This document shows, one piece after another, positions 1 through 64,000 of a stretch of 64,000 nucleotides of DNA (the first letter of the stretch is position 1; every line of letters begins with the position of its first letter). The DNA comes from Microbacterium aurum (GTDB lineage: Bacteria > Actinomycetota > Actinomycetes > Actinomycetales > Microbacteriaceae). The position numbers and the translations under genes were made by a program. The notes below the pieces were generated by a model that had not been told where the DNA came from, searched no databases, and saw only the letters and a program-made list of their open reading frames with translations. The DNA is taken from assembly GCF_016907815.1 (NCBI RefSeq), contig NZ_JAFBCQ010000001.1:434001-498000 (forward strand), written 5' to 3'.

Positions 1-256
1 GAGCATCGGCGCCGGGCGTGATGCGCTGTCGCGCGGGGATCACGCGGGAGTGGATGCCGAGGAGATCGCCCAGTTCCACGTGAAACCCGGTCTCTTCCAG
101 GACCTCGCGGCGCGCGGCATCGGCGGGATCCTCACCGGGCTCGAGTCCGCCGCCCGGCAGCGTCCACGCGGCGCGGCGCCCCTCGTTCCAATGGGCCAGC
201 AGCACTCGCCCCTCGTCGTCGACGATGACGGCATAGGCCGCGACGCGGAGGTCCAT
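1..256 (-). CDS. NUDIX hydrolase, C-terminus cut by window edge
   Basis: Reading the minus strand from an ATG at 256 gives MDLRVAAYAVIVDDEGRVLL and then a complete NUDIX box (a GG-x-E-PGE segment followed by RREVLEETG, roughly residues 37-60). NUDIX enzymes hydrolyse nucleoside diphosphates linked to another group, often damaged nucleotides; the substrate cannot be told from this fragment. About 85 codons are present and the gene runs off the left end of the window. A parS-like sequence lies inside the coding region at 73-86. The family call is firm, the substrate is unknown. Confidence 0.85.
   Translation of the reverse strand, partial: MDLRVAAYAVIVDDEGRVLLAHWNEGRRAAWTLPGGGLEPGEDPADAARREVLEETGFHVELGDLLGIHSRVIPARQRITPGADA
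73..86. promoter_or_regulatory. parS-like ParB binding site inside NUDIX gene
   Basis: GTTCCACGTGAAAC differs from the perfect palindrome GTTTCACGTGAAAC at one position that is variable in the Bacillus parS consensus. It lies about 9 kb from oriC on the gyrA side, opposite the main parS cluster at 14.9-15.3 kb. ParB binding is inferred from sequence only. Confidence 0.55.
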
Positions 257-300
257 CCCGCCACCCTACCGAGGTCGCTGGTCCGCGGCGGTCAGGCAGG

Positions 301-702
301 ATGGGGGACATGGACGAGAAGCACCGTGCGTCGAGCTGGTCACTGGCAGGTGCCGAGGGCTCACCGCTCACGGTCTCAGAGATCCGCGCGCTCCTGACCG
401 ATCGGGCGGCCGCCGGGAGTCTCACCACGGTGCTGCAGTCGGACACCGGCCTGATGCTGCACCTCGTCACGAACCGCCAGCGGGTCATGGTCATGCTCAT
501 GGGGGCCGACGGGAGCGCCGGGCATGCGATCGACGACGGCGCGCAGGGGACGAGCGGTGGCTACCTGCTCGAGAACGGACAGGAGGACGAGTACGCGGAC
601 CGTGACACACTCGCGCTCCCGGACGCGCTCTCCGTGGTCGAGTGGATCCTCATCCACGGCGCGGCGCCCGAGATCGGCTGGTCGATCGACGTGCCCGGTT
701 GA
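301..702 (+). CDS. conserved hypothetical protein, possibly Imm1-like
   Basis: A 133-residue acidic soluble protein without signal peptide or membrane segment. The C-terminal part (about residues 98-128), with a run of hydrophobic residues, a conserved-looking VEWIL stretch, then HGAAPEIGW, is reminiscent of the end of Imm1-type immunity proteins from polymorphic toxin systems, where a xP-x-x-x-W motif is typical. No toxin gene is visible nearby, so an immunity role would be as an orphan. The start is ambiguous: ATG at 301 or at 310 would both fit the weak G-rich upstream sequence. Function is not established. Confidence 0.6.
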   Translation: MGDMDEKHRASSWSLAGAEGSPLTVSEIRALLTDRAAAGSLTTVLQSDTGLMLHLVTNRQRVMVMLMGADGSAGHAIDDGAQGTSGGYLLENGQEDEYADRDTLALPDALSVVEWILIHGAAPEIGWSIDVPG

Positions 703-738
703 TCCCGCTACCTACTGAGGCCAAGGATCGATGTGATG

Positions 739-811
739 TGGAGCCTAGGAGATTCGAACTCCTGACATCCTGCTTGCAAAGCAGGCGCTCTACCAACTGA
801 GCTAAGGCCCC
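739..811 (-). tRNA. tRNA-Ala (anticodon UGC)
   Basis: The minus strand from 811 folds as a 73-nt cloverleaf: acceptor GGGGCCT paired with AGGCTCC, D-arm with GCTCAGTTGGTAGAGC, anticodon stem CCTGC/GCAGG around loop TTTGCAA (anticodon TGC), and T-arm with GTTCGAATC. The 3' CCA is not encoded, consistent with the CCA-adding enzyme at 24.8 kb. Confidence 0.97.
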
Positions 812-837
812 GGATGTGGTTGTAGGGGAGGAATTGG

Positions 838-911
838 TGGGGCTACCAGGACTTGAACCTGGGACCTCTTCATTATCAGTGAAGCGCTCTAACCGCCTGA
901 GCTATAGCCCC
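838..911 (-). tRNA. tRNA-Ile (anticodon GAU)
   Basis: The minus strand from 911 folds as a 74-nt tRNA: acceptor GGGGCTA/TAGCCCC, anticodon stem CTTCA/TGAAG around loop CTGATAA (anticodon GAT), and T-loop GTTCAAGTC. CCA is not encoded. It lies 26 bp upstream of tRNA-Ala, and the Ile-Ala pair downstream of gyrA is the usual actinobacterial arrangement. Confidence 0.97.
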
Positions 912-949
912 GCAACCTCGTAGACTTTACCCGATTCTCGGGCTCAGCC

Positions 950-1347
950 CTAATTGGACGTGAAGCCGACCAGCAGTCCGCCGGTCACCTTCACCATGAG
1001 GTTGTAGATCCCCGCGACCACGGCGCCGAGCACCGTGATGACGATGAGGTTGAGGATCGCCACGATCGCGGCGAACGCCATCACCTGCGGCAGGTCGATG
1101 TAGGTGCTCAACGTGAAGTTGTCGTCGAACGCCGTGAACAGCTCATCGAGCTTGCCGATCAGGCCCGTCGTCTTGATGACCATGAAGACGAGGAACACCG
1201 AGACGATCGTCACGATCGCCAGGGCCACCGCCGCGAGGAAGGACAGCTTGACGGCGGACCAGAAGTCCACGTACACCAGGCGCAGGCGCACCTGCTTGGC
1301 GCTGGTCTTGCTCGAGGACTTCTTGGCGAGCTTGTCGGCTACCGTGC

Positions 1348-1351
<4 letters not shown>
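950..1351 (-). CDS. DUF3566 membrane protein
   Basis: A 133-residue protein with a basic Ser/Lys-rich N-terminus (residues 1-22), then two hydrophobic segments at about 34-62 and 90-118. This is the DUF3566 family found immediately downstream of gyrA throughout Actinobacteria; its molecular role is not known. The start ATG overlaps the gyrA stop by four bases (ATGA), indicating translational coupling in the gyrB-gyrA operon. The family call is confident from both sequence and position. Confidence 0.9.
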
Positions 1352-3939
<2,588 letters not shown>

Positions 3940-3968
3940 TCGTCATCGTTCCTGAGCTCGTCGAAGGG

Positions 3969-6029
3969 TCAGATGTCCAGGAAGCGGACGTCTTTGGCGT
4001 TGCGCTGGATGAACCCGCGTCGCGACTCGACATCCTCACCCATCAGCACCGAGAAGATCTCGTCCGCCGCGGCGGCGTCGTCGATGGTCACCTGCCGGAG
4101 GGTCCGGGTGTTGTGGTCCATCGTGGTCTCCCACAGCTCCTTCGGGTTCATCTCACCGAGACCCTTGTAGCGCTGGATGCCGGATTCCTTGGGGATCCGC
4201 TTGCCGTTGGCCAGTCCGTCCGCGAGCAGCGCGTCGCGCTCCTTGTCGCTGAACACGTACTCGTGCTCGGCGTTGGACCACTTGAGCCGGTACAGCGGCG
4301 GCATCGCGAGATAGACGAAGCCGGCCTCGATGAGACCGCGCATGTAGCGGAACAGCAGGGTCAGCAGCAGCGTCGTGATGTGCTGCCCGTCCACGTCGGC
4401 ATCCGCCATGAGGACGATCTTGTGATAGCGCGCCTTCTCGACGTCGAAGTCCTCGCCGATGCCGCAGCCGAACGCGGAGATGATCGCCTGGATCTCGTTG
4501 TTGCCGAGGGCACGGTCCAGGCGCGCCTTCTCGACGTTGAGCACCTTGCCGCGCAGCGACAGGATGGCCTGCGTCTCCGGGTCGCGGCCGCGCACGGCCG
4601 AACCGCCGGCGGAGTCGCCCTCGACGAGGAAGATCTCGCTGATCGAGGGATCCTTGCTCGTGCAGTCCTTGAGCTTGTCGGGCATGGATGCCGACTCGAA
4701 CACGCTCTTGCGACGGGCGGTCTCCCGCGCCTTGCGCGCCGCCAGGCGCGCGGTCGCCGCGTCGATCGCCTTCGTGATGATGCGCTTGGCCTGCTGCGGG
4801 TTGCGGTCGAGCCAGTCGGTGAGCTGGTCGCCCACGATCTTCTGCACGAACGCCTTGGCTTCGGTGTTGCCGAGCTTCGTCTTGGTCTGCCCCTCGAACT
4901 GCGGCTCGGACAGCTTCACCGAGATGACGGCGGTGAGGCCTTCGCGGATGTCCTCGCCGGTGAGGTTGTCGTCCTTCTCCTTCAGGAGGTTGTTCGCGCG
5001 GGCGTACTTGTTGATGAGGGTGGTCAGCGCCGCGCGGAAGCCCTCCTCGTGGGTGCCGCCCTCGTGCGTGTTGATCGTGTTGGCGAAGGTGAAGACGTTC
5101 TCGGTGTAGCTCGTCGTCCACTGCATCGCGAGCTCGAGCGAGATGTGGCGCTCGGTGTCCTCCGACTCGACCTCGATGATCTCGTCGTTCACGACCTCGG
5201 CCTTGCGCACCTTGTTGAGGTACTCGACGTAGTCGACGAGACCGCGCTCGTAGTGGAAGTCGTCGTGCGGCTGCATCTCCACGGCCTGGCCGTCATCGCC
5301 GTCGACGACATAGGCGGATGCCGGGCGGTGATCGCTCAGCGTGATCCGCAGGCCCTTGTTGAGGAACGCGGTCTGCTGGAAGCGGGTGCGCAGCGTGTCG
5401 TAGTCGAAGTCGACGCTCTCGAAGATCGTGGCGTCGGGCCAGAACGTGATGATCGTCCCGGTCTCCTCCGTCTCCTCGCCCCGCGCGAGCGGCCCCTCCG
5501 GCTTGCCCCCGCCGCTGAAGGTCTGCCGCCAGACGTAGCCCTGGCGGCGGATCTCCACCTCGAACCGCGTCGAGAGCGCGTTTACCACCGACGAGCCGAC
5601 GCCGTGGAGACCACCGGAGACGGCGTATCCGCCGCCGCCGAACTTGCCACCGGCGTGGAGCACGGTGAGGACGACTTCGACGGTGGACTTCGTCGGATCG
5701 GACGCGTGGGGGTCGACCGGGATGCCGCGGCCGTTGTCCACGACGCGGATCGCGCCGTCGGCGAGGATCGTGACGGCGATCGTGTCGCAGTATCCGGCGA
5801 GCGCCTCATCGACGGAGTTGTCGACGATCTCGTAGACGAGGTGGTGCAGGCCCCGCTCACCCGTGGAGCCGATGTACATGCCCGGCCGCTTGCGCACGGC
5901 TTCGAGGCCCTCGAGCACCTGGATGGCGTCGGCCCCGTACTCGTTCTCGACCTTCTGCGGCTGCCCCGCCCTCTCAGACGGCGTGGGCGGAAGTTCCTGA
6001 GGAACGCTGTCGGGGGTATCAGACGTCAT
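3969..6029 (-). CDS. gyrB: DNA gyrase subunit B
   Basis: 686 residues from the ATG at 6029 ([11 protein letters not shown]), chosen because AGGAG precedes it and because the conserved GHKL region ([20 protein letters not shown]) begins shortly after; an upstream in-frame ATG at 6104 adds only atypical sequence. The ATPase domain shows DNGRGIPVD and [15 protein letters not shown]. The Toprim domain has the EGDSAGG metal-binding motif and the DADVDGQHI segment. GyrB supplies ATP-driven strand passage with GyrA. It leads the gyrB-gyrA-DUF3566 operon and follows dciA on the same strand. Confidence 0.97.
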
Positions 6030-6162
6030 ATGCTCGCGTGCTCCTGGGTCCGACCGCAGGCGCGGTCCTCCAACGATCGAGTCTATCGTTTTTTTCCCCG
6101 CCATCGACGCGAGAACGGCCCTGTGGCGCCCGGAAAATCGCCAGGATGCCGCAGGACGTGGC

Positions 6163-6657
6163 TCAGCCGTAGGTATCGCGAGGACCGCGCCCTGGAACGG
6201 CTCTGGGGCCCCATTTCCATGAGGGGACGTCCGGCCCCACGAAACGGACGTTGGTCACCCCGGCATCCGGGAACCGGCGCATCAGCTGCGTGACGATCTC
6301 GCCGCGCATGAGCTGGAGGTTCTTGGCCCATGCCGTCGAGTCGCACTGCACCGTCAGCAGTCCGTCGGCGAGGGCCACGGGGTGCGCGTGGCGGGCGGTC
6401 TCCTCGCCGGCCACGTCGGTCCACTGCAGCACGAGGTCCTCGCGGGCCAGCTGCGAGTCCCATCCCGACTGCTTGGTGAGGTCGGCGAGCACGTCGCCGA
6501 CCCCCTTCGGGTCGCGGCCGGGGGCGAACGGCTGCTTGTCCTCGTCGTCGCTGCCGCGCTTGCGGCGTCGGCGCGCGGCGCGCGGCGAGGGCTCCAGTCC
6601 GCGCAGGCGCAGGTAGGTGCCGATCGTCTCGGGGACCGCGGGCGTCTCGTCACTCAT
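6163..6657 (-). CDS. dciA: DciA-like DUF721 protein (helicase loader candidate)
   Basis: 164 residues. The C-terminal half (about 75-145), with [20 protein letters not shown] and [15 protein letters not shown], is a typical DUF721 domain; the N-terminus is a basic, disordered linker rich in Arg and Asp. DUF721 proteins include DciA, the ancestral loader of the replicative helicase DnaB in bacteria without DnaC/DnaI. The gene overlaps recF by eight bases and sits in the recF-dciA-gyrB order conserved in Actinobacteria. Helicase loading in this organism is inferred from the family. Confidence 0.88.
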
Positions 6658-7834
6658 GCGCCACCTCGATCGTGCCGGCGACGACCCGCACCGTGCGGGC
6701 GCGCAGGGCCGGCGGGACGTCCTCCTCGACGGCCGCCGTGACGATGACCTGCTCGAAGCCCTCCACCATGCCGGCCAGACGCGCCCGCCGATCGGTGTCG
6801 AGCTCGGCGAACACGTCGTCGAGGATCAGCACCGGGTCTCCCAGCTGCGACTGCGCGCGCAGCAGGTGCGCCGACGCGAGGCGCAGCGAGAGGGCGACCG
6901 ACCACGATTCACCGTGTGACGCGTATCCCTTGACGGGAAGTCCGCGCACCCGCAGCAGAAGATCGTCGCGGTGCGGACCCACGAGGGTGAGACCGCGCTC
7001 GAGCTCCGCGGCGCGCTTGCTCGTCAGCGCGGACCGGAACGCGCCGGCGATGTCCGCCGCCGAAAGCGCGGCGTGGGCGGAGGGCGTGTCGGATGCCGCG
7101 GCATCGACACGCTCCTCGTCGTCATCGGGATCGGTGCCGCCGATCGACAGCAGCCACTCCAGCTCGGGGCGGTGGTCCGCGCCGGCGATCGCCGTGTACG
7201 CCTCGGCGACGGGACCGGCGAGATCCGCCGCGAGGGCGAGGCGGGCGCGGATGACGTCGGTGCCGAGCTGGATCAGCTTGTCATCCCAGACCTCGAGGGT
7301 CGACAGGTTCTCGCCTCGGATGCCGCGGGCCCGCGCCGATTTCAGCAGCGCCGTCCGCTGCTTGAGCACCCGGTCGTAGTCGGCGAGGACGCCCGCCATG
7401 CGCGGTGCGCGCTGGATGAGCAGCTGATCGGCGAACCGGCGACGGGCGGAGGGATCGGATCGGACGATCTGCAGATCTTCCGGCGCGAACAGGACCACCT
7501 GGGCGTACCGGGGCAGTTCCGCGGTCTTCACCGCGGACCCGTTGACGCGCGCCTTGTTGCTCCCGGAGCGGTTCAGCTGCGCCTCGAGCAGCACCCGCCG
7601 CTCGCCGTAAGCCAGCCGCATGCGCACGATCGCGGCATCCTCACCGTCGCGGACCATCGGCGCGTCCTGCGAGACGCGATGCGACCCGAGGGTGGCGAAG
7701 TAGCCGATGGCCTCGGCGAGGTTGGTCTTGCCCTGGCCGTTGCGCCCGACGAAGACGTTCGGACCGGGCGCGAGCGTCACGTCGGCTGCCGCGTAATTGC
7801 GGAAGTCCACGAGATTCAGCTGTTCCACGATCAC
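6650..7834 (-). CDS. recF: RecF recombination and gap-repair ATPase
   Basis: 394 residues. The SMC-like ATPase shows Walker A GRNGQGKTN near residue 34, the early NLVDFRNY motif, a signature region (GYASHGESWSVALSLRLAS) and Walker B PVLILDDVFAELD near the C-terminus. RecF helps RecO and RecR load RecA at single-strand gaps. It lies 52 bp downstream of dnaN and overlaps dciA, in the conserved dnaA-dnaN-recF block. A central insertion (about residues 228-255) rich in Asp and Ala lengthens it slightly relative to other RecF proteins. Confidence 0.96.
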   Translation of the reverse strand: MIVEQLNLVDFRNYAAADVTLAPGPNVFVGRNGQGKTNLAEAIGYFATLGSHRVSQDAPMVRDGEDAAIVRMRLAYGERRVLLEAQLNRSGSNKARVNGSAVKTAELPRYAQVVLFAPEDLQIVRSDPSARRRFADQLLIQRAPRMAGVLADYDRVLKQRTALLKSARARGIRGENLSTLEVWDDKLIQLGTDVIRARLALAADLAGPVAEAYTAIAGADHRPELEWLLSIGGTDPDDDEERVDAAASDTPSAHAALSAADIAGAFRSALTSKRAAELERGLTLVGPHRDDLLLRVRGLPVKGYASHGESWSVALSLRLASAHLLRAQSQLGDPVLILDDVFAELDTDRRARLAGMVEGFEQVIVTAAVEEDVPPALRARTVRVVAGTIEVAHE

Positions 7835-7886
7835 CGGTCAAGCCTAGGCCGCGGCACTGACGCGCTGGTCGCCGCCCGTGCGGCGA

Positions 7887-9029
7887 TCAGCGCAGCAGCA
7901 GGTTCGGCTGCAGGAGGTACTTGAAGCTCTCGGGACCGCCCGAGGTCTGCGGGGTGATGAGCACCGGGCTGAGCTTGTTCGCGTTGTCGCTCGAGGTGAA
8001 CGTGATGCGCGCGAACTCGCTCTTGACGGCGCCGAGCGCCTCGAGCAGGTACTGCGGGTTCAGGCCCAGCGTGACCTCTTCGCCCGCGAGCGTCGCGTCG
8101 ACCGACTCGGTCGCGCGCGCCTGCTCGGTGCCGGAGGCGTCCATCGACACCCCGTCCTCGCCGAACGTGAACCGCAGCGGAGCCGAGCGGTCGAGCACGA
8201 GCGAGACGCGGCGGACGGCCTCGGCGAGGTCGGCGGTGTTGACGACGGCGTAGTGGTCGGTCTGCTCGGGGAACAGCCGGCGCACCGGCGGGAAGTTGCC
8301 CTTGATGAGCAGCGAGGTGACGGTCTTGTTGCCCGCCGTGAACGCGATGATCTCGCGATCGCCCGATCCGGAGAACGAGATCTGGATGTCGCCGGAGTGC
8401 GCGAAGGTCTTCCCCACCTCGGTGAGGGTGCGCGCCGGCACGAGCGCCGTCGTCGATTCCTCACCCGCGACGGTGCCGCCGTCCCAGGCGACGTCGCGGA
8501 GCGCGACCCGATAGCGGTCGGTCGCGACGAGGCTGAGCTCGGTTCCGGCGACCTCCAGCTGCACACCGGTGAGCACGGGGGTGACATCGTCGCGGGAGGC
8601 GGCGAAGGCGACCTGCGAGATGGCCCTCGCGAACTCCTCGGCCGGGACGAGCCCGGATTCGCCGGAGACCTCGGGGATGGCGGGGTATTCCTGCACCGGC
8701 ATCGACGCGAGGGTGAACCGCGCCGACCCGCAGGTGAGGACGATGCCGTCGTCGGCGCCGACCTCGATCTGGATGGGAGCGCTCGGGAGACGGCTCGCGA
8801 TCTCGGACAGCAGCCGGCCGTGGACGAGGATCGTGCCCGGCTCGTCGACGGTCGCTTCGATCGTCGTGCGTGCCGACGCCTCGTAGTCGAACGCGGCGAG
8901 CGAGAGTCCGTCCTCCGTCGCCTCGATGAGCACACCGGCCAGGATCGGCTGCGGGTTGCGCTGCGGCAGGAGCTTGACGACGAACGACACGGCCTCGCTG
9001 AACACGTCGCGATTCACGTGAAACTTCAC
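7887..9029 (-). CDS. dnaN: DNA polymerase III sliding clamp (beta)
   Basis: 380 residues, normal clamp length, with three repeated clamp folds; it starts MKFHVNRDVF and ends in the typical hydrophobic LLQPNLLLR. The homodimeric ring tethers polymerase III and other DNA enzymes to the template. The first codons contain a near-perfect parS palindrome (9011-9024), an uncommon dual use of coding sequence. It is transcribed away from oriC, with dnaA 443 bp upstream. Confidence 0.97.
   Translation of the reverse strand: MKFHVNRDVFSEAVSFVVKLLPQRNPQPILAGVLIEATEDGLSLAAFDYEASARTTIEATVDEPGTILVHGRLLSEIASRLPSAPIQIEVGADDGIVLTCGSARFTLASMPVQEYPAIPEVSGESGLVPAEEFARAISQVAFAASRDDVTPVLTGVQLEVAGTELSLVATDRYRVALRDVAWDGGTVAGEESTTALVPARTLTEVGKTFAHSGDIQISFSGSGDREIIAFTAGNKTVTSLLIKGNFPPVRRLFPEQTDHYAVVNTADLAEAVRRVSLVLDRSAPLRFTFGEDGVSMDASGTEQARATESVDATLAGEEVTLGLNPQYLLEALGAVKSEFARITFTSSDNANKLSPVLITPQTSGGPESFKYLLQPNLLLR
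9011..9024. promoter_or_regulatory. parS-like site in dnaN codons 2-7
   Basis: GATTCACGTGAAAC has one mismatch to GTTTCACGTGAAAC. It encodes FHVN in the clamp N-terminus, so selection on protein and on ParB binding could both act. It lies next to oriC. ParB binding is inferred. Confidence 0.55.
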
Positions 9030-9471
9030 TGGCGCTCCCTACTCGGGCTTAGACAAAGGACAAGCCACTTCATGCTAGTGCCCTCCTCCGTCCGGATTGT
9101 CGAGCGATCTTCCGCCGGCGACGTCGGCCGGCGTTCGCCTCGCAGAGGTGATCGAACCGGTTTCATCAAAGGAGATCTCTGTCATGGTGTTAACAGCTGT
9201 GGAAACTGTGGACAACTCGGTGGATCGCTGTCGAGAGCGGGAAACCACACGCGTGTAAGTTGTGGGCGAACTGCGGATGCCGCGGGGAAAGCGGCAGCCG
9301 AGCGCACGCTCGCGAAGCGCCGTCATCCACAGCATCCGTCGATCGGCTCACAGCAGTCCCGTCGCGACATGTAGTTATCCACAGGCTGTCCACACTGTGC
9401 AGAACGCGAATAGTGGCGACAGCTGTGAAGGCTGTCAAGATCCGGACGCGGAATATATCGGCGTGTTGCCG
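9030..9471. other. oriC region between dnaN and dnaA
   Basis: A 442-bp gene-free stretch between dnaA and dnaN, the standard actinobacterial origin position. DnaA-box-like nonamers seen: TTATCCACA at 9375-9383 (perfect), CTGTCCACA at 9386-9394, TCATCCACA at 9323-9331, and on the other strand TTGTCCACA at 9207-9215 and GTTTCCACA at 9198-9206. The last two boxes abut head to tail, and the perfect box is two bases from its neighbour. The segment is less GC-rich than the genes around it, with TGTTAACA at about 9188-9195 and an ATATAT stretch near 9452. No coding sequence is convincing here. The exact unwinding element was not determined. Confidence 0.85.
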
Positions 9472-10902
9472 TCAGCGGCCGACGCGGCCGAGCTGTGTCG
9501 TGATCTCCGACACCTGGTTGTAGATCGAGCGCCGCTCCTTCATGAGCTCGCTGATCTTCTTGTACGCGTACATCACGGTCGTGTGGTCGCGGTTGCCGAA
9601 GAGCTGACCGATCTTCGGCAGCGACAGGCTCGTGCGCTCGCGGCAGAGGTACATCGCGATCTGGCGGGCCGTGGCGATCGACTGCGAGCGGCTGGAGCCG
9701 TACAGGTCGTCGACGGAGAGCCGGAAGTACTGCGCCGTCGCGGTGATGATGTCCGTCGGGGAGATGACGTTGGCGTCGTCGGTGTCGACGATGTCGCGCA
9801 GGACGGTCTGGGCCAGCGAGATGTCGAGGTTCGACCGGTTGAGGCTCGCGAACGCCGAGACCCGGATGAGTGCGCCCTCGAGCTCGCGGATGTTGCTGGA
9901 GACCTTCGTCGCGATGTATTCCAGCACGTCGTCCGGGACCAGCAGCCGCTCGGACTGGGCCTTCTTACGGAGGATCGCGATGCGGGTCTCGAGGTCGGGC
10001 GCCTGCACGTCCGTGATGAGGCCCCACTCGAATCGGCTGCGCATGCGGTCCTCGAAGCCGGTGAGGTGACGCGGCGGGACGTCGCTGGTGATCACGACCT
10101 GCTTGTCGTGGTCGTGCAGCGTGTTGAAGGTGTGGAAGAAGGCCTCCTGCGTCTCGGCCTTCCCCTGCAGGAACTGGATGTCGTCGATGAGGAGGATGTC
10201 GACGTCGCGGTAGCGGGCCTGGAAGGCCGAGCCGCGGTTGTTGGCGATGGAGTTGATGAAGTCGTTGGTGAACTCTTCGCTCGAGACGTACCGGACGCGG
10301 ATGCCGGTGTACAGGCTCAAGGCATAGTCGCCGATCGCGTGGAGGAGGTGGGTCTTGCCCAGTCCCGAGTCGCCGTAGATGAACAGCGGGTTGTACGCCT
10401 TCGCCGGCGCCTCGGCCACGGCGACGGCCGCCGCGTGCGCGAACCGGTTGGACTGGCCGATGACGAAGTTGTCGAAGCTGTACTTGGGGTTCAGTCGGGT
10501 GTCGCTGCGGCTGTTGCCGTGCGCCGGCAACGACGCCGGCTCGCTGAACTCCTCGGCTGCCGGCCGCGCGATCGGCATCGGCGCGGCGGCGGACTGCACC
10601 GGGATGGGCGCGGTCAGGTGCGCGTCGGCGAGTTCTGGATTGACCACGACACGGAACGCGGATGCGGCCGGCTCGGCGTCCACGCGCGCCAGCGCCTCCA
10701 TGATCGGCGCGCGCAGCCGCTTGTTCAGCTGCGCTGCGGTGAGGTCGTTCGGCACGTCGAGATAGAGGGTGCCGCTCATGACACCCTGGGCGACGGCGAG
10801 GTTCAGGAAGCCCTGGAGTTGCGGGGTCACCCGCTCATCGCCGCTGAGTTCGTCCAGCACGGCGGTCCAGACCGGGACATCCGGAACTTCGTGCTGAGAC
10901 AT
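9472..10902 (-). CDS. dnaA: chromosomal replication initiator DnaA
   Basis: 476 residues in four domains: N-terminal interaction domain (1-90), variable Ala/Pro linker (about 90-140), AAA+ ATPase with Walker [10 protein letters not shown] (about 175-185) and Walker [10 protein letters not shown], and a C-terminal DNA-binding domain with the DnaA signature ending [13 protein letters not shown]. It binds DnaA boxes and opens oriC when ATP-bound. DnaA-box-like sequences flank the gene on both sides, so autoregulation is likely. Start ATG follows a weak GGGGG run. Confidence 0.98.
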
Positions 10903-11065
10903 GTCCCCCCTGGAACCTTCACCTGTGGATAACTACCCGAGTCACGGTATCCAGCGACCCCGTCGAGAGCAAAATCCACTGTAGATCCGGCCCGCGTGTC
11001 TTCACCAGACGCTATCCACAGTCGGTGGATAATGTCCCCTCGGCCCTTCCTGAGTGATCGCTGGT
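10903..11065. promoter_or_regulatory. dnaA upstream region with DnaA-box-like sites
   Basis: Three nonamers resembling DnaA boxes lie just upstream of dnaA: TGTGGATAA at 10924-10932 (complement of TTATCCACA, perfect), CTATCCACA at 11012-11020 (one mismatch) and GGTGGATAA at 11024-11032 (one mismatch). The last two are nearly adjacent in opposite orientation. They could autoregulate dnaA or form a second origin lobe. No small gene is evident. Confidence 0.7.
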
Positions 11066-11094
11066 TTGAGTTCTTGTGGTTCGCGACGTAGCCT
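11066..11094 (+). promoter_or_regulatory. candidate rpmH-rnpA promoter
   Basis: TTGAGT at 11066-11071, a 17-bp spacer, and TAGCCT at 11089-11094 resemble an actinobacterial housekeeping (SigA-type) promoter. It lies about 95 bp upstream of rpmH and diverges from dnaA. Predicted from spacing and consensus only. Confidence 0.5.
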
Positions 11095-11186
11095 TAGTCG
11101 GTTGACTTATGCCCTCGCGGGCAGTCCCCTGTACCCGTGTCCCCGGTCTAGAGCGTTCCGGTGACCGCCGATCCGGAGTGATCCTC

Positions 11187-11324
11187 ATGAGCAAGCGCAC
11201 GTTCCAGCCCAACAACCGCCGCCGCGCCAAGAAGCACGGCTTCCGCGCCCGCATGCGCACGCGTGCCGGCCGCTCGATCCTGTCGGCGCGCCGCGCCAAG
11301 GGTCGTACCGAGCTGTCCGCCTGA
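11187..11324 (+). CDS. rpmH: 50S ribosomal protein bL34
   Basis: 45 residues, very basic, [19 protein letters not shown] and on to the end, a textbook bL34. The start ATG at 11187 is preceded by GGAG at 11175-11178; upstream in-frame codons to 11109 are leader, not protein. It begins the conserved rpmH-rnpA-yidD-yidC-jag-rsmG run. Confidence 0.98.
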
Positions 11325-11333
11325 CCTGACACG

Positions 11334-11672
11334 GTGCTGGCGCGGGATCATCGCATCACCCGCGGGGCGGAATACAAGGCCGTCGTCCGTGGGGGTAGCC
11401 GGTGCGCCGCTGTGCACACGGTGACCTACGTGGTCGCCACATCCGAAGACCGTCCACCGCGGTTCGGATTCATTGTGAGCAAGCAGGTGGGAACCGCTGT
11501 GACCCGCAACACCGTCCGCCGCCGGCTCAAGGCCGTGTGCGCCGAGGCGCTGCCGCAGGTCCGCAGCGGTGCGGATGTCGTGATCCGCGCGCTGCCCACG
11601 GCCGCATCCGCCGACTTCGCGCAGCTGCGCGCCGAGGTGACGCGGTGCCTGGCTCGGCGGGCCGCGGCGTGA
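11334..11672 (+). CDS. rnpA: ribonuclease P protein component
   Basis: 112 residues starting at a GTG. RnpA binds the RNase P RNA and helps it remove the 5' leader of precursor tRNAs. The conserved RNR-type signature is seen as VTRNTVRRRLKAV (about residues 56-68), preceded by FGFIVSKQVG. It lies nine bases after rpmH and overlaps yidD by four bases (GTGA). Confidence 0.96.
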   Translation: MLARDHRITRGAEYKAVVRGGSRCAAVHTVTYVVATSEDRPPRFGFIVSKQVGTAVTRNTVRRRLKAVCAEALPQVRSGADVVIRALPTAASADFAQLRAEVTRCLARRAAA

Positions 11673-12070
11673 CCGCCACCACTCTGCCCTCGTACGCACT
11701 CGGAGCGGGCAGCCTCTCGGCATCCACCGCCCTGCGTGCCCTCCCCCTGATCCCGCGCAACGCGGGACTGGCCCTGCTGCACAGCTATCGCGCGACGGTC
11801 TCCCATCTCTACGGCGACGTCTGCAAGTACTACCCCTCCTGCTCCGCGTATGCGGTCGGTGCGGTGCAGCAGCACGGGCTCCTCAAGGGCTCGGCGCTGA
11901 CGGCGGCGCGCCTCGCGCGGTGCCATCCCTGGGCGCGCGGCGGCATCGACGACGTGCCCGCACACAAGAACTTCCGACACGAGTTGACCCGACACGGGTT
12001 CGTCGTCCCGCCGCGCGATGGTTCATCGCACGGCGGCACCGCGGCATCCGTGTCGACGAGAAAGGACTGA
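11669..12070 (+). CDS. yidD: membrane protein insertion efficiency factor YidD
   Basis: 133 residues from a GTG that overlaps the rnpA stop (GTGA). The core YKYYPSCSAYAVGAVQQHG-like stretch with conserved cysteines, followed by RLARCHPWARGGIDDVP, is diagnostic of YidD, which assists YidC-dependent membrane insertion. The N-terminal 35 residues and the C-terminal 35 residues are lineage-specific extensions; the tail is rich in Ser, Gly and basic residues. Confidence 0.94.
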   Translation: MTATTLPSYALGAGSLSASTALRALPLIPRNAGLALLHSYRATVSHLYGDVCKYYPSCSAYAVGAVQQHGLLKGSALTAARLARCHPWARGGIDDVPAHKNFRHELTRHGFVVPPRDGSSHGGTAASVSTRKD

Positions 12071-12073
12071 TCC

Positions 12074-13180
12074 GTGCTGGATCTTCTGTTCGCCGCCGCG
12101 ACACCGAGCCCGGTCGTCCCGACGCCGACCACCCCCTATCCGGGGACGCAACTGGACTTCTTCCAGATCATCATGTGGCCGTTCAAGTGGATCGTCGAGG
12201 CGATCCTGGTGTTCTGGCACTGGCTGTTCACGTCCCTCGGGCTCGAGGCGGATGCCGGCCTGACGTGGGTGCTGTCCATCATCGGCCTCGTGATCGTGGT
12301 GCGCTCCGCACTGATCCCGCTGTTCGTGCGCCAGATCAAGAGTCAGCGCAAGATGATGGAAATTGCTCCTGAACTGCGAAAAGTTCAGGAGAAGTACCGC
12401 GGCAAGAAGGATCAGCTCTCGCGCGAGGCCATGAGTCGCGAGACCATGGCGCTGTACAAGAAGCACGGCACGACGCCGGTGTCGAGCTGTCTGCCGCTGC
12501 TCGTGCAGATGCCGATTCTGCTCGGTATGTTCTACACGCTCAGCGATGTGAAGAAGCACGCCGAGTGGGGCCTGGGCGGCGTGGGTCTGCTGAACAAGGA
12601 CCTCACGTGGCAGTTCTACGAGGCCAAGCTGTTCGGCGTCGCTCCCCTGCACGTCAACATGATCGAAGCGATCAACGACAACCAGACCGCGACCGTGGTG
12701 ATCCTGGTGATCCTCGTGATCCTCATGATCGCGTCGCAGTTCATCACGCAGCTGCAGATCATCTCGAAGAACCTCTCCCCCGAGGCCAGGACCGGCCAGG
12801 CGTACCAGATGCAGCGCATCATGCTGTACGTCCTCCCGCTCGCGTTCATCTTCTCGGGTGTGTTCTTCCCGCTGGGCGTGGTGCTCTACTGGTTCACCTC
12901 CAACATCTGGACGATGGTGCAGCAGTTCCTCGTCATCCGGAACCTTCCCACCCCCGGCTCCGAGGCCGCCAAGGCGCGCGAGGAGCGACTGGCGCGCAAG
13001 GGCAAGGCGATCGACGCGCAGGGCAAGATCGTTCCGCTGGAGAAGTACCAGGCTGAGCAGCAGCGTCTGTTCGAGGAGGCGCAGAAGGCCAAGGCCGAGG
13101 CGCCCAAGCGGCAGCAGCCGGTGAGCAAGCAGCGCGCGAAGAAGCAGCAGCAGAAGAACAAGCCCCAGTCGGACGCCTGA
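12074..13180 (+). CDS. yidC: membrane protein insertase YidC (Oxa1 family)
   Basis: 368 residues, GTG start three bases after yidD. It has five hydrophobic segments (about residues 32-60, 75-98, 140-165, 210-235, 255-290), the hydrophilic-groove arginine in VVRSALIPLF, and a long basic, Gln/Lys-rich C-terminal tail (about 300-368) that may contact the ribosome. It inserts proteins into the inner membrane alone or with SecYEG. No periplasmic P1 domain is present, as in other Gram-positive homologs. Confidence 0.96.
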   Translation: MLDLLFAAATPSPVVPTPTTPYPGTQLDFFQIIMWPFKWIVEAILVFWHWLFTSLGLEADAGLTWVLSIIGLVIVVRSALIPLFVRQIKSQRKMMEIAPELRKVQEKYRGKKDQLSREAMSRETMALYKKHGTTPVSSCLPLLVQMPILLGMFYTLSDVKKHAEWGLGGVGLLNKDLTWQFYEAKLFGVAPLHVNMIEAINDNQTATVVILVILVILMIASQFITQLQIISKNLSPEARTGQAYQMQRIMLYVLPLAFIFSGVFFPLGVVLYWFTSNIWTMVQQFLVIRNLPTPGSEAAKAREERLARKGKAIDAQGKIVPLEKYQAEQQRLFEEAQKAKAEAPKRQQPVSKQRAKKQQQKNKPQSDA

Positions 13181-13206
13181 GCGCACGAGATCACAGCGAG
13201 GACCCC

Positions 13207-13728
13207 ATGAGCATCACCCCGGAGCAGGCGTCGACCGAGCACGACGGCGCCGAGCGTGTCACCGCGACCGTCGCACAGCTTGAGCAGGAAGGCGATATCG
13301 CCGCGGACTACCTCGAGGGGCTGCTGGACATCGCCGACATCGACGGTGACCTGGCGCTCGATGTGCGCAGCGGACGGGCATACGTCTCCGTCGAGAACGA
13401 CGATGCCGAGGCGCTGCGCGTGCTGTCGAACCCCGACACGGTCCAGGCGCTGCAGGAGCTCACCCGCATCGCGGTGCAGACGAAGACCGGGCGCTTCTCC
13501 CGTCTGATCCTCGATGTCGGCGGTTCTCGTGACGCTCGGCAGCAGCAGCTCGAGAAACTCGTCGACCGTGCGATCGCCCGTCTGGACGAGGGTGCCTCGC
13601 AGGCATCCCTCCCGGCGATGTCCAGCTACGAGCGCAAGCTCGTCCACGACATCGTGGCCGCGCGCGGACTGGTTTCTGAGTCCTACGGTGAGGGCGCGGA
13701 TCGTCACACGGTCATCCGTCGCTCCTGA
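13207..13728 (+). CDS. jag: Jag/KhpB-type RNA-binding protein (KH plus R3H)
   Basis: 173 residues with a KH-like domain (about 30-105) and an R3H domain at the C-terminus, seen as PAMSSYERKLVHDIVAARGLVSESYG. Such proteins bind RNA (KhpB with KhpA) and are always found beside yidC. The short form here lacks the N-terminal Jag domain, as in other Actinobacteria. It lies 26 bp after yidC and six bases before rsmG. The precise cellular role is still debated for the family. Confidence 0.92.
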   Translation: MSITPEQASTEHDGAERVTATVAQLEQEGDIAADYLEGLLDIADIDGDLALDVRSGRAYVSVENDDAEALRVLSNPDTVQALQELTRIAVQTKTGRFSRLILDVGGSRDARQQQLEKLVDRAIARLDEGASQASLPAMSSYERKLVHDIVAARGLVSESYGEGADRHTVIRRS

Positions 13729-13734
13729 CGCGTC

Positions 13735-14388
13735 ATGAGCGACGTTTCACGTGAAACATCGGGCGAGGTCGAGCCCGAGCCGGCATCCGCTGCCGTTGTG
13801 TTCGGTGACCGGTTGGATCTGGCGCGCCGTTTCACCGCCGCGCTGGCGGCGCACGGCGAGGAGCGCGGCCTGATCGGTCCACTCGAACCGCCTCGGTTGT
13901 GGAACCGGCACATCCTCAACTCGGCGATCGCCGCTCCCCTGTTCCCGACCGGTGGTCGCGTTGCCGACGTGGGGTCGGGTGCCGGTCTTCCGGGCCTGGT
14001 GCTCGCGATTGCTCGTCCGGATGTCGAGTGGGTCCTGATCGAACCGATGGAACGACGCGTGGCGTGGCTGAACGAGCAGCAGCGCGAGTTGGGTCTCGAC
14101 AATGTCGAGGTGATCCGCGGCCGGGGCGAAGAGTGGAAGCAGGGTCCGGTGCTCGATGCCGTCACCGCCCGCGCCGTGAGCGCGTTGCGCACGCTCATCC
14201 CCTTGACCGCACCGTTGCTGCGCTCCGGCGGCGAGCTGATCCTCCTCAAGGGAGCCAACGCCGAGAACGAGATCGCGGCGGCGGAGAAGGCCATCCGCAC
14301 GTACAAGCTCAACGACGTGCGTGTCGAGATCGTCGGCGAGGGCGTCATCGCAGAGCCCACCCGCGTCCTCCGCGCCACCCGCCGCTAA
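13735..14388 (+). CDS. rsmG: 16S rRNA (guanine-N7) methyltransferase RsmG
   Basis: 217 residues. The Rossmann-fold methyltransferase has the SAM-binding motif VADVGSGAGLPGLVLA and the following LIEPMERRVAWL, typical of RsmG (GidB), which methylates a G in the 530 loop of 16S rRNA. The second to seventh codons carry a perfect parS palindrome (13744-13757). Downstream are two direct copies of a dispersed repeat. Confidence 0.95.
   Translation: MSDVSRETSGEVEPEPASAAVVFGDRLDLARRFTAALAAHGEERGLIGPLEPPRLWNRHILNSAIAAPLFPTGGRVADVGSGAGLPGLVLAIARPDVEWVLIEPMERRVAWLNEQQRELGLDNVEVIRGRGEEWKQGPVLDAVTARAVSALRTLIPLTAPLLRSGGELILLKGANAENEIAAAEKAIRTYKLNDVRVEIVGEGVIAEPTRVLRATRR
13744..13757. promoter_or_regulatory. 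perfect parS site in rsmG
   Basis: GTTTCACGTGAAAC, the full palindrome, encoding VSRET at the RsmG N-terminus. It is identical to the four copies in the array upstream of parA, about 1.2-1.5 kb away. Confidence 0.85.
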
Positions 14389-14401
14389 CCTCTCCCCCTG
14401 G

Positions 14402-14477
14402 TGGTTGAGTAGCCGCGAGGAACGAGCCTGCCCCCGGTGGTTGCGTAGCCGCGAGGAACGAGCGGCGTATCGAAACC
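14402..14477 (+). repeat. two direct copies of a dispersed repeat downstream of rsmG
   Basis: GGTTGAGTAGCCGCGAGGAA at 14402 recurs with one change at 14439, the second copy continuing into CGAGCGGCGTATCGAAACC. The reverse complement of the same core occurs in each unit of the parS array at 14877-15240, so these copies face the array across the GIY-YIG gene. It resembles the extragenic repeat elements common in Microbacteriaceae genomes. Confidence 0.8.
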
Positions 14478-14487
14478 ACCACGACCC

Positions 14488-14781
14488 TTAACCCCAGTCG
14501 CCCCCGAACGCCTTGCGGCTCAACGCCGGAAGGTCACCGTACCGACCGTCGATCAGCGCCGTTCTCTTCGCGCGACCCCAGCCCTGCACCTGCTTCTCGC
14601 GAGCGAAGGCGTCGCCGACATTCGAGAACTCCTCGCAGTAGACGAGCTTCAGTGGCCGGCGTCGTTTGGTGTATTCGGCGCCCTCACCTAAATCGTGGAG
14701 CCAGAGGCGTTGATCGAGGTTGCGGCAGCTCCCGACGTAGTAGCTGCCGTCGCTGCATTCGAGGATGTACATGTATGGCAT
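14488..14781 (-). CDS. GIY-YIG nuclease family protein
   Basis: 97 residues from the ATG at 14781 (MPYMYILECSDGSYYVGS). The GIY-YIG core is seen as MYILECSDGSYYVGS, RL-x-H-x-x-G and EEFSNVGDAFAREKQVQGW, with the catalytic arginine (about R27) and the glutamate in AREKQ. This is the short stand-alone UPF0213/YhbQ-like type; the physiological substrate is unknown. An upstream extension to 14976 runs through a parS repeat and is unlikely to be protein. The gene is flanked on both sides by inverted copies of the same dispersed repeat. Confidence 0.85.
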   Translation of the reverse strand: MPYMYILECSDGSYYVGSCRNLDQRLWLHDLGEGAEYTKRRRPLKLVYCEEFSNVGDAFAREKQVQGWGRAKRTALIDGRYGDLPALSRKAFGGDWG

Positions 14782-14876
14782 GCCCGATGATCCCGCCCGA
14801 GGGGTGGCGGTGGGTGATGAGTAGCGCGAACTGGGGAGAACTCGCGGTTGAGTCACGTTGGGGAGAGATTGTTCGG

Positions 14877-15291
14877 GCGTGATCTCGATACGCCGCTCGT
14901 TCCTCGCGGCTACTCGATCACCGAAGCGGCGGGTTGGTGCCTGCCGGAGAGGGTGTTTCCGTTTCACGTGAAACATCGGGGTGGGTTGATCTCGGTACGC
15001 CGCTCGTTCCTCGCGGCTACTCGATCACCGAAGCGGCGGGTTGGTGCCTGCCGGAGAGGGTGTTTCCGTTTCACGTGAAACATCGGGGCGGGTTGATCTC
15101 GATACGCCGCTCGTTCCTCGCGGCTACTCGATCACCGAAGCGGCGGGTTGGTGCCTGCCGGAGAGGGTGTTTCCGTTTCACGTGAAACATTGGGGCGGGT
15201 TGATCTCGATACGCCACTCGTTCCTCGCGGCTACTCGATCACCGGGGGTGGGGAGGCCCTGCCTGCAGAAGGTTCCCGTTTCACGTGAAAC
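14877..15291. repeat. tandem array of four parS-bearing units
   Basis: Four near-identical units, each ending in GTTTCACGTGAAAC: parS at 14961-14974, 15068-15081, 15175-15188 and 15278-15291. Spacing is 107, 107 and 103 bp. Each unit also carries the reverse complement of the dispersed repeat (core CGCTCGTTCCTCGCGGCTAC). The last unit has diverged in the stretch before its parS. The array fills the gap between the GIY-YIG gene and parA, so it is the presumed ParB-loading centromere; the last parS lies about 60 bp upstream of the parA start and could also affect its transcription. Confidence 0.93.
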
Positions 15292-15348
15292 GGCGGGGGG
15301 TGCGGGCTCGACTACAGTAGAGAGGTCCCGGAATGACAGGAGTTGATG

Positions 15349-16284
15349 GTGCCGGAATCGGAGAACGCGACCTCTCCCGCACCCTTCTCCATCGACGACA
15401 GTCCAATCGCCCGCGAACTCGCGAACCTCACATCGCGCCGCAAGGCGCTGGATGCCGTGGAGATCGAGTTCAGCGGGCAGACCCGCATTCTGACGGTCTC
15501 GAACCAGAAGGGCGGCGTCGGCAAGACCACGACGACGGTGAACATCGCCGCGGCGCTGGCTTCGGTGGGCGCACGCGTCCTGGTCATCGACCTCGACCCT
15601 CAGGGGAACGCCTCGACGGCCCTCGGTGTTCCGCACACCGCCGACACTCCCAGCGTCTACGACGTGCTCATCGACGAGTTCCCGCTCGCCGACATCGTGC
15701 AGACGAGCCCCGAGTCGCCAAACCTCCTCTGCGCCCCCAGCACGATCCACCTCGCCGGCGCCGAGATCGAACTCGTCTCCCAGGTCGCCCGGGAGCATCG
15801 CCTGCGGACCGCCCTCGACGACTATCTCGCCCGCCCCGACGTGCAGCTCGACTTCGTCCTCATCGACTGCCCACCGTCGCTCGGCCTGCTGACGATCAAC
15901 GCGTTCACCGCGGCGGGGGAGCTGCTGATCCCGATCCAGTGCGAGTACTACGCCCTCGAGGGGCTCAGCCAGCTGCTCGGCAGCGTGCGGATGATCCAGA
16001 AGCACCTCAATCCCAAACTGCACCTGTCGACGATCCTGCTCACGATGTACGACGGTCGAACCCGACTCGCACAGCAGGTGGCCGAAGAGGTCCGCACGCA
16101 CTTCCCCGACGAGGTGCTGCGCACGATCATCCCGCGCTCCGTGCGCGTCTCCGAGGCGCCGAGCTTCGGGCAGACCGTCATCGCCTACGACGGTCAGTCC
16201 GCCGGCGCGGTCTCGTACCGCGAGGCGGCCGTGGAGCTCGTGCAGCGAGAGCGACTGAAGACATCCGACGAGGGGACATCCTGA
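15349..16284 (+). CDS. parA: chromosome partitioning ATPase ParA (Soj)
   Basis: 311 residues from the GTG at 15349, preferred because AGGAG at 15338-15342 then has a six-base spacer; the in-frame TTG (15343) and ATG (15346) lie too close to it. The deviant Walker A motif KGGVGKTTT (about residues 50-58) follows a 45-residue N-terminal extension, and the downstream motifs VLVIDLDPQGN and VLIDCPPSLGLLTINAF are typical. ParA forms ATP-dependent gradients on the nucleoid that move ParB-parS complexes. The stop overlaps parB by one base (TGATG). Confidence 0.97.
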   Translation: MPESENATSPAPFSIDDSPIARELANLTSRRKALDAVEIEFSGQTRILTVSNQKGGVGKTTTTVNIAAALASVGARVLVIDLDPQGNASTALGVPHTADTPSVYDVLIDEFPLADIVQTSPESPNLLCAPSTIHLAGAEIELVSQVAREHRLRTALDDYLARPDVQLDFVLIDCPPSLGLLTINAFTAAGELLIPIQCEYYALEGLSQLLGSVRMIQKHLNPKLHLSTILLTMYDGRTRLAQQVAEEVRTHFPDEVLRTIIPRSVRVSEAPSFGQTVIAYDGQSAGAVSYREAAVELVQRERLKTSDEGTS

Positions 16285-17288
16285 TGGCGAAGCGAACTGG
16301 ACTGGGCCGAGGCATCGGCGCGCTCATCCCCACGGCCGAGAGTGCCGAAGCGCGACCGGTGGACGTGTTCTTCCCGGGCGCCGCGCAGTCGGCAGGGCAG
16401 GATGCCGCGGCATCCGCCGCCGACGAGACGAGCAGTCCGGTCTCCTCCACCGACGAGAGCACGGAGCAGCTTCTCGCCATCCCGGGCACTCGCCTCATCC
16501 AGGTCGACCCGAACGAGATCGTGCCGAACCCGCGCCAGCCGCGGACGAACTTCGACCCCGACGACCTGGCCGAGCTCGTACACAGCGTCCGCGAGTTCGG
16601 TGTGCTGCAGCCCGTCGTCGTGCGCACCAACGAGGACGGCAAGTACGAGCTCATCATGGGCGAGCGCCGCACCCGCGCCTCGCGCGAGGCGGGACTGACA
16701 TCGATCCCCGCGATCGTGCGCGACACTTCGGACGAGAACCTGCTGCGCGACGCGCTGCTCGAGAACCTGCACCGCTCGCAGCTGAACCCCCTGGAAGAGG
16801 CCTCCGCCTACCAGCAACTGCTGGAGGACTTCGGCATCACCCAGGAGGAGCTCGCGACCCGCATCGGTCGCTCGCGCCCCCAGATCAGCAACACGATCCG
16901 GCTGCTGAAGCTGCCCGTTCCGGTGCAGCAGCGCGTGGCCGCCGGTGTGCTGAGCGCCGGCCACGCCCGGGCCGTGCTGTCGCTCGACGACGCGGAGGCG
17001 ATGCAGCGGCTCGCCGACAAGATCGTCAACGAAGACCTCTCGGTGCGTGCGGCGGAGGCGGCCGCGAAGAACGTCGCCGCTGCCGGCACCAAGACGGCGG
17101 CGCCGAAGGCGGGCGCCCGCCGCGCCCACCTCGACGACGTCGCAGAGCGGCTCGGTGACCGTCTCAACACCAAAGTCCGCATTACATTGGCCGCAAAGAA
17201 AGGCCAGATCATCGTCGATTTCGCGACGATCCAAGATCTCAACCGCATCCTCGCGGAGATCGGCGAGACGGAGTTCGGCGCGCGCTGA
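16284..17288 (+). CDS. parB: centromere-binding CTPase ParB (Spo0J)
   Basis: 334 residues. A disordered N-terminus (1-75, starting MAKRTGLGRGIGALIP, the ParA-interacting motif), a ParB/CTPase domain with NPRQPRTNFD, GERRTRASREAG and ENLHRSQLNPLEEA, a helix-turn-helix (ITQEELATRIGRSRPQISNT) and a C-terminal dimerisation domain. ParB loads at parS and spreads as a CTP-dependent clamp. It is translationally coupled to parA and sits beside six or more parS-like sites. Confidence 0.97.
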   Translation: MAKRTGLGRGIGALIPTAESAEARPVDVFFPGAAQSAGQDAAASAADETSSPVSSTDESTEQLLAIPGTRLIQVDPNEIVPNPRQPRTNFDPDDLAELVHSVREFGVLQPVVVRTNEDGKYELIMGERRTRASREAGLTSIPAIVRDTSDENLLRDALLENLHRSQLNPLEEASAYQQLLEDFGITQEELATRIGRSRPQISNTIRLLKLPVPVQQRVAAGVLSAGHARAVLSLDDAEAMQRLADKIVNEDLSVRAAEAAAKNVAAAGTKTAAPKAGARRAHLDDVAERLGDRLNTKVRITLAAKKGQIIVDFATIQDLNRILAEIGETEFGAR

Positions 17289-17348
17289 GCGGTCAATGAC
17301 CCGGCGCCGCCGGAGCCGCATCCGCCGTCACGCACGTAGGCTGGATGG

Positions 17349-17690
17349 GTGACTGATCGCCCCTCGCTCCCGCGCCGCGCCAGCCTCGAGCTGCTGCGCG
17401 CCGAGGCCGGCGACGAGCTGTCGGTGCTCATCGAGGAGCGTCTGCGTGACGGCGAGGACCCGTGGGATTTCATGGAGGATCTCCCCTCCGTCGACGAGCT
17501 CGTGGTCTTGACGCTCCGGGCGGAGAACATCGCCGCCGACGGCGGCAACCGTCCGACGCAGGCGCGCAACTACCGCGTGCTGCGGCAGATCGCCTTCGAC
17601 TACCCGCCGCTCACCCGGGCGGTGTGGCGACTGCTGGGAAGCGAACCGCACCGCCGCTGGGATGCGACGGTGCGGATCGAAGCGTCGTAG
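17349..17690 (+). CDS. conserved hypothetical protein downstream of parB
   Basis: 113 residues, GTG start, soluble, acidic in the first half and basic at the C-terminus. No domain is recognised. It lies 60 bp after parB in the same direction and ends head to head with trxA. The codon use and GC-rich third positions are those of a real gene, and similarly placed small proteins occur after parB in related genomes as far as recalled. Function unknown. Confidence 0.65.
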   Translation: MTDRPSLPRRASLELLRAEAGDELSVLIEERLRDGEDPWDFMEDLPSVDELVVLTLRAENIAADGGNRPTQARNYRVLRQIAFDYPPLTRAVWRLLGSEPHRRWDATVRIEAS

Positions 17691-17708
17691 CGCGACGCGG
17701 CGCGCGGC

Positions 17709-18032
17709 TTACGCGAGGTAGGCGGCGAGGTCCTGCTCGAGCGCGAACTTCGGCTTCGCGCCGATGATCGTCTTCTCGACCTGACCCTTGTTGAAGACCT
17801 TCATCGCGGGGATCGAGGTGATCTGGTACTGCATCGCGAGGTTGGGGTTCTCGTCGACGTTGAGCTTCAGGACGGTGATCTTGTCGCCGTTCTCGGTCTG
17901 GATCTCATCGAGGATGGGTCCGACCATGCGGCACGGACCGCACCACGCGGCCCAGAAGTCGACCAGCACGGGTCCCTCGGCGTCGATGACATCCTGCTGC
18001 CAGGTGCCCTCGCTCGTGGCCTTGGCGGTCAT
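17709..18032 (-). CDS. trxA: thioredoxin
   Basis: 107 residues from the ATG at 18032, preceded by AAGGAGAG; an upstream in-frame ATG lacks such a site. The active site is WCGPC with cysteines 31 and 34, followed by the cis-proline segment TSIPAMKVF. It reduces cytosolic disulfides and is recycled by the TrxB encoded upstream on the same strand. Confidence 0.97.
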   Translation of the reverse strand: MTAKATSEGTWQQDVIDAEGPVLVDFWAAWCGPCRMVGPILDEIQTENGDKITVLKLNVDENPNLAMQYQITSIPAMKVFNKGQVEKTIIGAKPKFALEQDLAAYLA

Positions 18033-18148
18033 GTTCTCTCCTTCGTGTGCGACCCGCTCGATTCGCGGGCCTACCCCATCCAACACGGCGGATGCCGGGA
18101 ATGTTCCGTCCGGGTCGGCGAGCGGCAGGGCGGGGCTGATGATCCTCG

Positions 18149-19129
18149 TCAGGCTGTGTCGGTCAGACCGTCGATCTCGGCGGCATCCTGCGCCGGAGTG
18201 CCGGCATCGCCCCGCGCGGCGAGGTAGTGCTCGACGTCGAGGGCCGCGACGGTGCCGCTGCCGGCGGCGGTGACCGCCTGGCGGTACGTCGGGTCGATGA
18301 CGTCGCCGGCGGCGAAGACGCCGGGCACCGAGGTGCGCGACGAGCGCCCGTCGACCCAGACCGTGCCGTGCTCGGTGAGGTCGAGCGATCCGTGGACGAG
18401 GTGCGTGCGCGGGTCGTTGCCGATCGCGACGAAAACCCCGGTCACAGGCAGTTCTCGGGTCGATCCGTCGACGGTGTCGCGCAGCAGCAGGCCGTTGACG
18501 GCGTCGTCGCCGAGCACGTCGACGACCTCACTGTTCCACACGAACTCGATCTTCTCGTTCGCGAAGGCGCGGTCCTGCATGATCTTCGAGGCGCGCAGCT
18601 CGTCGCGACGGTGGATGACGTAGACCTTCGACGCGAACTTCGTGAGGAACGTCGCCTCCTCGATCGCCGAATCGCCGCCGCCGACGACGGCGATCTCCTG
18701 CTCGCGGAAGAAGAAGCCGTCGCACGTCGCGCAGTACGAGACCCCGTGTCCGGAGAGCCGCTGCTCGCCGGCGACGCCGAGCTTGCGGGGCGCCGAGCCG
18801 GTCGCGAACACGATGGCCTCCGCCTCGTGCGTCACGCCGCTGCCGAGCGTCACCTTCTTGATGTCGCCCGTGAGGTCGAGCGCGGTCGCGTCGTCGTAGA
18901 GCACCTCGGTGCCGAACTTCTCGGCCTGCTCCTGCATCTTCGCCATGAGATCGGGACCCATGATGCCCTCGGGGAAGCCGGGGAAGTTCTCGACCTCGGT
19001 GGTGTTCATCAGCTCACCGCCGGCTTCGACGGAGCTGGCGATCAGCAGGGGCTCGAGGTTCGCGCGCGCGGCGTAGATCGCCGCCGTGAAACCGGCGGGG
19101 CCGGAGCCGATGATGATGAGCTTGCGCAC
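18149..19129 (-). CDS. trxB: thioredoxin-disulfide reductase
   Basis: 326 residues from the GTG at 19129 (VRKLIIIGSGPAG), chosen because AAGGGAA precedes it and because the FAD-binding motif GSGPAGFTAA must be N-terminal. The redox motif CATC and the second nucleotide-binding motif VVGGGDSAIEEA are present, with VFAAGDV near the end. It uses NADPH to reduce thioredoxin. The gene lies between murJ and trxA on the same strand, as in mycobacteria. The C-terminus ends in an unusual Asp/Ala-rich tail. Confidence 0.96.
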   Translation of the reverse strand: MRKLIIIGSGPAGFTAAIYAARANLEPLLIASSVEAGGELMNTTEVENFPGFPEGIMGPDLMAKMQEQAEKFGTEVLYDDATALDLTGDIKKVTLGSGVTHEAEAIVFATGSAPRKLGVAGEQRLSGHGVSYCATCDGFFFREQEIAVVGGGDSAIEEATFLTKFASKVYVIHRRDELRASKIMQDRAFANEKIEFVWNSEVVDVLGDDAVNGLLLRDTVDGSTRELPVTGVFVAIGNDPRTHLVHGSLDLTEHGTVWVDGRSSRTSVPGVFAAGDVIDPTYRQAVTAAGSGTVAALDVEHYLAARGDAGTPAQDAAEIDGLTDTA

Positions 19130-19237
19130 GTGGGTTCCCTTCGTCTGCGGGGCGCCGCGGTGGATCGAGCAACGCCTCAGCGCATTCAACCCATGGTAAC
19201 CGCGGCGCATTCCGCGACCGGGCGGCGCGGGGGGGTG

Positions 19238-20851
19238 TCAGCGACGCAGGATGCGGCGCACCGCGCCCGTAGCGATCTTCACCTCGGGAGCGCGCAGCAG
19301 CGCCAGCGCGCCGACGTACACGACGAGGGATGTCCCGCCGACGAGCACGGCGCCGAGGAACCCGCCGATGCGGCCGTCCGAGGACCATCCCGAGGCGGCG
19401 CCGGTGAGAAGGAACACCCCGAACCCCGCGATGAAGGCCGGCACGGCGGCGACCGCGAACCGGGCGAGCGCGCGCCAGGTCGGCGCGAAGCTGATCGGGC
19501 CGGTGTGGCGGCGCAGCAGCCGCAGCGCGACCGGCAGCTGCACGAACATCGACAGCGACTGCGCCAGGGCGACGGATGCCGACAGGAACGCCAGCGGCAG
19601 GACCTCCGCCTGTGCGGCGAGGAGGGCCAGGCCCGCCCCGCCAGCCGCGAGCACGCACTGGACCACGCTGAACTGGAACGGGGTGCGTGTGTCGTGGAAG
19701 GCGAAGAATGCGCGGCGGATGATCACGAGGATGCCGAACGGGACGAGCGCGACGAGGAACGCGCACACGTTGAGCGCGAGCAGCGACGCGCCGTCGCGCT
19801 CGCCCGTGAAGAACACCGACACCGGGACGGATGCCGCCGCCAGCGCCGCGGTGAATCCGAAGGCGAAGACGCTCAACGCCCGGATGGACTCGTCGAGGTT
19901 GCCCTGCACGAGGTCGGTGCGTCCCTCCGCGACCTGTTCGGCCAGCTGGGTGAAGTAGGTCGTCGAGATCGACATCGCGACGATCGAGTGGGGGAGCATG
20001 AAGATGAGCCACGCCGTGAGGAAGACCGCGAAGCCGCTCTCGGTCGCGAACGAGATGGTCCTCTGCTGCACGAGACCGGCGCCCTGCCCGACGACGACGG
20101 TGAGGAAGGTCCAGAACCCCAGCTTGCCGAGATGACGCAGGCCCATGCCGCGCCACGCGAAGTCGGCGCGGACGCTGAGCCCCGTCCGCCGCCAGAAGAA
20201 GGCGAGCACGAACGCCTGCAGCGCGATGCCCAGGGTCGCCGTGCCGCCGAGGACGGCGATCTTCGCGGCGTCCCACTGATCGACGTCCTTCAGCGGGCCG
20301 CCGAACATCGCGAGGAACACGAGGAACCCGACGATCGACACGAGGTTGTTGACGGTCGGCGCCCAGCTGTAGGGCCCGAACACGCGACGGGCGTTCAGCA
20401 CCTCGCCGACGAGCGCGTAGAGCCCGTAGAACAGCAGCTGCGGCAAACACCAGTACGCGAGAGCGAGGGTGAGCGCCCGCTGTTGCGGGGTGTACCCGGG
20501 CGTGTAGATCCAGATGAGGGCGGGCGCGAGCGCCAGGACGATGACGGTCACGGCGACCATGAGCACCGTGCCGAGCGTGAGGAGCTTGGAGACGTAGCCG
20601 CTGCCGCCGTCACGGTGTCGGGTGGCGGCGACGATCTGCGGCACGATGATGCCGGTGATGACGCCGGCCGCGACCAGTTCGTAGATGTTCGTCGGCAGCG
20701 CATTGGCGGTCGCGAACGCGTCCGCCACCTCGCTGGTGGTGAGGCCGACGACGGAGATCAGCACCATCGAGCGGACGAGTCCGGTGAGCCGGGACACGAG
20801 GGTGCCCGCCCCGATGATGGCGCTCGCGCGGGCGTGGCTAGCCATCGGCAT
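19238..20851 (-). CDS. murJ: lipid II flippase MurJ
   Basis: 537 residues (535 if the second ATG at 20845, which has the better Shine-Dalgarno spacing, is used) with about 14 hydrophobic segments and the MurJ/MviN features: an N-terminal SRLTGLVRSM motif, GIIVPQIV, and many conserved prolines and arginines in cavity-lining helices. MurJ moves the peptidoglycan precursor lipid II across the membrane. It overlaps the DUF6049 gene upstream, so the two are probably co-expressed, and trxB follows. It lacks the long C-terminal pseudokinase extension found in the mycobacterial homolog. Confidence 0.93.
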   Translation of the reverse strand: MPMASHARASAIIGAGTLVSRLTGLVRSMVLISVVGLTTSEVADAFATANALPTNIYELVAAGVITGIIVPQIVAATRHRDGGSGYVSKLLTLGTVLMVAVTVIVLALAPALIWIYTPGYTPQQRALTLALAYWCLPQLLFYGLYALVGEVLNARRVFGPYSWAPTVNNLVSIVGFLVFLAMFGGPLKDVDQWDAAKIAVLGGTATLGIALQAFVLAFFWRRTGLSVRADFAWRGMGLRHLGKLGFWTFLTVVVGQGAGLVQQRTISFATESGFAVFLTAWLIFMLPHSIVAMSISTTYFTQLAEQVAEGRTDLVQGNLDESIRALSVFAFGFTAALAAASVPVSVFFTGERDGASLLALNVCAFLVALVPFGILVIIRRAFFAFHDTRTPFQFSVVQCVLAAGGAGLALLAAQAEVLPLAFLSASVALAQSLSMFVQLPVALRLLRRHTGPISFAPTWRALARFAVAAVPAFIAGFGVFLLTGAASGWSSDGRIGGFLGAVLVGGTSLVVYVGALALLRAPEVKIATGAVRRILRR

Positions 20852-23072
20852 CCGTCCCCTCTGGATCCTGCGTCCGCTCGGGCTCCTGCGTCCGCTCTGC
20901 CGCGGCGCGACGCCGGAGGCGCAGCACGGTGCGCACGACGCCGGCGACGAGCATCGCCGCGACGAGCGTCACCATGACGACGATCCCGACCGACTCCCAC
21001 TCAGCGCGGACGGCGACGGCGACGGGCACCGACGGACCGATCGCGATCATCGTGGGACTGCGCAGCTGCAGCGTGAGCGTGGACTCGCCGCTGCCGACCC
21101 GCGCCTCGACCGGCACCTTCACGCGCGTATTCTGCGCGGCGCCGGCCTCGATGGGCGTCGAGTTCTGCACGCGCAGTCGCGGGTCGCCCGGCGTCGTGAT
21201 GAGCACGAGCGACACCGGCCAGGCCAGGTCGTTGCGCACCGTGAACGTCAGCGGTGCGGCGGTCGCGAGCAGCGTGATGTCGCTGACCGGCACGATGCCC
21301 ACGGCGTCGAGTGTCGTCGCCGTCGCGGCCTGGTGCTGCGTCACGGCGTCGGCGAACGCGACCGGCGCCTCGCGCCACGCGTTGCCGAGCAGCTGCAGGA
21401 CGGTGGCGCGCTCCGGTGCCGTCAGCACGGTGGGATCGGCGAGGATCGTCGCGAACGAGGCCAGGTCGCCCTCGCCCTGCAGGAAGTCGGTCAGCGCGGC
21501 GACGCGATCGGCGTCGGGCTCGGCGTCCGCCGCGAGCGTGACGGCGGCGGGGGTGCCCGACACGAGCGTGTCGAGGTCGACCGCGGTGCGCCCGGCGAGG
21601 GAGGATGCCGCCGTCAGCGCGGTGCGGAGGGCCTCGCCCGTGCGCGTCGCGGCGCGATCGACGGTGACGAGGAGCGGTGCGGTGCGGTCCGTTCCGGACG
21701 TGGCGAGGTGGGCATAGGCCGATGCCGCGGCCAGTGCCGCCGCCTGCGTCACCGACCCCGGCGCCGCCGAGGCCTCGTGCAGGGCCGCGGAGATCTCCGC
21801 GTCGTACACCAGCACGCCCGCGCCGTCGCTCTGCGCCCACGCCGCGGTGGCGCTGCCGGCGCCCGCGGCGCCGGAGACCTCGTCGGAGGGGACCAGGGTG
21901 ACGGCGGCGACCTCATCGACGCCGCGATCGCGCAGCGCCGCGACCACGCCGGAGCCGGCAGTGCCGGTGGCCGGCCAGTACACCGCGGAGCGGGCCTCGC
22001 CGATGTCGAGCAGCGCGGCCAGCGTCGGCAGGGTCCCGGGCTCGGGCGCCGGGGTGGGCGTCGACGCCGGCGGTGTGGCCGGGGTGGGCGTGGCCGGCGC
22101 GGCGAAATCGTCCGCCGACATGTACGGCGCGAGCGTGGACACCGTCAGCGGCGCGCCGACGCCGGCCGCGATCTGGGTGGCGAGGTCGGCGTCGCCGAAC
22201 TGCAGCGCGAACCGCGAGTTCGGCAGCGCGAGCAGGTCGGCGAGCCACTGCTGTGCGGTGGCGGGCGCCGAGCTGCCGAGCACGCGGATGGCGGCGGGGA
22301 TCGCGGGATCGACCGCGAGGATCGCCGCGGTCCCGGTGACCGCATCCAGCTGGTCCCGCAGCGCACCGCCGGGTGCCGTCAGCTCGGCGAGCTGTTCGGC
22401 GGTGAGCAATCCCGCCGTCAGGGCGGGGGCGGTGATGGGGACGATGACGCCGATCGGACCGGAGGGGTCCGCGGCGGCATCCGGCACCACGATGACGCCG
22501 GCCGCGACGGCGGGATCCGATCCGGTGGCGTACGTCGCGGCGAGCGGGTACACGCCCGGAGCCAGTTCGGTCAGGCCGGCGGCGGCGGGGTCCACCGTCA
22601 CGGTCAGGGTCCGGCTCGCGTGCGCGGCGATGCCGGGGACGGCCTCGCGCGCGATCTCGACATCCGCCGCCGGGGCGCCCAGGGCACCCTCACTCGACGG
22701 ATCGGCGAGCCAGCTCTTCACGGCCGCGTCGGTGGTCAGCGCGGTGCGGGACACCGCGACGACGACGTCCGCCGCCGTGGCGGCCGAATCCGCGGAGTTC
22801 GTGACGGTCACCGTCACCGTCAGCGGCTCGGCCGTGACGACGCCGTTCCCGCCTGCCGCGACGGCGATCTGCAGCGCGTCGGAGGGTGCCTCCGTCGCCG
22901 CCGGGACGACGGCCGCCGCCGGGACGGCCGCCGGCACCGCCGCGAACACCAGCGCCGCCGCGGCGACGAGCGCGGCGAGGCCCGCCCGCAGACGCGGGAG
23001 CGGTCGACGCACCGCGCGGCGACGGGGGCCTCGCGACCCACGGGGCGCGGCGGCAGGCGAGATCAAGGTCAT
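20838..23072 (-). CDS. DUF6049 family secreted membrane-anchored protein
   Basis: 744 residues from the ATG at 23072 (AGGAG upstream). It has a basic N-terminus and a hydrophobic signal segment (about 24-52), a large Ala/Thr/Val-rich extracytoplasmic part with repeated beta-rich modules, a Pro/Thr linker near residues 325-350, and a single transmembrane helix near the end followed by a basic tail. This is the DUF6049 protein that accompanies murJ in Actinobacteria; it is presumed to act in cell-wall synthesis or polymer export, but its activity is unknown. Confidence 0.85.
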   Translation of the reverse strand: MTLISPAAAPRGSRGPRRRAVRRPLPRLRAGLAALVAAAALVFAAVPAAVPAAAVVPAATEAPSDALQIAVAAGGNGVVTAEPLTVTVTVTNSADSAATAADVVVAVSRTALTTDAAVKSWLADPSSEGALGAPAADVEIAREAVPGIAAHASRTLTVTVDPAAAGLTELAPGVYPLAATYATGSDPAVAAGVIVVPDAAADPSGPIGVIVPITAPALTAGLLTAEQLAELTAPGGALRDQLDAVTGTAAILAVDPAIPAAIRVLGSSAPATAQQWLADLLALPNSRFALQFGDADLATQIAAGVGAPLTVSTLAPYMSADDFAAPATPTPATPPASTPTPAPEPGTLPTLAALLDIGEARSAVYWPATGTAGSGVVAALRDRGVDEVAAVTLVPSDEVSGAAGAGSATAAWAQSDGAGVLVYDAEISAALHEASAAPGSVTQAAALAAASAYAHLATSGTDRTAPLLVTVDRAATRTGEALRTALTAASSLAGRTAVDLDTLVSGTPAAVTLAADAEPDADRVAALTDFLQGEGDLASFATILADPTVLTAPERATVLQLLGNAWREAPVAFADAVTQHQAATATTLDAVGIVPVSDITLLATAAPLTFTVRNDLAWPVSLVLITTPGDPRLRVQNSTPIEAGAAQNTRVKVPVEARVGSGESTLTLQLRSPTMIAIGPSVPVAVAVRAEWESVGIVVMVTLVAAMLVAGVVRTVLRLRRRAAAERTQEPERTQDPEGTDADG

Positions 23073-23184
23073 GACGGGAATCGGCTCCTGTGCGATCCCT
23101 GACCGCACGATCAGGTGCGATTCTAGGGTGAGCGCCCTGTGCGGGCCCGGTGAATGGCCGAAGACTGCAGGAAGATGGGATGCC

Positions 23185-24756
23185 GTGGATGCCGATTTCG
23201 CCTTCGACCGAGGCCCCGACGCCGCGCTCATCGCCGACCTGAGTGCCGATCTCCGCGACGCCGGCTACACCGCCGACGCCGTGCGGGACGCCTGGGGGGC
23301 GCTGGCCGACACCGCGGTGGGCCACGGTCTGCACGGCCCGGCGCTGACCGCACTCGCCGGACGCACCGACGCCGCGGCGACGCTTGCGCGGCTGCTCTTC
23401 CTCGGGGTCGGCACCGCGCGCGACGCCGTCGATGCGGCGCTGCCGCGGGTGGGTGCCGCGGGCCTCGAGCGCCTGGCGCTCGCGCGCATCGACGGCGACG
23501 AGGTGGTGCCGCAGGCCCTCCTTCGCCCGCAGGACTACGGCGGAACCGGGGGAACCGGCGACACCGACGGTGCCGGCGAGTGGTGGATCGCGAGTGACCT
23601 CGACGAGGCGGCCCTCGGCGGCCCTCTTCCCACCGGTCATGTGCTGGGGGTCGGCGGCGCGTCCCTCACCCTCGCGGGACTGCAGCTGACGACACCGGTG
23701 GAGCGCGTGCTGGACGTCGGCACCGGGTGCGGCATCCAGGCGCTGCGGGCGCGCCGCGCCGCGGCATCCGTCGTCGCGACCGACGTCTCCGAGCGGGCGC
23801 TCGCCTTCACCCGACTGAACGCCGTGCTGAACGGCGTCGACGGCATCCAGACCCGGCACGGGAGCCTGTTCGAGCCCGTCGCCGGCGAGAGGTTCGACCG
23901 CGTCGTCTCCAACCCGCCGTTCGTCATCACGCCGCGCGTCGCGGGCGTGCCGGAATACGAGTACCGCGACGCCGGGTTCGCCGGCGACGATCTCGTCGCG
24001 GCGTTCGTGTCGGGCGTCGGTGCCGTCCTCGCTCCCGGCGGCACCGCCCAGCTGCTCGGCAACTGGGAGTACCGCGCCGGGGCCGACGGCCTGGACCGGG
24101 TGCGGGAGTGGGTCGCGGCGTCGGAGGTGCCGCTGGAGGCGTGGGTCATCGAGCGCGAGCAGCTCGACCCGCTCGCCTACGCGGAACTGTGGGTGCGCGA
24201 CGGCGGCACCGCGCCGGGCACACGAGGGACACCGGGCACACCCGGCTACGCCGACCTCGTCGGTGCGTGGCTCGCCGACTTCGCCGCGCGCGGCGTCACC
24301 GGGATCGGATTCGGGTACCTGCTGCTGCGCCGCCCGGCATCCGGCGCCCCGCGCCTGGCGCGCTACGAACGGGTCACGCAGCCGCTCGGTGACGGACTCG
24401 GCGCCCACCTCGGGCAGGCCCTCGCGGCCTTCGACGCGCTCGCCGCCCTCGACGACGACGCACTGGCCGCGACCCGCCCGGTGGTCGCCACCGATGTCAC
24501 CGAAGCCCGGCACCACCTGCCGGGGGCCGAGGCGCCGAGCGTCATCGAGCTGCGTCAGGGGGGCGGCCTCGCCCGCACGCTCGAGGTCGACCCGGCGCTC
24601 GCCGCGCTCGTGGGCGCATCGGACGGCGAACTGACCGCGGGTCAGCTGATCGACGCGATCGCGGACCTGCTCGAGGTGGATGCCGCGGCCCTCCGCGCCG
24701 ACCTGCTGCCGCGCGTGCGGGAGCTCGTGTTCACCGGGTTCCTGCGCCTCGCCTGA
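23185..24756 (+). CDS. SAM-dependent methyltransferase with DUF7059-type N-terminus
   Basis: 523 residues from the GTG at 23185, which follows CAGGAAG. An N-terminal all-alpha region (1-165) precedes a class I methyltransferase domain with motif I RVLDVGTGCGIQALRA and the catalytic-type motif VVSNPPFVITPR. NPPF/NPPY enzymes methylate amide or exocyclic nitrogens, as in HemK-type release factor glutamine or base methylation; the target here is not known. The C-terminal 200 residues form a further domain. It diverges from the DUF6049 gene and precedes cca. Confidence 0.85.
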   Translation: MDADFAFDRGPDAALIADLSADLRDAGYTADAVRDAWGALADTAVGHGLHGPALTALAGRTDAAATLARLLFLGVGTARDAVDAALPRVGAAGLERLALARIDGDEVVPQALLRPQDYGGTGGTGDTDGAGEWWIASDLDEAALGGPLPTGHVLGVGGASLTLAGLQLTTPVERVLDVGTGCGIQALRARRAAASVVATDVSERALAFTRLNAVLNGVDGIQTRHGSLFEPVAGERFDRVVSNPPFVITPRVAGVPEYEYRDAGFAGDDLVAAFVSGVGAVLAPGGTAQLLGNWEYRAGADGLDRVREWVAASEVPLEAWVIEREQLDPLAYAELWVRDGGTAPGTRGTPGTPGYADLVGAWLADFAARGVTGIGFGYLLLRRPASGAPRLARYERVTQPLGDGLGAHLGQALAAFDALAALDDDALAATRPVVATDVTEARHHLPGAEAPSVIELRQGGGLARTLEVDPALAALVGASDGELTAGQLIDAIADLLEVDAAALRADLLPRVRELVFTGFLRLA

Positions 24757-24783
24757 CGACATCGCCTCGGTAGGCTGGAGGCC

Positions 24784-26226
24784 ATGCTCAACATGGCCGA
24801 GGGACTGGACCGCCTGGGCGCGCTCGCGACCTCGCCCATCATGGCGCGCCTCGGTGCGGCGTTCGCCGAGGCTGGTTTCGAGCTCGCCGTCGTCGGGGGT
24901 CCGGTGCGCGACGCGCTGCTCGGTCGGACCACCAACGACCTCGACCTGACGACGAACGCGCGGCCCGACGACATCCTGCGGATCGTGAAGCCGCTCGCGA
25001 CCGCGACGTGGGACATCGGCCGCGCCTTCGGCACGATCGGGGCCAAGATCCCCGGTCCCGCCGGCACCTCCGAGCAGGTCGAGATCACGACGTACCGGGC
25101 CGACAGCTACGACGGCGTCACCCGCAAGCCGACCGTCGCGTTCGGCGACCGCCTCGAGGACGACCTCACCCGGCGCGACTTCACGGTCGGCGCGATGGCG
25201 CTGCGCCTTCCGGTGCCCGCGCTCGTGGACCCCACCGGTGGCGTGGAGGACCTCGTCGCCGGCGTCCTGCGCACCCCCGGGGACCCCGAAGTCAGCTTCG
25301 GCGACGATCCGCTCCGGATGCTGCGGGCCGCCCGCTTCGCGAGCCAGCTCGGCTTCACGGTCGCCGCCGACACCCTCGACGCGATCGCGCGGCTGCGCGC
25401 CACGATCGGGATCGTGAGCCCCGAGCGCGTGCAGGCCGAACTCGTGAAGCTCCTCGCGACCGACGATCCGGTGCCCGGCATCCGCATCCTCGTCGACACC
25501 GGCCTCATGGCCGAGTTCCTGCCCGAGGTGCCGGCGCTGCGGCTCGAGGTCGACGAGCACCATCACCACAAGGACGTGTACGAGCACTCCCTGACGGTGC
25601 TGCAGCAGGCGATCGATCTGGAGCACGAGCGTCACCCCGGTGCCGCGCCCGATGTGACGCTGCGCCTGGCCGCGCTGCTGCACGACATCGGCAAGCCCGC
25701 GACCCGCAAGCTCGAGCCCGGCGGCGGGGTCAGCTTCCACCACCACGACGTCAAGGGCGCGCGGCTGGCCCGCAAGCGCCTGCAGGCGCTGCGGTTCGAT
25801 TCCGACACGATCGCCGCCGTCACCCAGCTCATCGAGCAGCACCTGCGGTTTTTCGGGTACGCCGAGGGGGCGTGGACCGACGCGGCGGTGCGCCGGTACG
25901 TGCGCGATGCCGGCGATCAGCTGGAGCGGCTGCACATCCTCACCCGCGCCGACGTCACGACCCGCAACGCCAAGAAGGCGGCGCGGCTGCGGCGCGCGTA
26001 CGACGACATCGAGCGGCGCATCGCCGAACTGGCCGCGCAGGAGGAGCTCGACAGCATCCGCCCGGAGATCGACGGCAACCGGATTCAGGAGATCCTCGGG
26101 ATCGCGCCCGGCCGGGAGGTCGGCGAGGCGTACCGGTTCCTGCTGGATCTGCGCCTCGACGAGGGCGTCATCGGACCGGATGCCGCCGAGCAGCGTCTGC
26201 GTGCCTGGTGGAGCGCCCGCGGCTGA
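24784..26226 (+). CDS. cca: CCA tRNA nucleotidyltransferase
   Basis: 480 residues. The class II nucleotidyltransferase head shows VVGGPVRDALLGRTTNDLDL with the metal-binding DxD, then the RRDF motif (LTRRDFTVGAM), an RNA-binding neck (EDPLRML-like: DDPLRMLRAARFASQLG), and an HD domain (HHHHKDVYEHS, LLHDIGKP). It adds or repairs the 3' CCA of tRNAs, needed here because the two tRNA genes in this window lack encoded CCA. It lies 27 bp after the methyltransferase gene. Confidence 0.95.
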   Translation: MLNMAEGLDRLGALATSPIMARLGAAFAEAGFELAVVGGPVRDALLGRTTNDLDLTTNARPDDILRIVKPLATATWDIGRAFGTIGAKIPGPAGTSEQVEITTYRADSYDGVTRKPTVAFGDRLEDDLTRRDFTVGAMALRLPVPALVDPTGGVEDLVAGVLRTPGDPEVSFGDDPLRMLRAARFASQLGFTVAADTLDAIARLRATIGIVSPERVQAELVKLLATDDPVPGIRILVDTGLMAEFLPEVPALRLEVDEHHHHKDVYEHSLTVLQQAIDLEHERHPGAAPDVTLRLAALLHDIGKPATRKLEPGGGVSFHHHDVKGARLARKRLQALRFDSDTIAAVTQLIEQHLRFFGYAEGAWTDAAVRRYVRDAGDQLERLHILTRADVTTRNAKKAARLRRAYDDIERRIAELAAQEELDSIRPEIDGNRIQEILGIAPGREVGEAYRFLLDLRLDEGVIGPDAAEQRLRAWWSARG

Positions 26227-26269
26227 ACCTAGACTGAGTGCACTCCCGTCATCGTCGAACGGAGTCGCC

Positions 26270-27700
26270 GTGCCGTCGTCGTGGTCCGCGCACCGTGAGG
26301 TCTCTGCGGAGACCTCACGCCTGCTGATCGAGCGCGCGCACGAAGAGCTCGTCGGCGGCAACGCCGATGATCCCCGGCTGCAGCACATCCGCCCCCTCGT
26401 GCAGGATTCGTGGCGCCGGTCGCTCGCGAGCCTCGTGGGCGCCGAGGCGCTGCCGCCGCTGGAACTCACCGACGCGGAGCTGGAGGCCTACCGCAGCGCC
26501 CACCCGCTGGCCGGCGCGATGGACATGATCCGCGCGCTGCTGCTCCCCGAGTCGGATGCCGGGGTTGTCGTCGCGGTCGGCGACGCCGCCGGGCGCCTGC
26601 TGTGGGTCGAGGGCGACCGCGGCATCCGCCGGCTCACCAGCGACATGGGCTTCGTCGCGGGCGCGAACTGGTCGGAGCAGGCGGTGGGAACCTCCGCCCC
26701 CGGGACGGCGCTGACGCTCGATCGCTCGGTGCAGATCCACGGCGCGGAGCACTTCAACCGGCTCGTCGCGCCCTGGTCGTGCACGGCGGCGCCGGTCCAC
26801 GATCCTGAGACGCGCCGGGTGCTGGGCGTCATCGACGTGACCGGCGGTGCCGAGGCGGCGACGCCGCAGGCGCAGCTGCTGGTCGACGCCACGGCCCGGG
26901 CGGTGGAGGGCGAGCTGCTCGTCGCGCGGCTGCGGGCCCGGGCCGCGGCGCCGGTGCGGTCGCGGGCGCGCGCCGCGGCATCCGTCCCCGCGAACGCGTC
27001 GGCGACGCTGCGGGTGCTCGGCCGCGACCGCGGACTACTCGAGGTGTCGGGCCCCGGCGGCGAGGCGGTCGCCGAGCTGTCGGGCCGGCACGCCGAGATC
27101 CTCCTCATGCTGGCGGTGCACCGGCAGGGCCTGTCGGCCGAGCGTCTCTCCGAGCTCGTCTACGGGCCGGATGCCGGCGAGGGGACGCTCCGGCCCGAGA
27201 TGGTGCGGCTGCGGAAGGCTCTGGAGCGCCGCGCGCCGCAGCTGGTGCCGGCGTCGCGGCCCTACCGGCTGCCCGCCGAGCTCGACACCGACGCGCACCA
27301 GGTGCTCTCGCTGCTGGGCCGGGGCGCCCACCGCGTCGCGCTCGCCGCGTACCGCGGCCGCGTGCTCCCGGACTCGACGGCGCCGGGGGTGGAGGAGTTC
27401 CGCGACTCGGTGCGGATCGCGCTGCGCGAAGCCCTGCTGGCCGAGGCCTCGGTCGACGTGCTGCTGGCGTACGCCGACACCGACGACGGCGCGGACGACG
27501 CGGATGTCCTGCGCCTCGCCCTCGAGATGCTCCCGGCCCGCTCGCCGCGGCGCGCCGGGCTCGTCACCCGCCTGGAGCGCCTCGCCGGCTGGTGCGCCCG
27601 CGACGAGACGGCGCATCTGCGACGAGACGGCACCCGTCGCGCGCCGTCTCGCCGCGAATGTGCCGTCTCGAGGCGGGCACCCTGGCAGGATGGGCCGTGA
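26270..27700 (+). CDS. GAF-domain transcriptional regulator with C-terminal winged helix
   Basis: 476 residues from the GTG at 26270 (GGAG five bases ahead). The N-terminus resembles the AcoR-type sensor region, with RPLVQDSWRRSL and a GAF domain (about 85-205). There is no AAA+ sigma-54 domain; instead a winged-helix segment follows (about 255-320, ELSGRHAEILLMLAVHRQGL and YGPD) and an all-helical tail. Such regulators neighbour aldehyde dehydrogenase genes, and the exaC-like and DUF779 genes at 30-32 kb are the likely target, with malQ in between. The last 35 residues are encoded by a repeat-rich stretch and may not be conserved. Confidence 0.8.
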   Translation: MPSSWSAHREVSAETSRLLIERAHEELVGGNADDPRLQHIRPLVQDSWRRSLASLVGAEALPPLELTDAELEAYRSAHPLAGAMDMIRALLLPESDAGVVVAVGDAAGRLLWVEGDRGIRRLTSDMGFVAGANWSEQAVGTSAPGTALTLDRSVQIHGAEHFNRLVAPWSCTAAPVHDPETRRVLGVIDVTGGAEAATPQAQLLVDATARAVEGELLVARLRARAAAPVRSRARAAASVPANASATLRVLGRDRGLLEVSGPGGEAVAELSGRHAEILLMLAVHRQGLSAERLSELVYGPDAGEGTLRPEMVRLRKALERRAPQLVPASRPYRLPAELDTDAHQVLSLLGRGAHRVALAAYRGRVLPDSTAPGVEEFRDSVRIALREALLAEASVDVLLAYADTDDGADDADVLRLALEMLPARSPRRAGLVTRLERLAGWCARDETAHLRRDGTRRAPSRRECAVSRRAPWQDGP

Positions 27701-27713
27701 CGGAGGGATCCTG

Positions 27714-29849
27714 ATGACCGACGACCTGCCCACGCCGGACCTCGTCCGCCTCGCCGAGTCGCACGGCATCGCGACCGAATACTGGTCGTTCTTCGGGGAT
27801 CGGGTGAGTGTCCCGGCATCCACGCTCCGCGCGATCCTGCACGCGATGGGCGTCGATGCGACGACGGATGCCGCGGTCACCGCGGCCCTGCGCGACGCCG
27901 ACGACCGGCCGTGGCGCGACCTGCTGCCGCCGTCGTTCGTGTCGCGGCCCGGCGCGCGCGCCCTGCCCGTGCACGTCGCGGACGGATACGACGTGGTGGT
28001 CACGGCGGTCCTCGAGGACGGCACGACCCGCGCCCTCCCCGTGCCCGATCAGCAGCCGACGGCGCGCGACGTCGACGGGCAGCGACGCTGGCGGGTCGAG
28101 GTGCCGATCCCGTCCGACCTCCCGCTCGGCTGGCACTCCGTGCACGCGTACGAGCGGCCGATCGGCGGAGGCGATCCCGGTCGCGCGGCATCCGCGCCCC
28201 TCGTGATCACCCCCGAGCGGATGCCGGCACCGCCGACCCGGCCCGGCCGCAGCCGCGGCTGGGGACTCATGGCGCAGCTGTACTCGGTGCGCTCGCGGGC
28301 CTCGTGGGGCATGGGCGACTTCGCCGACCTCGCCGACCTCGCCGCGATCGCCGGCTCCCGGGGGGCGGACTTCCTGCTGATCAACCCGATCCACGCCGCC
28401 GAGGTCACCCCTCCCATCGAGCCCTCGCCCTACCTGCCCGCTACACGCCGGTTCCTCGCGCCGCTGTACGTGCGCCCCGATGACATCCGTGAGGCGTCGT
28501 ACCTGGATGCCGCCGGGCGCGCCGCCGTCGATGCCGCGCGCGGTCCGGTCGCCGCGACCGACACCGATGCCGCGCACATCGACCGCGACGCCGTCTGGGC
28601 CGCGAAGCGCCGCGCGCTGGAGACGATCTTCGCCGTGCCGCTCTCACCCGGCCGTGCCGCCGAGCTCGACGCGTTCACCGCGCGCGAGGGCCAGCCGCTG
28701 CAGGATTTCGCACTGTGGTGCGCCCTCGAGGAGTACTACGCCGGCGCTCCGCGCCCCGACGAGGCGTGGGACATCGACTCGCCGCTCGTCGCCGACCTGC
28801 GCGAGCGGCTGGCGCCGCGGGTCCGGTTCCACGTGTGGCTGCAGTGGATCGCCGACCAGCAGGTCGAAGACGCGCAGGCGGCGGCGAAGGCCTCTGGCAT
28901 GGCGATCGGCATCATGCACGACCTCGCCGTCGGTGTGCACCAGAGGGGCTCCGACGCCTGGTCGCTGCGACGCATGTACGCGCCCGGCATGGCCGTCGGC
29001 GCGCCGCCGGACATGTACAACCAGCAGGGGCAGACGTGGAACCAGCCGCCGTGGCTGCCCGGTGCGCTCGCCGAGGCGGGCTACGCGCCGCTGCGCGACA
29101 TGATCCGGACGCTCCTCCGACACGCCGGCGCGCTGCGGATCGACCACGTGATCGGGCTGTTCCGGCTGTGGTGGATCCCGGCAGGACTCAGCCCCGCCGC
29201 CGGCACGTACGTGCGCTACGACCACGAGGCGATGATCGGCGTGCTCATGCTCGAGGCGCACCGCGCCGGGGCCGTGCTCATCGGGGAGGACCTCGGCAAC
29301 GTCGAGCCGTGGGTGCGCGACTACCTGTCGGCACGCGGCATCCTCGGCACGAGCGTGCTGTGGTTCGAGCGCGAGGGTGAGGGCTTCCGTCCGCCGGAGC
29401 ACTACCGGGCGTCGCTGCTCGCGACCGTCAACACCCACGACCTGCCGCCGACGGCGGGCTATCTCGCCGACGAGCACGTCGCGCTGCGCGCGCGGCTCGG
29501 GCTGCTGACCCGGCCCGTCGAGCAGGAGCTGGCCGAGGCGGATGCCGAGCGCGCCGCCATGCTGGCGCTGCTGCGCGACCGGGGCCTGCTGTCGGAGGAC
29601 GCTGGTGAGCAGGAGATCATCGAGGCGCTGAATGTGCTGATCACGGCATCCCCCGCTCAACTCATCGGGGTCGCGCTCGTGGATGCCGTCGGGGAGCGCC
29701 GGGCGCAGAACCAGCCCGGGACCGACCGCGAGTACCCGAACTGGCAGATCCCGCTGGCCGGACCCGACGGTCGCGCCGTGCTGCTCGACGACCTGGCCGC
29801 GAATCCGCGGTTCACCGCGCTCACCGCCGCCGTCGACAGCCACCTGTAA
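27714..29849 (+). CDS. malQ: 4-alpha-glucanotransferase
   Basis: 711 residues from the ATG at 27714 behind GGAGGG. It is a GH77 enzyme that transfers glucan segments between maltodextrins. The N-terminal beta-domain (1-180) is followed by the GH77 barrel, with FLLINPIHA, a DYLSARGILGTS region, the nucleophile segment ALRIDHVIGLFR (catalytic Asp) and IGEDLGNVEP (acid/base Glu), then VNTHDLPPTAGY (transition-state Asp). Actinobacterial MalQ proteins of about 700 residues with this N-terminal extension are usual. It is not obviously linked to neighbours. Confidence 0.94.
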   Translation: MTDDLPTPDLVRLAESHGIATEYWSFFGDRVSVPASTLRAILHAMGVDATTDAAVTAALRDADDRPWRDLLPPSFVSRPGARALPVHVADGYDVVVTAVLEDGTTRALPVPDQQPTARDVDGQRRWRVEVPIPSDLPLGWHSVHAYERPIGGGDPGRAASAPLVITPERMPAPPTRPGRSRGWGLMAQLYSVRSRASWGMGDFADLADLAAIAGSRGADFLLINPIHAAEVTPPIEPSPYLPATRRFLAPLYVRPDDIREASYLDAAGRAAVDAARGPVAATDTDAAHIDRDAVWAAKRRALETIFAVPLSPGRAAELDAFTAREGQPLQDFALWCALEEYYAGAPRPDEAWDIDSPLVADLRERLAPRVRFHVWLQWIADQQVEDAQAAAKASGMAIGIMHDLAVGVHQRGSDAWSLRRMYAPGMAVGAPPDMYNQQGQTWNQPPWLPGALAEAGYAPLRDMIRTLLRHAGALRIDHVIGLFRLWWIPAGLSPAAGTYVRYDHEAMIGVLMLEAHRAGAVLIGEDLGNVEPWVRDYLSARGILGTSVLWFEREGEGFRPPEHYRASLLATVNTHDLPPTAGYLADEHVALRARLGLLTRPVEQELAEADAERAAMLALLRDRGLLSEDAGEQEIIEALNVLITASPAQLIGVALVDAVGERRAQNQPGTDREYPNWQIPLAGPDGRAVLLDDLAANPRFTALTAAVDSHL

Positions 29850-29886
29850 CCGTCCCGGCCCGGCCGGGGACCCGGTCTTGGCGCCC

Positions 29887-29903
29887 TGCAACGGAATGCA
29901 ACG
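29887..29903. promoter_or_regulatory. direct TGCAACG repeats upstream of aldehyde dehydrogenase
   Basis: TGCAACG at 29887-29893 and again at 29897-29903, ten bases apart, that is one helical turn, about 75 bp ahead of the dehydrogenase start. A third GCAACG occurs near 29937. This is a candidate operator for the GAF regulator encoded upstream. No experiment is implied. Confidence 0.4.
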
Positions 29904-29976
29904 TCGCGGGGCGTAGCTTCGGCGGCATCCGAACGCGGCAACGGATGCCGCGAGTTCATGCGTCGAAGGAGACATC

Positions 29977-31524
<1,548 letters not shown>

Positions 31525-31525
31525 G

Positions 31526-31562
31526 CGTGTCGAAGACGGTTCCTGAGCTTGTCGAAGGACTG
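31526..31562. repeat. dispersed CCTGAGCTTGTCGAAGG-type motif
   Basis: Between the dehydrogenase and the DUF779 gene, GTGTCGAAGACGGTTCCTGA is followed by GCTTGTCGAAGGACTGA. The same core occurs with one change between gyrB and gyrA (about 3951-3969). Short copies of this motif are widespread in actinobacterial intergenic regions. Confidence 0.6.
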
Positions 31563-31564
31563 AG

Positions 31565-31957
31565 ATGACCTCCCCCACCAGCAGGGTCGCCGTGACGGAT
31601 GCCGCGGCGGCCCTGCTGCGGCAGTTGACGGCGCAGCACGGAAAGCTCATGTTCCATCAGTCCGGCGGATGCTGCGACGGGAGCGCCCCGATGTGCTTCC
31701 CCGTCGGAATGTTCCTCACCGGCCCGTCGGACGTGCACCTCGGCGAGCTCGAGGTCGGCCTCGACGACCCCATCCACGTGTGGATCTCGGAGGCCCAGTT
31801 CGAGTACTGGAAGTACACCCACCTCACGATCGACGTCGTGCCCGGGCGCGGCGCCGGATTCAGCGTCGAGGGCCCCACCGGCAACCGCTTCATCATCCGC
31901 TCCCGCATGCTCGACGACGCCGAACTGACGGCCTTCGGGCTGAAACCCGGGGCCTGA
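31565..31957 (+). CDS. DUF779 domain-containing protein
   Basis: 130 residues. The conserved cysteine-rich stretch HQSGGCCDGSAPMCFP (about 33-48) and the later WKYTHLTIDVVPGRG are hallmarks of DUF779. These proteins are encoded next to aldehyde or alcohol dehydrogenases; the cysteines suggest metal binding or a role in maturing the partner enzyme, which has not been settled. It lies 40 bp after the dehydrogenase. Confidence 0.92.
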   Translation: MTSPTSRVAVTDAAAALLRQLTAQHGKLMFHQSGGCCDGSAPMCFPVGMFLTGPSDVHLGELEVGLDDPIHVWISEAQFEYWKYTHLTIDVVPGRGAGFSVEGPTGNRFIIRSRMLDDAELTAFGLKPGA

Positions 31958-32090
31958 GCGCACGACGCACGGTTTCGTTCTCGTCACAAAAACCGCGATC
32001 AGGTGTCAATCCGCTGAAGCCGGGTGAAAGATGGCTAACCGGGCCCCGCCTTCCCGACGGGGCCGGCATTCACACAGCAGAGGTAACTCC

Positions 32091-33725
32091 ATGGCACTGC
32101 ATTCCACTCCCCGGGGCCGCGTCGGCCTCGCGGTCGCCGCGTTTGGCGCGTCGGCCCTTCTCCTGGCCGGCTGCGCCGGCGGATCGACCGGCGGCTCCAC
32201 CGACGGCGCCGCGTCGGGCGACCCGATCGTCGTCGGCACCACCGACAAGGTCACCACCCTCGACCCGGCCGGCTCGTACGACAACGGCTCGCTCGCGGTC
32301 CAGACCCAGGTCTTCCCGTACCTGGTCAACACCGACTACAACTCCACCGAGGTCGTTCCCGACCTCGCCGAGTCGGCCGAGTTCACCTCGCCGACGGAGT
32401 ACACGGTGACCCTTCCCGAGGGCCTGAAGTGGTCCAACGGCCACGACCTCACCAGCTCGGACGTGAAGTTCTCGTTCGACCGCAACATCAAGATCGCCGA
32501 CCCGAACGGCGCGTCGAGCCTGCTCTACAACCTCGACAGCGTGGAGACCCCCGACGACACCACCGTCGTCTTCAAGCTCAAGAAGGCCAACGACTAGGTC
32601 TTCCCCTTCATCCTGACCTCCTTCCCCGGCGCCATCGTCGACGAAGAGGTCTTCTCTGCCGACGCCGTCACGCCCGACCAGGAGATCGTGGATGCCGATG
32701 CGTTCGGCGGCCCGTACTCGATCACCTCGTGGGACTTCAACAAGACCGTCGAGTTCACGCCCAACAAGAACTACAAGGGTCTGCTGGACGCCCCGGTCAA
32801 CTCCGGCGTCATCCTCAGCTACTTCGCCGAGTCGTCGAACCTGAAGCTCGCCGTGCAGGAGGGCGACGTCGACGTGGCGTACCGCAGCCTCTCGGCCACC
32901 GATGTGGACGACCTCAGCGGCAACGACAAGGTGAAGGTCGTCGACGGCCCCGGCGGCGAGATCCGCTACATCGTCTTCAACTTCAACACGCAGCCGTACG
33001 GCGCGACCACTGCCGACGCCGACGCCGCCAAGGCGCTCGCCGTCCGTCAGGCCGTGGCCGACCTCGTCGACCGCGAGACCATCTCGACCCAGGTCTACAA
33101 GGGCACCTACACCCCGCTGTACTCCTACGTTCCCGAGGGCTTCACGGGAGCGACCGAGGCGCTGAAGGACCTGTACGGCGACGGTGACGGCGGCCCCGAC
33201 GCGGCCAAGGCCAAGGCGACCCTCGAGGCGGCCGGTGTCACCGTTCCCGTCGAGCTGAACCTGCAGTACAGCCCCGACCACTACGGTCCCTCGTCCGGTG
33301 ACGAGTACGCGCTGGTCAAGCAGCAGCTCGAGGCCGACGGCCTGTTCACGGTCAACCTGCAGTCGACCGAGTGGGTGCAGTACTCGAAGGACCGCACCGC
33401 CGACGTGTACCCGGCCTACCAGCTCGGCTGGTTCCCGGACTACTCCGACGCCGACAACTACCTGACGCCGTTCTTCCTGAAGGACAACTTCCTCGGCAAC
33501 CACTACGACAACCCCGAGGTGAACGACCTGATCCTGAAGCAGGCGGTGGAGCCGGATGCTGCCACGCGCACGGCGGACATCGAGAAGATCCAGGATCTCG
33601 TCGCGCACGACCTGTCCACGGTGCCGCTGCTGCAGGGTGCCCAGGTCGCGGTGACCGGCGCTGACGTCTCCGGCGTCACCCTCGACGCGTCGTTCAAGCT
33701 GCGCTTCGCACCCATCACCAAGTAA
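32091..33725 (+). pseudogene. ABC transporter substrate-binding lipoprotein with in-frame amber codon
   Basis: A family 5 (oligopeptide/dipeptide/nickel type) solute-binding protein of 544 codons. It starts MALHSTPRGR, has a signal peptide with lipobox LLAGC, and is intact except for a TAG at 32595-32597. Before it reads KLKKAND and after it VFPFILTSFPGAIVDEEVF, in one continuous frame, so a single base change (for example CAG to TAG) explains it. The permease and ATPase genes downstream are intact, so the lesion is recent, suppressed, or a sequence error. If real, import is lost unless another binding protein serves the transporter. Confidence 0.9.
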
Positions 33726-33737
33726 TCGCGGCTCACG

Positions 33738-33822
33738 GCGTTTCGTCTCGCCGTTGCGCTCCACGCTCAACGACCGGGGTTTCGGCCCCGGTCGTCGAGC
33801 GAGCGCAGCGAGACGAAACGCC
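33738..33822. terminator. long inverted repeat between binding protein and permease genes
   Basis: GGCGTTTCGTCTCGC (33738-33752) is complementary to GCGAGACGAAACGCC (33808-33822), with a second complementary pair around CGACCGGGG/CCCCGGTCG inside and TTTCTCC after the stem. It could be a partial terminator or an mRNA-stabilising hairpin that keeps binding protein above permease levels. The arms resemble a repeat element seen elsewhere in Microbacteriaceae. Confidence 0.65.
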
Positions 33823-33844
33823 TTTCTCCGTAAGGTAGACATCC

Positions 33845-34924
33845 ATGACGACCGACGTCGCAGACCCGCCCGCAGCGCTGCAGGTGCCGCGAACCCGAGG
33901 CGGTGGCTCCACGCTGGGCCGCTACATCCTGATCCGGTTCCTCCTGATCTTCCCCACCGTGCTGATCCTCGTGACGCTCGTGTTCTTCCTGATCCGTCTC
34001 ACCGGCGATCCGATCACGGCGGCCCTCGGCGGCCGGCTCCCGGCCGACCAGCTCGCCGAGCGCATCCACGAGGCCGGCTACGACCGGCCCATCTGGATCC
34101 AGTACATCGAGTACCTCGGCCAGGTGTTCACCCTCAACTTCGGCACGACCCTCACCGACAACCAGCCGGTCGTGCAGGTGATCGCCACCTACGGCACCGC
34201 GACGCTCGAGCTCGTGGTCTACGCGCTCGTGGTCGCCTTCATCGTCGGCATCCCGCTGGGACTGGTCGCGGCGGCGCTGCGCGATCGCTGGCCCGACGCT
34301 CTGCTGCGCGTGAGCGCGATCCTCTTCTACGCCACCCCGGTGTTCTTCGCCGGCATGGTCGCCAAGCTCGTCTTCGGGGTCTGGCTCGGCTGGCTGCCCA
34401 TCTCGGGGCGCGCGAACGTGCGCACGGAGCTCGCCATCGGGCGTGACGGCGGCACCGGCATCTACCTCATCGACGCGATTGCGACGGGAAACCCCGCCTA
34501 CGTGCAGGACGTGCTGCTGCACGCCGTGCTCCCGGCGCTCACGCTCGGCCTGCTGACGGCCGGCATCTTCCTGCGCCTCGTGCGGACGAACGTCATCGGC
34601 ACCTACAACATGCCCTACATCGACGCCGCCCGCTCCCGCGGCGTCGGCGAGGGGCGCCTGGTCCGCACCCACGCCTACCGCCCGGCGCTCATCCCGATCA
34701 TCACCGTCATCGGCCTGCAGATCGCGCTCATGCTCGGCGGCGCGGTGCTGACCGAGACGACCTTCGAGTGGAAGGGCCTCGGCTTCCAGCTGGCCGCCTA
34801 CCTGTCCGCGCGCGACTTCGTCGCGGTCCAGGGCATCGTCGCGATGATCGCGATCATCGTCGCACTCACCAACTTCGTCGTCGACATCCTCGCGGCGTTC
34901 ATCGACCCGCGAGTGAGGTACTGA
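33845..34924 (+). CDS. ABC transporter permease, DppB/OppB type
   Basis: 359 residues. A long cytoplasmic N-terminus (1-25), six hydrophobic segments and the EAA-type loop YIDAARSRGVGEGRLVRTHAYRPALIPI identify a binding-protein-dependent transport permease. It pairs with the DppC-like protein encoded one base after it. Substrate, likely a peptide or similar, cannot be told by sequence. Confidence 0.93.
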   Translation: MTTDVADPPAALQVPRTRGGGSTLGRYILIRFLLIFPTVLILVTLVFFLIRLTGDPITAALGGRLPADQLAERIHEAGYDRPIWIQYIEYLGQVFTLNFGTTLTDNQPVVQVIATYGTATLELVVYALVVAFIVGIPLGLVAAALRDRWPDALLRVSAILFYATPVFFAGMVAKLVFGVWLGWLPISGRANVRTELAIGRDGGTGIYLIDAIATGNPAYVQDVLLHAVLPALTLGLLTAGIFLRLVRTNVIGTYNMPYIDAARSRGVGEGRLVRTHAYRPALIPIITVIGLQIALMLGGAVLTETTFEWKGLGFQLAAYLSARDFVAVQGIVAMIAIIVALTNFVVDILAAFIDPRVRY

Positions 34925-34925
34925 C

Positions 34926-35918
34926 ATGGCGAAGCGTCGCGTCCTCGACCGCCTCCCCGTCGTCCACCAGCTGCGCCAGAGCGTCGGCCTGCAGCGGGGG
35001 ATGCTGGTGGCCGGCCTCGTGCTCACCGCGATCTTCCTGCTGTGCGCGCTGCTCGCGCCGTGGATCGCGCCCTACAGCTACAGTCAGCTCTCCGGACCCG
35101 ACGGCAACTTCGGTGCGCAGCAGCCGCCGAGCTCCGCTCACCTGCTGGGAACCACGGTCGGCGGGTACGACGTGCTGTCCCGCGTCATCTGGGGTGCCCA
35201 GACCGCGCTGTACGTGGTCATCGTCGCGATCGTGCTGTCGGTGTTCATCGGCATCCTGCTGGGGCTCGTCTCGGGCTACCTCGGCGGGTGGGTCGACCGC
35301 GTGCTCGTCGTCATCGCCGACGCGATCTACGCCTTCCCGACGCTGCTGCTCGCGATCGTCGTGGCGATCGCGATCTCGCGCGGTCAGTCGGACCTGCGGT
35401 CCGGGATCATCGCGGCGGCGGCATCCATCACCGTCGTGTTCATCCCGCAGTACTTCCGGGTGGTCCGAGCCGAAGTGATCCGGGTGAAGTCCGAGGCGTT
35501 CGTCGAATCGGCGAAGGTCATTGGCGCGTCCACGCCGCGCATCATGTTCCGCCACGTGCTGCGCAACTCCACGCGCACGCTGCCGCTGATCGTCACGCTC
35601 AACGCGTCGGAGGCGATCGCCACTCTCGCCGCGCTCGGCTTCCTCGGGTTCGGCATCGAGCCGACCGCGGCGGCGGAGTGGGGGTACGACCTCAACAAGG
35701 CGCTCAGCGACGTCGCCGCCGGCATCTGGTGGACCTCCATCCCGCCCGGCATCGCGATCGTGCTGACGATCCTCGGCATCACGCTCATCGGCGAGAGCCT
35801 GAACGACCTCGCGGATCCGCGCCTGCGCGCCCGTCGCCGGGCGAAGGCGCAGACGCCGGCCGATGCGGTCGCGGCCCGCCAGCCGACCGCGCAGGAGTTC
35901 ATGGGAGAGGTGCAGTGA
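34926..35918 (+). CDS. ABC transporter permease, DppC/OppC type
   Basis: 330 residues with the OppC-like N-terminal helix (about 25-48), the long periplasmic loop with [18 protein letters not shown] (the LGTD-type motif) and an EAA loop [23 protein letters not shown]. It forms the channel with the preceding permease. Its stop overlaps the ATPase start (TGATG). Confidence 0.93.
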
Positions 35919-37582
35919 TGACGACGGCATCCACCGACCGCCTGGCTGTCGACATCCGGCACCTCGACGTCACGTTCGCGACCGACGGGGGCGACGTCCA
36001 CGCCGTGCGGGGCGTCTCGCTCGACGTCCGCCCGGGCGAGGTGCTCGCCATCGTCGGCGAGTCCGGCAGCGGCAAGACGGTCACGGCGCGCACGATCCTA
36101 GGGCTACTGCCCGAGACGGCGCTCACACAGGGAGCCGTCGTGCTCGACGGCATCGACGTCGTCGGCCTCGACCGCGATGCGCTGCGGCGCGTGCGCGGCG
36201 AGAAGGCCGCCATGATCTTCCAGGAGCCCTCGACGGCGCTCAACCCGGTGTTCACCGTCGGCTGGCAGCTCATCGAGGGTCTGCGCGCCCACGGGAAGTA
36301 CTCGAAGGGGGAGGCGAAGGCGCGCGCCGTGGACATGCTGCGCCGCGTCGGCATCCCCGACCCGGAGCGCCGCGTCGACGACTACCCGCACCAGTTCTCC
36401 GGCGGCCAGAAGCAGCGCATCGTCATCGCGATGGCGCTCGCGCTGAACCCGACCGTCATCATCGCCGACGAGCCGACGACCGCGCTCGACGTGACCGTGC
36501 AGGCGGAGATCCTCGACCTGCTGCGGCGCCTGCGCGACGAGGACGGCACCGCGATCGTCCTCATCACGCACAACATGGGCGTCGTGGCCGATCTCGCCGA
36601 TCGCGTGGCGGTCATGCTGAACGGCGAGGTCGTCGAGACGGCACCGGCGGGTGAGCTCTTCGCCGCCCCCCGGCACGAGTACACCCAGCGCCTGCTCGCC
36701 GCGGTCCCGCGGCTGGAGATCGTCGATCGCCGGCTGCCGGAGTCCGCGGCATCCGCGGCGCCCCTCGTCGTCGCCGACGAGCTCGTCATCGAGTATCCGG
36801 GACGCCTCGGGCGACCGACCTTCCGCGCCGTCGACGCGGTGAGCTTCACGATCTCCCCCGGCGAGGTGGTGGGCCTCGTCGGCGAGAGCGGATCGGGCAA
36901 GACAACGATCGGTCGCGCGATCGCGGGGCTCACGCCGGTCAGCGGCGGGTCGCTGCAGGTGCTGGGCGCGGAGATGCTCGGGATCACCGAGCGCCGATTC
37001 CGCCCGCGGCGCAAGGATCTGGGGTTCGTCTTCCAGGACCCCGCGACGAGCTTCAACCCGCTGCTGACGATCGCGCAGAACGTCGCCGAGCCGCTCATCG
37101 TCCACGGCGGCGCCCGCAACGCCGCCGACGCCCGGCCCAAGGTCGACGAGCTGCTCGAGGCGGTGCAGCTGCCGGCCGCGTTCGGCGACCGCTTCCCGCA
37201 CGAGCTGTCCGGGGGTCAGCGGCAGCGGGCCTCGCTCGCGCGCGGGCTGGCGCTGGACCCCAAGCTGCTGATCGCCGACGAGCCGACGAGCGCCCTGGAC
37301 GTCTCGGTGCAGGCCCGCGTGCTCGAGCTGTTCGGGCAGCTGCAGGAGCGGTTCGGGTTCGCGACGCTGTTCATCACGCATGACCTCGCCGTCGTCGACA
37401 TGCTGGCGCACACCGTCGTCGTGCTGCAGGGCGGCCGGATCGCCGAGACCGGCCCGACCGCGAAGGTGCTGGGCGACCCGCAGAACGCGTACACCCGCAA
37501 GCTCATCGCGTCGCTGCCGGTGCCCGATCCCGCCCTGCAGGCGGAGCGCCGCGCGGCGTGGAAGTCGAGTCATATCATCTGA
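35918..37582 (+). CDS. fused double ABC ATPase, DppD-DppF type
   Basis: 554 residues from the ATG at 35918 with GGGAGAGG upstream. Two complete nucleotide-binding domains are fused: Walker [11 protein letters not shown] near residue 46 with signature FSGGQKQR, and Walker [11 protein letters not shown] near 325 with signature LSGGQRQR. Both have the oligopeptide-transporter C-terminal motif ([11 protein letters not shown] and [11 protein letters not shown]). It energises the permeases encoded just upstream. The fusion is common in Actinobacteria. Confidence 0.95.
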
Positions 37583-37584
37583 GC

Positions 37585-37790
37585 ATGACGACCCCGCCGC
37601 CCGCGCCGCGTGACGATGTCCCACGTATGCGGGTGAGCGCGTCAAGGCCTTCGCCGATGCGGTCGTGGCGATCGCGATGACTCTGCTCATCCTGCCGCTG
37701 ATGGAGTCGATCGCCGACGTCGCGGCATCCGACCTCTCGGCCGCGCAGCTTTTGTTCGCCCGGATGCTGGGGGTCAGGGAGTCACGCCGC
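37585..37790 (+). pseudogene. TMEM175-like channel remnant, frameshifted and truncated
   Basis: An ATG at 37585 gives MTTPPPAPRDDVPRM; after a +1/-1 shift near 37630 the frame reads GERVKAFADAVVAIAMTLLILPL, which matches the first helix signature (R-x-x-x-F-x-D-x-V-x-A-I) of TMEM175/DUF1211 potassium channels. About 35 more codons follow and then homology stops, with the end of the next gene, which is on the other strand, immediately beyond. Only the first of the expected helices remains. A dead fragment by sequence. Confidence 0.75.
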
Positions 37791-38982
37791 TGAAGAGCCC
37801 GCCCAACAGCCCGCCGAACACGCCGACCTGGCCGAGCAGCATGACGACCACGATCACCCCGAAGATCACGATGAAGCCCCACGGGACGCCGCGCTTGAGC
37901 CGTCGCCCCTGCGGCGCGACGCCCGGCGGTGGGCGCAGGAGCGCGGCGGGTGCCGCGAACGGCAGCGCGGTCGCGCCGGCTGGGGCGGGTGCTCCCGGCG
38001 TCGGCGCCGCCATGGCCGCCGGCGCTGAGGCGGGGGCGGCCAGGCGCTCGTCGCGCCACCGCTCCCATTGCGCGAACTTGTCGAGCAGGGCCGCGACCAC
38101 CGAGAACAGCCACGCCCACGTCGCCGCATCGAGGGTCGACGCCTCGCGCAGGGTGTAGAGGAAAAGCCAGTCGTCGACGATCTCGGCATCCAGCGCCGCG
38201 GCGTGGTCGACGAAGCGCGCCATGATGTCGGGCGTGAACAGATACAGCGCGTCGGCCTCATACCCCTGTGGGCAGAAGAGGGTGAAGTAGCGGTCGAAGT
38301 CGCCCTCGAGGCTCAGCCGCTGGCTCTTGTCGAGGGATGCCGGCAGGTTCGACCCCAGGAAGGAGTTGTTGCCGACGGCATCCAGCACGATGTTCGGCAA
38401 CGGCGTGGACAGCTTGACGGCCACGTAGCCCCAGCGGTGGGTGCTCTCGTTCTTCCCCGACCCCGTCTTGTAGGTGTAGTTGCCGAACTCGACGAACCGC
38501 GGCCGCTCCCCGCGGACGACGTCGGCGGCCACGCGCCCGTGTCCGAGGCCGAAGATCATGCCGGGCAGGGGTGGGTCGGAGACGACCGGGTACCACGTCA
38601 TGGCGTTCGCCCGGGCGAACCGATCCAGCCGCCACCACCGCTCCCCGCTTCCCGCGCCGACCACACGCACGATGATGGCGACGACCGCCCCGACGATCAC
38701 GACCAGCATGACGATCGGGACGATCGCGAACAAGCCGCCGCCCGGCATCCCGCCCGAGGTGGCCAGCGCGAGGAAGCTCCCCACGATCCCGGCGAACACC
38801 GAGCCGAACATCACGAGGAAGACCGCGCCGATGACCGCCGCCAGAACGATCCCGACGACGTTGCGCTGCGGGGCGCGTCCGCTCGCCCGCAGCTGCCGCA
38901 CATACGCGCGTACCGTGGCCCGGTCGGCGGGCTCGGTGAGCGGGCGGGCGTCGAAGGGAACGGATGCCGGGGGCATGCTCAT
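37774..38982 (-). CDS. hypothetical multi-domain membrane protein
   Basis: 402 residues from the ATG at 38982, preceded by AGAGGAGG. Two hydrophobic segments (about 45-70 and 80-105), then a soluble domain of about 190 residues with FGLGHGRVAADVV, FVEFGNYTYKTGSG and RWGYVAVKLSTPLPNIVLDA, a Pro/Ala-rich linker (about 325-365) and one last transmembrane helix near the C-terminus. The central region is reminiscent of bacterial membrane proteins of unknown function that carry a DUF3137-like fold, but I do not claim that. Function unknown. Confidence 0.7.
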   Translation of the reverse strand: MSMPPASVPFDARPLTEPADRATVRAYVRQLRASGRAPQRNVVGIVLAAVIGAVFLVMFGSVFAGIVGSFLALATSGGMPGGGLFAIVPIVMLVVIVGAVVAIIVRVVGAGSGERWWRLDRFARANAMTWYPVVSDPPLPGMIFGLGHGRVAADVVRGERPRFVEFGNYTYKTGSGKNESTHRWGYVAVKLSTPLPNIVLDAVGNNSFLGSNLPASLDKSQRLSLEGDFDRYFTLFCPQGYEADALYLFTPDIMARFVDHAAALDAEIVDDWLFLYTLREASTLDAATWAWLFSVVAALLDKFAQWERWRDERLAAPASAPAAMAAPTPGAPAPAGATALPFAAPAALLRPPPGVAPQGRRLKRGVPWGFIVIFGVIVVVMLLGQVGVFGGLLGGLFSGVTP

Positions 38983-39154
38983 CTGGCCTCCTCTGTCGCG
39001 TGCCACGCTACGGGATTCGGCCGGAGCCGAGCCATCGGCTAGACTGTGGAGGTTGTCCGTCTGCGCCCACCCGGGTGCCATGCGGACACGTGCATCAACC
39101 CTCCTGGTGCCGGGAACCGCCCGGCATCCGTTCTAGTCCGAAGGAGGTGGGTTA

Positions 39155-39520
39155 GTGACGCACTCACACCAGTACGAGCTCATGGTCATCCTCGACCCCG
39201 AGATCGACGAGCGTCAGGTCGCCCCCAAGCTCGACGGGTTCCTCAAGGTGATCACCGGTGACGGTGGCACGATCGAGAACGTCGACATCTGGGGCAAGCG
39301 TCGCCTGGCGTACGAGATCCAGAAGAAGAACGAGGGCATCTACGCCGTCGTCAATTTCACCGCCACGAGCGAGGCCACGCAGGAGCTCGACCGTCAGCTG
39401 AAGCTGAACGAGCAGATCATGCGCACCAAGGTCCTGCGCGCCGAGGAGGCGATCGCCCAGGTCGCCGCCGAGAAGGAGCGCGCCGAGGCCAAGGCCGCCC
39501 GCAAGGCAGCGAAGGCGTAA
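39155..39520 (+). CDS. rpsF: 30S ribosomal protein bS6
   Basis: 121 residues starting at GTG behind AAGGAGGTGGG. The S6 core [15 protein letters not shown] and [23 protein letters not shown] is clear; the C-terminal tail is rich in Lys, Ala and Glu. It binds next to bS18, encoded two genes on, and leads the rpsF-ssb-rpsR-rplI operon. Its leader (38983-39154) contains stem-loop-forming sequence that might be an autoregulatory site. Confidence 0.97.
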
Positions 39521-39526
39521 CGGACG

Positions 39527-40036
39527 ATGGCCGGCGAGACCGTCATCACCGTCGTGGGCAACCTCACGGCAGACCCCGAGCTGCGCTACACGCAGAACGG
39601 CCTGCCCGTCGCGAACTTCACGATCGCGTCGACGCCGCGCAACTTCGACCGTCAGGCCAACGAGTGGAAGGACGGCGAAGCGCTGTTCCTCCGCGCGTCG
39701 GTGTGGCGCGAGTTCGCCGAGCACGTGGCGGGGTCCCTCACCAAGGGCATGCGGGTCATCGCGACCGGCCGTCTGAAGCAGCGTTCCTACCAGGACCGCG
39801 AGGGCAACAACCGCACCGCGATCGAGCTGGAGGTCGACGAGATCGGCCCCTCGCTGCGCTACGCGACGGCACAGGTCACGCGTGCGGCATCCTCCGGCGG
39901 GTCCGGTGGCGGCTTCGGCGGCGGCCAGCAGGCACGCCCGCAGGTGCAGCAGGAGGAGCCGTGGGCGACCCCCGGCTCGGCCGCACCGGACGCGTGGAGC
40001 GCTCCCGGTTCCTACGGCGACGACACGCCGTTCTGA
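39527..40036 (+). CDS. ssb: single-stranded DNA-binding protein
   Basis: 169 residues: an OB-fold (1-110) starting [20 protein letters not shown], a glycine- and glutamine-rich linker (about 115-150), and the acidic C-terminal tip DDTPF that recruits replication and repair enzymes. It coats single-stranded DNA at forks. Located between rpsF and rpsR as usual. Confidence 0.97.
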
Positions 40037-40062
40037 TTTCACAACACTCGTAAGGAAAAACA

Positions 40063-40317
40063 ATGGCTGGAAAGGCTACCGGCGATCGCCGCAAGCCGCG
40101 GAAGGGCGCGAAGAACGCCGCTCCCGCGAAGGCGATCCGCGTCGGCGTCATCGACTACAAGGACGTCGCGACGCTTCGCAAGTTCATCTCGGAGCGCGGC
40201 AAGATCCGCGCCCGCCGTATCACCGGTGTCTCGGTGCAGGAGCAGCGTCTGATCGCCAAGGCGATCAAGAACGCCCGTGAAATGGCGCTCCTGCCCTACG
40301 CCGGCGCTGGCCGCTAA
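40063..40317 (+). CDS. rpsR: 30S ribosomal protein bS18
   Basis: 84 residues, basic, with the core [19 protein letters not shown] and [20 protein letters not shown]. It lacks the CXXC zinc motif, so it is the zinc-independent form. It partners bS6 on the platform of the small subunit. Confidence 0.97.
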
Positions 40318-40327
40318 GGAGCACCTC

Positions 40328-40780
40328 ATGGCAAAGCTGATTCTCACGAACGAGGTTGCCGGGCTCGGAAGCGCCGGTGACGTCATCGAGGTCAAGAACG
40401 GGTACGCCCGCAACTACCTCATCCCCCAGGGCTTCGCTGTGGCCTGGACCCGCGGTGGCGAGAAGCAGGTGGCGTCGATCCGCGCCGCTCGCGAGTCGCG
40501 CGCGATCCACGACCACGAAGAGGCCGTCGCGCTCAAGGACGCCCTCGAGTCGAACAAGGTCAAGCTGTCGGTCAAGGCCGGCAAGGAAGGCCGCCTGTTC
40601 GGTTCGGTCAAGACCGCCGACGTGGCCGACGCCGTCAAGGCGGCGGGCCTCGGCGAGCTCGACAAGCGCAAGATCCACATCACCGCGCCCATCAAGGCCG
40701 TCGGTGAGCACGAGGCGACCGTGCGCCTGCGCGACGACCTCACCGCCGTGATCACCCTTCAGGTGGTTGCCGCGAAGTAA
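40328..40780 (+). CDS. rplI: 50S ribosomal protein bL9
   Basis: 150 residues from the ATG at 40328 behind AAGGAG; an earlier in-frame start at 40277 would lie inside rpsR. The N-terminal motif [21 protein letters not shown] is diagnostic of bL9, whose long helix links two globular domains. It ends the operon; a strong hairpin follows at 40820. Confidence 0.97.
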
Positions 40781-40819
40781 TCGCGCGGCGGTCGGCGGAC
40801 GCGAACTCCGCAAGATCAC

Positions 40820-40861
40820 GCGAACTCCGCACCGGGAATCGTTTCCCGGCGCGGAGTTCGC
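40820..40861 (+). terminator. strong hairpin after rplI
   Basis: GCGAACTCCGC (40820-40830) pairs with GCGGAGTTCGC (40851-40861), with a further CCGGGAA/TTTCCCGG pair inside, then CTTTTCC. A half copy, GCGAACTCCGC, also occurs at 40800-40810. It sits between convergent genes and could terminate both. Confidence 0.8.
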
Positions 40862-40884
40862 GCTTTTCCGTGGAGTTTGTGCGA

Positions 40885-41451
40885 TCAGGCGGTGCGGCCG
40901 CGGCGCCGGACGGTGAGCATCACCCCCGTCGCGATCGTGAGGAGCGCTGCCACCAGTGGCGCGATGCTCACCGCGCCGCCCGTCTCGGCGAGAGCCGTGA
41001 CGGCACCGACGGATGCCGCGGTCCCGACGATCGGGCCGTTTCCCGAACCTCCGCTCACGCCGGGGTTGCCGGGCTCCCCCGGCGTACCCGGATCGGTCGG
41101 CCCCGTGGGGTCGGTCGGGTCAGTGGGGTCAGTGGGGTCGGTGGGGTCCGTCGGGTCGGTCGGGGTGACCGGGCCCGTGGTGGGTGCGCTCGTCGTGGCG
41201 TCACCGACGACCGCGACGGCGTTTCCGCCTGCGGTGACAGGTGCCGTCAGCGGCAGGGCCAGCTGGGTGCCGCCCAGGATGCCGTCGGCGCCGTCTGTCG
41301 TCGCGGCGTCCGCCGTCGCGTCCGATGGGCTCACAGGCGCCGTCGTGGCGGCGCCTGCGCTGGTCGCGTCGAACCAGGCGAAGGCGACGCCGAGGCCCGT
41401 GACAGCGAGCATCGGCCAACGGCGGCTGTGCGATCGAGCTGTGGCGTCCAC
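40885..41451 (-). CDS. sortase-anchored surface protein with chaplin-like segment
   Basis: 188 residues from the GTG at 41451, chosen because GGGAGG precedes it and a signal peptide (RRWPMLAVTGLGVAFAWF, cleavage after SAGAA) then falls at the N-terminus. A segment near residues 58-85 (LGGTQLALPLTAPV and GGNAVAVVGD) resembles the repeat of chaplin-like wall proteins, followed by about six DPT repeats, a Gly/Pro spacer, and LAETG-hydrophobic helix-RRRGR, a sortase class E type sorting signal. It is presumably covalently wall-bound. Function, perhaps surface hydrophobicity, is inferred. Confidence 0.85.
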   Translation of the reverse strand: MDATARSHSRRWPMLAVTGLGVAFAWFDATSAGAATTAPVSPSDATADAATTDGADGILGGTQLALPLTAPVTAGGNAVAVVGDATTSAPTTGPVTPTDPTDPTDPTDPTDPTDPTGPTDPGTPGEPGNPGVSGGSGNGPIVGTAASVGAVTALAETGGAVSIAPLVAALLTIATGVMLTVRRRGRTA

Positions 41452-41894
41452 GTTCACCTCCCGCGACGGATCGTCGGATGCCGATGATGCCATCGGCTCT
41501 GGAGTGCCCGGATTTCGCACGCTACCCCCGCAGTGCGCGGCTGTCTACCACCCCCGTCGCGCAGCGCGTGCGATTCCGACTTGACAAGGCGACATTCATC
41601 CCCATGGTTGTCCCCAGTTCCCCCACCGCCGGTTCAACCTTCAAGCAGCACTTCAACCACATTCACCGTCCACAGCATGTGGGAGAGAAAAGCGCAGATC
41701 AAGAGGTCATAAATAGTCAGCATCCGTCAAATCTCGGGCGTGTTTCCACAGCCTCTGTACACAGGCGTCTCGGCGTTTCACGCATCCCGTCCACAGAGTT
41801 ATCCACAGGCCGGTTTGCGGGTGTCGGAACCCGTCTCTAGCGTGGCGTGTGGTCCGGAGAACGAGGCACCCGGGCCGGGGAAGAGGGGCGCTGC
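41452..41894. promoter_or_regulatory. dnaB upstream region with DnaA-box-like cluster
   Basis: 443 bp without a credible gene. DnaA-box-like nonamers are TTATCCACA at 41799-41807 (perfect), CCGTCCACA at 41787-41795, GTTTCCACA at 41742-41750 and CCGTCCACA at 41667-41675; all are on the same strand. They lie just ahead of the replicative helicase gene, so DnaA may regulate dnaB or titrate here. No unwinding element was identified. Confidence 0.65.
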
Positions 41895-43277
41895 ATGTCG
41901 ATCGCGGATATCTCCGACGAACGTCTGGGCGGACCGCGCGAGGAGCGGGGGGCCGAGCGCACCCCGCCGCACGACCTGCTGGCCGAGCAGAGCGCCCTGG
42001 GCGGCATGTTGCTGTCGAAGGACGCGGTCGCCGATGTCATCGAGACGCTGCGCGGCACCGACTTCTACGTGCCGAAGCACGAGCTGATCTTCGAGGCGAT
42101 CCTCTCGCTGTACTCGCACGGCGAGCCGACCGACGTCGTCGCCGTGACCGACGAGCTCATCAAGACCGGCGAGCTTCAGCGCGCCGGCGGTGCCGATTAC
42201 CTGCACACGCTGACCTCGATCGTTCCGACGGCAGCGAACGCCGGCTATTACGCGTCGATCGTCAACGAGCGCGCGCTGCTGCGCCGGCTGGTGGAGGCCG
42301 GGACGCGCATCGTGCAGATGGGCTACAACGGCCAGGGCGAGGCGCTCGACCTGGTGAACAACGCCCAGGCCGAGATCTACTCGGTGACCGGCGCGGAGCG
42401 CGCCGAGGACTACGTGCCGCTGCAGGTGGCGGTGGATGCCGCGGTCGACGAGATCGAGGCGGCGCGCGGTCGCGACGGGCAGATGACGGGCATCCCGACC
42501 GGGTTCTCCGGGCTGGACCAGCTGACCAACGGCCTGCACCCCGGGCAGATGATCATCATCGCGGCGCGGCCGGCGATGGGCAAGTCGACCCTGGCTCTCG
42601 ATTTCGCGCGGGCCGCGGCGATCAAGGCGGACATGCCGACGATCTTCTTCTCGCTCGAGATGGGCAAGAGCGAGATCGCGATGCGTCTGATGAGCGCCGA
42701 GGGCGCCGTGCCGCTGCAGAGCATGCGCAAGGGCACGCTCGACTCGCGGGACTGGACGACGATCGCGGCGACGCGCGGCCGGATCAATGACGCGCCGCTG
42801 TACATCGACGACAGCCCCAACATGACGCTGGTCGAGATCCGAGCGAAGTGCCGACGGCTCAAGCAGCGGGTCGGGCTGAAGATGGTCGTGATCGACTACC
42901 TGCAGCTGATGACGTCGGGCAAGCGGGTCGAGAGCCGCCAGCAGGAGGTGTCGGAGTTCTCGCGTGCGCTGAAGCTGCTGGCGAAAGAGCTGCAGGTGCC
43001 CGTGATCGCGCTGTCGCAGCTGAACCGTGGACCCGAGCAGCGCGCCGACAAGAAGCCGGCGCTGTCCGACCTGCGTGAGTCGGGATCGATCGAGCAGGAT
43101 GCCGACATGGTTGTGCTCCTGCACCGCGAAGCCGCCTACGAGAAGGACAGCCCACGCGCCGGCGAGGCCGACCTGATCGTCGCCAAGCACCGCAACGGCC
43201 CCACCGACACGATCACCGTCGCCTTCCAGGGCCATTTCTCGCGCTTCACCGACATGGCCCCGGGAGACTTCGGGTAG
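41895..43277 (+). CDS. dnaB: replicative DNA helicase DnaB
   Basis: 460 residues from the ATG at 41895. N-terminal domain (PPHDLLAEQSALGGMLLSKDA), linker, and RecA-like C-terminal domain with Walker A ARPAMGKST (about 230), the H1a-H3 motifs and VIDYLQLMTSG. The hexamer unwinds DNA ahead of the fork; DciA encoded at 6.2 kb is its likely loader. No intein is present. It is the last clearly core gene before the island. Confidence 0.97.
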   Translation: MSIADISDERLGGPREERGAERTPPHDLLAEQSALGGMLLSKDAVADVIETLRGTDFYVPKHELIFEAILSLYSHGEPTDVVAVTDELIKTGELQRAGGADYLHTLTSIVPTAANAGYYASIVNERALLRRLVEAGTRIVQMGYNGQGEALDLVNNAQAEIYSVTGAERAEDYVPLQVAVDAAVDEIEAARGRDGQMTGIPTGFSGLDQLTNGLHPGQMIIIAARPAMGKSTLALDFARAAAIKADMPTIFFSLEMGKSEIAMRLMSAEGAVPLQSMRKGTLDSRDWTTIAATRGRINDAPLYIDDSPNMTLVEIRAKCRRLKQRVGLKMVVIDYLQLMTSGKRVESRQQEVSEFSRALKLLAKELQVPVIALSQLNRGPEQRADKKPALSDLRESGSIEQDADMVVLLHREAAYEKDSPRAGEADLIVAKHRNGPTDTITVAFQGHFSRFTDMAPGDFG

Positions 43278-43778
43278 GTTTTTTTCGAAGTTGTCCATTT
43301 CGCAGATGAAATGTCCACGGTGTGTCCATCTGGACATTTCGAGCCGATAATCCTCGCTGGCGCCTTCCCGGATTCCATAGTGCTGAGAAGCGAGCGGATC
43401 GACCGATGCTCTCAGATGGCGCGGATGGCCTGGCCGGCGAGGCCGGTGAGTATTCGGTGGGGTGCGACGATGCTGGTGACGAGTCCGAGGGCGTAGCGGT
43501 CGATTCTGTAGCCCAGGGCTGATCGGACGCGCGCAGGTTGACGGGCAGCGTTTGCAAGAGTTCTGTAGGGATTTTCTTGAAATGTCCACTTCGCAGTGAA
43601 ATGTCCAGGGCGTGTCCATACGGACATCTCAAGGGTCGAACACCGAGCGGCCTATTGAGGGGGAAGCAATGCCACAAGCAACTGGACCAGACGACGACGG
43701 CCCACAGCTACATGCCGTCCACTGAGGCGCGGGCACGCTGGCGCGCCCCTGATTACGACGGCCGGCGGGCTAGCGATC
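43278..43778. repeat. gene-free island border with paired direct repeats
   Basis: A 501-bp stretch after dnaB. Two imperfect direct repeats of about 55 bp lie at 43290-43345 and 43580-43635; each contains TTCGCAG(a)TGAAATGTCCA and GTGTCCAT followed by GGACAT, a small inverted repeat. They flank about 230 bp with no convincing gene, although a short minus-strand frame (43412-43627) exists. The arrangement suggests the remains of an insertion at the island edge. Confidence 0.6.
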
Positions 43779-44387
43779 GTGGCGTTCACTCAGAAGGCAG
43801 TTCAATGGCGCGATGCCTGGCTGCGACGGCACCGCCTGAGCCGCCTCCGGGTCGAGTTCCGCAGCCATCGCCTCGAAGGGCGCGACTACGCCGCCGACCA
43901 TCGGTGGACGATGGCACGCGCGTTCATCACGCGAGACGACATGGATCCCGTGACGCGAGTCAGCGGATTGCTCGTCCTGTTCTACGGGCTCCACCTGACC
44001 CGCATCGCAGCGATCACCCGCGCACAAGTCGATACGACCGCGCGCCCCATGACGCTGACGGTCGGAACTGAACCGATCGAGCTGCCCGAAGTCCTCGCCG
44101 AAGCAATGGTCCAGCTGCTCGACGGCAACCGCTCCGACACTTGGCTCTTCCCGGGCAGGAACCCGGGCCGACCGATCACCCCCGGGCCGCTCAGCCGTCG
44201 ACTCCGTCAAGAAGGACTCCTCGCCGGCAGCGCTCGTGTCACCGCGCTGATGGACCTCACCCGACAACTGCATCCTCGAATCGTGTCCGACCTGCTCGGC
44301 ATCACGGCGTCATCAGCTGCCGCCTGGGCACGCCTCTCCGGGGGCGAATGGTCCGACTATCCCGCGCTGCGCTCAACCTCGACCTGA
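43779..44387 (+). pseudogene. truncated site-specific recombinase-like gene
   Basis: A frame of 202 residues starting at a GTG with no good ribosome site. It matches, as recalled, the C-terminal part of large actinobacterial integrase-like proteins: a region with LFYGLHLTRIAAITRAQV, then WLFPGRNPGRPI and DLTRQLHPRIVSDLLGITASSAAAWARLSGGEW at the end. The usual N-terminal half of 200 or more residues is absent. It was probably the integrase of the adjacent island, now a remnant. Family assignment is by eye and moderate. Confidence 0.55.
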
Positions 44388-44461
44388 GCACCAATGGCCT
44401 CCCGCTACGCTTGCGCCTCCAGTGGGACTGCCTGAATTATCGGACAGACCCCCGGGCTTGG

Positions 44462-44851
44462 CTACAGATAGCGGCAGACCTGATCCGAGCTGCACGTGTC
44501 GGGCTCGACGTGCTCGGCCTGGTCGCGGAGCCCGGCGAGGGTGTCGCGCAGGTCGTGGAGCTGCCTGAGCTGCTGGTCGATATCGGTGAGGCGTGCGTCG
44601 AGGAGGTCGCGGACGTGGCTGCAGGGCGCTTGGCCGTGGTCGCGGATGTGGAGGATCTGCTGGATCTGGGCGAGGGTGAGTCCAGCGGCTTGGCCGCGGT
44701 GGATGAAGTCGATTCGGGCGATGGTCTCGGCGGTGTAGTTGCGGTAGCCGCTGGGCGTGCGCCCGGCCGGCGGCAGGAGCCCCTGGTCCTCGTAGAACCG
44801 CAACGTCTTCGCCGTGGTGCCGGCCGCGTCGGCGAGCTCTCCGATCCGCAT
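44462..44851 (-). CDS. merR: MerR-family metal-responsive regulator
   Basis: 129 residues from the ATG at 44851. The winged helix-turn-helix MRIGELADAAGTTAKTLRFY leads into a coiled-coil dimerisation helix. Metal-binding cysteines are C77 (QAPCSH), C120 and C126 (DTCSSDQVC), resembling the three-cysteine layout of mercury and zinc sensors but without the LVCAC motif of classic MerR. It diverges from merA across a MerR-type promoter and should activate it in response to Hg(II) or a related ion. Confidence 0.85.
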   Translation of the reverse strand: MRIGELADAAGTTAKTLRFYEDQGLLPPAGRTPSGYRNYTAETIARIDFIHRGQAAGLTLAQIQQILHIRDHGQAPCSHVRDLLDARLTDIDQQLRQLHDLRDTLAGLRDQAEHVEPDTCSSDQVCRYL

Positions 44852-44890
44852 TCCCCGCCCCCCCCTTTTCGCTGGTCGCAAATTTCGTGC

Positions 44891-44922
44891 TTGACCTTCC
44901 CCTGTGGTGGAAGGTTCATGAT
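44891..44922 (+). promoter_or_regulatory. MerR-type operator-promoter for merA
   Basis: TTGACC (44891-44896), a 20-bp spacer, and CATGAT (44917-44922). The spacer holds the dyad ACCTTCC-N8-GGAAGGT (44894-44915), the classic MerR-family operator that overlaps the -35 and spacer. The half-sites are those known for CueR-like regulators, but with an eight-base centre rather than seven. A long spacer untwisted by the activator is expected. Confidence 0.85.
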
Positions 44923-44967
44923 GAGTGTATCAGCGGGATGTTCCAAGATGTCCAGGGAGGAATAAGG

Positions 44968-46392
44968 ATGCCATCGAGGTTTGATCTGGCCGTGATTGGG
45001 TCGGGTGGCGCGGCATTCGCCGCGGCGATCCGCGCCACCACACTGGGAAAGTCGGTGGTGATGATCGAGCGCGGCACGTTGGGCGGCACGTGCGTGAACA
45101 CGGGGTGCGTTCCGTCCAAGGCGCTGCTCGCGGCCGCCGAGGCCCGCCACGTGGCCGCGGATGCGGGCTCCCGGTTCCCGGGGATCGCCGCCACCGCTGG
45201 CCCGGTAGACATGCACGGGCTGGTGGGTGGCAAGCAGGACCTGGTCGAGGCGATGCGGAGTGAGAAGTACATCGACGTGGCAGAAGCCTACGGCTGGCCG
45301 GTCCGCCAGGGCGAGGCGGCGTTCGCCGGCACGCCGGATGCGTCGGTCCTCGAGGTCACCGCCGCGGACGGCACCGTCGAAACCATCGAGGCCGCCCACT
45401 ACCTCATCGCCACAGGCTCCCGCCCGTGGGCTCCTGCCATCGAGGGGCTGGACGGCGTCGACTTTCTCACCTCGACGTCGGCGATGGAGCTGTCCGAGGT
45501 GCCTGACTCGCTGCTGGTGCTCGGCGGGGGCTATGTGGCGCTGGAGATGGCACAGTTGTTCGCCCGGCTCGGCTCGAAGGTGACTCTGCTGGTGAGGTCC
45601 CGGCTGGCGTCGAAGGAGGAGCCGGAAGTCTCCAAGGCGTTGCAGGAAATCTTCGCCGACGAGGGCATCCGAGTGGTCCGCCGCGCCATCCCCACCCGCG
45701 TCACCCGCGACCCGGGCACCGGCCAGATCGTCGCCGCGGCCGAGGTCTCGGGCGGCGTGCAGGAGTTCCGTGCCGACGAGATCCTCGTCGCGCTCGGCCG
45801 CGCCCCGGTCACCGACGGGCTCAACCTCGAGACCGTGCAAGTGAAGACCGGCGCGGCCGGAGAGGTCGTGGTCACCGACCAGTTGCAGTCCTCCAACCCT
45901 CGCGTCTGGGCGGCTGGGGATGTCACCGGGCACCCCGAGTTCGTCTACGTCGCAGCCCGGCACGGCACGTTGGTCGCCGAGAACGCCTTCACTGACGCCA
46001 GCACGTCGGTCGACTACACGCGGATGCCGCGGGTCACATTCACGAGCCCTGCCGTCGGCGCGGTCGGGATGACCGAGAAGGAGGTCATCGCGGCCGGGAT
46101 CCGCTGCGACTGCCGTGTCCTGCCACTGGAGTACGTGCCCCGCGCGCTGGTGAACCGGGACACCCGCGGGTTCATCAAGATGGTCGCCAACGCGGACACC
46201 GGCGAGATCCTCGGCCTGACCGCGGTCACCAAGGACGCCGGCGAACTCGCCGCCGCAGGTGTCCACATCCTCGGCAAGACCATCACCGAGGTCGCCGACG
46301 CGTGGGCCCCGTACCTGACCACGGCCGAAGGCATCCGGATCGTAGCCAAGGCCTTCACCACCGATGTGTCGATGCTGTCCTGCTGCGCCTGA
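44968..46392 (+). CDS. merA: mercuric reductase
   Basis: 474 residues from the ATG at 44968 behind GGGAGGAAT. The flavin disulfide reductase fold begins FDLAVIGSGGAAFAAAIRA; the redox motif GGTCVNTGCVPSK and the C-terminal vicinal pair in LSCCA are both present, the latter diagnostic of MerA. It reduces Hg(II) to volatile Hg(0) with NADPH. There is no N-terminal metallochaperone domain. No merT or merP transporter is seen nearby, so uptake would use other systems. Confidence 0.95.
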   Translation: MPSRFDLAVIGSGGAAFAAAIRATTLGKSVVMIERGTLGGTCVNTGCVPSKALLAAAEARHVAADAGSRFPGIAATAGPVDMHGLVGGKQDLVEAMRSEKYIDVAEAYGWPVRQGEAAFAGTPDASVLEVTAADGTVETIEAAHYLIATGSRPWAPAIEGLDGVDFLTSTSAMELSEVPDSLLVLGGGYVALEMAQLFARLGSKVTLLVRSRLASKEEPEVSKALQEIFADEGIRVVRRAIPTRVTRDPGTGQIVAAAEVSGGVQEFRADEILVALGRAPVTDGLNLETVQVKTGAAGEVVVTDQLQSSNPRVWAAGDVTGHPEFVYVAARHGTLVAENAFTDASTSVDYTRMPRVTFTSPAVGAVGMTEKEVIAAGIRCDCRVLPLEYVPRALVNRDTRGFIKMVANADTGEILGLTAVTKDAGELAAAGVHILGKTITEVADAWAPYLTTAEGIRIVAKAFTTDVSMLSCCA

Positions 46393-46522
46393 CCGCGCTC
46401 CAGACAGCGGATCCACCCCATCAGAAACTGGAGCCTCGCCCGCTCCTCGATCGGCCCGAAATCTAAAGGTCATCCGCATGGTCCCGGATCAAGCCGTCAC
46501 GCGGCGGCGACGTCCTGCGCGG

Positions 46523-48436
46523 TCACGTGCTTGCCTTCCGCGTCGACGCGGCGCGCAGGCCGTTGAGGATCACGATCACCTCGGCGATCTCGTGCACCAG
46601 CACCACCGCCGCAAGCCCCAGGACGCCAAAGAGGGCGAGCGGGAGCAGGGCGGTGATGATCAGCAGCGACAGGATGATGTTCTGGTTGATGATGTGCCGC
46701 CCCCGACGGGCATGGGCGAACGCGCGCGGGAGAAGCCGCAGATCGTGACCGGTGAAGGCCACGTCGGCCGACTCGATCGCGGCGTCGGAGCCCGTCGCGC
46801 CCATCGCGATCCCGATGTCCGCGGCGGCCAGCGCAGGGGCGTCGTTGATGCCGTCGCCGATCATCGCGACCGGCCCCTTCGCACCGAGCTCTGCGATCGC
46901 GGCGGCCTTGTCTTCGGGGCGCAGCTCGGCGCGGACGTCATCGATCCCTGCATGCGCAGCGAGGGCGCGGGCGGTGCGGGCGTTGTCGCCGGTGAGCATG
47001 GTCACCCCGATGCCCTGGGTCGCGAGGGTGCGGACCACTTCAGGGACCTCGGGGCGCAGCTCGTCGCGGACGCCGATCGCGGCGACCGGGACGCCGCCGC
47101 GGTGGACGATCACGACTGTCATGCCCTGCTCCTCCAGCCCCGCGACCCGGTCGCCGAGGGTCCCGGCGTCGAGCCAGCGCGGGCTGCCGACGGTGATCCG
47201 CGCGCCGGCGAGCTCGCCCTCGATGCCGTGCCCGGCCTGCTCGGTCACGCCCTCCGCCGCAGGGGCATCCGGCGCTGCGGCGGTGATCGCGGCGGCGAGG
47301 GGGTGGGTGCTGTGCTGCTCCAGAGCGGCCGCCCATGCCAGCGCCTCCGCCTCGCTCACACCGTCCACGGTGAGGACGGCGGTGACGGCGGGCTCGTTGC
47401 GGGTGAGGGTGCCGGTCTTGTCGACGGCGACGTGGCGGATCACGCCGAACCGCTCGAACGCGGCACCGGACTTGATGATCACGCCGAACTTGCTCGCCGA
47501 GCCGATCGCCGCGACCACGGTCAGCGGCACGGAGATCGCCAGTGCGCAGGGCGATGCCGCGACCAGCACGACCAGGGCGCGGGTGATCCACAGCTCCGGG
47601 TCGCCGAGCAGCGAGCCGATGATCGCGACCAGGGCGGCGAGGATCAGCACGCCCGGGACGAGAGGGCGGGCGATGCGGTCGGCGAGGCGGGCGCGGTCGC
47701 CCTTCTCCGCCTGAGCCTTCTCCACGAGGTCGACGATCGTGGTCAGTGAGTTGTCGGTGCCTGCCGCGGTCGTTTCGACCTCCAGTGCCCCGGCGGTGTT
47801 GATTGCGCCGGCGGAGACGGCATCGCCGGGTTCGACCTCGACCGGGATCGACTCCCCGGTGATCGCGGACGTGTCCAGGCTGGAACGTCCCGTGCGGACG
47901 ACGCCGTCGGTCGCGATCCGCTCACCCGGCCGCACCAACATCAGCTGCCCGACAGCCAGATCCTTCGCGGCGACCTCGACCGAGACGCCGTCGCGGCGGA
48001 TGGTGGCGGTCTCCGGGACGAGCTTGAGCAGTGCCCGCAGCCCGCCGCGGGCACGGTCCATCGCCTTGTCCTCCAGCGCCTCGGCGATCGAGTACAGGAA
48101 TGCCAGCGCTGCGGCCTCCTCGACGTAGCCGAGGATCACCGCGCCGACCGCGCTGATGGTCATCAGCAGCCCGATGCCGAGCTTGCCCTTGAAGAGGTTC
48201 CGGATCGCGCCCGGCGTGAACGTCGACGCGCCCAGCAGCAGGCCGATCCAGAACAGCACCAGCGCAGGGATCTCCATCCCGGACCACTCCAGCGCCAGAC
48301 CGGTGAGGAACGCCACACCGGAGAAGACCGGGACCATGATCCCGCGGTCCCGCCACCAGGGGCGCTCCGCCTCCTCGGCCTCTTCGCCGACTGCGGTCTC
48401 AGGCTCGTCGTGCTCGCAGCCGCACGCCGCGCTCAC
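46523..48436 (-). CDS. ctpG: P1B-type metal efflux ATPase (CtpG-like, Cd/Pb)
   Basis: 637 residues from the GTG at 48436, which overlaps the cmtR stop (GTGA). The N-terminus is Cys-rich and acidic (AACGCEHDEPE) without a full metal-binding domain. Core motifs: ITGESIP, the membrane motif SPC in ASPCALAISVP, DKTGTLT, and MLTGDNA/GDGINDAPAL. The SPC motif and the VHEIAEVIVILNGLR in the last helices match CtpG-like ATPases. Pairing with cmtR supports Cd(II)/Pb(II) export. About 130 bp of spacer separates it from merA, tail to tail. Confidence 0.9.
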   Translation of the reverse strand: MSAACGCEHDEPETAVGEEAEEAERPWWRDRGIMVPVFSGVAFLTGLALEWSGMEIPALVLFWIGLLLGASTFTPGAIRNLFKGKLGIGLLMTISAVGAVILGYVEEAAALAFLYSIAEALEDKAMDRARGGLRALLKLVPETATIRRDGVSVEVAAKDLAVGQLMLVRPGERIATDGVVRTGRSSLDTSAITGESIPVEVEPGDAVSAGAINTAGALEVETTAAGTDNSLTTIVDLVEKAQAEKGDRARLADRIARPLVPGVLILAALVAIIGSLLGDPELWITRALVVLVAASPCALAISVPLTVVAAIGSASKFGVIIKSGAAFERFGVIRHVAVDKTGTLTRNEPAVTAVLTVDGVSEAEALAWAAALEQHSTHPLAAAITAAAPDAPAAEGVTEQAGHGIEGELAGARITVGSPRWLDAGTLGDRVAGLEEQGMTVVIVHRGGVPVAAIGVRDELRPEVPEVVRTLATQGIGVTMLTGDNARTARALAAHAGIDDVRAELRPEDKAAAIAELGAKGPVAMIGDGINDAPALAAADIGIAMGATGSDAAIESADVAFTGHDLRLLPRAFAHARRGRHIINQNIILSLLIITALLPLALFGVLGLAAVVLVHEIAEVIVILNGLRAASTRKAST

Positions 48437-48792
48437 GCGCCCGCTCCCGTCCCGCAGCAGCCCGGCACCGTGCACGAAGCGTCCATGCAGGGCGCGTGCT
48501 CGTCCACCGCGAGCGTCACGTCCACCAGCGCGGTCAGCGCCGCCGCGAGGTGCGGGTCCGCGATCTCGTAGCGCGTCTGCCGCCCTTCCGGCTCGGCGAC
48601 CACGATGCCGCAGTCGCGCAGGCAGGTCAGGTGGTTCGAGACGTTCGAGCGGGTCAGCTCCAGCTCACGCGAGAGCACCGCCGGGTAGCTGGGGCCGTCG
48701 AGCAGGGTCATCAGTATCCGGGAGCGCGTCGGGTCCGCCATGGCCCGGCCGAGCCGGTTCATGACGTCGAGACGTGGAGCAATGGTCAGCAT
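48433..48792 (-). CDS. cmtR: ArsR/SmtB-family Cd/Pb sensor CmtR
   Basis: 119 residues from the ATG at 48792. The winged helix has PTRSRILMTLLDG and LTRSNVSNHLTCLRDCG. Cysteines 57, 61 and 102 fall at exactly the positions known as ligands in M. tuberculosis CmtR, and the flanking sequences match. Metal binding releases it from its operator. The C-terminal tail adds four further cysteines (SCTVPGCC), absent from the classic protein. It overlaps ctpG by four bases. Confidence 0.95.
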   Translation of the reverse strand: MLTIAPRLDVMNRLGRAMADPTRSRILMTLLDGPSYPAVLSRELELTRSNVSNHLTCLRDCGIVVAEPEGRQTRYEIADPHLAAALTALVDVTLAVDEHAPCMDASCTVPGCCGTGAGA

Positions 48793-48793
48793 G

Positions 48794-48809
48794 CACTGAT
48801 CATACAGTG
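48794..48809 (-). promoter_or_regulatory. palindrome at the cmtR start, candidate operator
   Basis: CACTG-N6-CAGTG (48794-48809) sits immediately upstream of the cmtR ATG, where an autorepressor would block the promoter. A GTTGACT motif follows at 48809-48815. The arrangement fits ArsR-family autoregulation; binding is inferred. Confidence 0.6.
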
Positions 48810-48818
48810 TTGACTGAA

Positions 48819-49361
48819 CTAATCCCAGGATGAATAGTGCACCATGCGACATTCGGCCCTACCAGTAACCCCGCGGGCGCGCAGCAGCAGCCCGGCGTTT
48901 TCGAGCGCGCCGAGGACGCGGACGATGCTGGTGGTGTTGCAGGACACCACCCGGGTCAGGTCCCGGCCGAGCGCGGTGGCGTAGTTGGCCTGGGCGACGA
49001 AGGAGTGCCCGGTGGTCGAGTGCGCTTCCCCGCCCTGCACGATCACCTTTACTCCCGCCGCCTGGTAGCGGGGCAGGTTTCCGGCGGCGACGTGCTTGGG
49101 GGTCGTATCGACGATCACGTCGCTCTGCGCGAGGAGATCGTCGAGGGTTCCCTCGGGGCGGATGCCGGTGTCCACCATGCCGCTGTGCGCGTCGGGGGTG
49201 GCGGCGAATACGGGCAGCCGCGGGACGGCGGATTGTATTCGCCAGTCGGTGACGATGTCCGCGACGCCCACCAGGTGCATGTCGGGTTGGGCGTGGACGG
49301 CGTCGGCGACCCTCTTGCCGATCACTCCGTACCCGTTGACGCCGACTCTGATCCTGTCCAT
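48819..49361 (-). pseudogene. truncated archaeal-type (type II) glyceraldehyde-3-phosphate dehydrogenase
   Basis: 180 codons against about 340 for the family. The N-terminal Rossmann motif RVGVNGYGVIGKRVADAV and the catalytic-cysteine segment VVSCNTTSIVRVL are present, then homology ends near 48870 and the reading frame finishes in unrelated residues. The second, phosphate-binding half is missing, so it should be inactive. Such GAPDH genes in Actinobacteria are seen on mobile islands. It follows the aarF gene on the same strand. Confidence 0.85.
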
Positions 49362-49400
49362 CTTCGTCTCCTTTCGTGGTGTTCTTGAGCCGTGCGCGGG

Positions 49401-51056
49401 TCAGGGGCGGGGTCGGCGGCGCCGCAGCGTCCACAGCAGATAGCTGCCGAGGGCGCCGATCGTGCCGGTCCCGGCGCCGATCAGGACGCCTTCCCGGGAG
49501 CGCCATTTCGTGTTCCCGCCGACGAGGGTGCCGATCCCGCTGATCAGCGCGGCGGCGATCATTCCCGCGACGACACGGTTGCCGACGCGTTCGGCGCGCC
49601 CGACGAGAGGTTCCAGCTCCGTCGCGCGCAGGTGCACCTCGAACCCGCCGTCTTCGAGGAGATGCCGGAGCCGGCTCAGGGTGGCGGGCAGCTCGGTGAG
49701 CAGTGCCCCGGTGTCGGCTCCCGCGCGCGCCCATCGCCGGGCCAGAGCCGGCAGGGACAGCTGGGCGCGGGTGAGCTGCTCAGCGTAGGGCTGCAGGGCG
49801 TCGAGCATCTGGAAGTCCGGATCCAGCCGCGCCGCGGTCCCTTCGGCCATCATCAGCACTTTGAACAGCAGCGCCGTCTCCTGCGGAAGGTGCAGCTGGT
49901 GCTGCTGCAGGATGCCGAGCAGCTGCTGGAGCATGATTGCGAGGCTGATCTCCGACAGCGAACGGCCCCGGTAGCGGGCCGTGAACGCGGTGATCGCCTG
50001 CCGCAGCCCTGCCCGGTCGACGACGTCGGCGGTCCGGGAGAGTTCTATCAGGGCGGTGGTGAGGGTGTCCGGGTCGTCGCGGGTGAAGGCGAGCACGATG
50101 CCGGCGAGGCCGTCCGTGGTCTGTTCGGTGAGCTCCCCGACCATCCCGAAGTCGATCAGCGCGAGCGCGCCGTCGGGCTGCACGAACATGTTCCCGGGAT
50201 GGGGGTCGGCATGGAAGAACCGGTTGTCGAACACCATCGTGAGCACGATGTCGGCACCCAGCCGCGCGAGTGCGACCCGGTCGATGCCGGCGGCGTCCAG
50301 GCCCTCCAGGTCGTCGATCCGCACCCCGCTCATCCGCTCCAGGGTCAGCACGCGCGAGGTCGTGGTCTCCCCGTGCACGCGGGGAATCCGCACCCGCGCC
50401 GCGTGGGCGAACTCCTGCGCGAACCGTTCGGCGTTGCGGGCCTCCTGCAGGTAGTCCAGCTCGGCACGCAGCGTGCGGGAGAACTCCTCCACCAGCCCGG
50501 GCAGGTCGTACTGCCGGATGGCATCCCAGCGCCGGTCGGCGCGGTCGGCGAGGTTGCGGAGAATGTCCAGGTCTTCATGCACCTGCGCGACCACGCCGGG
50601 CCGGCGCACCTTCACGACGACCTCGGTGCCGTCGTGAAGAGTTGCCGCGTACGCCTGCCCGATGGACGCCGCCGCCAGCGGCACCGGGTCGAACTGGGCG
50701 AACACGTGCTCTGGGTCGGCGCCGAGCTCTTCACGGAGCACGTCCCGAATGCCCTCCCACGGTGCCGCGGCGACGTCGTCCTGCAGTTTGGCGAACTCGG
50801 CGACCCATGCCGCGGGGAGCAGATCGTGCCGGGTGGAGAGGATCTGGCCCAGTTTCACGAACGTCGGCCCGAGCTCCTCCAACGCGACCCGCACATGCTC
50901 GGGGTTCGTGTAGGGGTCCTCCTGCCGGGCGTGTCCGAGGGCGCCGCGGTGGAACGGCACCAAGCCGCCCAGGCCCAGCACGCCGGCCAGGACGCCGAGT
51001 CCGTGCCGGCGCAGCACGGCCCCGATCTGCCGGTACCGGCTACTCCCCGCGCCCAT
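49401..51056 (-). CDS. AarF/UbiB-family ABC1 kinase-like membrane protein
   Basis: 551 residues. The ABC1 family signature KLGQ is at FVKLGQILSTRHDLLP (about residues 64-80), followed by the A-rich nucleotide loop PLAAASIGQAY, VVVKVRRPG, and the catalytic region FFHADPHPGNMF with the DFG-like IDFGMVG. One or two hydrophobic helices lie at the C-terminus. Homologs support ubiquinone/lipid metabolism; a role in this quinone-type actinobacterium and in a metal island is unknown. It overlaps the AAA gene upstream by one base. Confidence 0.88.
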   Translation of the reverse strand: MGAGSSRYRQIGAVLRRHGLGVLAGVLGLGGLVPFHRGALGHARQEDPYTNPEHVRVALEELGPTFVKLGQILSTRHDLLPAAWVAEFAKLQDDVAAAPWEGIRDVLREELGADPEHVFAQFDPVPLAAASIGQAYAATLHDGTEVVVKVRRPGVVAQVHEDLDILRNLADRADRRWDAIRQYDLPGLVEEFSRTLRAELDYLQEARNAERFAQEFAHAARVRIPRVHGETTTSRVLTLERMSGVRIDDLEGLDAAGIDRVALARLGADIVLTMVFDNRFFHADPHPGNMFVQPDGALALIDFGMVGELTEQTTDGLAGIVLAFTRDDPDTLTTALIELSRTADVVDRAGLRQAITAFTARYRGRSLSEISLAIMLQQLLGILQQHQLHLPQETALLFKVLMMAEGTAARLDPDFQMLDALQPYAEQLTRAQLSLPALARRWARAGADTGALLTELPATLSRLRHLLEDGGFEVHLRATELEPLVGRAERVGNRVVAGMIAAALISGIGTLVGGNTKWRSREGVLIGAGTGTIGALGSYLLWTLRRRRPRP

Positions 51057-51643
51057 CAGCTCACGCCCCTCTCGGCTGGAGTGCCGGCCGATGCTCGTTC
51101 GAGGATGAAGTCGACGCGCGCGTCGGGGGCGAGTGCGGGGACGGTGACGACGGGAAAGCCCAGCTCCTGGTACACCAGCCCGAGCAGGTCGTGGATGCGC
51201 CGCTGCGCGGCGGGGTCCTCGGTGCGCGCGTAGTCGGACGCCAGCGGGAGCAGGTCAAGCAGGAACACCGTCGCGTACCGGGCGCCGGCCAGCGCGCCCA
51301 GCAGGGCGGTGCCGGGGGCGAGGCCGAGGAAGCGGTAGTAGGCGAGCGAGTCCGGCAGAGCACGGTCCAGGAACACGGTCTGTTGCGGGTCGAGGGAGCG
51401 TTCCTGCTCGATCTGCATGTCGACGACGGCGCGCTGGAACTCGCTCTGCCGTGCCCGCACCTCCGCGGTGCTGCGCCCGGTGATCCGTTGCAGGTCGATG
51501 TAGTGGCGGGCGTGCTCGATTGTGGTCGTGTACCCGCGGCCCCGCAGCAGGTTGACCGTGGTGGTCTTGCCCGAGCTGGGACCGCCCGTCACGACGCGCC
51601 AACGGGTGGTCTGTGCGGGCCGCGGCTCCTGGATGCCGGTCAT
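51056..51643 (-). CDS. NadR/Ttd14-like P-loop ATPase
   Basis: 195 residues with Walker A GGPSSGKTT (about 20-28), a helical lid and VFLDRALPDSLAYYRFLG, typical of the AAA_28 group of small ATP/GTP-binding proteins. The substrate is unknown; related proteins phosphorylate small molecules or bind lipids. It starts 14 bp from the CsoR palindrome and runs opposite to csoR, followed by the AarF gene and the GAPDH fragment in one direction. Confidence 0.85.
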   Translation of the reverse strand: MTGIQEPRPAQTTRWRVVTGGPSSGKTTTVNLLRGRGYTTTIEHARHYIDLQRITGRSTAEVRARQSEFQRAVVDMQIEQERSLDPQQTVFLDRALPDSLAYYRFLGLAPGTALLGALAGARYATVFLLDLLPLASDYARTEDPAAQRRIHDLLGLVYQELGFPVVTVPALAPDARVDFILERASAGTPAERGVS

Positions 51644-51656
51644 GACCTCACCCTAC

Positions 51657-51676
51657 ACCCTGTACCCCTACAGGGT
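51657..51676. promoter_or_regulatory. CsoR-type palindrome between AAA ATPase and csoR
   Basis: ACCCTGTA-CCCC-TACAGGGT is a perfect dyad (8-bp arms) and is followed by ATGGTAGATTGT, which contains a plausible -10. GC-rich dyads of this kind are the CsoR operators known in M. tuberculosis and Bacillus. It lies 28 bp ahead of csoR and 14 bp from the divergent ATPase start, so both arms could respond to copper. Confidence 0.8.
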
Positions 51677-51703
51677 ATGGTAGATTGTGGGTGGAGGTGC
51701 GAG

Positions 51704-51988
51704 ATGGCACACGGGTATGTGGACAACAAGCCGGCGCTGCTGGCGCGGCTGAGCCGCGCGGAGGGTCAGGTGCGCGGGATCGCGCGGATGATCGACGAGG
51801 ACGTGTACTGCATCGACGTGCTGACCCAGGTGTCGGCGGCGACGAAGGCGCTGGAGTCCGTCGCGCTGTCGCTGCTGGAAGACCACCTCGCGCATTGCGT
51901 CGCGCAGGCGACCGCCGAAGGCGGCCCGCTCGCGGAGGAGAAGCTCCGCGAGGCGAACGCCGCGATCGCGCGCCTCGTGCGCTCCTAA
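51704..51988 (+). CDS. csoR: copper-sensing repressor CsoR
   Basis: 94 residues from the ATG at 51704 with GGAGG upstream. The all-helical CsoR fold has Cu(I) ligands C36 (VYCIDVL), H61 and C65 (HLAHC), the numbering of the characterised M. tuberculosis protein, plus the second-shell residues nearby. Copper binding should release the palindrome at 51657. It leads csoR-copZ-copA. Confidence 0.95.
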   Translation: MAHGYVDNKPALLARLSRAEGQVRGIARMIDEDVYCIDVLTQVSAATKALESVALSLLEDHLAHCVAQATAEGGPLAEEKLREANAAIARLVRS

Positions 51989-52034
51989 CGTCGTCCCCAC
52001 TCACATCGTTCAACGCTCTTGAAGGGAGCACATC

Positions 52035-52394
52035 ATGACCGGACAGGGATTCCAGGACCTCGGCCTGCAGGCGACCAGCACCGGCGGTGGCTGCGCCTGT
52101 TGCAGCCCCACCTCCCACGCCACGGCAGCCACCGACACCGGCGCGCCGGCGCAGCAGACGGCGGCGGGTGAGACCGTGTCGGCGCAGTTCCTGGTGGAGG
52201 GGATGACCTGCGCGCACTGCGTGCGTAGCGTCACCGAGGAGGTCTCCGCGATCGACGGTGTCTCCGACGTCGCGGTCGATCTGCACGCCGGTGGCGTGTC
52301 CACGGTGACGGTGTCCAGCGCGACGCCGGTGGATGCGGAGCGGGTGCGGGCGGCGGTGGAGGAGGCCGGGTACAGCCTCGCCGCAGCCTCATGA
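52035..52394 (+). CDS. copZ: CopZ-like copper chaperone with Cys-rich N-terminus
   Basis: 119 residues: an N-terminal segment with GGGCACCS (about 18-25) and an Ala/Thr linker, then one heavy-metal-associated domain with VEGMTCAHC and DAVAEAGY-like end ([11 protein letters not shown]). It should deliver Cu(I) to CopA. Longer than the usual 70 residues because of the extra Cys-rich part, which may be a second copper site. It overlaps copA by four bases (ATGA). Confidence 0.93.
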
Positions 52395-54670
52395 GCACGC
52401 TGGACGTCGATCTCGACATCACCGGGATGACCTGCGCGTCGTGCGCGACGCGGGTCGAGCGGAAGCTGAACAAGCTGCCCGGGGTGGAGGCGACGGTCAA
52501 CTTCGCCACCGAGAAGGCCCGCGTGCACTCGGAGGCCCCGGTGCCGGTGGAGGAGCTGATCGCGGCGGTCGAGCAGGCGGGGTACGGAGCGAGCCTCCCA
52601 GCCCCGCCTGTGCCCGACACGGCTGAGCAGACCATCCCGCGGGACGATGAGCTGGCGTCGCTGCGGCAGCGGCTGATCGTCTCGGCGGTGCTGGCGGTGC
52701 CGGTCGCGGTGCTGTCGATGATCCCCGCCCTGCAGTTCACCTACTGGCAGTGGCTCACGCTCACCCTGGCCGCGCCGGTGGTGGTGTGGGGGGCGTGGCC
52801 GTTCCACCGCGCCGCGGCGATCAATGCCCGGCACGGGGCGGCGACGATGGACACTCTGATCAGCGTCGGGGTGCTGGCCGCGTTCGGCTGGTCGCTGTAC
52901 GCGCTGTTCTTCGGCGGTGCGGGGATGCCGGGAATGCGGATGAGCGTCACCTTCGTCGGCACCCCGCAGGCCGGTGGCCACGAGGTGTACCTGGAGGTCG
53001 CCGCGCTGGTGACCGTGTTCATCCTCCTCGGCCGCTACCTCGAGGTTCGTGCCAAGCGGCAGTCCGGCGAGGCCCTGCGCGCCCTGCTGGAGCTCGGCGC
53101 CAAGGACGCAGTGATCCTCCGCGAAGGCACTGAGCAGCGCGTCCCCGTCGCACAGCTCGTTCCGGGTGATGTCGTGGTGGTGCGGCCGGGTGAGAAGATC
53201 CCCGCCGACGGCCTCGTCACCGAGGGAATGTCCGCGGTGGACGAGTCGATGCTGACCGGCGAGTCCGTGCCGGTCGAAGTCGCCCCCGGCTCCCGCGTGG
53301 TCGGCGCGACTGTGAACACCGGCGGGCGCCTGCTCGTGCAGATCACCCGCGTCGGCGCCGACACCGAGCTGGCCCGGATGGCGCGGCTGGTCGAGGAGGC
53401 GCAGACCGGCAAGGCCCAGGTGCAGCGCCTCGCCGACCGGGTGTCGGCCGTCTTCGTCCCCATCGTCATCGTCCTCGCCCTGGCCGCGTTCGCCGGGTGG
53501 CTGATCGCGGGGGCGCCCTTGGAGGTCGCCTTCACCGCCGCGGTGACCACCCTGATCATCGCCTGCCCGTGTGCGCTGGGGCTGGCGACGCCGACCGCTC
53601 TGCTGGTCGGCACCGGCCGCGGCGCCCAGCTGGGCATCCTCATCCGCGGACCCCAGGTGCTCGAGCAGACCCGCCGCATCGACACCGTCGTGCTCGACAA
53701 GACCGGCACCATCACCGCCGGCACCATGACCGTCACCGGCATCCACCCCGCTCCCGGCACCGATGAGGCGGAGCTGATCCGGTTCGCCGCGGCGCTCGAG
53801 CACGGCTCCGAGCACCCCATCGGCCGCGCCATCACCGCCGCAGCCGACGGCCCGACGGATGCCGTGGAGTCATTCGCCGCCGAGGCCGGTCAAGGCGTGC
53901 AGGGCATCGTCGACGGCCGCCTGGTCGCCGCCGGCCGCGCCTCCTGGATCACCACCCAATGGGCGCTCCCCATCCCCGCCGAGCTCGCCGCGACCATCGC
54001 GGCGGACGAGGCGGCGGGGGCGACGGTGACGGTGGTGGCGTGGGACGGGCAGGTGCGCGGGGCGATCAGCGTCGCCGACACCATCAAACCCACCAGCCGT
54101 GAGGCGGTCGCACGGCTCCGGGAGCTCGGGTTGACCCCGATCCTGCTCACCGGCGACAACCCCGGCGCCGCCCGCGCGATCGCCAACCAGGCCGGGATCG
54201 AGGACGTCCGCGCCGGGGTCACCCCGCAGGGCAAGCTCGACACCATCCGCGACCTGCAGGCCGCGGGCCGGGTGGTCGCGATGGTCGGCGACGGCGTCAA
54301 CGACGCCGCAGCCCTCGCCGCCGCCGACCTCGGGATCGCGATGGGCACCGGCACCGACGCGGCCATCACCGCCGCGGACCTGACCATCGTCTCCGGCGAC
54401 CTGATGCTGGTCCCGGACGCGATCCGGCTGGCCCGCCGCACCCTGGGCACGATCAAGGGGAACCTGTTCTGGGCGTTCGCGTACAACGTCGCCGCGATCC
54501 CGGTCGCGATGCTCGCCCTGCTCAACCCCATCCTCGCCGCCGCGGCAATGGCGTTCAGCAGCGTGTTCGTCGTCACCAACAGCCTCCGCCTGCGCCGCTT
54601 CCGCCCCCTGCCCACCCCGACCCGTGCCGGCGCCCCCGCCACCCGAGAGCCCGCGCCCGTCCAGGCCTAA
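52391..54670 (+). CDS. copA: Cu(I)-exporting P1B-1 ATPase CopA
   Basis: 759 residues. One N-terminal metal-binding domain (ITGMTCASC), about eight membrane helices, TGESVPVE, the CPC motif in [23 protein letters not shown], and the HP dipeptide segment GSEHPIGRA, then GDNPGAARA and [18 protein letters not shown]. It exports Cu(I) from the cytosol. The stop lies one base before the left end of the IS481-type element. Confidence 0.97.
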
Positions 54671-54731
54671 CTGTACTGACCGGACACATTGGTTGAAGCA
54701 GGCAGGGTGAGAGGTCACCGATGGTGCCGCG

Positions 54732-55412
54732 CTAATTCTCGACCGACTGAAGCGATGCCTGGTACACAGCGACGAACCGCCCCACCGGACCTGCGCTGTC
54801 CTTGCTCGTGCCAATAATCGGACAGTTCGGATCGAACAGCTGGTTTGCCCAGAGGGTTGAGTCACAACGCAGGTCGGCGTCATCGATGACAGTCGACTCC
54901 CGCACGACGAGCAGGCCTGTCCCGTCCAGCTTCACGCGGTAGGTGTAGTCCTGCGGCCGCGTGCAGCGACTGTCGAACAGTGTCAGGTCGAACTCGAGCG
55001 TGCTGCCAGGTGAGGTGAGGCCTGCGGCCATCGTCTTCATGGCGAGGACCGCCGCATCGGGTGTCAGGCCGCCGCTGGGATCCCAGGTGGGCGACGACTG
55101 AGCCCACCTGGCAATGCCCTCCAAGGGGCGCTCCAGCTCGTGGCCCCAGCTCGTCAGCTGGTAGATCGAGCCCCCAGCTGGCGACGTCGTGTCAAGTCGC
55201 TGCACAAGGCCCCTGGTGTCCAGGTCGCGTAGGCGGGCTGTCAATACGGCTGGGGTCACGCCGTGCAGCAGTAAGGACAGCTCCGAGAACCGCTTGGGCC
55301 CAAGGAACAGTTCCCGCAGGATGGGATAGGTCCACACGTCACCGATGAGCTCGATGCCGTGCGCTGAGGCGCAAGCGTCTCCATGCTCCGCGTAGGTCTT
55401 CTTGATGGGCAT
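54732..55412 (-). CDS. HxlR-family transcriptional regulator
   Basis: 226 residues. The winged helix contains the HxlR core IELIGDVWTYPILRELFLGPKRFSELSLLL and VTPAVLTARLRDL. An extra C-terminal domain (about 110-226) resembles the SCP2/sterol-carrier-like ligand domain often attached to this family. It diverges from an alpha/beta hydrolase gene over a perfect dyad, which it presumably controls in response to a small molecule. Confidence 0.88.
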   Translation of the reverse strand: MPIKKTYAEHGDACASAHGIELIGDVWTYPILRELFLGPKRFSELSLLLHGVTPAVLTARLRDLDTRGLVQRLDTTSPAGGSIYQLTSWGHELERPLEGIARWAQSSPTWDPSGGLTPDAAVLAMKTMAAGLTSPGSTLEFDLTLFDSRCTRPQDYTYRVKLDGTGLLVVRESTVIDDADLRCDSTLWANQLFDPNCPIIGTSKDSAGPVGRFVAVYQASLQSVEN

Positions 55413-55435
55413 ATGACAAGCCTACCCATCAGCTA

Positions 55436-55466
55436 TGGACAACATAGTTGTTACTATGTTTAATAT
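55436..55466 (+). promoter_or_regulatory. hydrolase promoter with dyad in the spacer
   Basis: TGGACA (55436-55441) and TAATAT (55461-55466) fit -35 and -10 hexamers; the 19-bp spacer is filled by ACATAGT-TGTT-ACTATGT (55442-55459), a perfect dyad and likely operator of the divergent HxlR gene. The hydrolase ATG begins six bases after the -10 element and no ribosome site precedes it, so a leaderless transcript is likely. Confidence 0.75.
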
Positions 55467-55471
55467 AGTTC

Positions 55472-56266
55472 ATGAATGCGCAGCCGACGGACACCGTCCT
55501 CACCACAGCCGACGGGGCCACCCTTGCCTTGACCACTCAGGGCAGCGGACCCCAACTCCTCATCGTTCCCAGCGTCGCCAGCTCGCGGACGATCGACCCC
55601 CAGCCTGACCTGGCCACCACCCTCGCCACGTGCTTCACGGTGACCACCTATGACCGTCGTGGCACAGGGAAGAGCACCCTGCCGCCCGGCTCCGACCCCG
55701 ACTGCTACACGGTCGACCAGGAGATCAACGACATCACCCTGATCGCCCAGCATCTCGGCGCCACCGTCGACGTGTACGGGTTCTCCTCGGGCGCCGACCT
55801 CGCGCTGCTCGCTGCCCAGGCTGGCGCACCCATCCGCACCTTGTACCTGCTCGAGCCGCCGCTGTTCGAGCCCGGCACCCTGGCCGTTGAGCGGGCCCGG
55901 ATGAAGGACCTGCTGGCGCGTGACCGGCAGCAGGCTCGCGACTACTACCTTCGCGATGTCGTCGGCATCCCCGCCGACATCGTTGGGCAGATTCCCACCT
56001 TGGAGCAGCACCTCGCAGACGTCCCGGCCAGCCTGCACGAGTTGACCTTCCTTCCTGGCTGCAACGCCCAGCGGTTCGAAGGCCTCGCGACCCCGACAGT
56101 GCTGATGGTCAGCACCCACACCGCCCCGCGGCTCAAGCGGTGGGCCGCCGAGTTGGAGCAGGCGCTTCCACAGTCGACGCTGCACGAGCTTCCCGGCGAG
56201 TGGCATGGCATTCCCGCGGAAGTGCAGCTGGCAGCGATCCGCAATCACTCTGACCAGCAAGCCTGA
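55472..56266 (+). CDS. alpha/beta hydrolase
   Basis: 264 residues. The fold shows YDRRGTGKS, the nucleophile elbow GFSSGADL (Ser about 103) and a late His in ELPGEWHGIP, consistent with an alpha/beta hydrolase catalytic triad. Substrate unknown; with HxlR control it may process a xenobiotic or lactone-type compound. Its promoter and start suggest leaderless translation. A strong hairpin follows at 56294. Confidence 0.88.
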   Translation: MNAQPTDTVLTTADGATLALTTQGSGPQLLIVPSVASSRTIDPQPDLATTLATCFTVTTYDRRGTGKSTLPPGSDPDCYTVDQEINDITLIAQHLGATVDVYGFSSGADLALLAAQAGAPIRTLYLLEPPLFEPGTLAVERARMKDLLARDRQQARDYYLRDVVGIPADIVGQIPTLEQHLADVPASLHELTFLPGCNAQRFEGLATPTVLMVSTHTAPRLKRWAAELEQALPQSTLHELPGEWHGIPAEVQLAAIRNHSDQQA

Positions 56267-56293
56267 CCAAACGCAACCGCACATCCATACTCC

Positions 56294-56332
56294 CTGGACG
56301 GGGCCCATCCTGATCGGGTGGGCCCCGTCCAG
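56294..56332 (+). terminator. 14-bp perfect stem after the hydrolase gene
   Basis: CTGGACGGGGCCCA pairs perfectly with TGGGCCCCGTCCAG around an 11-base loop. No U-run follows, so it is a weak intrinsic terminator candidate or a barrier protecting the transposase from read-through. Confidence 0.65.
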
Positions 56333-56348
56333 CAATTGCAGGAGCCCC

Positions 56349-57335
56349 ATGTCTCACGCCAACGCAGCACTCACCCCGCGCCACCGCCTGATCGTCGCCC
56401 GTCTGGTCATAGACGAGGGCTGGCCGATCAGCGAGGTAGCCGCTCGCTTCCAGGTTTCCTGGCCAACCGTCAAACGCTGGTCCGAGCGTTATCGCAATGG
56501 CCAATCCATGCAGGACAGAAGCTCACGACCCCATCGCTCGCCGAACAGGACCATCGCCAGGATCGCGAAACGCTGTATCAGCTTGCGTTTGCGCCTGAGA
56601 GAGGGACCCGTGCAGTTGGCCTGTCGGCTCGGGATCGCCCCGTCGACCGTCCACAGGATCCTCGTTTCAGTCCATCTCAACCGGCTCACGCACGTCGACC
56701 GCGCCACCGGAGAACCGATCCGCCGCTACGAGCACGACCATCCCGGCGCGATGCTGCATGTCGATGTGAAGAAGCTCGGCAACATCCCCGACGGGGGCGG
56801 CTGGCGTTATGTCGGCCGGCAGCAAGGCGCGAAGAACCGCGCCGCCACACCCGACAAACCCAGGAACAAGTACCGGGACCCGTTGATGGGCAAGGCCTAT
56901 GTCCACACCGTCATCGACGACCACTCCCGAGTCGCCTACGCCGAGATCCACGACGACGAAACCGCCCAAACGGCCACCGCCGTCCTGGTCCGGGCCGTCG
57001 AATGGTTCAACGCCCGCGGCGTGATCGTCGAACGGGTCCTGTCCGACAACGGCGGCGCCTATCGCTCACACCTGTGGCGTGACACCTGCGCAGAACTCGG
57101 CATCCGGCACAAGCGCACCCGCCCGTATCGGCCGCAGACCAACGGAAAGATCGAGCGCTTCCATCGCACCCTGGCTGACGGCTGGGCCTATGCCCGCTGC
57201 TACACGTCTGAGGCCGAACGACGGGGCGAGCTCGAGGGCTGGTTGCACTACTACAACCAGCACCGGCCCCACACGGCCTGCGGGAACCAGCCGCCGTTCT
57301 CACGCTTGATCAACGTCCCCGGTCAGTACAACTAG
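56349..57335 (+). CDS. IS481-family DDE transposase
   Basis: 328 residues from the ATG at 56349 with GGAG upstream. A helix-turn-helix region (1-110, WPISEVAARFQVSWPTVKRW) is followed by an rve/DDE domain with MLHVDVKKLG (first Asp), VLSDNGGAYRS (second Asp) and NGKIERFHRTLADGW (Glu), and ends with LHYYNQHRPHTACGNQPPFSR. It appears intact and ends five bases beyond the right inverted repeat. Confidence 0.95.
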   Translation: MSHANAALTPRHRLIVARLVIDEGWPISEVAARFQVSWPTVKRWSERYRNGQSMQDRSSRPHRSPNRTIARIAKRCISLRLRLREGPVQLACRLGIAPSTVHRILVSVHLNRLTHVDRATGEPIRRYEHDHPGAMLHVDVKKLGNIPDGGGWRYVGRQQGAKNRAATPDKPRNKYRDPLMGKAYVHTVIDDHSRVAYAEIHDDETAQTATAVLVRAVEWFNARGVIVERVLSDNGGAYRSHLWRDTCAELGIRHKRTRPYRPQTNGKIERFHRTLADGWAYARCYTSEAERRGELEGWLHYYNQHRPHTACGNQPPFSRLINVPGQYN

Positions 57336-57395
57336 CTGTTGCTGGCCAGGAGGTTGTTGACGGGCGCTCGGCTCGTCGAGCGGGATGATAGTCGG

Positions 57396-57870
57396 GTGGC
57401 TCCGGTTATCTATCGGGAGGAAGGGCTCCATCCCGGCTTGTCCGAGTGGGTGACGTGCGCGTGGACATACGAGCGGGCGTACAGCGATGAGGATGTCGAG
57501 ACGGTGATGCCTGACGGCACGGTCGAGCTCGTCGTCCAGCTTGCCGCCCCCTACACGGACGCGGGCGTTGAGCTACCGACATGTGTCGCGATCGGGACAC
57601 TCGATCGTCCGCTAGTTCTGACAGCCGAGGGCGCCATGCAAGTCTGGTGCGTCAGGTTCCCGTGGTGGGGCCTAGCCCCGTTCGGGGACGTCAGTGCCTT
57701 CGCCGGACGACAATGGGCCGCGGCAGACGACGTCTTCGACGCGGGTCTTGTCGCCGGCGTCCGCGACGCGGCCTCGTCCGCGCACCCGGTGGACGGGCTG
57801 AACCGGGTGCTGCTGTCGCACCTATTGGCGTGGACGATCGGTCCCGCACCCCTCCGGGAGGCGGGACGGG
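57396..57870 (+). pseudogene. truncated AraC-type regulator (sensor half only)
   Basis: From the GTG at 57396 about 158 codons read APVIYREEGLHPGLSEWVT, VMPDGTVELVVQL and VWCVRFPWWGLAPFGD, which is the N-terminal DUF6597-like sensor domain of AraC-family regulators. The frame then enters sequence belonging, on the other strand, to resB, so the DNA-binding half is gone. A remnant beside the transposon. Confidence 0.75.
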
Positions 57871-57873
57871 CGA

Positions 57874-58197
57874 TCACGCCCCGGAGAACCACACCGACCC
57901 GAACACGTCGTGCAGCTGCAGCAGGTCCACCGCCCACATCCAGCCCGGGTTGGTCTTGTCGAACTGGATCACCCCGTTCGGGTCGGAGGAGCGTTGCGGG
58001 ATCAACGACCCGGGGATCGCGGCCACCGCGAGCAGCAGCAACAACACCAGGGCGGTGCGCATGCTGGTCAGCTGCCGCCACGCCCACCGCGCCCACCCCG
58101 ACACGCTCAGGCGCGGATTCGTGCGCTCCTCCACCGGCCGGTCGACGTGATCGGCGGGCAGCTGCGGGGCCTGCTCACTGCGGATCGACACGCGCAT
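57874..58197 (-). pseudogene. resB: truncated cytochrome c biogenesis protein ResB
   Basis: 107 codons. RQLTSMRTALVLLLLLAVAAIPGSLIPQRSSDPNGV with a membrane helix and VFGSVWFSGA match the beginning of ResB, which normally exceeds 450 residues. The rest has been replaced by the AraC fragment at about 57870. Its start overlaps the lgt stop by 23 bases, so it was the last gene of the M23-lgt-resB run before the deletion; ccsA, expected next, is absent. Confidence 0.85.
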
Positions 58198-59065
58198 CCC
58201 CCCTCCCCCGGACGGGTGCGCGGCGGCGGGCGCGCCAGGAGGCGTGGGCGAGCAGCCCGACCCCCAGTACGGCGGCCACCAGGGCGGTGAGCACGTTCGC
58301 TTTCAGCCCGCCGGCGAGCAGCTCGGTGGGATCCAGCCGGATGGACTCCAGCACCGCCCGCCCCGCCCCGTACCACAGCAGGTACACGCCCAGACTCCGC
58401 CCGGCGCCCAGCGTGATCCGGCCGTGCCGGCGGCGGTGCTGCTCGAGCAGCACGATCACGGCGGCACCGGCCAGGTTCCACAGCAGCTCGTACAGGAACA
58501 GCGGATGAAACAGGGTCCCCGCCGGGGTCCCCGGCGGGATCGCGGGGGCTGAGGGGTCGATCTGCAGCCCCCACGGTAAGGTGGTGGGCGGGCCGAACAG
58601 CTCCTGGTTGAAGTAGTTCCCCAGCCGTCCCACCGCCTGGGCGACCAGCATCCCCGGCGCGAGCGCGTCCAGGAACAGCAGCACCGGGATCCCGGCGCGA
58701 CGGGTGCCGATCACAATCCCGACCAGCCCGCCCAGGATCGCACCGAAGATTGCGATCCCGCCTTCCCAGATGTAGAGCACCCGCCACAGGTCCGCGCCAG
58801 GGAAGAAGTAGTCGCCGGGATGGGTGAGCACATGGTAGATCCGGGCGCCGAGGATCCCGAACGGCACCGCCCACATCGCCACATCCACCACGACCCCGGC
58901 CGGGTGCCCGACCGCCCGCAGCCGACGGCCGGTGATCAGCACCGCCAGCACGATCCCGGCCAGGATCGCCAGCGCGTAGAACCGGATCTGGAACGGACCG
59001 ACCTGAACGAAGCTGATCCCCGGGCTCGGGATCAGCGCCGGAGCCACAATGAGGAGTGCGTCCAT
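58175..59065 (-). CDS. lgt: prolipoprotein diacylglyceryl transferase
   Basis: 296 residues from the ATG at 59065. Seven hydrophobic segments, and the Lgt signature in GRLGNYFNQELFG, the catalytic-region IRFYALAILAGIVLAV and the end-helix LLWYGAGRAVLE. It attaches diacylglycerol to the lipobox cysteine of prolipoproteins. A copy inside an island is probably additional to the housekeeping gene and may serve the DUF305 and F510_1955 lipoproteins nearby. It overlaps the M23 stop by one base (TGATG). Confidence 0.95.
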   Translation of the reverse strand: MDALLIVAPALIPSPGISFVQVGPFQIRFYALAILAGIVLAVLITGRRLRAVGHPAGVVVDVAMWAVPFGILGARIYHVLTHPGDYFFPGADLWRVLYIWEGGIAIFGAILGGLVGIVIGTRRAGIPVLLFLDALAPGMLVAQAVGRLGNYFNQELFGPPTTLPWGLQIDPSAPAIPPGTPAGTLFHPLFLYELLWNLAGAAVIVLLEQHRRRHGRITLGAGRSLGVYLLWYGAGRAVLESIRLDPTELLAGGLKANVLTALVAAVLGVGLLAHASWRARRRAPVRGRGDARVDPQ

Positions 59066-59906
59066 CAGGGCCTCACCCTCGCCGGAAGCCACGCCAGCGG
59101 GTCCACCGCTTCGCCTCCGGTGCGGATCTCGAAGTGCAGGTGTGCGCCGAAGCTGCGTCCACTGTCCCCGACCCGGCCGACCATCTGCCCCACCCGCACG
59201 GTCTGTCCCGGGGTCAGGGCGAGGGACCCTTCCCGCATGTGCGCGTACGCGCTTTCCACGACCTGCCCGTCGATCTCGTGCCGGATCACCACGTACACCC
59301 CGTACGCGCCGCCCTGCTCCGTCTCGGTGGTGACCACCCCGTCGGCGATCGCCTGGATCGGGGTGCCGATCCCGGGGGTCATGTCCAGTCCGGCATGGAA
59401 ATTTGAGCAGGACGGGCATGGCGGGGTGCGGTACCCGAACGTGCTGCTGATCGGCACTCCCACGGTGAACGGCCACTGCACCGCCGATGCCGGGTCGTTG
59501 GTGAATGTGTCCGCGGTGTGCGCGTACGACTCGGTCCCGACGGGGCGGTCACCGCCACCGTGTAGTCCCCGCGCACCATCACCGTCCCGGTGACGGTGTC
59601 GGGGGTGGTGAACGACTGGGCGCGCACCGGGGTGCGGGTCGCCTCGACGGCGAACACCGGCTCCGGCGTCAACGGGATCAGCAACGGCAGTCCGGCGATC
59701 GACGCGACTGGGAGCATCACCGCGCCGGCGAGCATCCGGGATCGGGTGAGCGTGCGGCGCGGCGCGTGTCGAGGTGTCCGGGCGGCACGGGTGGGCCGAC
59801 GGCGTCGATCGCGTCGCGTCTGGACGGGTGGGGAAGACAGGGCGGCTCTCGCCGCACGGCGCGTTCCGGTACCGGGAGTCGGGGTGGAGGGGGCGGGTTC
59901 GGGCAT
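59065..59906 (-). pseudogene. M23 (LytM-type) peptidase, single-base frameshift
   Basis: The upstream frame starts MPEPAPSTPTPG at 59906 with a membrane anchor (MLAGAVMLPVASIAGLPLLI) and runs to TVAVTAP near 59545. The downstream frame continues VGTESYAHTADTF, FGYRTPPC, HAGLDM, and the metal-binding GAHLHFEI. Joining needs one base, at the run of four G on the plus strand (59542-59545). Either a true slipped-base pseudogene or a sequence error; the product would be a wall hydrolase or regulator of one. Confidence 0.85.
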
Positions 59907-60129
59907 ACAAGACTTTCCTGGATGAGGGGGACGATGAAGGTGCGCACGGTCGCCGTCACACGGTCCAACCGGGAGCCGCGGCCCGGAGTGCACGGCGAGA
60001 ATCCGGGATCGGATCACCCATGGCGCTGCCGCAGACGGGTCGCGCTCGCCTGCGGGCCGCACATCGTGGACCGTCGGCGACATCACGCGCCGGCGGCGGC
60101 TCAGGCGGCGGGCGCGGGCGGGGTGCTGA

Positions 60130-60561
60130 TCAGGTGCGGCTGATCGACAGCACGATCAGGGAGGGCCGCAGAAGAGGCGACCCGGACGTGAACGAGCTCG
60201 ACCTGCCGGGGAGGGATCGCAGCCACGCCAGCAGCGACATCCACCCGTCCCGGGCCGGGAGCACCAGGATGAGCAGGGTCAGCAACGCGAGCAGACACGT
60301 CACGGCAGCGAAAGCATGAGACGTCCCGCAGACCGTCTCATCGCACGAGGGCGTCACCACCCCGCTGACCAGGACATCAGCGGCGGCATCGGGGGCCGCA
60401 ACGACTGCGGAGGCGGACACGACAGTGCCCGCCTGGTCCTCTTCCAGACTCAGCGAATGCATCGCAAGCAGCCCCGCGATGATCGCGGTCACCGCGGCCA
60501 GGTAGAACCACAGGGCACGCCGGGACCCGAGTGCCCGCCGTCGCGCCACCACCTGGTTCAC
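60130..60561 (-). CDS. DUF6153 membrane protein (first copy)
   Basis: 143 residues from the GTG at 60561 (VNQVVARRRAL), chosen by analogy with its paralog, which also starts VN, and because AAGGGG precedes it. Two hydrophobic segments (about 17-34 and 83-102), with the small extracytoplasmic loop carrying TPSCDETVCG, and the C-terminal LIVLSISRT found also in the paralog. DUF6153 proteins occur in copper-related clusters; function unknown. It leads the minus-strand run DUF6153-M23-lgt-resB. Confidence 0.85.
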   Translation of the reverse strand: MNQVVARRRALGSRRALWFYLAAVTAIIAGLLAMHSLSLEEDQAGTVVSASAVVAAPDAAADVLVSGVVTPSCDETVCGTSHAFAAVTCLLALLTLLILVLPARDGWMSLLAWLRSLPGRSSSFTSGSPLLRPSLIVLSISRT

Positions 60562-60623
60562 CGTCGACGCCCCTTCCTCGATCACGCCCAGCATACCCCG
60601 GGCGGGTAGCCATCCCCGAAGCG

Positions 60624-60653
60624 ATACCCATCCTGGATACCCCGGATGGGTAT
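60624..60653. promoter_or_regulatory. CsoR-like palindrome between divergent DUF6153 genes
   Basis: ATACCCATCC-N10-GGATGGGTAT, a perfect 10-bp dyad, is followed by ATGCTGAGTGGTAGGG. The GGGTAT ends match the edges of known CsoR operators and of the palindrome at 51657. Together with the two divergent genes this is the likely shared, copper-responsive control point of the module. Inference from sequence. Confidence 0.65.
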
Positions 60654-60749
60654 ATGCTGAGTGGTAGGGGGCACCCGCTCCCGTGCGTGGTGTTCTGACC
60701 GTGTCGCGGAGGCAAGGCACCGCTACCCTGGACGGGAAGGAGGTCGGTC

Positions 60750-61220
60750 GTGAACGTGATTCGCTCGCACGCGCGTCTGACCCCCGGGGTGCGACGGCTC
60801 CTGCTGGCCGCTCCGATCGCCCTGGCGATCATCACCGGGCTGCTGTCCATGCACGTCCTGACCGGTTCCCACCAGCCCGCCCTGGCATCAGAGACCAGCG
60901 CGATGAGCACGCACAGCCAGGTCGGCTCCGCACCAGCCGCCGCCGACGATACGCCGATGACCGCAGCTGCGGCGGAGGGCGCTGGAGGGCATTGCCAGGA
61001 CGGGTGCGGCAGCCCTGCGGGGATGCCGGATCACTCGATGCTGATGATGGTGTGCGTGCTGGCGCTGCTGGCCGCGGTGATCGTCCTGCTCGCCCCGACG
61101 TCCCGTGCCCTTCTCACATACGCCGTAGCCCGCTCGCGCTCCCATACCCGGACTCTGCTGGTCGGATTGCCGCATCCCCGCCCGCCTTCACTGCTTGTCC
61201 TGTCCATCAGTCGCACCTGA
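60750..61220 (+). CDS. DUF6153 membrane protein (second copy)
   Basis: 156 residues from the GTG at 60750 with AAGGAGG six bases ahead. Two hydrophobic segments (about 18-38 and 94-112), a His/Cys-containing loop (GHCQDGCGSPAGMPDHSM) and the terminal LLVLSISRT shared with the first copy. Paralog encoded divergently; the Met, His and Cys residues suggest copper binding. It is followed by the DUF305 lipoprotein gene. Confidence 0.85.
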   Translation: MNVIRSHARLTPGVRRLLLAAPIALAIITGLLSMHVLTGSHQPALASETSAMSTHSQVGSAPAAADDTPMTAAAAEGAGGHCQDGCGSPAGMPDHSMLMMVCVLALLAAVIVLLAPTSRALLTYAVARSRSHTRTLLVGLPHPRPPSLLVLSISRT

Positions 61221-61320
61221 TTCCGCCTGAACCCCGGCGACCCTTGCCGGGGATGCTGCACCCTGCCCTCCCGGGCACTGAATCAGACCCTCACCGACTG
61301 AATAGACAAGGACACCCCTG

Positions 61321-61935
61321 ATGCGTTTTCGTACTCTCACGCTGACCGCCGGCGCCCTGGCCACCGTGCTCGTGCTCGCCGGCTGCGCCCCCACCGACGG
61401 CACCATGCCCGGCATGGACCACGGACCCGGGGGGATGACCAGCACCGCCCCCTCCCAGTCCGCCGCCGCGTTCAACGCCGCGGACGAGATGTTCGTGACC
61501 ATGATGATCCCGCACCACCAGCAGGCCATCGAGATGGCCGATCAGATCCTCGCGAAAGACGGCATCGACGAGCGAGTCGTCTCCCTCGCCGAGCAGATCA
61601 AGGCCGCACAGGACCCGGAGATCCAGACCATGAAGGGCTGGCTTCAGGAGTGGGGCGTCCCGTACGACGACTCCATGTCCGGGATGGACGGCATGGACAT
61701 GGGCGGCGGGATGATGTCGGAGGACGACATGGCCGCTCTGGATGCCGCGACCGGGGTCGAGGCGACCCGCCTGTTCCTGAACGGCATGATCGCTCACCAC
61801 CAGGGCGCCGTGACGATGGCGCAGTCGGTGCTCACCGACGGACAGAACCCGGACGTGGCCGCCCTCGCGCAGCAGATCATCGACGGGCAGACCGCCGAGA
61901 TCACCACGATGCAGGACATCCTCGCCAGCCTCTGA
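61321..61935 (+). CDS. DUF305 lipoprotein
   Basis: 204 residues. Signal peptide with lipobox LVLAGC, a Met/His-rich stretch (GTMPGMDHGPGGM), and two DUF305 repeats, MMIPHHQQAIEMA and MIAHHQGAVTMA, with the conserved His-His pairs. DUF305 proteins are linked to copper tolerance at the cell surface; the exact chemistry is not established. It should be lipidated by the Lgt encoded across the divergent promoter. Confidence 0.93.
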   Translation: MRFRTLTLTAGALATVLVLAGCAPTDGTMPGMDHGPGGMTSTAPSQSAAAFNAADEMFVTMMIPHHQQAIEMADQILAKDGIDERVVSLAEQIKAAQDPEIQTMKGWLQEWGVPYDDSMSGMDGMDMGGGMMSEDDMAALDAATGVEATRLFLNGMIAHHQGAVTMAQSVLTDGQNPDVAALAQQIIDGQTAEITTMQDILASL

Positions 61936-62052
61936 CCCGGTACCCCTCGGACGGGACCCGCGCTCCCGATGCCGGTCCCGTCCGAGGCCCCACCCTCGAC
62001 CCCTGTGCGGTCACCGGTATCCGGCGTACCCGCACGGAAAGGACCTCCGTTC

Positions 62053-62913
62053 ATGATCTCTCCCACCACCCGCAGACTGGCGATCACGGCCACCGTCACC
62101 GTCGCGCTGCTGCTCACGGGCTGCAGCACCACCCCTGCGGAGCCCGATGCCCCCGCGGGCACCGCGGCCGGGTTCGGGCATGTGCACGGCATCGTCGACG
62201 CCGGTGACAGCACCGTGCTGCTGGGCACCCACACCGGCCTGTACACGCTGGGCGAGGACGGCACCGTCACCGGCCCGGTCGGTGGCATCGACCTGGACGC
62301 GATGGGACTGACCGCTACCGGTGACACCCTCTACGCGTCCGGGCACCCCGGCCCGTCCACCCCGGCGGAGCTCGGCGCCCCCAACCTCGGCATCATCCGC
62401 AGCCTCGACGCCGGCGCCTCGTGGGAACCGGTCGCGTTCACCGGGGAAGAGGACTTCCACGTCCTCACCGTCACCGGCGACGGCACCCTGTACGGGATCG
62501 GATCCTCCCGGCTGCTGCTGCGCACCAGCAGCGACGGCGGGCAGAGTTGGGCGGACGGTGCCGAGCTGCCCGCCGTCGACCTGGCCGCCGCGACCGACGG
62601 CACCCTGTACGCCGCCACCCAGGACGGGCTGCAGCACAGCACCGACGGTGGCGCCACCTTCACCCCGGCGCCGGACGCGCCAGTGCTGTACCTGGTGGAG
62701 ACCGACCCAACCGGTGGGGTGGTCGGAGTGGACACCGACGGGACGTTGCGACGCCTAGTCGGCACCGGCTGGGAGAACGTCGGCACCACCACGGGAACCG
62801 TCCAAGCCCTCGGGGTCACCGGGGACGGTGCGATCGTCCTGGTCGATGACCGCGGCGTGGTCTGGATCCGCGACACCACCGCCACCGTTCTCATCCCGGC
62901 GGCAACACCATGA
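62053..62913 (+). CDS. F510_1955-family beta-propeller lipoprotein
   Basis: 286 residues from the ATG at 62053. Signal peptide with lipobox LLLTGC, then BNR/Asp-box-like repeats ([30 protein letters not shown]) forming a small propeller; the motif [11 protein letters not shown] is typical of the F510_1955 glycosylhydrolase-like family. Catalysis is not shown for these proteins. Frequent in actinobacterial metal islands beside DUF305, so a copper-linked role is inferred. Confidence 0.85.
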
Positions 62914-62971
62914 CCACCGTCATTCGCACCTGGCGCGACCCGAGCGGTCGCGGATCGGAAGGAGACCGACC

Positions 62972-64000
62972 ATGACCCCCACACCGGCACCCCCCGCGTG
63001 GGCGCACCGCACCACTGATGCCACCGCCGAGCAGTTGGCGGCGGTGGATGCGTGGTGGCGGGCGGCGAACTATCTGAGCATCGGGCAGATCTACCTGCAG
63101 GGTAACCCGCTGCTGCGCCACCGCCTCAGCCGGGACGACATCAAGCCGCGGCTGCTGGGGCATTGGGGCACCACCCCGGGCCTGAACTTCCTCTACGCCC
63201 ACCTGAACCGCGCCATCCGCGACCGCGACCTGAACACCCTGTACGTGACCGGGCCCGGGCACGGCGGACCCGGCATGGTCGCCAACGCCTACCTCGACGG
63301 CACCTACACCGAACGCTACCCGGGCATCGACCGCACCGAAGAGGGGCTGCGGGCGCTGTTCCGGCAGTTCTCCTTCCCGGGCGGGATCCCCTCGCACGCG
63401 TCCCCGGAAACGCCCGGGTCGATCAACGAGGGCGGGGAGCTGGGCTACTCCCTCGTGCACGCCTACGGGGCCGCGTTCGACAACCCCGACCTGCTGGTCG
63501 CCTGCGTGATCGGTGACGGGGAGGCGGAGACCGGGCCGCTGGCGACCGCGTGGCACGGCAACAAGTTCCTCAACCCCGCCCATGACGGGGTGGTGCTGCC
63601 GATCCTGCATCTGAACGGGTACAAGATCGCCAACCCGACCGTGCTGTCCCGCATCCCCGAGGAAGAGCTGGTCGCGCTGCTGCGCGGCTACGGCCATCAC
63701 CCCCACGTCGTCACGGTCGGCTTCGATGGCGAGACCCCGCAGGAGTCCCACGCGACGTTCGCGGCGGTCCTGGATGCGGTGCTGGATGAGATCGCGGACA
63801 TCAAGGCCGCCGCGGCGGCCGGGACGCTGGAGGGGCGGCCGGCGTGGCCGGCGATCGTGCTGCGCAGCCCGAAGGGGTGGACCTGCCCGAAGATCATCGA
63901 CGGTCTGCCGGTGGAGGGCACCTGGCGGGCACACCAGGTGCCGCTCGCCGAGGTCCGCGACAATCCCGAGCACCTGCGGATCCTCGAGGACTGGCTGGCG
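62972..64000 (+). CDS. xfp: phosphoketolase, cut by window end
   Basis: 343 codons of a protein normally near 800. ATG at 62972 behind [72 protein letters not shown] and [10 protein letters not shown] (thiamine-diphosphate binding) are all typical. It splits xylulose- or fructose-phosphate into acetyl phosphate and a shorter sugar. It follows the lipoprotein genes directly, giving an unexpected metabolic gene in a metal island. Confidence 0.95.

Follow-up and report, generated by a model that had tools for sequence, protein, structure and literature searches.

The 64,000 nucleotides of Microbacterium aurum DNA analysed here (the window) contain a mobile copper island whose CsoR-type control is predicted from operator-like sites; an 11.9 kb stretch of the island recurs at 99.2% identity in another genome context. 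With confidence only a little better than even, we propose that the phosphoketolase of this island would act as a bypass of copper-poisoned glycolysis. The recurrence together of DUF6153, DUF305/CopM, F510_1955 and copper ATPases is that of an already known kind of copper island; its unusual part is the phosphoketolase, paired with a CPD-type ATPase, plus type II glyceraldehyde-3-phosphate dehydrogenase (GAPDH). The analysis suggests that copper islands with phosphoketolase protect metabolism besides pumping copper out. A broader proposal, to which we give rather less than even confidence, is that mobile copper islands of Actinobacteria, and in part of Proteobacteria, carry a portable part of central carbon metabolism, made up of phosphoketolase, type II GAPDH, a phosphoglucomutase/GH65 fusion and sometimes an aldolase and linked to CPD- or CPH-type metal ATPases, which would be selected as copper poisons the host GAPDH, with resistance by pathway replacement besides efflux.

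The usual answers to copper toxicity are efflux, oxidation and sequestration. If islands do carry a bypass or copper-tolerant glycolysis enzymes, this would point to the kind of damage inside the cell that is relevant in nature, and growth-limiting copper damage would become testable by gene deletions. The island also gives a context to three poorly known families, namely DUF6153, F510_1955 and the CPD-type ATPases. Our literature search found no paper on DUF6153 and, in titles and abstract openings, no description of a link between phosphoketolase and copper genes; this second search covered phosphoketolase with copper.

CsoR-type operators and csoR-copZ-copA

The copper repressor CsoR (51704..51988, + strand; PF02583) matches the solved structure 4adz, which we take to be Streptomyces lividans CsoR, at 3.7e-31. 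Copper ligands of CsoR are Cys-His-Cys residues, and these are present in the window protein, where the YCID and HLAHC (HLxHC) stretches of 4adz are kept. Downstream lie genes for a CopZ-like heavy-metal-associated protein (52035..52394, +; Pfam HMA) and for CopA (52391..54670, +; Pfam), a copper ATPase with a CPC motif. These three genes are 8.6 kb away from the two divergent arms described below.

In the accessible part of PMC3902906, the CsoR operator rule is given as TAC-9 bases-GTA with G-tracts. An exact match lies between the arms at 60637..60653 (+), and sites with one mismatch are found at 60593..60609 (+), likewise between the arms, and at 51662..51678 (+), before csoR. The preliminary description had placed one CsoR-like dyad in the region between the arms; a CsoR-type site is indeed there, but there are two. 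At up to two mismatches the window holds four matches versus 0.51 expected, and none of 100 shuffles had as many. Strict sites occur at 54 per Mb in copper loci. The density in 78 control loci from named genomes, of which only 48 reach 8 kb on both sides, was 4.1 per Mb; it was 9.0 per Mb in the first 27 of the 78, mostly Actinobacteria. A scan of the divergent intergenic region for sigma-70-like promoters found none.

The two divergent arms

All gene families named in the preliminary description (Lgt, M23, DUF6153, DUF305, F510_1955 and phosphoketolase) were recovered by profile searches. The right arm has the order DUF6153-CopM-F510_1955-phosphoketolase-CPD ATPase-multicopper oxidase, packed like one operon that runs beyond the window. 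DUF6153 copy b (60750..61220, +) matches PF19650 with 37.8 bits (cut-off 27.7). The DUF305/CopM lipoprotein (61321..61935, +; lipobox LAGC) reaches 112.9 bits with NF049983 (cut-off 90) and 4e-23 to the solved CopM 5ffa. Next comes the beta-propeller-like lipoprotein F510_1955 (62053..62913, +; NF045728, 186.8 bits, cut-off 175; lipobox LTGC), the function of which is called unknown in the accessible part of PMC3948429. It has Ycf48-like relatives at 1.5e-5, and five His and one Met are kept in all 42 aligned sequences; the NCBIfam family bears the name glycosylhydrolase, but these residues look more like a metal site. Pairs of F510_1955 and ATPase also occur without phosphoketolase (L241, L251 and L227). 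Copper handling, as first described, is supported, as is the recurrence of DUF6153, DUF305/CopM, F510_1955 and copper ATPases across the order.

The left arm, on the minus strand, comprises DUF6153 copy a (60130..60561; start uncertain among 60561, 60585 and 60594), an M23 peptidase gene (59065..59906; PF01551), a prolipoprotein diacylglyceryl transferase (Lgt, 58175..59065) and a ResB fragment (57874..58197; profile search). Copy a is a borderline member of PF19650, with 27.4 bits as a protein and 28.2 in the genome scan (cut-off 27.7). The common C-terminal tail of the two DUF6153 paralogs was described correctly, but it is a family signature, found in 46 of 53 sequences longer than 90 aa (among 55 collected). 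Since the copies are only 34% identical and the tail is family-wide, a recent duplication was rejected. Lgt passes the family cut-off (PF01790, 204 bits; TIGR00544, 153 bits); in the alignment to the solved Lgt 5azb its GRLGN and ELxG stretches align, whereas the SFHGG stretch of the solved protein does not.

This arm had been read as a wall peptidase, Lgt and, before a deletion, cytochrome c maturation. The genes and the fragment are present, but decayed: M23 carries a frameshift in the window, its frame being open in a genome of the same genus (G002), and ResB is cut to its first ~105 residues, versus 548 aa in G002, where CcsA-like and TlpA-like genes follow. Identity with this sister copy starts at 57882, and a DUF6597 fragment and an IS481 transposase (56349..57335, +; NF033577, 341 bits) adjoin the break. 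Since ResB and M23 are broken, the idea that the window contains a complete surface system was rejected. Nor is the claim of a self-contained system with its own lipidation supported, given the broken arm, the distant csoR, three Lgt genes in the genome and the rarity of Lgt near the anchor gene (1/19, 4/22 and 2/17 copper loci). The statement that no mechanism is assigned fails for CopM, CsoR, CopZA and the multicopper oxidase.

Pairing of phosphoketolase with CPD-type ATPases

The phosphoketolase gene (820 aa; profile searches) starts 58 bases after F510_1955 and runs from 62972 to the window end at 64000 and on to genome position 499434 (+). The module does not stop there: a CPD-type P1B ATPase (genome 499431-502055) and a multicopper oxidase (genome 502048-503574) follow directly outside the window, with overlapping frames at both junctions. 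The phosphoketolase is full-length, residues 19-803 aligning with the solved 8io8. Among 398 genomes of the family, eight encode a phosphoketolase with 88% identity or more, and in seven of these F510_1955 directly precedes it, the match ends lying 116-137 bases apart; in an order sample of 149 genomes, phosphoketolase was beside F510_1955 only in the window's own genome. As the sampled genomes are related, such counts are not independent.

The second ATPase has a His-rich N-terminus and carries CPD in place of the CPC motif of P1B-1 copper ATPases. Among matches with a readable motif, CPD was present in all 24 with at least 65% identity and CPC in all 11 below 65%; beyond these counts, CPD was seen at 51% identity (L211) and CPH in L207 and L313. 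CPD ATPases without phosphoketolase occurred in 4/58 copper loci and 8/16 plasmid regions. The phosphoketolase-ATPase pairing and the type II GAPDH, the most unusual part of the locus, had been missed by the preliminary description.

Copper-hardening of the phosphoketolase by loss of Cys was rejected (5.7 vs 5.8 Cys per 800 residues). The window lineage is poor in Met (7.1 vs 16.0); because the second lineage is not (18.2), Met content gives copper-hardening no support either.

Type II GAPDH and other sugar enzymes

On the minus strand of the window lies a type II GAPDH stub (48819..49361), a 180-aa N-terminal half matching positions 2-165 of 343 of NF003251 (206 bits, cut-off 185) and sharing 71% identity over 162 aa with a copy on a Rhodococcus plasmid. 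G002 carries the same stub. An ABC1/UbiB-type kinase gene (49401..51056, -; Pfam ABC1) lies next in the window, and three related islands (L310, L333 and L334) also have a relative of this kinase near type II GAPDH.

Type II GAPDH was found in 17 of 29 loci linking phosphoketolase and CPD ATPase (counting the window's stub), in 0/58 copper loci without phosphoketolase and in 0/93 phosphoketolase loci that lack a close CPD ATPase; after near-copies were merged by hand, 13 of 19 linked loci had it. Among these 93, L211 on a Xanthobacteraceae contig has its CPD ATPase adjoining phosphoketolase on the opposite strand, and no type II GAPDH. The phosphoglucomutase/GH65 fusion is distributed similarly (17/29 linked, 0/58 copper and 3/93 phosphoketolase control loci), and acetate kinase was found in G000, G002 and G013.

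An independent sample was picked by type II GAPDH alone, and 7 further plasmid regions of 35 records were examined. A CPD (three) or CPH (three) ATPase lay within 8 kb in six of the seven, and a close phosphoketolase in three. For example, on plasmids of Corynebacterium comes and C. marinum, type II GAPDH stands behind a copper ATPase and DUF305, with aldolase, phosphoglucomutase/GH65 and phosphoketolase located between it and the gene of a copper-binding protein. On an Acidovorax plasmid, it accompanies acetate kinase, PRPP synthetase and a distant phosphoketolase relative, with no metal ATPase within 8 kb.

Proposed role and alternative explanations

In our proposal, copper would load CsoR, which would leave its operators. 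CopM, F510_1955 and the multicopper oxidase, all predicted lipoproteins, may then bind copper and oxidise it outside the membrane, with export falling to the two ATPases. Cu(I) would inhibit GapA, and hexose and pentose phosphates would build up; the co-induced phosphoketolase would cleave fructose-6-phosphate and xylulose-5-phosphate, yielding acetyl phosphate, from which acetate kinase would make ATP, avoiding the GapA step. In fuller islands, type II GAPDH may stand in for GapA and the phosphoglucomutase/GH65 fusion may feed glucose-6-phosphate; of this set, the window has the phosphoketolase and a GAPDH stub. According to the accessible parts of the two reports, Cu(I) inhibits S. aureus GapA (PMC6350627), and copper raises fructose-6-phosphate as well as ribose- and ribulose-5-phosphate (PMC10249872). 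Extra GapA in S. aureus, in that same part of PMC6350627, did not raise copper tolerance, which counts against the bypass reading. Further points against it are that type II GAPDH, like GapA, relies on a catalytic cysteine, that the GAPDH of the window is only a stub, that CPD ATPases also occur without phosphoketolase, that L211 has a CPD ATPase but no type II GAPDH, and that the order sample showed phosphoketolase beside F510_1955 in one genome only; the second-lineage loci, stress-protein neighbours and Acidovorax set considered next also count against it.

We consider it rather unlikely that phosphoketolase, phosphoglucomutase/GH65, type II GAPDH, UbiB-type kinase and metal ATPase form a general stress or low-oxygen module that saves energy during dormancy or hypoxia; copper genes would then lie nearby because respiratory enzymes are served by metal ATPases. 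On five plasmids the phosphoketolase-ATPase pair has universal or general stress proteins beside it, few copper genes are in view near it on several Rhodococcus and Mycolicibacterium plasmids, the UbiB-type kinase occurs in 4/29 linked loci (window included), and the Acidovorax set lacks a metal ATPase. Moreover, the CsoR-type site ATACCC-N5-GGGTAT at up to two mismatches is absent from all nine second-lineage phosphoketolase loci, one of which (L315) has one such site with a 4-base spacer. However, in eight of these nine, DUF305, multicopper oxidase (MCO) or CsoR lies close to the pair (L315 shows no more than a weak MCO match), the window-lineage phosphoketolase sits amid CopM, F510_1955 and multicopper oxidase behind CsoR-type sites, and type II GAPDH directly follows copper ATPase and DUF305 in the Corynebacterium islands.

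That a mobile copper island simply trapped phosphoketolase, which would then play no part in tolerating copper, appears improbable. The mobility of the island and the single clade formed by the window lineage would fit such hitchhiking, but purifying selection on phosphoketolase is as strong as on the ATPase (dN/dS 0.13-0.16, similar to 0.18), phosphoketolases of at least three tree lineages, in separate clades and in both gene orders, stand beside the same ATPase type, and type II GAPDH co-occurs. Arsenate detoxification, in which GAPDH would make 1-arseno-3-phosphoglycerate for ArsJ-type export with nearby arsenic genes as partners, is highly improbable: an ArsR-type regulator adjoins the stub in the window and an SBF/ACR3-like transporter accompanies ArsR at L029:5908-7327, but no ArsJ model match lies next to type II GAPDH in six loci scanned, where the neighbours are an EamA transporter (L310, L311), an alcohol dehydrogenase-like (L315) or TlpA-like (L072) protein or belong to no family (L316, L323), no ArsJ is annotated in the plasmid regions, and phosphoketolase, GH65 and copper ATPase are left unexplained.

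Comparison with known systems

Among the closest known systems are the csoR-copZA copper islands of Actinobacteria. That of Pseudarthrobacter AG30, where csoR-copZ-copA lies beside multicopper oxidase, Lgt and CopD (PMC6256500), is a precedent for Lgt in a copper island. CsoR, CopZ, CopA, multicopper oxidase and Lgt are together in both, whereas DUF6153, F510_1955, phosphoketolase and GAPDH are not named in the AG30 note (PMC6256500). Synechocystis CopM, as described in the accessible part of PMC4335983, is matched by the window's DUF305 protein above the family cut-off, and the solved CopM is its best structural relative; in contrast to the copMRS setting, the window protein is a predicted lipoprotein in a CsoR-type operon. 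In the three Rhizobiales copper ATPases of subgroup VIc, CPD likewise replaces CPC or CPH, but N-terminal histidines are few according to the accessible part of PMC5552934, unlike the His-rich N-terminus of the window's ATPase. The phosphoketolase shunts of Bifidobacterium and others share a full-length phosphoketolase with the island, where its gene, however, belongs to a copper operon and not to a sugar pathway.

Structure and decay of the copper island

Profile searches found every gene family named in the preliminary description within the window (G000:C1:434001-498000; single-contig genome of 3.41 Mb). The left arm (minus strand), read there as a wall, lipidation and cytochrome c arm, holds up only in part: Lgt is whole, but ResB is cut and the M23 gene, an open frame in the same-genus genome G002, carries a frameshift, leaving Lgt as the sole intact left-arm envelope gene in the window. 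G002 retains ResB (548 aa) as well as CcsA-like and TlpA-like genes. ResB is truncated at 57882, the point where identity to G002 starts; the break, where the ResB/cytochrome c genes seen in G002 are missing, is accompanied by a DUF6597 fragment and an IS481 transposase (56349-57914). In total 11.9 kb of the island (57882 to 69765, window coordinates) is common to G002 at 99.2% identity, and a further 3.5 kb (51127-54671) at 99.9%.

CopC, LspA, TlpA, CcdA and a whole ResB are located 14.6-19.6 kb downstream of the window (L029:14635-19595), indicating that genes for lipoprotein and cytochrome c maturation accompany copper genes in varying combinations. In this genome LspA and an Lgt, two lipoprotein enzymes, are each close to copper genes. 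On either side the copper genes are bordered by genes for arsenic or other metals (window 46523-48852 and L029:5908-7327; ArsR-type regulators, a P1B ATPase and an SBF/ACR3-like transporter), making this a multi-metal island.

CsoR-type sites

A CsoR gene (51704-51988), followed by CopZ and a CPC-type CopA, has a CsoR-type site ahead of it at 51662. The single CsoR-like dyad proposed between the DUF6153 genes is better described as two putative CsoR-type sites. For Streptomyces lividans CsoR, the reported operator rule is TAC-9 bases-GTA (PMC3902906). In 1.22 Mb of copper-gene neighbourhoods we counted 66 strict CsoR-type sites, 53 of them in the 700 bases preceding a searched gene. This density of 54 per Mb compares with 4.1 per Mb across all 78 control loci; the first 27 controls, mainly Actinobacteria, gave 9.0 per Mb. 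With up to 2 mismatches allowed, the operator pattern occurred 23 times on the window genome's forward strand versus 13 for a control pattern, so that weak operator matches carry little meaning.

Recurrence of the gene set

Of 149 genomes sampled from the order, 19 gave a DUF6153 match at E ≤ 0.001, and in 11 the match exceeded the cut-off. Near DUF6153 (19 loci) we found DUF305 in 15, a copper-type ATPase in 12, CsoR in 6, F510_1955 (F510) in 5, Lgt in 1 and M23 in none; near F510 (22 loci) the numbers were 14 for DUF305, 12 for DUF6153, 10 for the ATPase, 8 for the multicopper oxidase, 4 for Lgt and 3 for M23. The 78 control loci around other phosphoketolases contained no DUF305, F510 or DUF6153, one CsoR, one Lgt and nine ATPases. 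Thus DUF6153, DUF305, F510 and the ATPase recur together in other genomes, and Lgt and M23 seldom join them. Two or more Lgt genes were present in 9 of 23 genomes with F510 over the cut-off versus 12 of 126 others (Fisher p 0.001, uncorrected for kinship).

By profile and solved-structure match, the DUF305 protein belongs to the CopM family, reported to bind Cu(I) (PMC4335983). F510_1955 (62053-62913) has five His and one Met invariant in all 42 aligned sequences, a pattern that suggests a metal site; although named a glycosylhydrolase, the protein may be a copper-binding propeller.

A phosphoketolase in the copper gene string

The unusual feature of the island is its phosphoketolase. Beyond the window end the right arm adds a P1B ATPase, then a multicopper oxidase. 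Phosphoketolase follows F510 after 58 bases, its end overlapping the start of the ATPase gene, which in turn overlaps that of the oxidase; in phosphoketolase-free relatives (L241, L251, L227) F510 lies directly 5' of the equivalent ATPase. Phosphoketolase matched in 212 of 398 genomes of the family, at 88% identity or more to the window's in eight (next best 78%). In seven of these eight, F510 immediately precedes phosphoketolase, with 116-137 bases between the match ends; in the eighth, G268, F510 is not in view and the ATPase is a remnant of 68 aa. Among the best 80 phosphoketolase loci listed for named genomes, two were of the window type (L133 and L134, from Microbacterium sp. 67-17 and a Cryobacterium MAG) and 78 lacked the module. 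L316 resembles L133, and L282 of G438 resembles L134, which makes Microbacteriaceae the most probable family. In the first tree, the five copper-linked phosphoketolases formed one clade (SH-aLRT 100). dN/dS values were 0.13-0.16 (phosphoketolase), 0.18 (ATPase) and 0.34-0.42 (F510). A whole-genome scan gave one phosphoketolase match in the own genome; G002 has a second one elsewhere. Window-lineage phosphoketolases contain 5.9-7.9 Met per 800 residues versus 10.0-22.7 in 67 others, a feature not seen in the second lineage described below.

The usual copper ATPase motif is CPC; the right-arm ATPase has CPD and a His-rich N-terminus. Among opened loci with a readable motif, CPD was found in 24/24 matches of at least 65% identity and CPC in 11/11 below 65%; the first-opened plasmid relatives had CPD in 16/16. 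Later checks revealed CPD also at 51-56% identity (L211, L358, L359) and CPH in L207, L313, L354, L355 and L360. CPD has been reported for three rhizobial ATPases (PMC5552934).

Independent pairings and type II GAPDH

Nine genomes of the family carry a second phosphoketolase lineage, 63-67% identical, 3' of a CPD ATPase (L310, L311, L315, L320, L321, L323, L325, L333, L334), the reverse of the window's gene order. The two lineages are far apart in the phosphoketolase tree; the second phosphoketolase of G438 (L313), upstream of csoR, groups in the window's clade. When neighbourhoods were picked for 63-71% phosphoketolase identity, 14 of 20 had no close CPD ATPase. Eight of 16 plasmid regions opened among 30 matches listed had a phosphoketolase within the stretch. 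In the tree, six of these eight grouped with the second lineage, and the other two, identical copies from Mycolicibacterium, fell elsewhere; the pairing thus involves three lineages or more. On a Xanthobacteraceae contig (L211), phosphoketolase adjoins a CPD ATPase on the opposite strand.

All nine second-lineage loci show the order ATPase, phosphoketolase, (phosphoglucomutase/GH65), type II GAPDH, and on two Rhodococcus plasmids type II GAPDH comes after the CPD ATPase. Type II GAPDH was present in 17 of 29 loci with phosphoketolase linked to copper or CPD genes (13 of 19 after near-copies were merged by hand; the 17 include the stub in the window, and five plasmid loci among those linked qualify through the ATPase alone). 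The stub also occurs in G002, outside the piece counted there, and a type II GAPDH lies just beyond the counted stretch of the Pseudarthrobacter defluvii plasmid. It was found in 0/58 copper loci without phosphoketolase, in 1/8 plasmid CPD loci without phosphoketolase, and in 0/93 phosphoketolase loci with no ATPase reaching 60% identity to that of the window's right arm (one of these, L211, has a CPD ATPase at 51% identity; 48 of the 78 named controls extend 8 kb on both sides).

Type II GAPDH occurred in 35 plasmid records from Actinobacteria, Proteobacteria and others, and seven records, none examined earlier, served as an independent sample. Corynebacterium comes and C. marinum carry a multicopper oxidase, CueP, a two-component system, an HMA protein, a CPH copper ATPase, DUF305 and type II GAPDH, followed on the opposite strand by aldolase, phosphoglucomutase/GH65, phosphoketolase and a copper-binding protein. 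In these two Corynebacterium plasmids (L354, L355) the aldolase is a fructose bisphosphate aldolase, and copper genes enclose the whole carbon-enzyme set. Rhodococcus pyridinivorans Y6 has phosphoketolase, phosphoglucomutase/GH65, CPD ATPase and type II GAPDH, then M23, Lnt and CcsB. Phosphoketolase is absent from the regions opened on the Paracoccus and Methylocystis plasmids (CPD ATPase near type II GAPDH) and on the Hoeflea plasmid (CPH ATPase and multicopper oxidase nearby). The Acidovorax plasmid combines type II GAPDH with a UbiB-type kinase, acetate kinase, PRPP synthetase and a distant phosphoketolase relative.

Possible role and comparison with known copper islands

Phosphoketolase converts fructose-6-phosphate and xylulose-5-phosphate, yielding acetyl phosphate, and acetate kinase genes are present in G000, G002 and G013. 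In S. aureus, Cu(I) is reported to bind and inhibit GapA (PMC6350627), and fructose-6-phosphate, ribose-5-phosphate and ribulose-5-phosphate to rise under copper (PMC10249872). A copper-induced phosphoketolase would drain the sugar-phosphate pools blocked by copper, its route would yield ATP bypassing GapA, and type II GAPDH would substitute for GapA itself. Several points argue against such a bypass: extra GapA gave no benefit in S. aureus (PMC6350627), the tested operator form is absent from second-lineage phosphoketolase loci, some plasmid phosphoketolase-ATPase pairs are flanked by stress proteins, and the Acidovorax plasmid has no metal ATPase within 8 kb of type II GAPDH. The Acidovorax genes may represent a form of the carbon-enzyme set that serves general stress.

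Literature searches on phosphoketolase and copper, judged by title and the start of the abstract, yielded no description of portable carbon-metabolism cargo. As originally noted, the module belongs to a known kind of copper island and is partly decayed; it stands out through its portable carbon-metabolism cargo.
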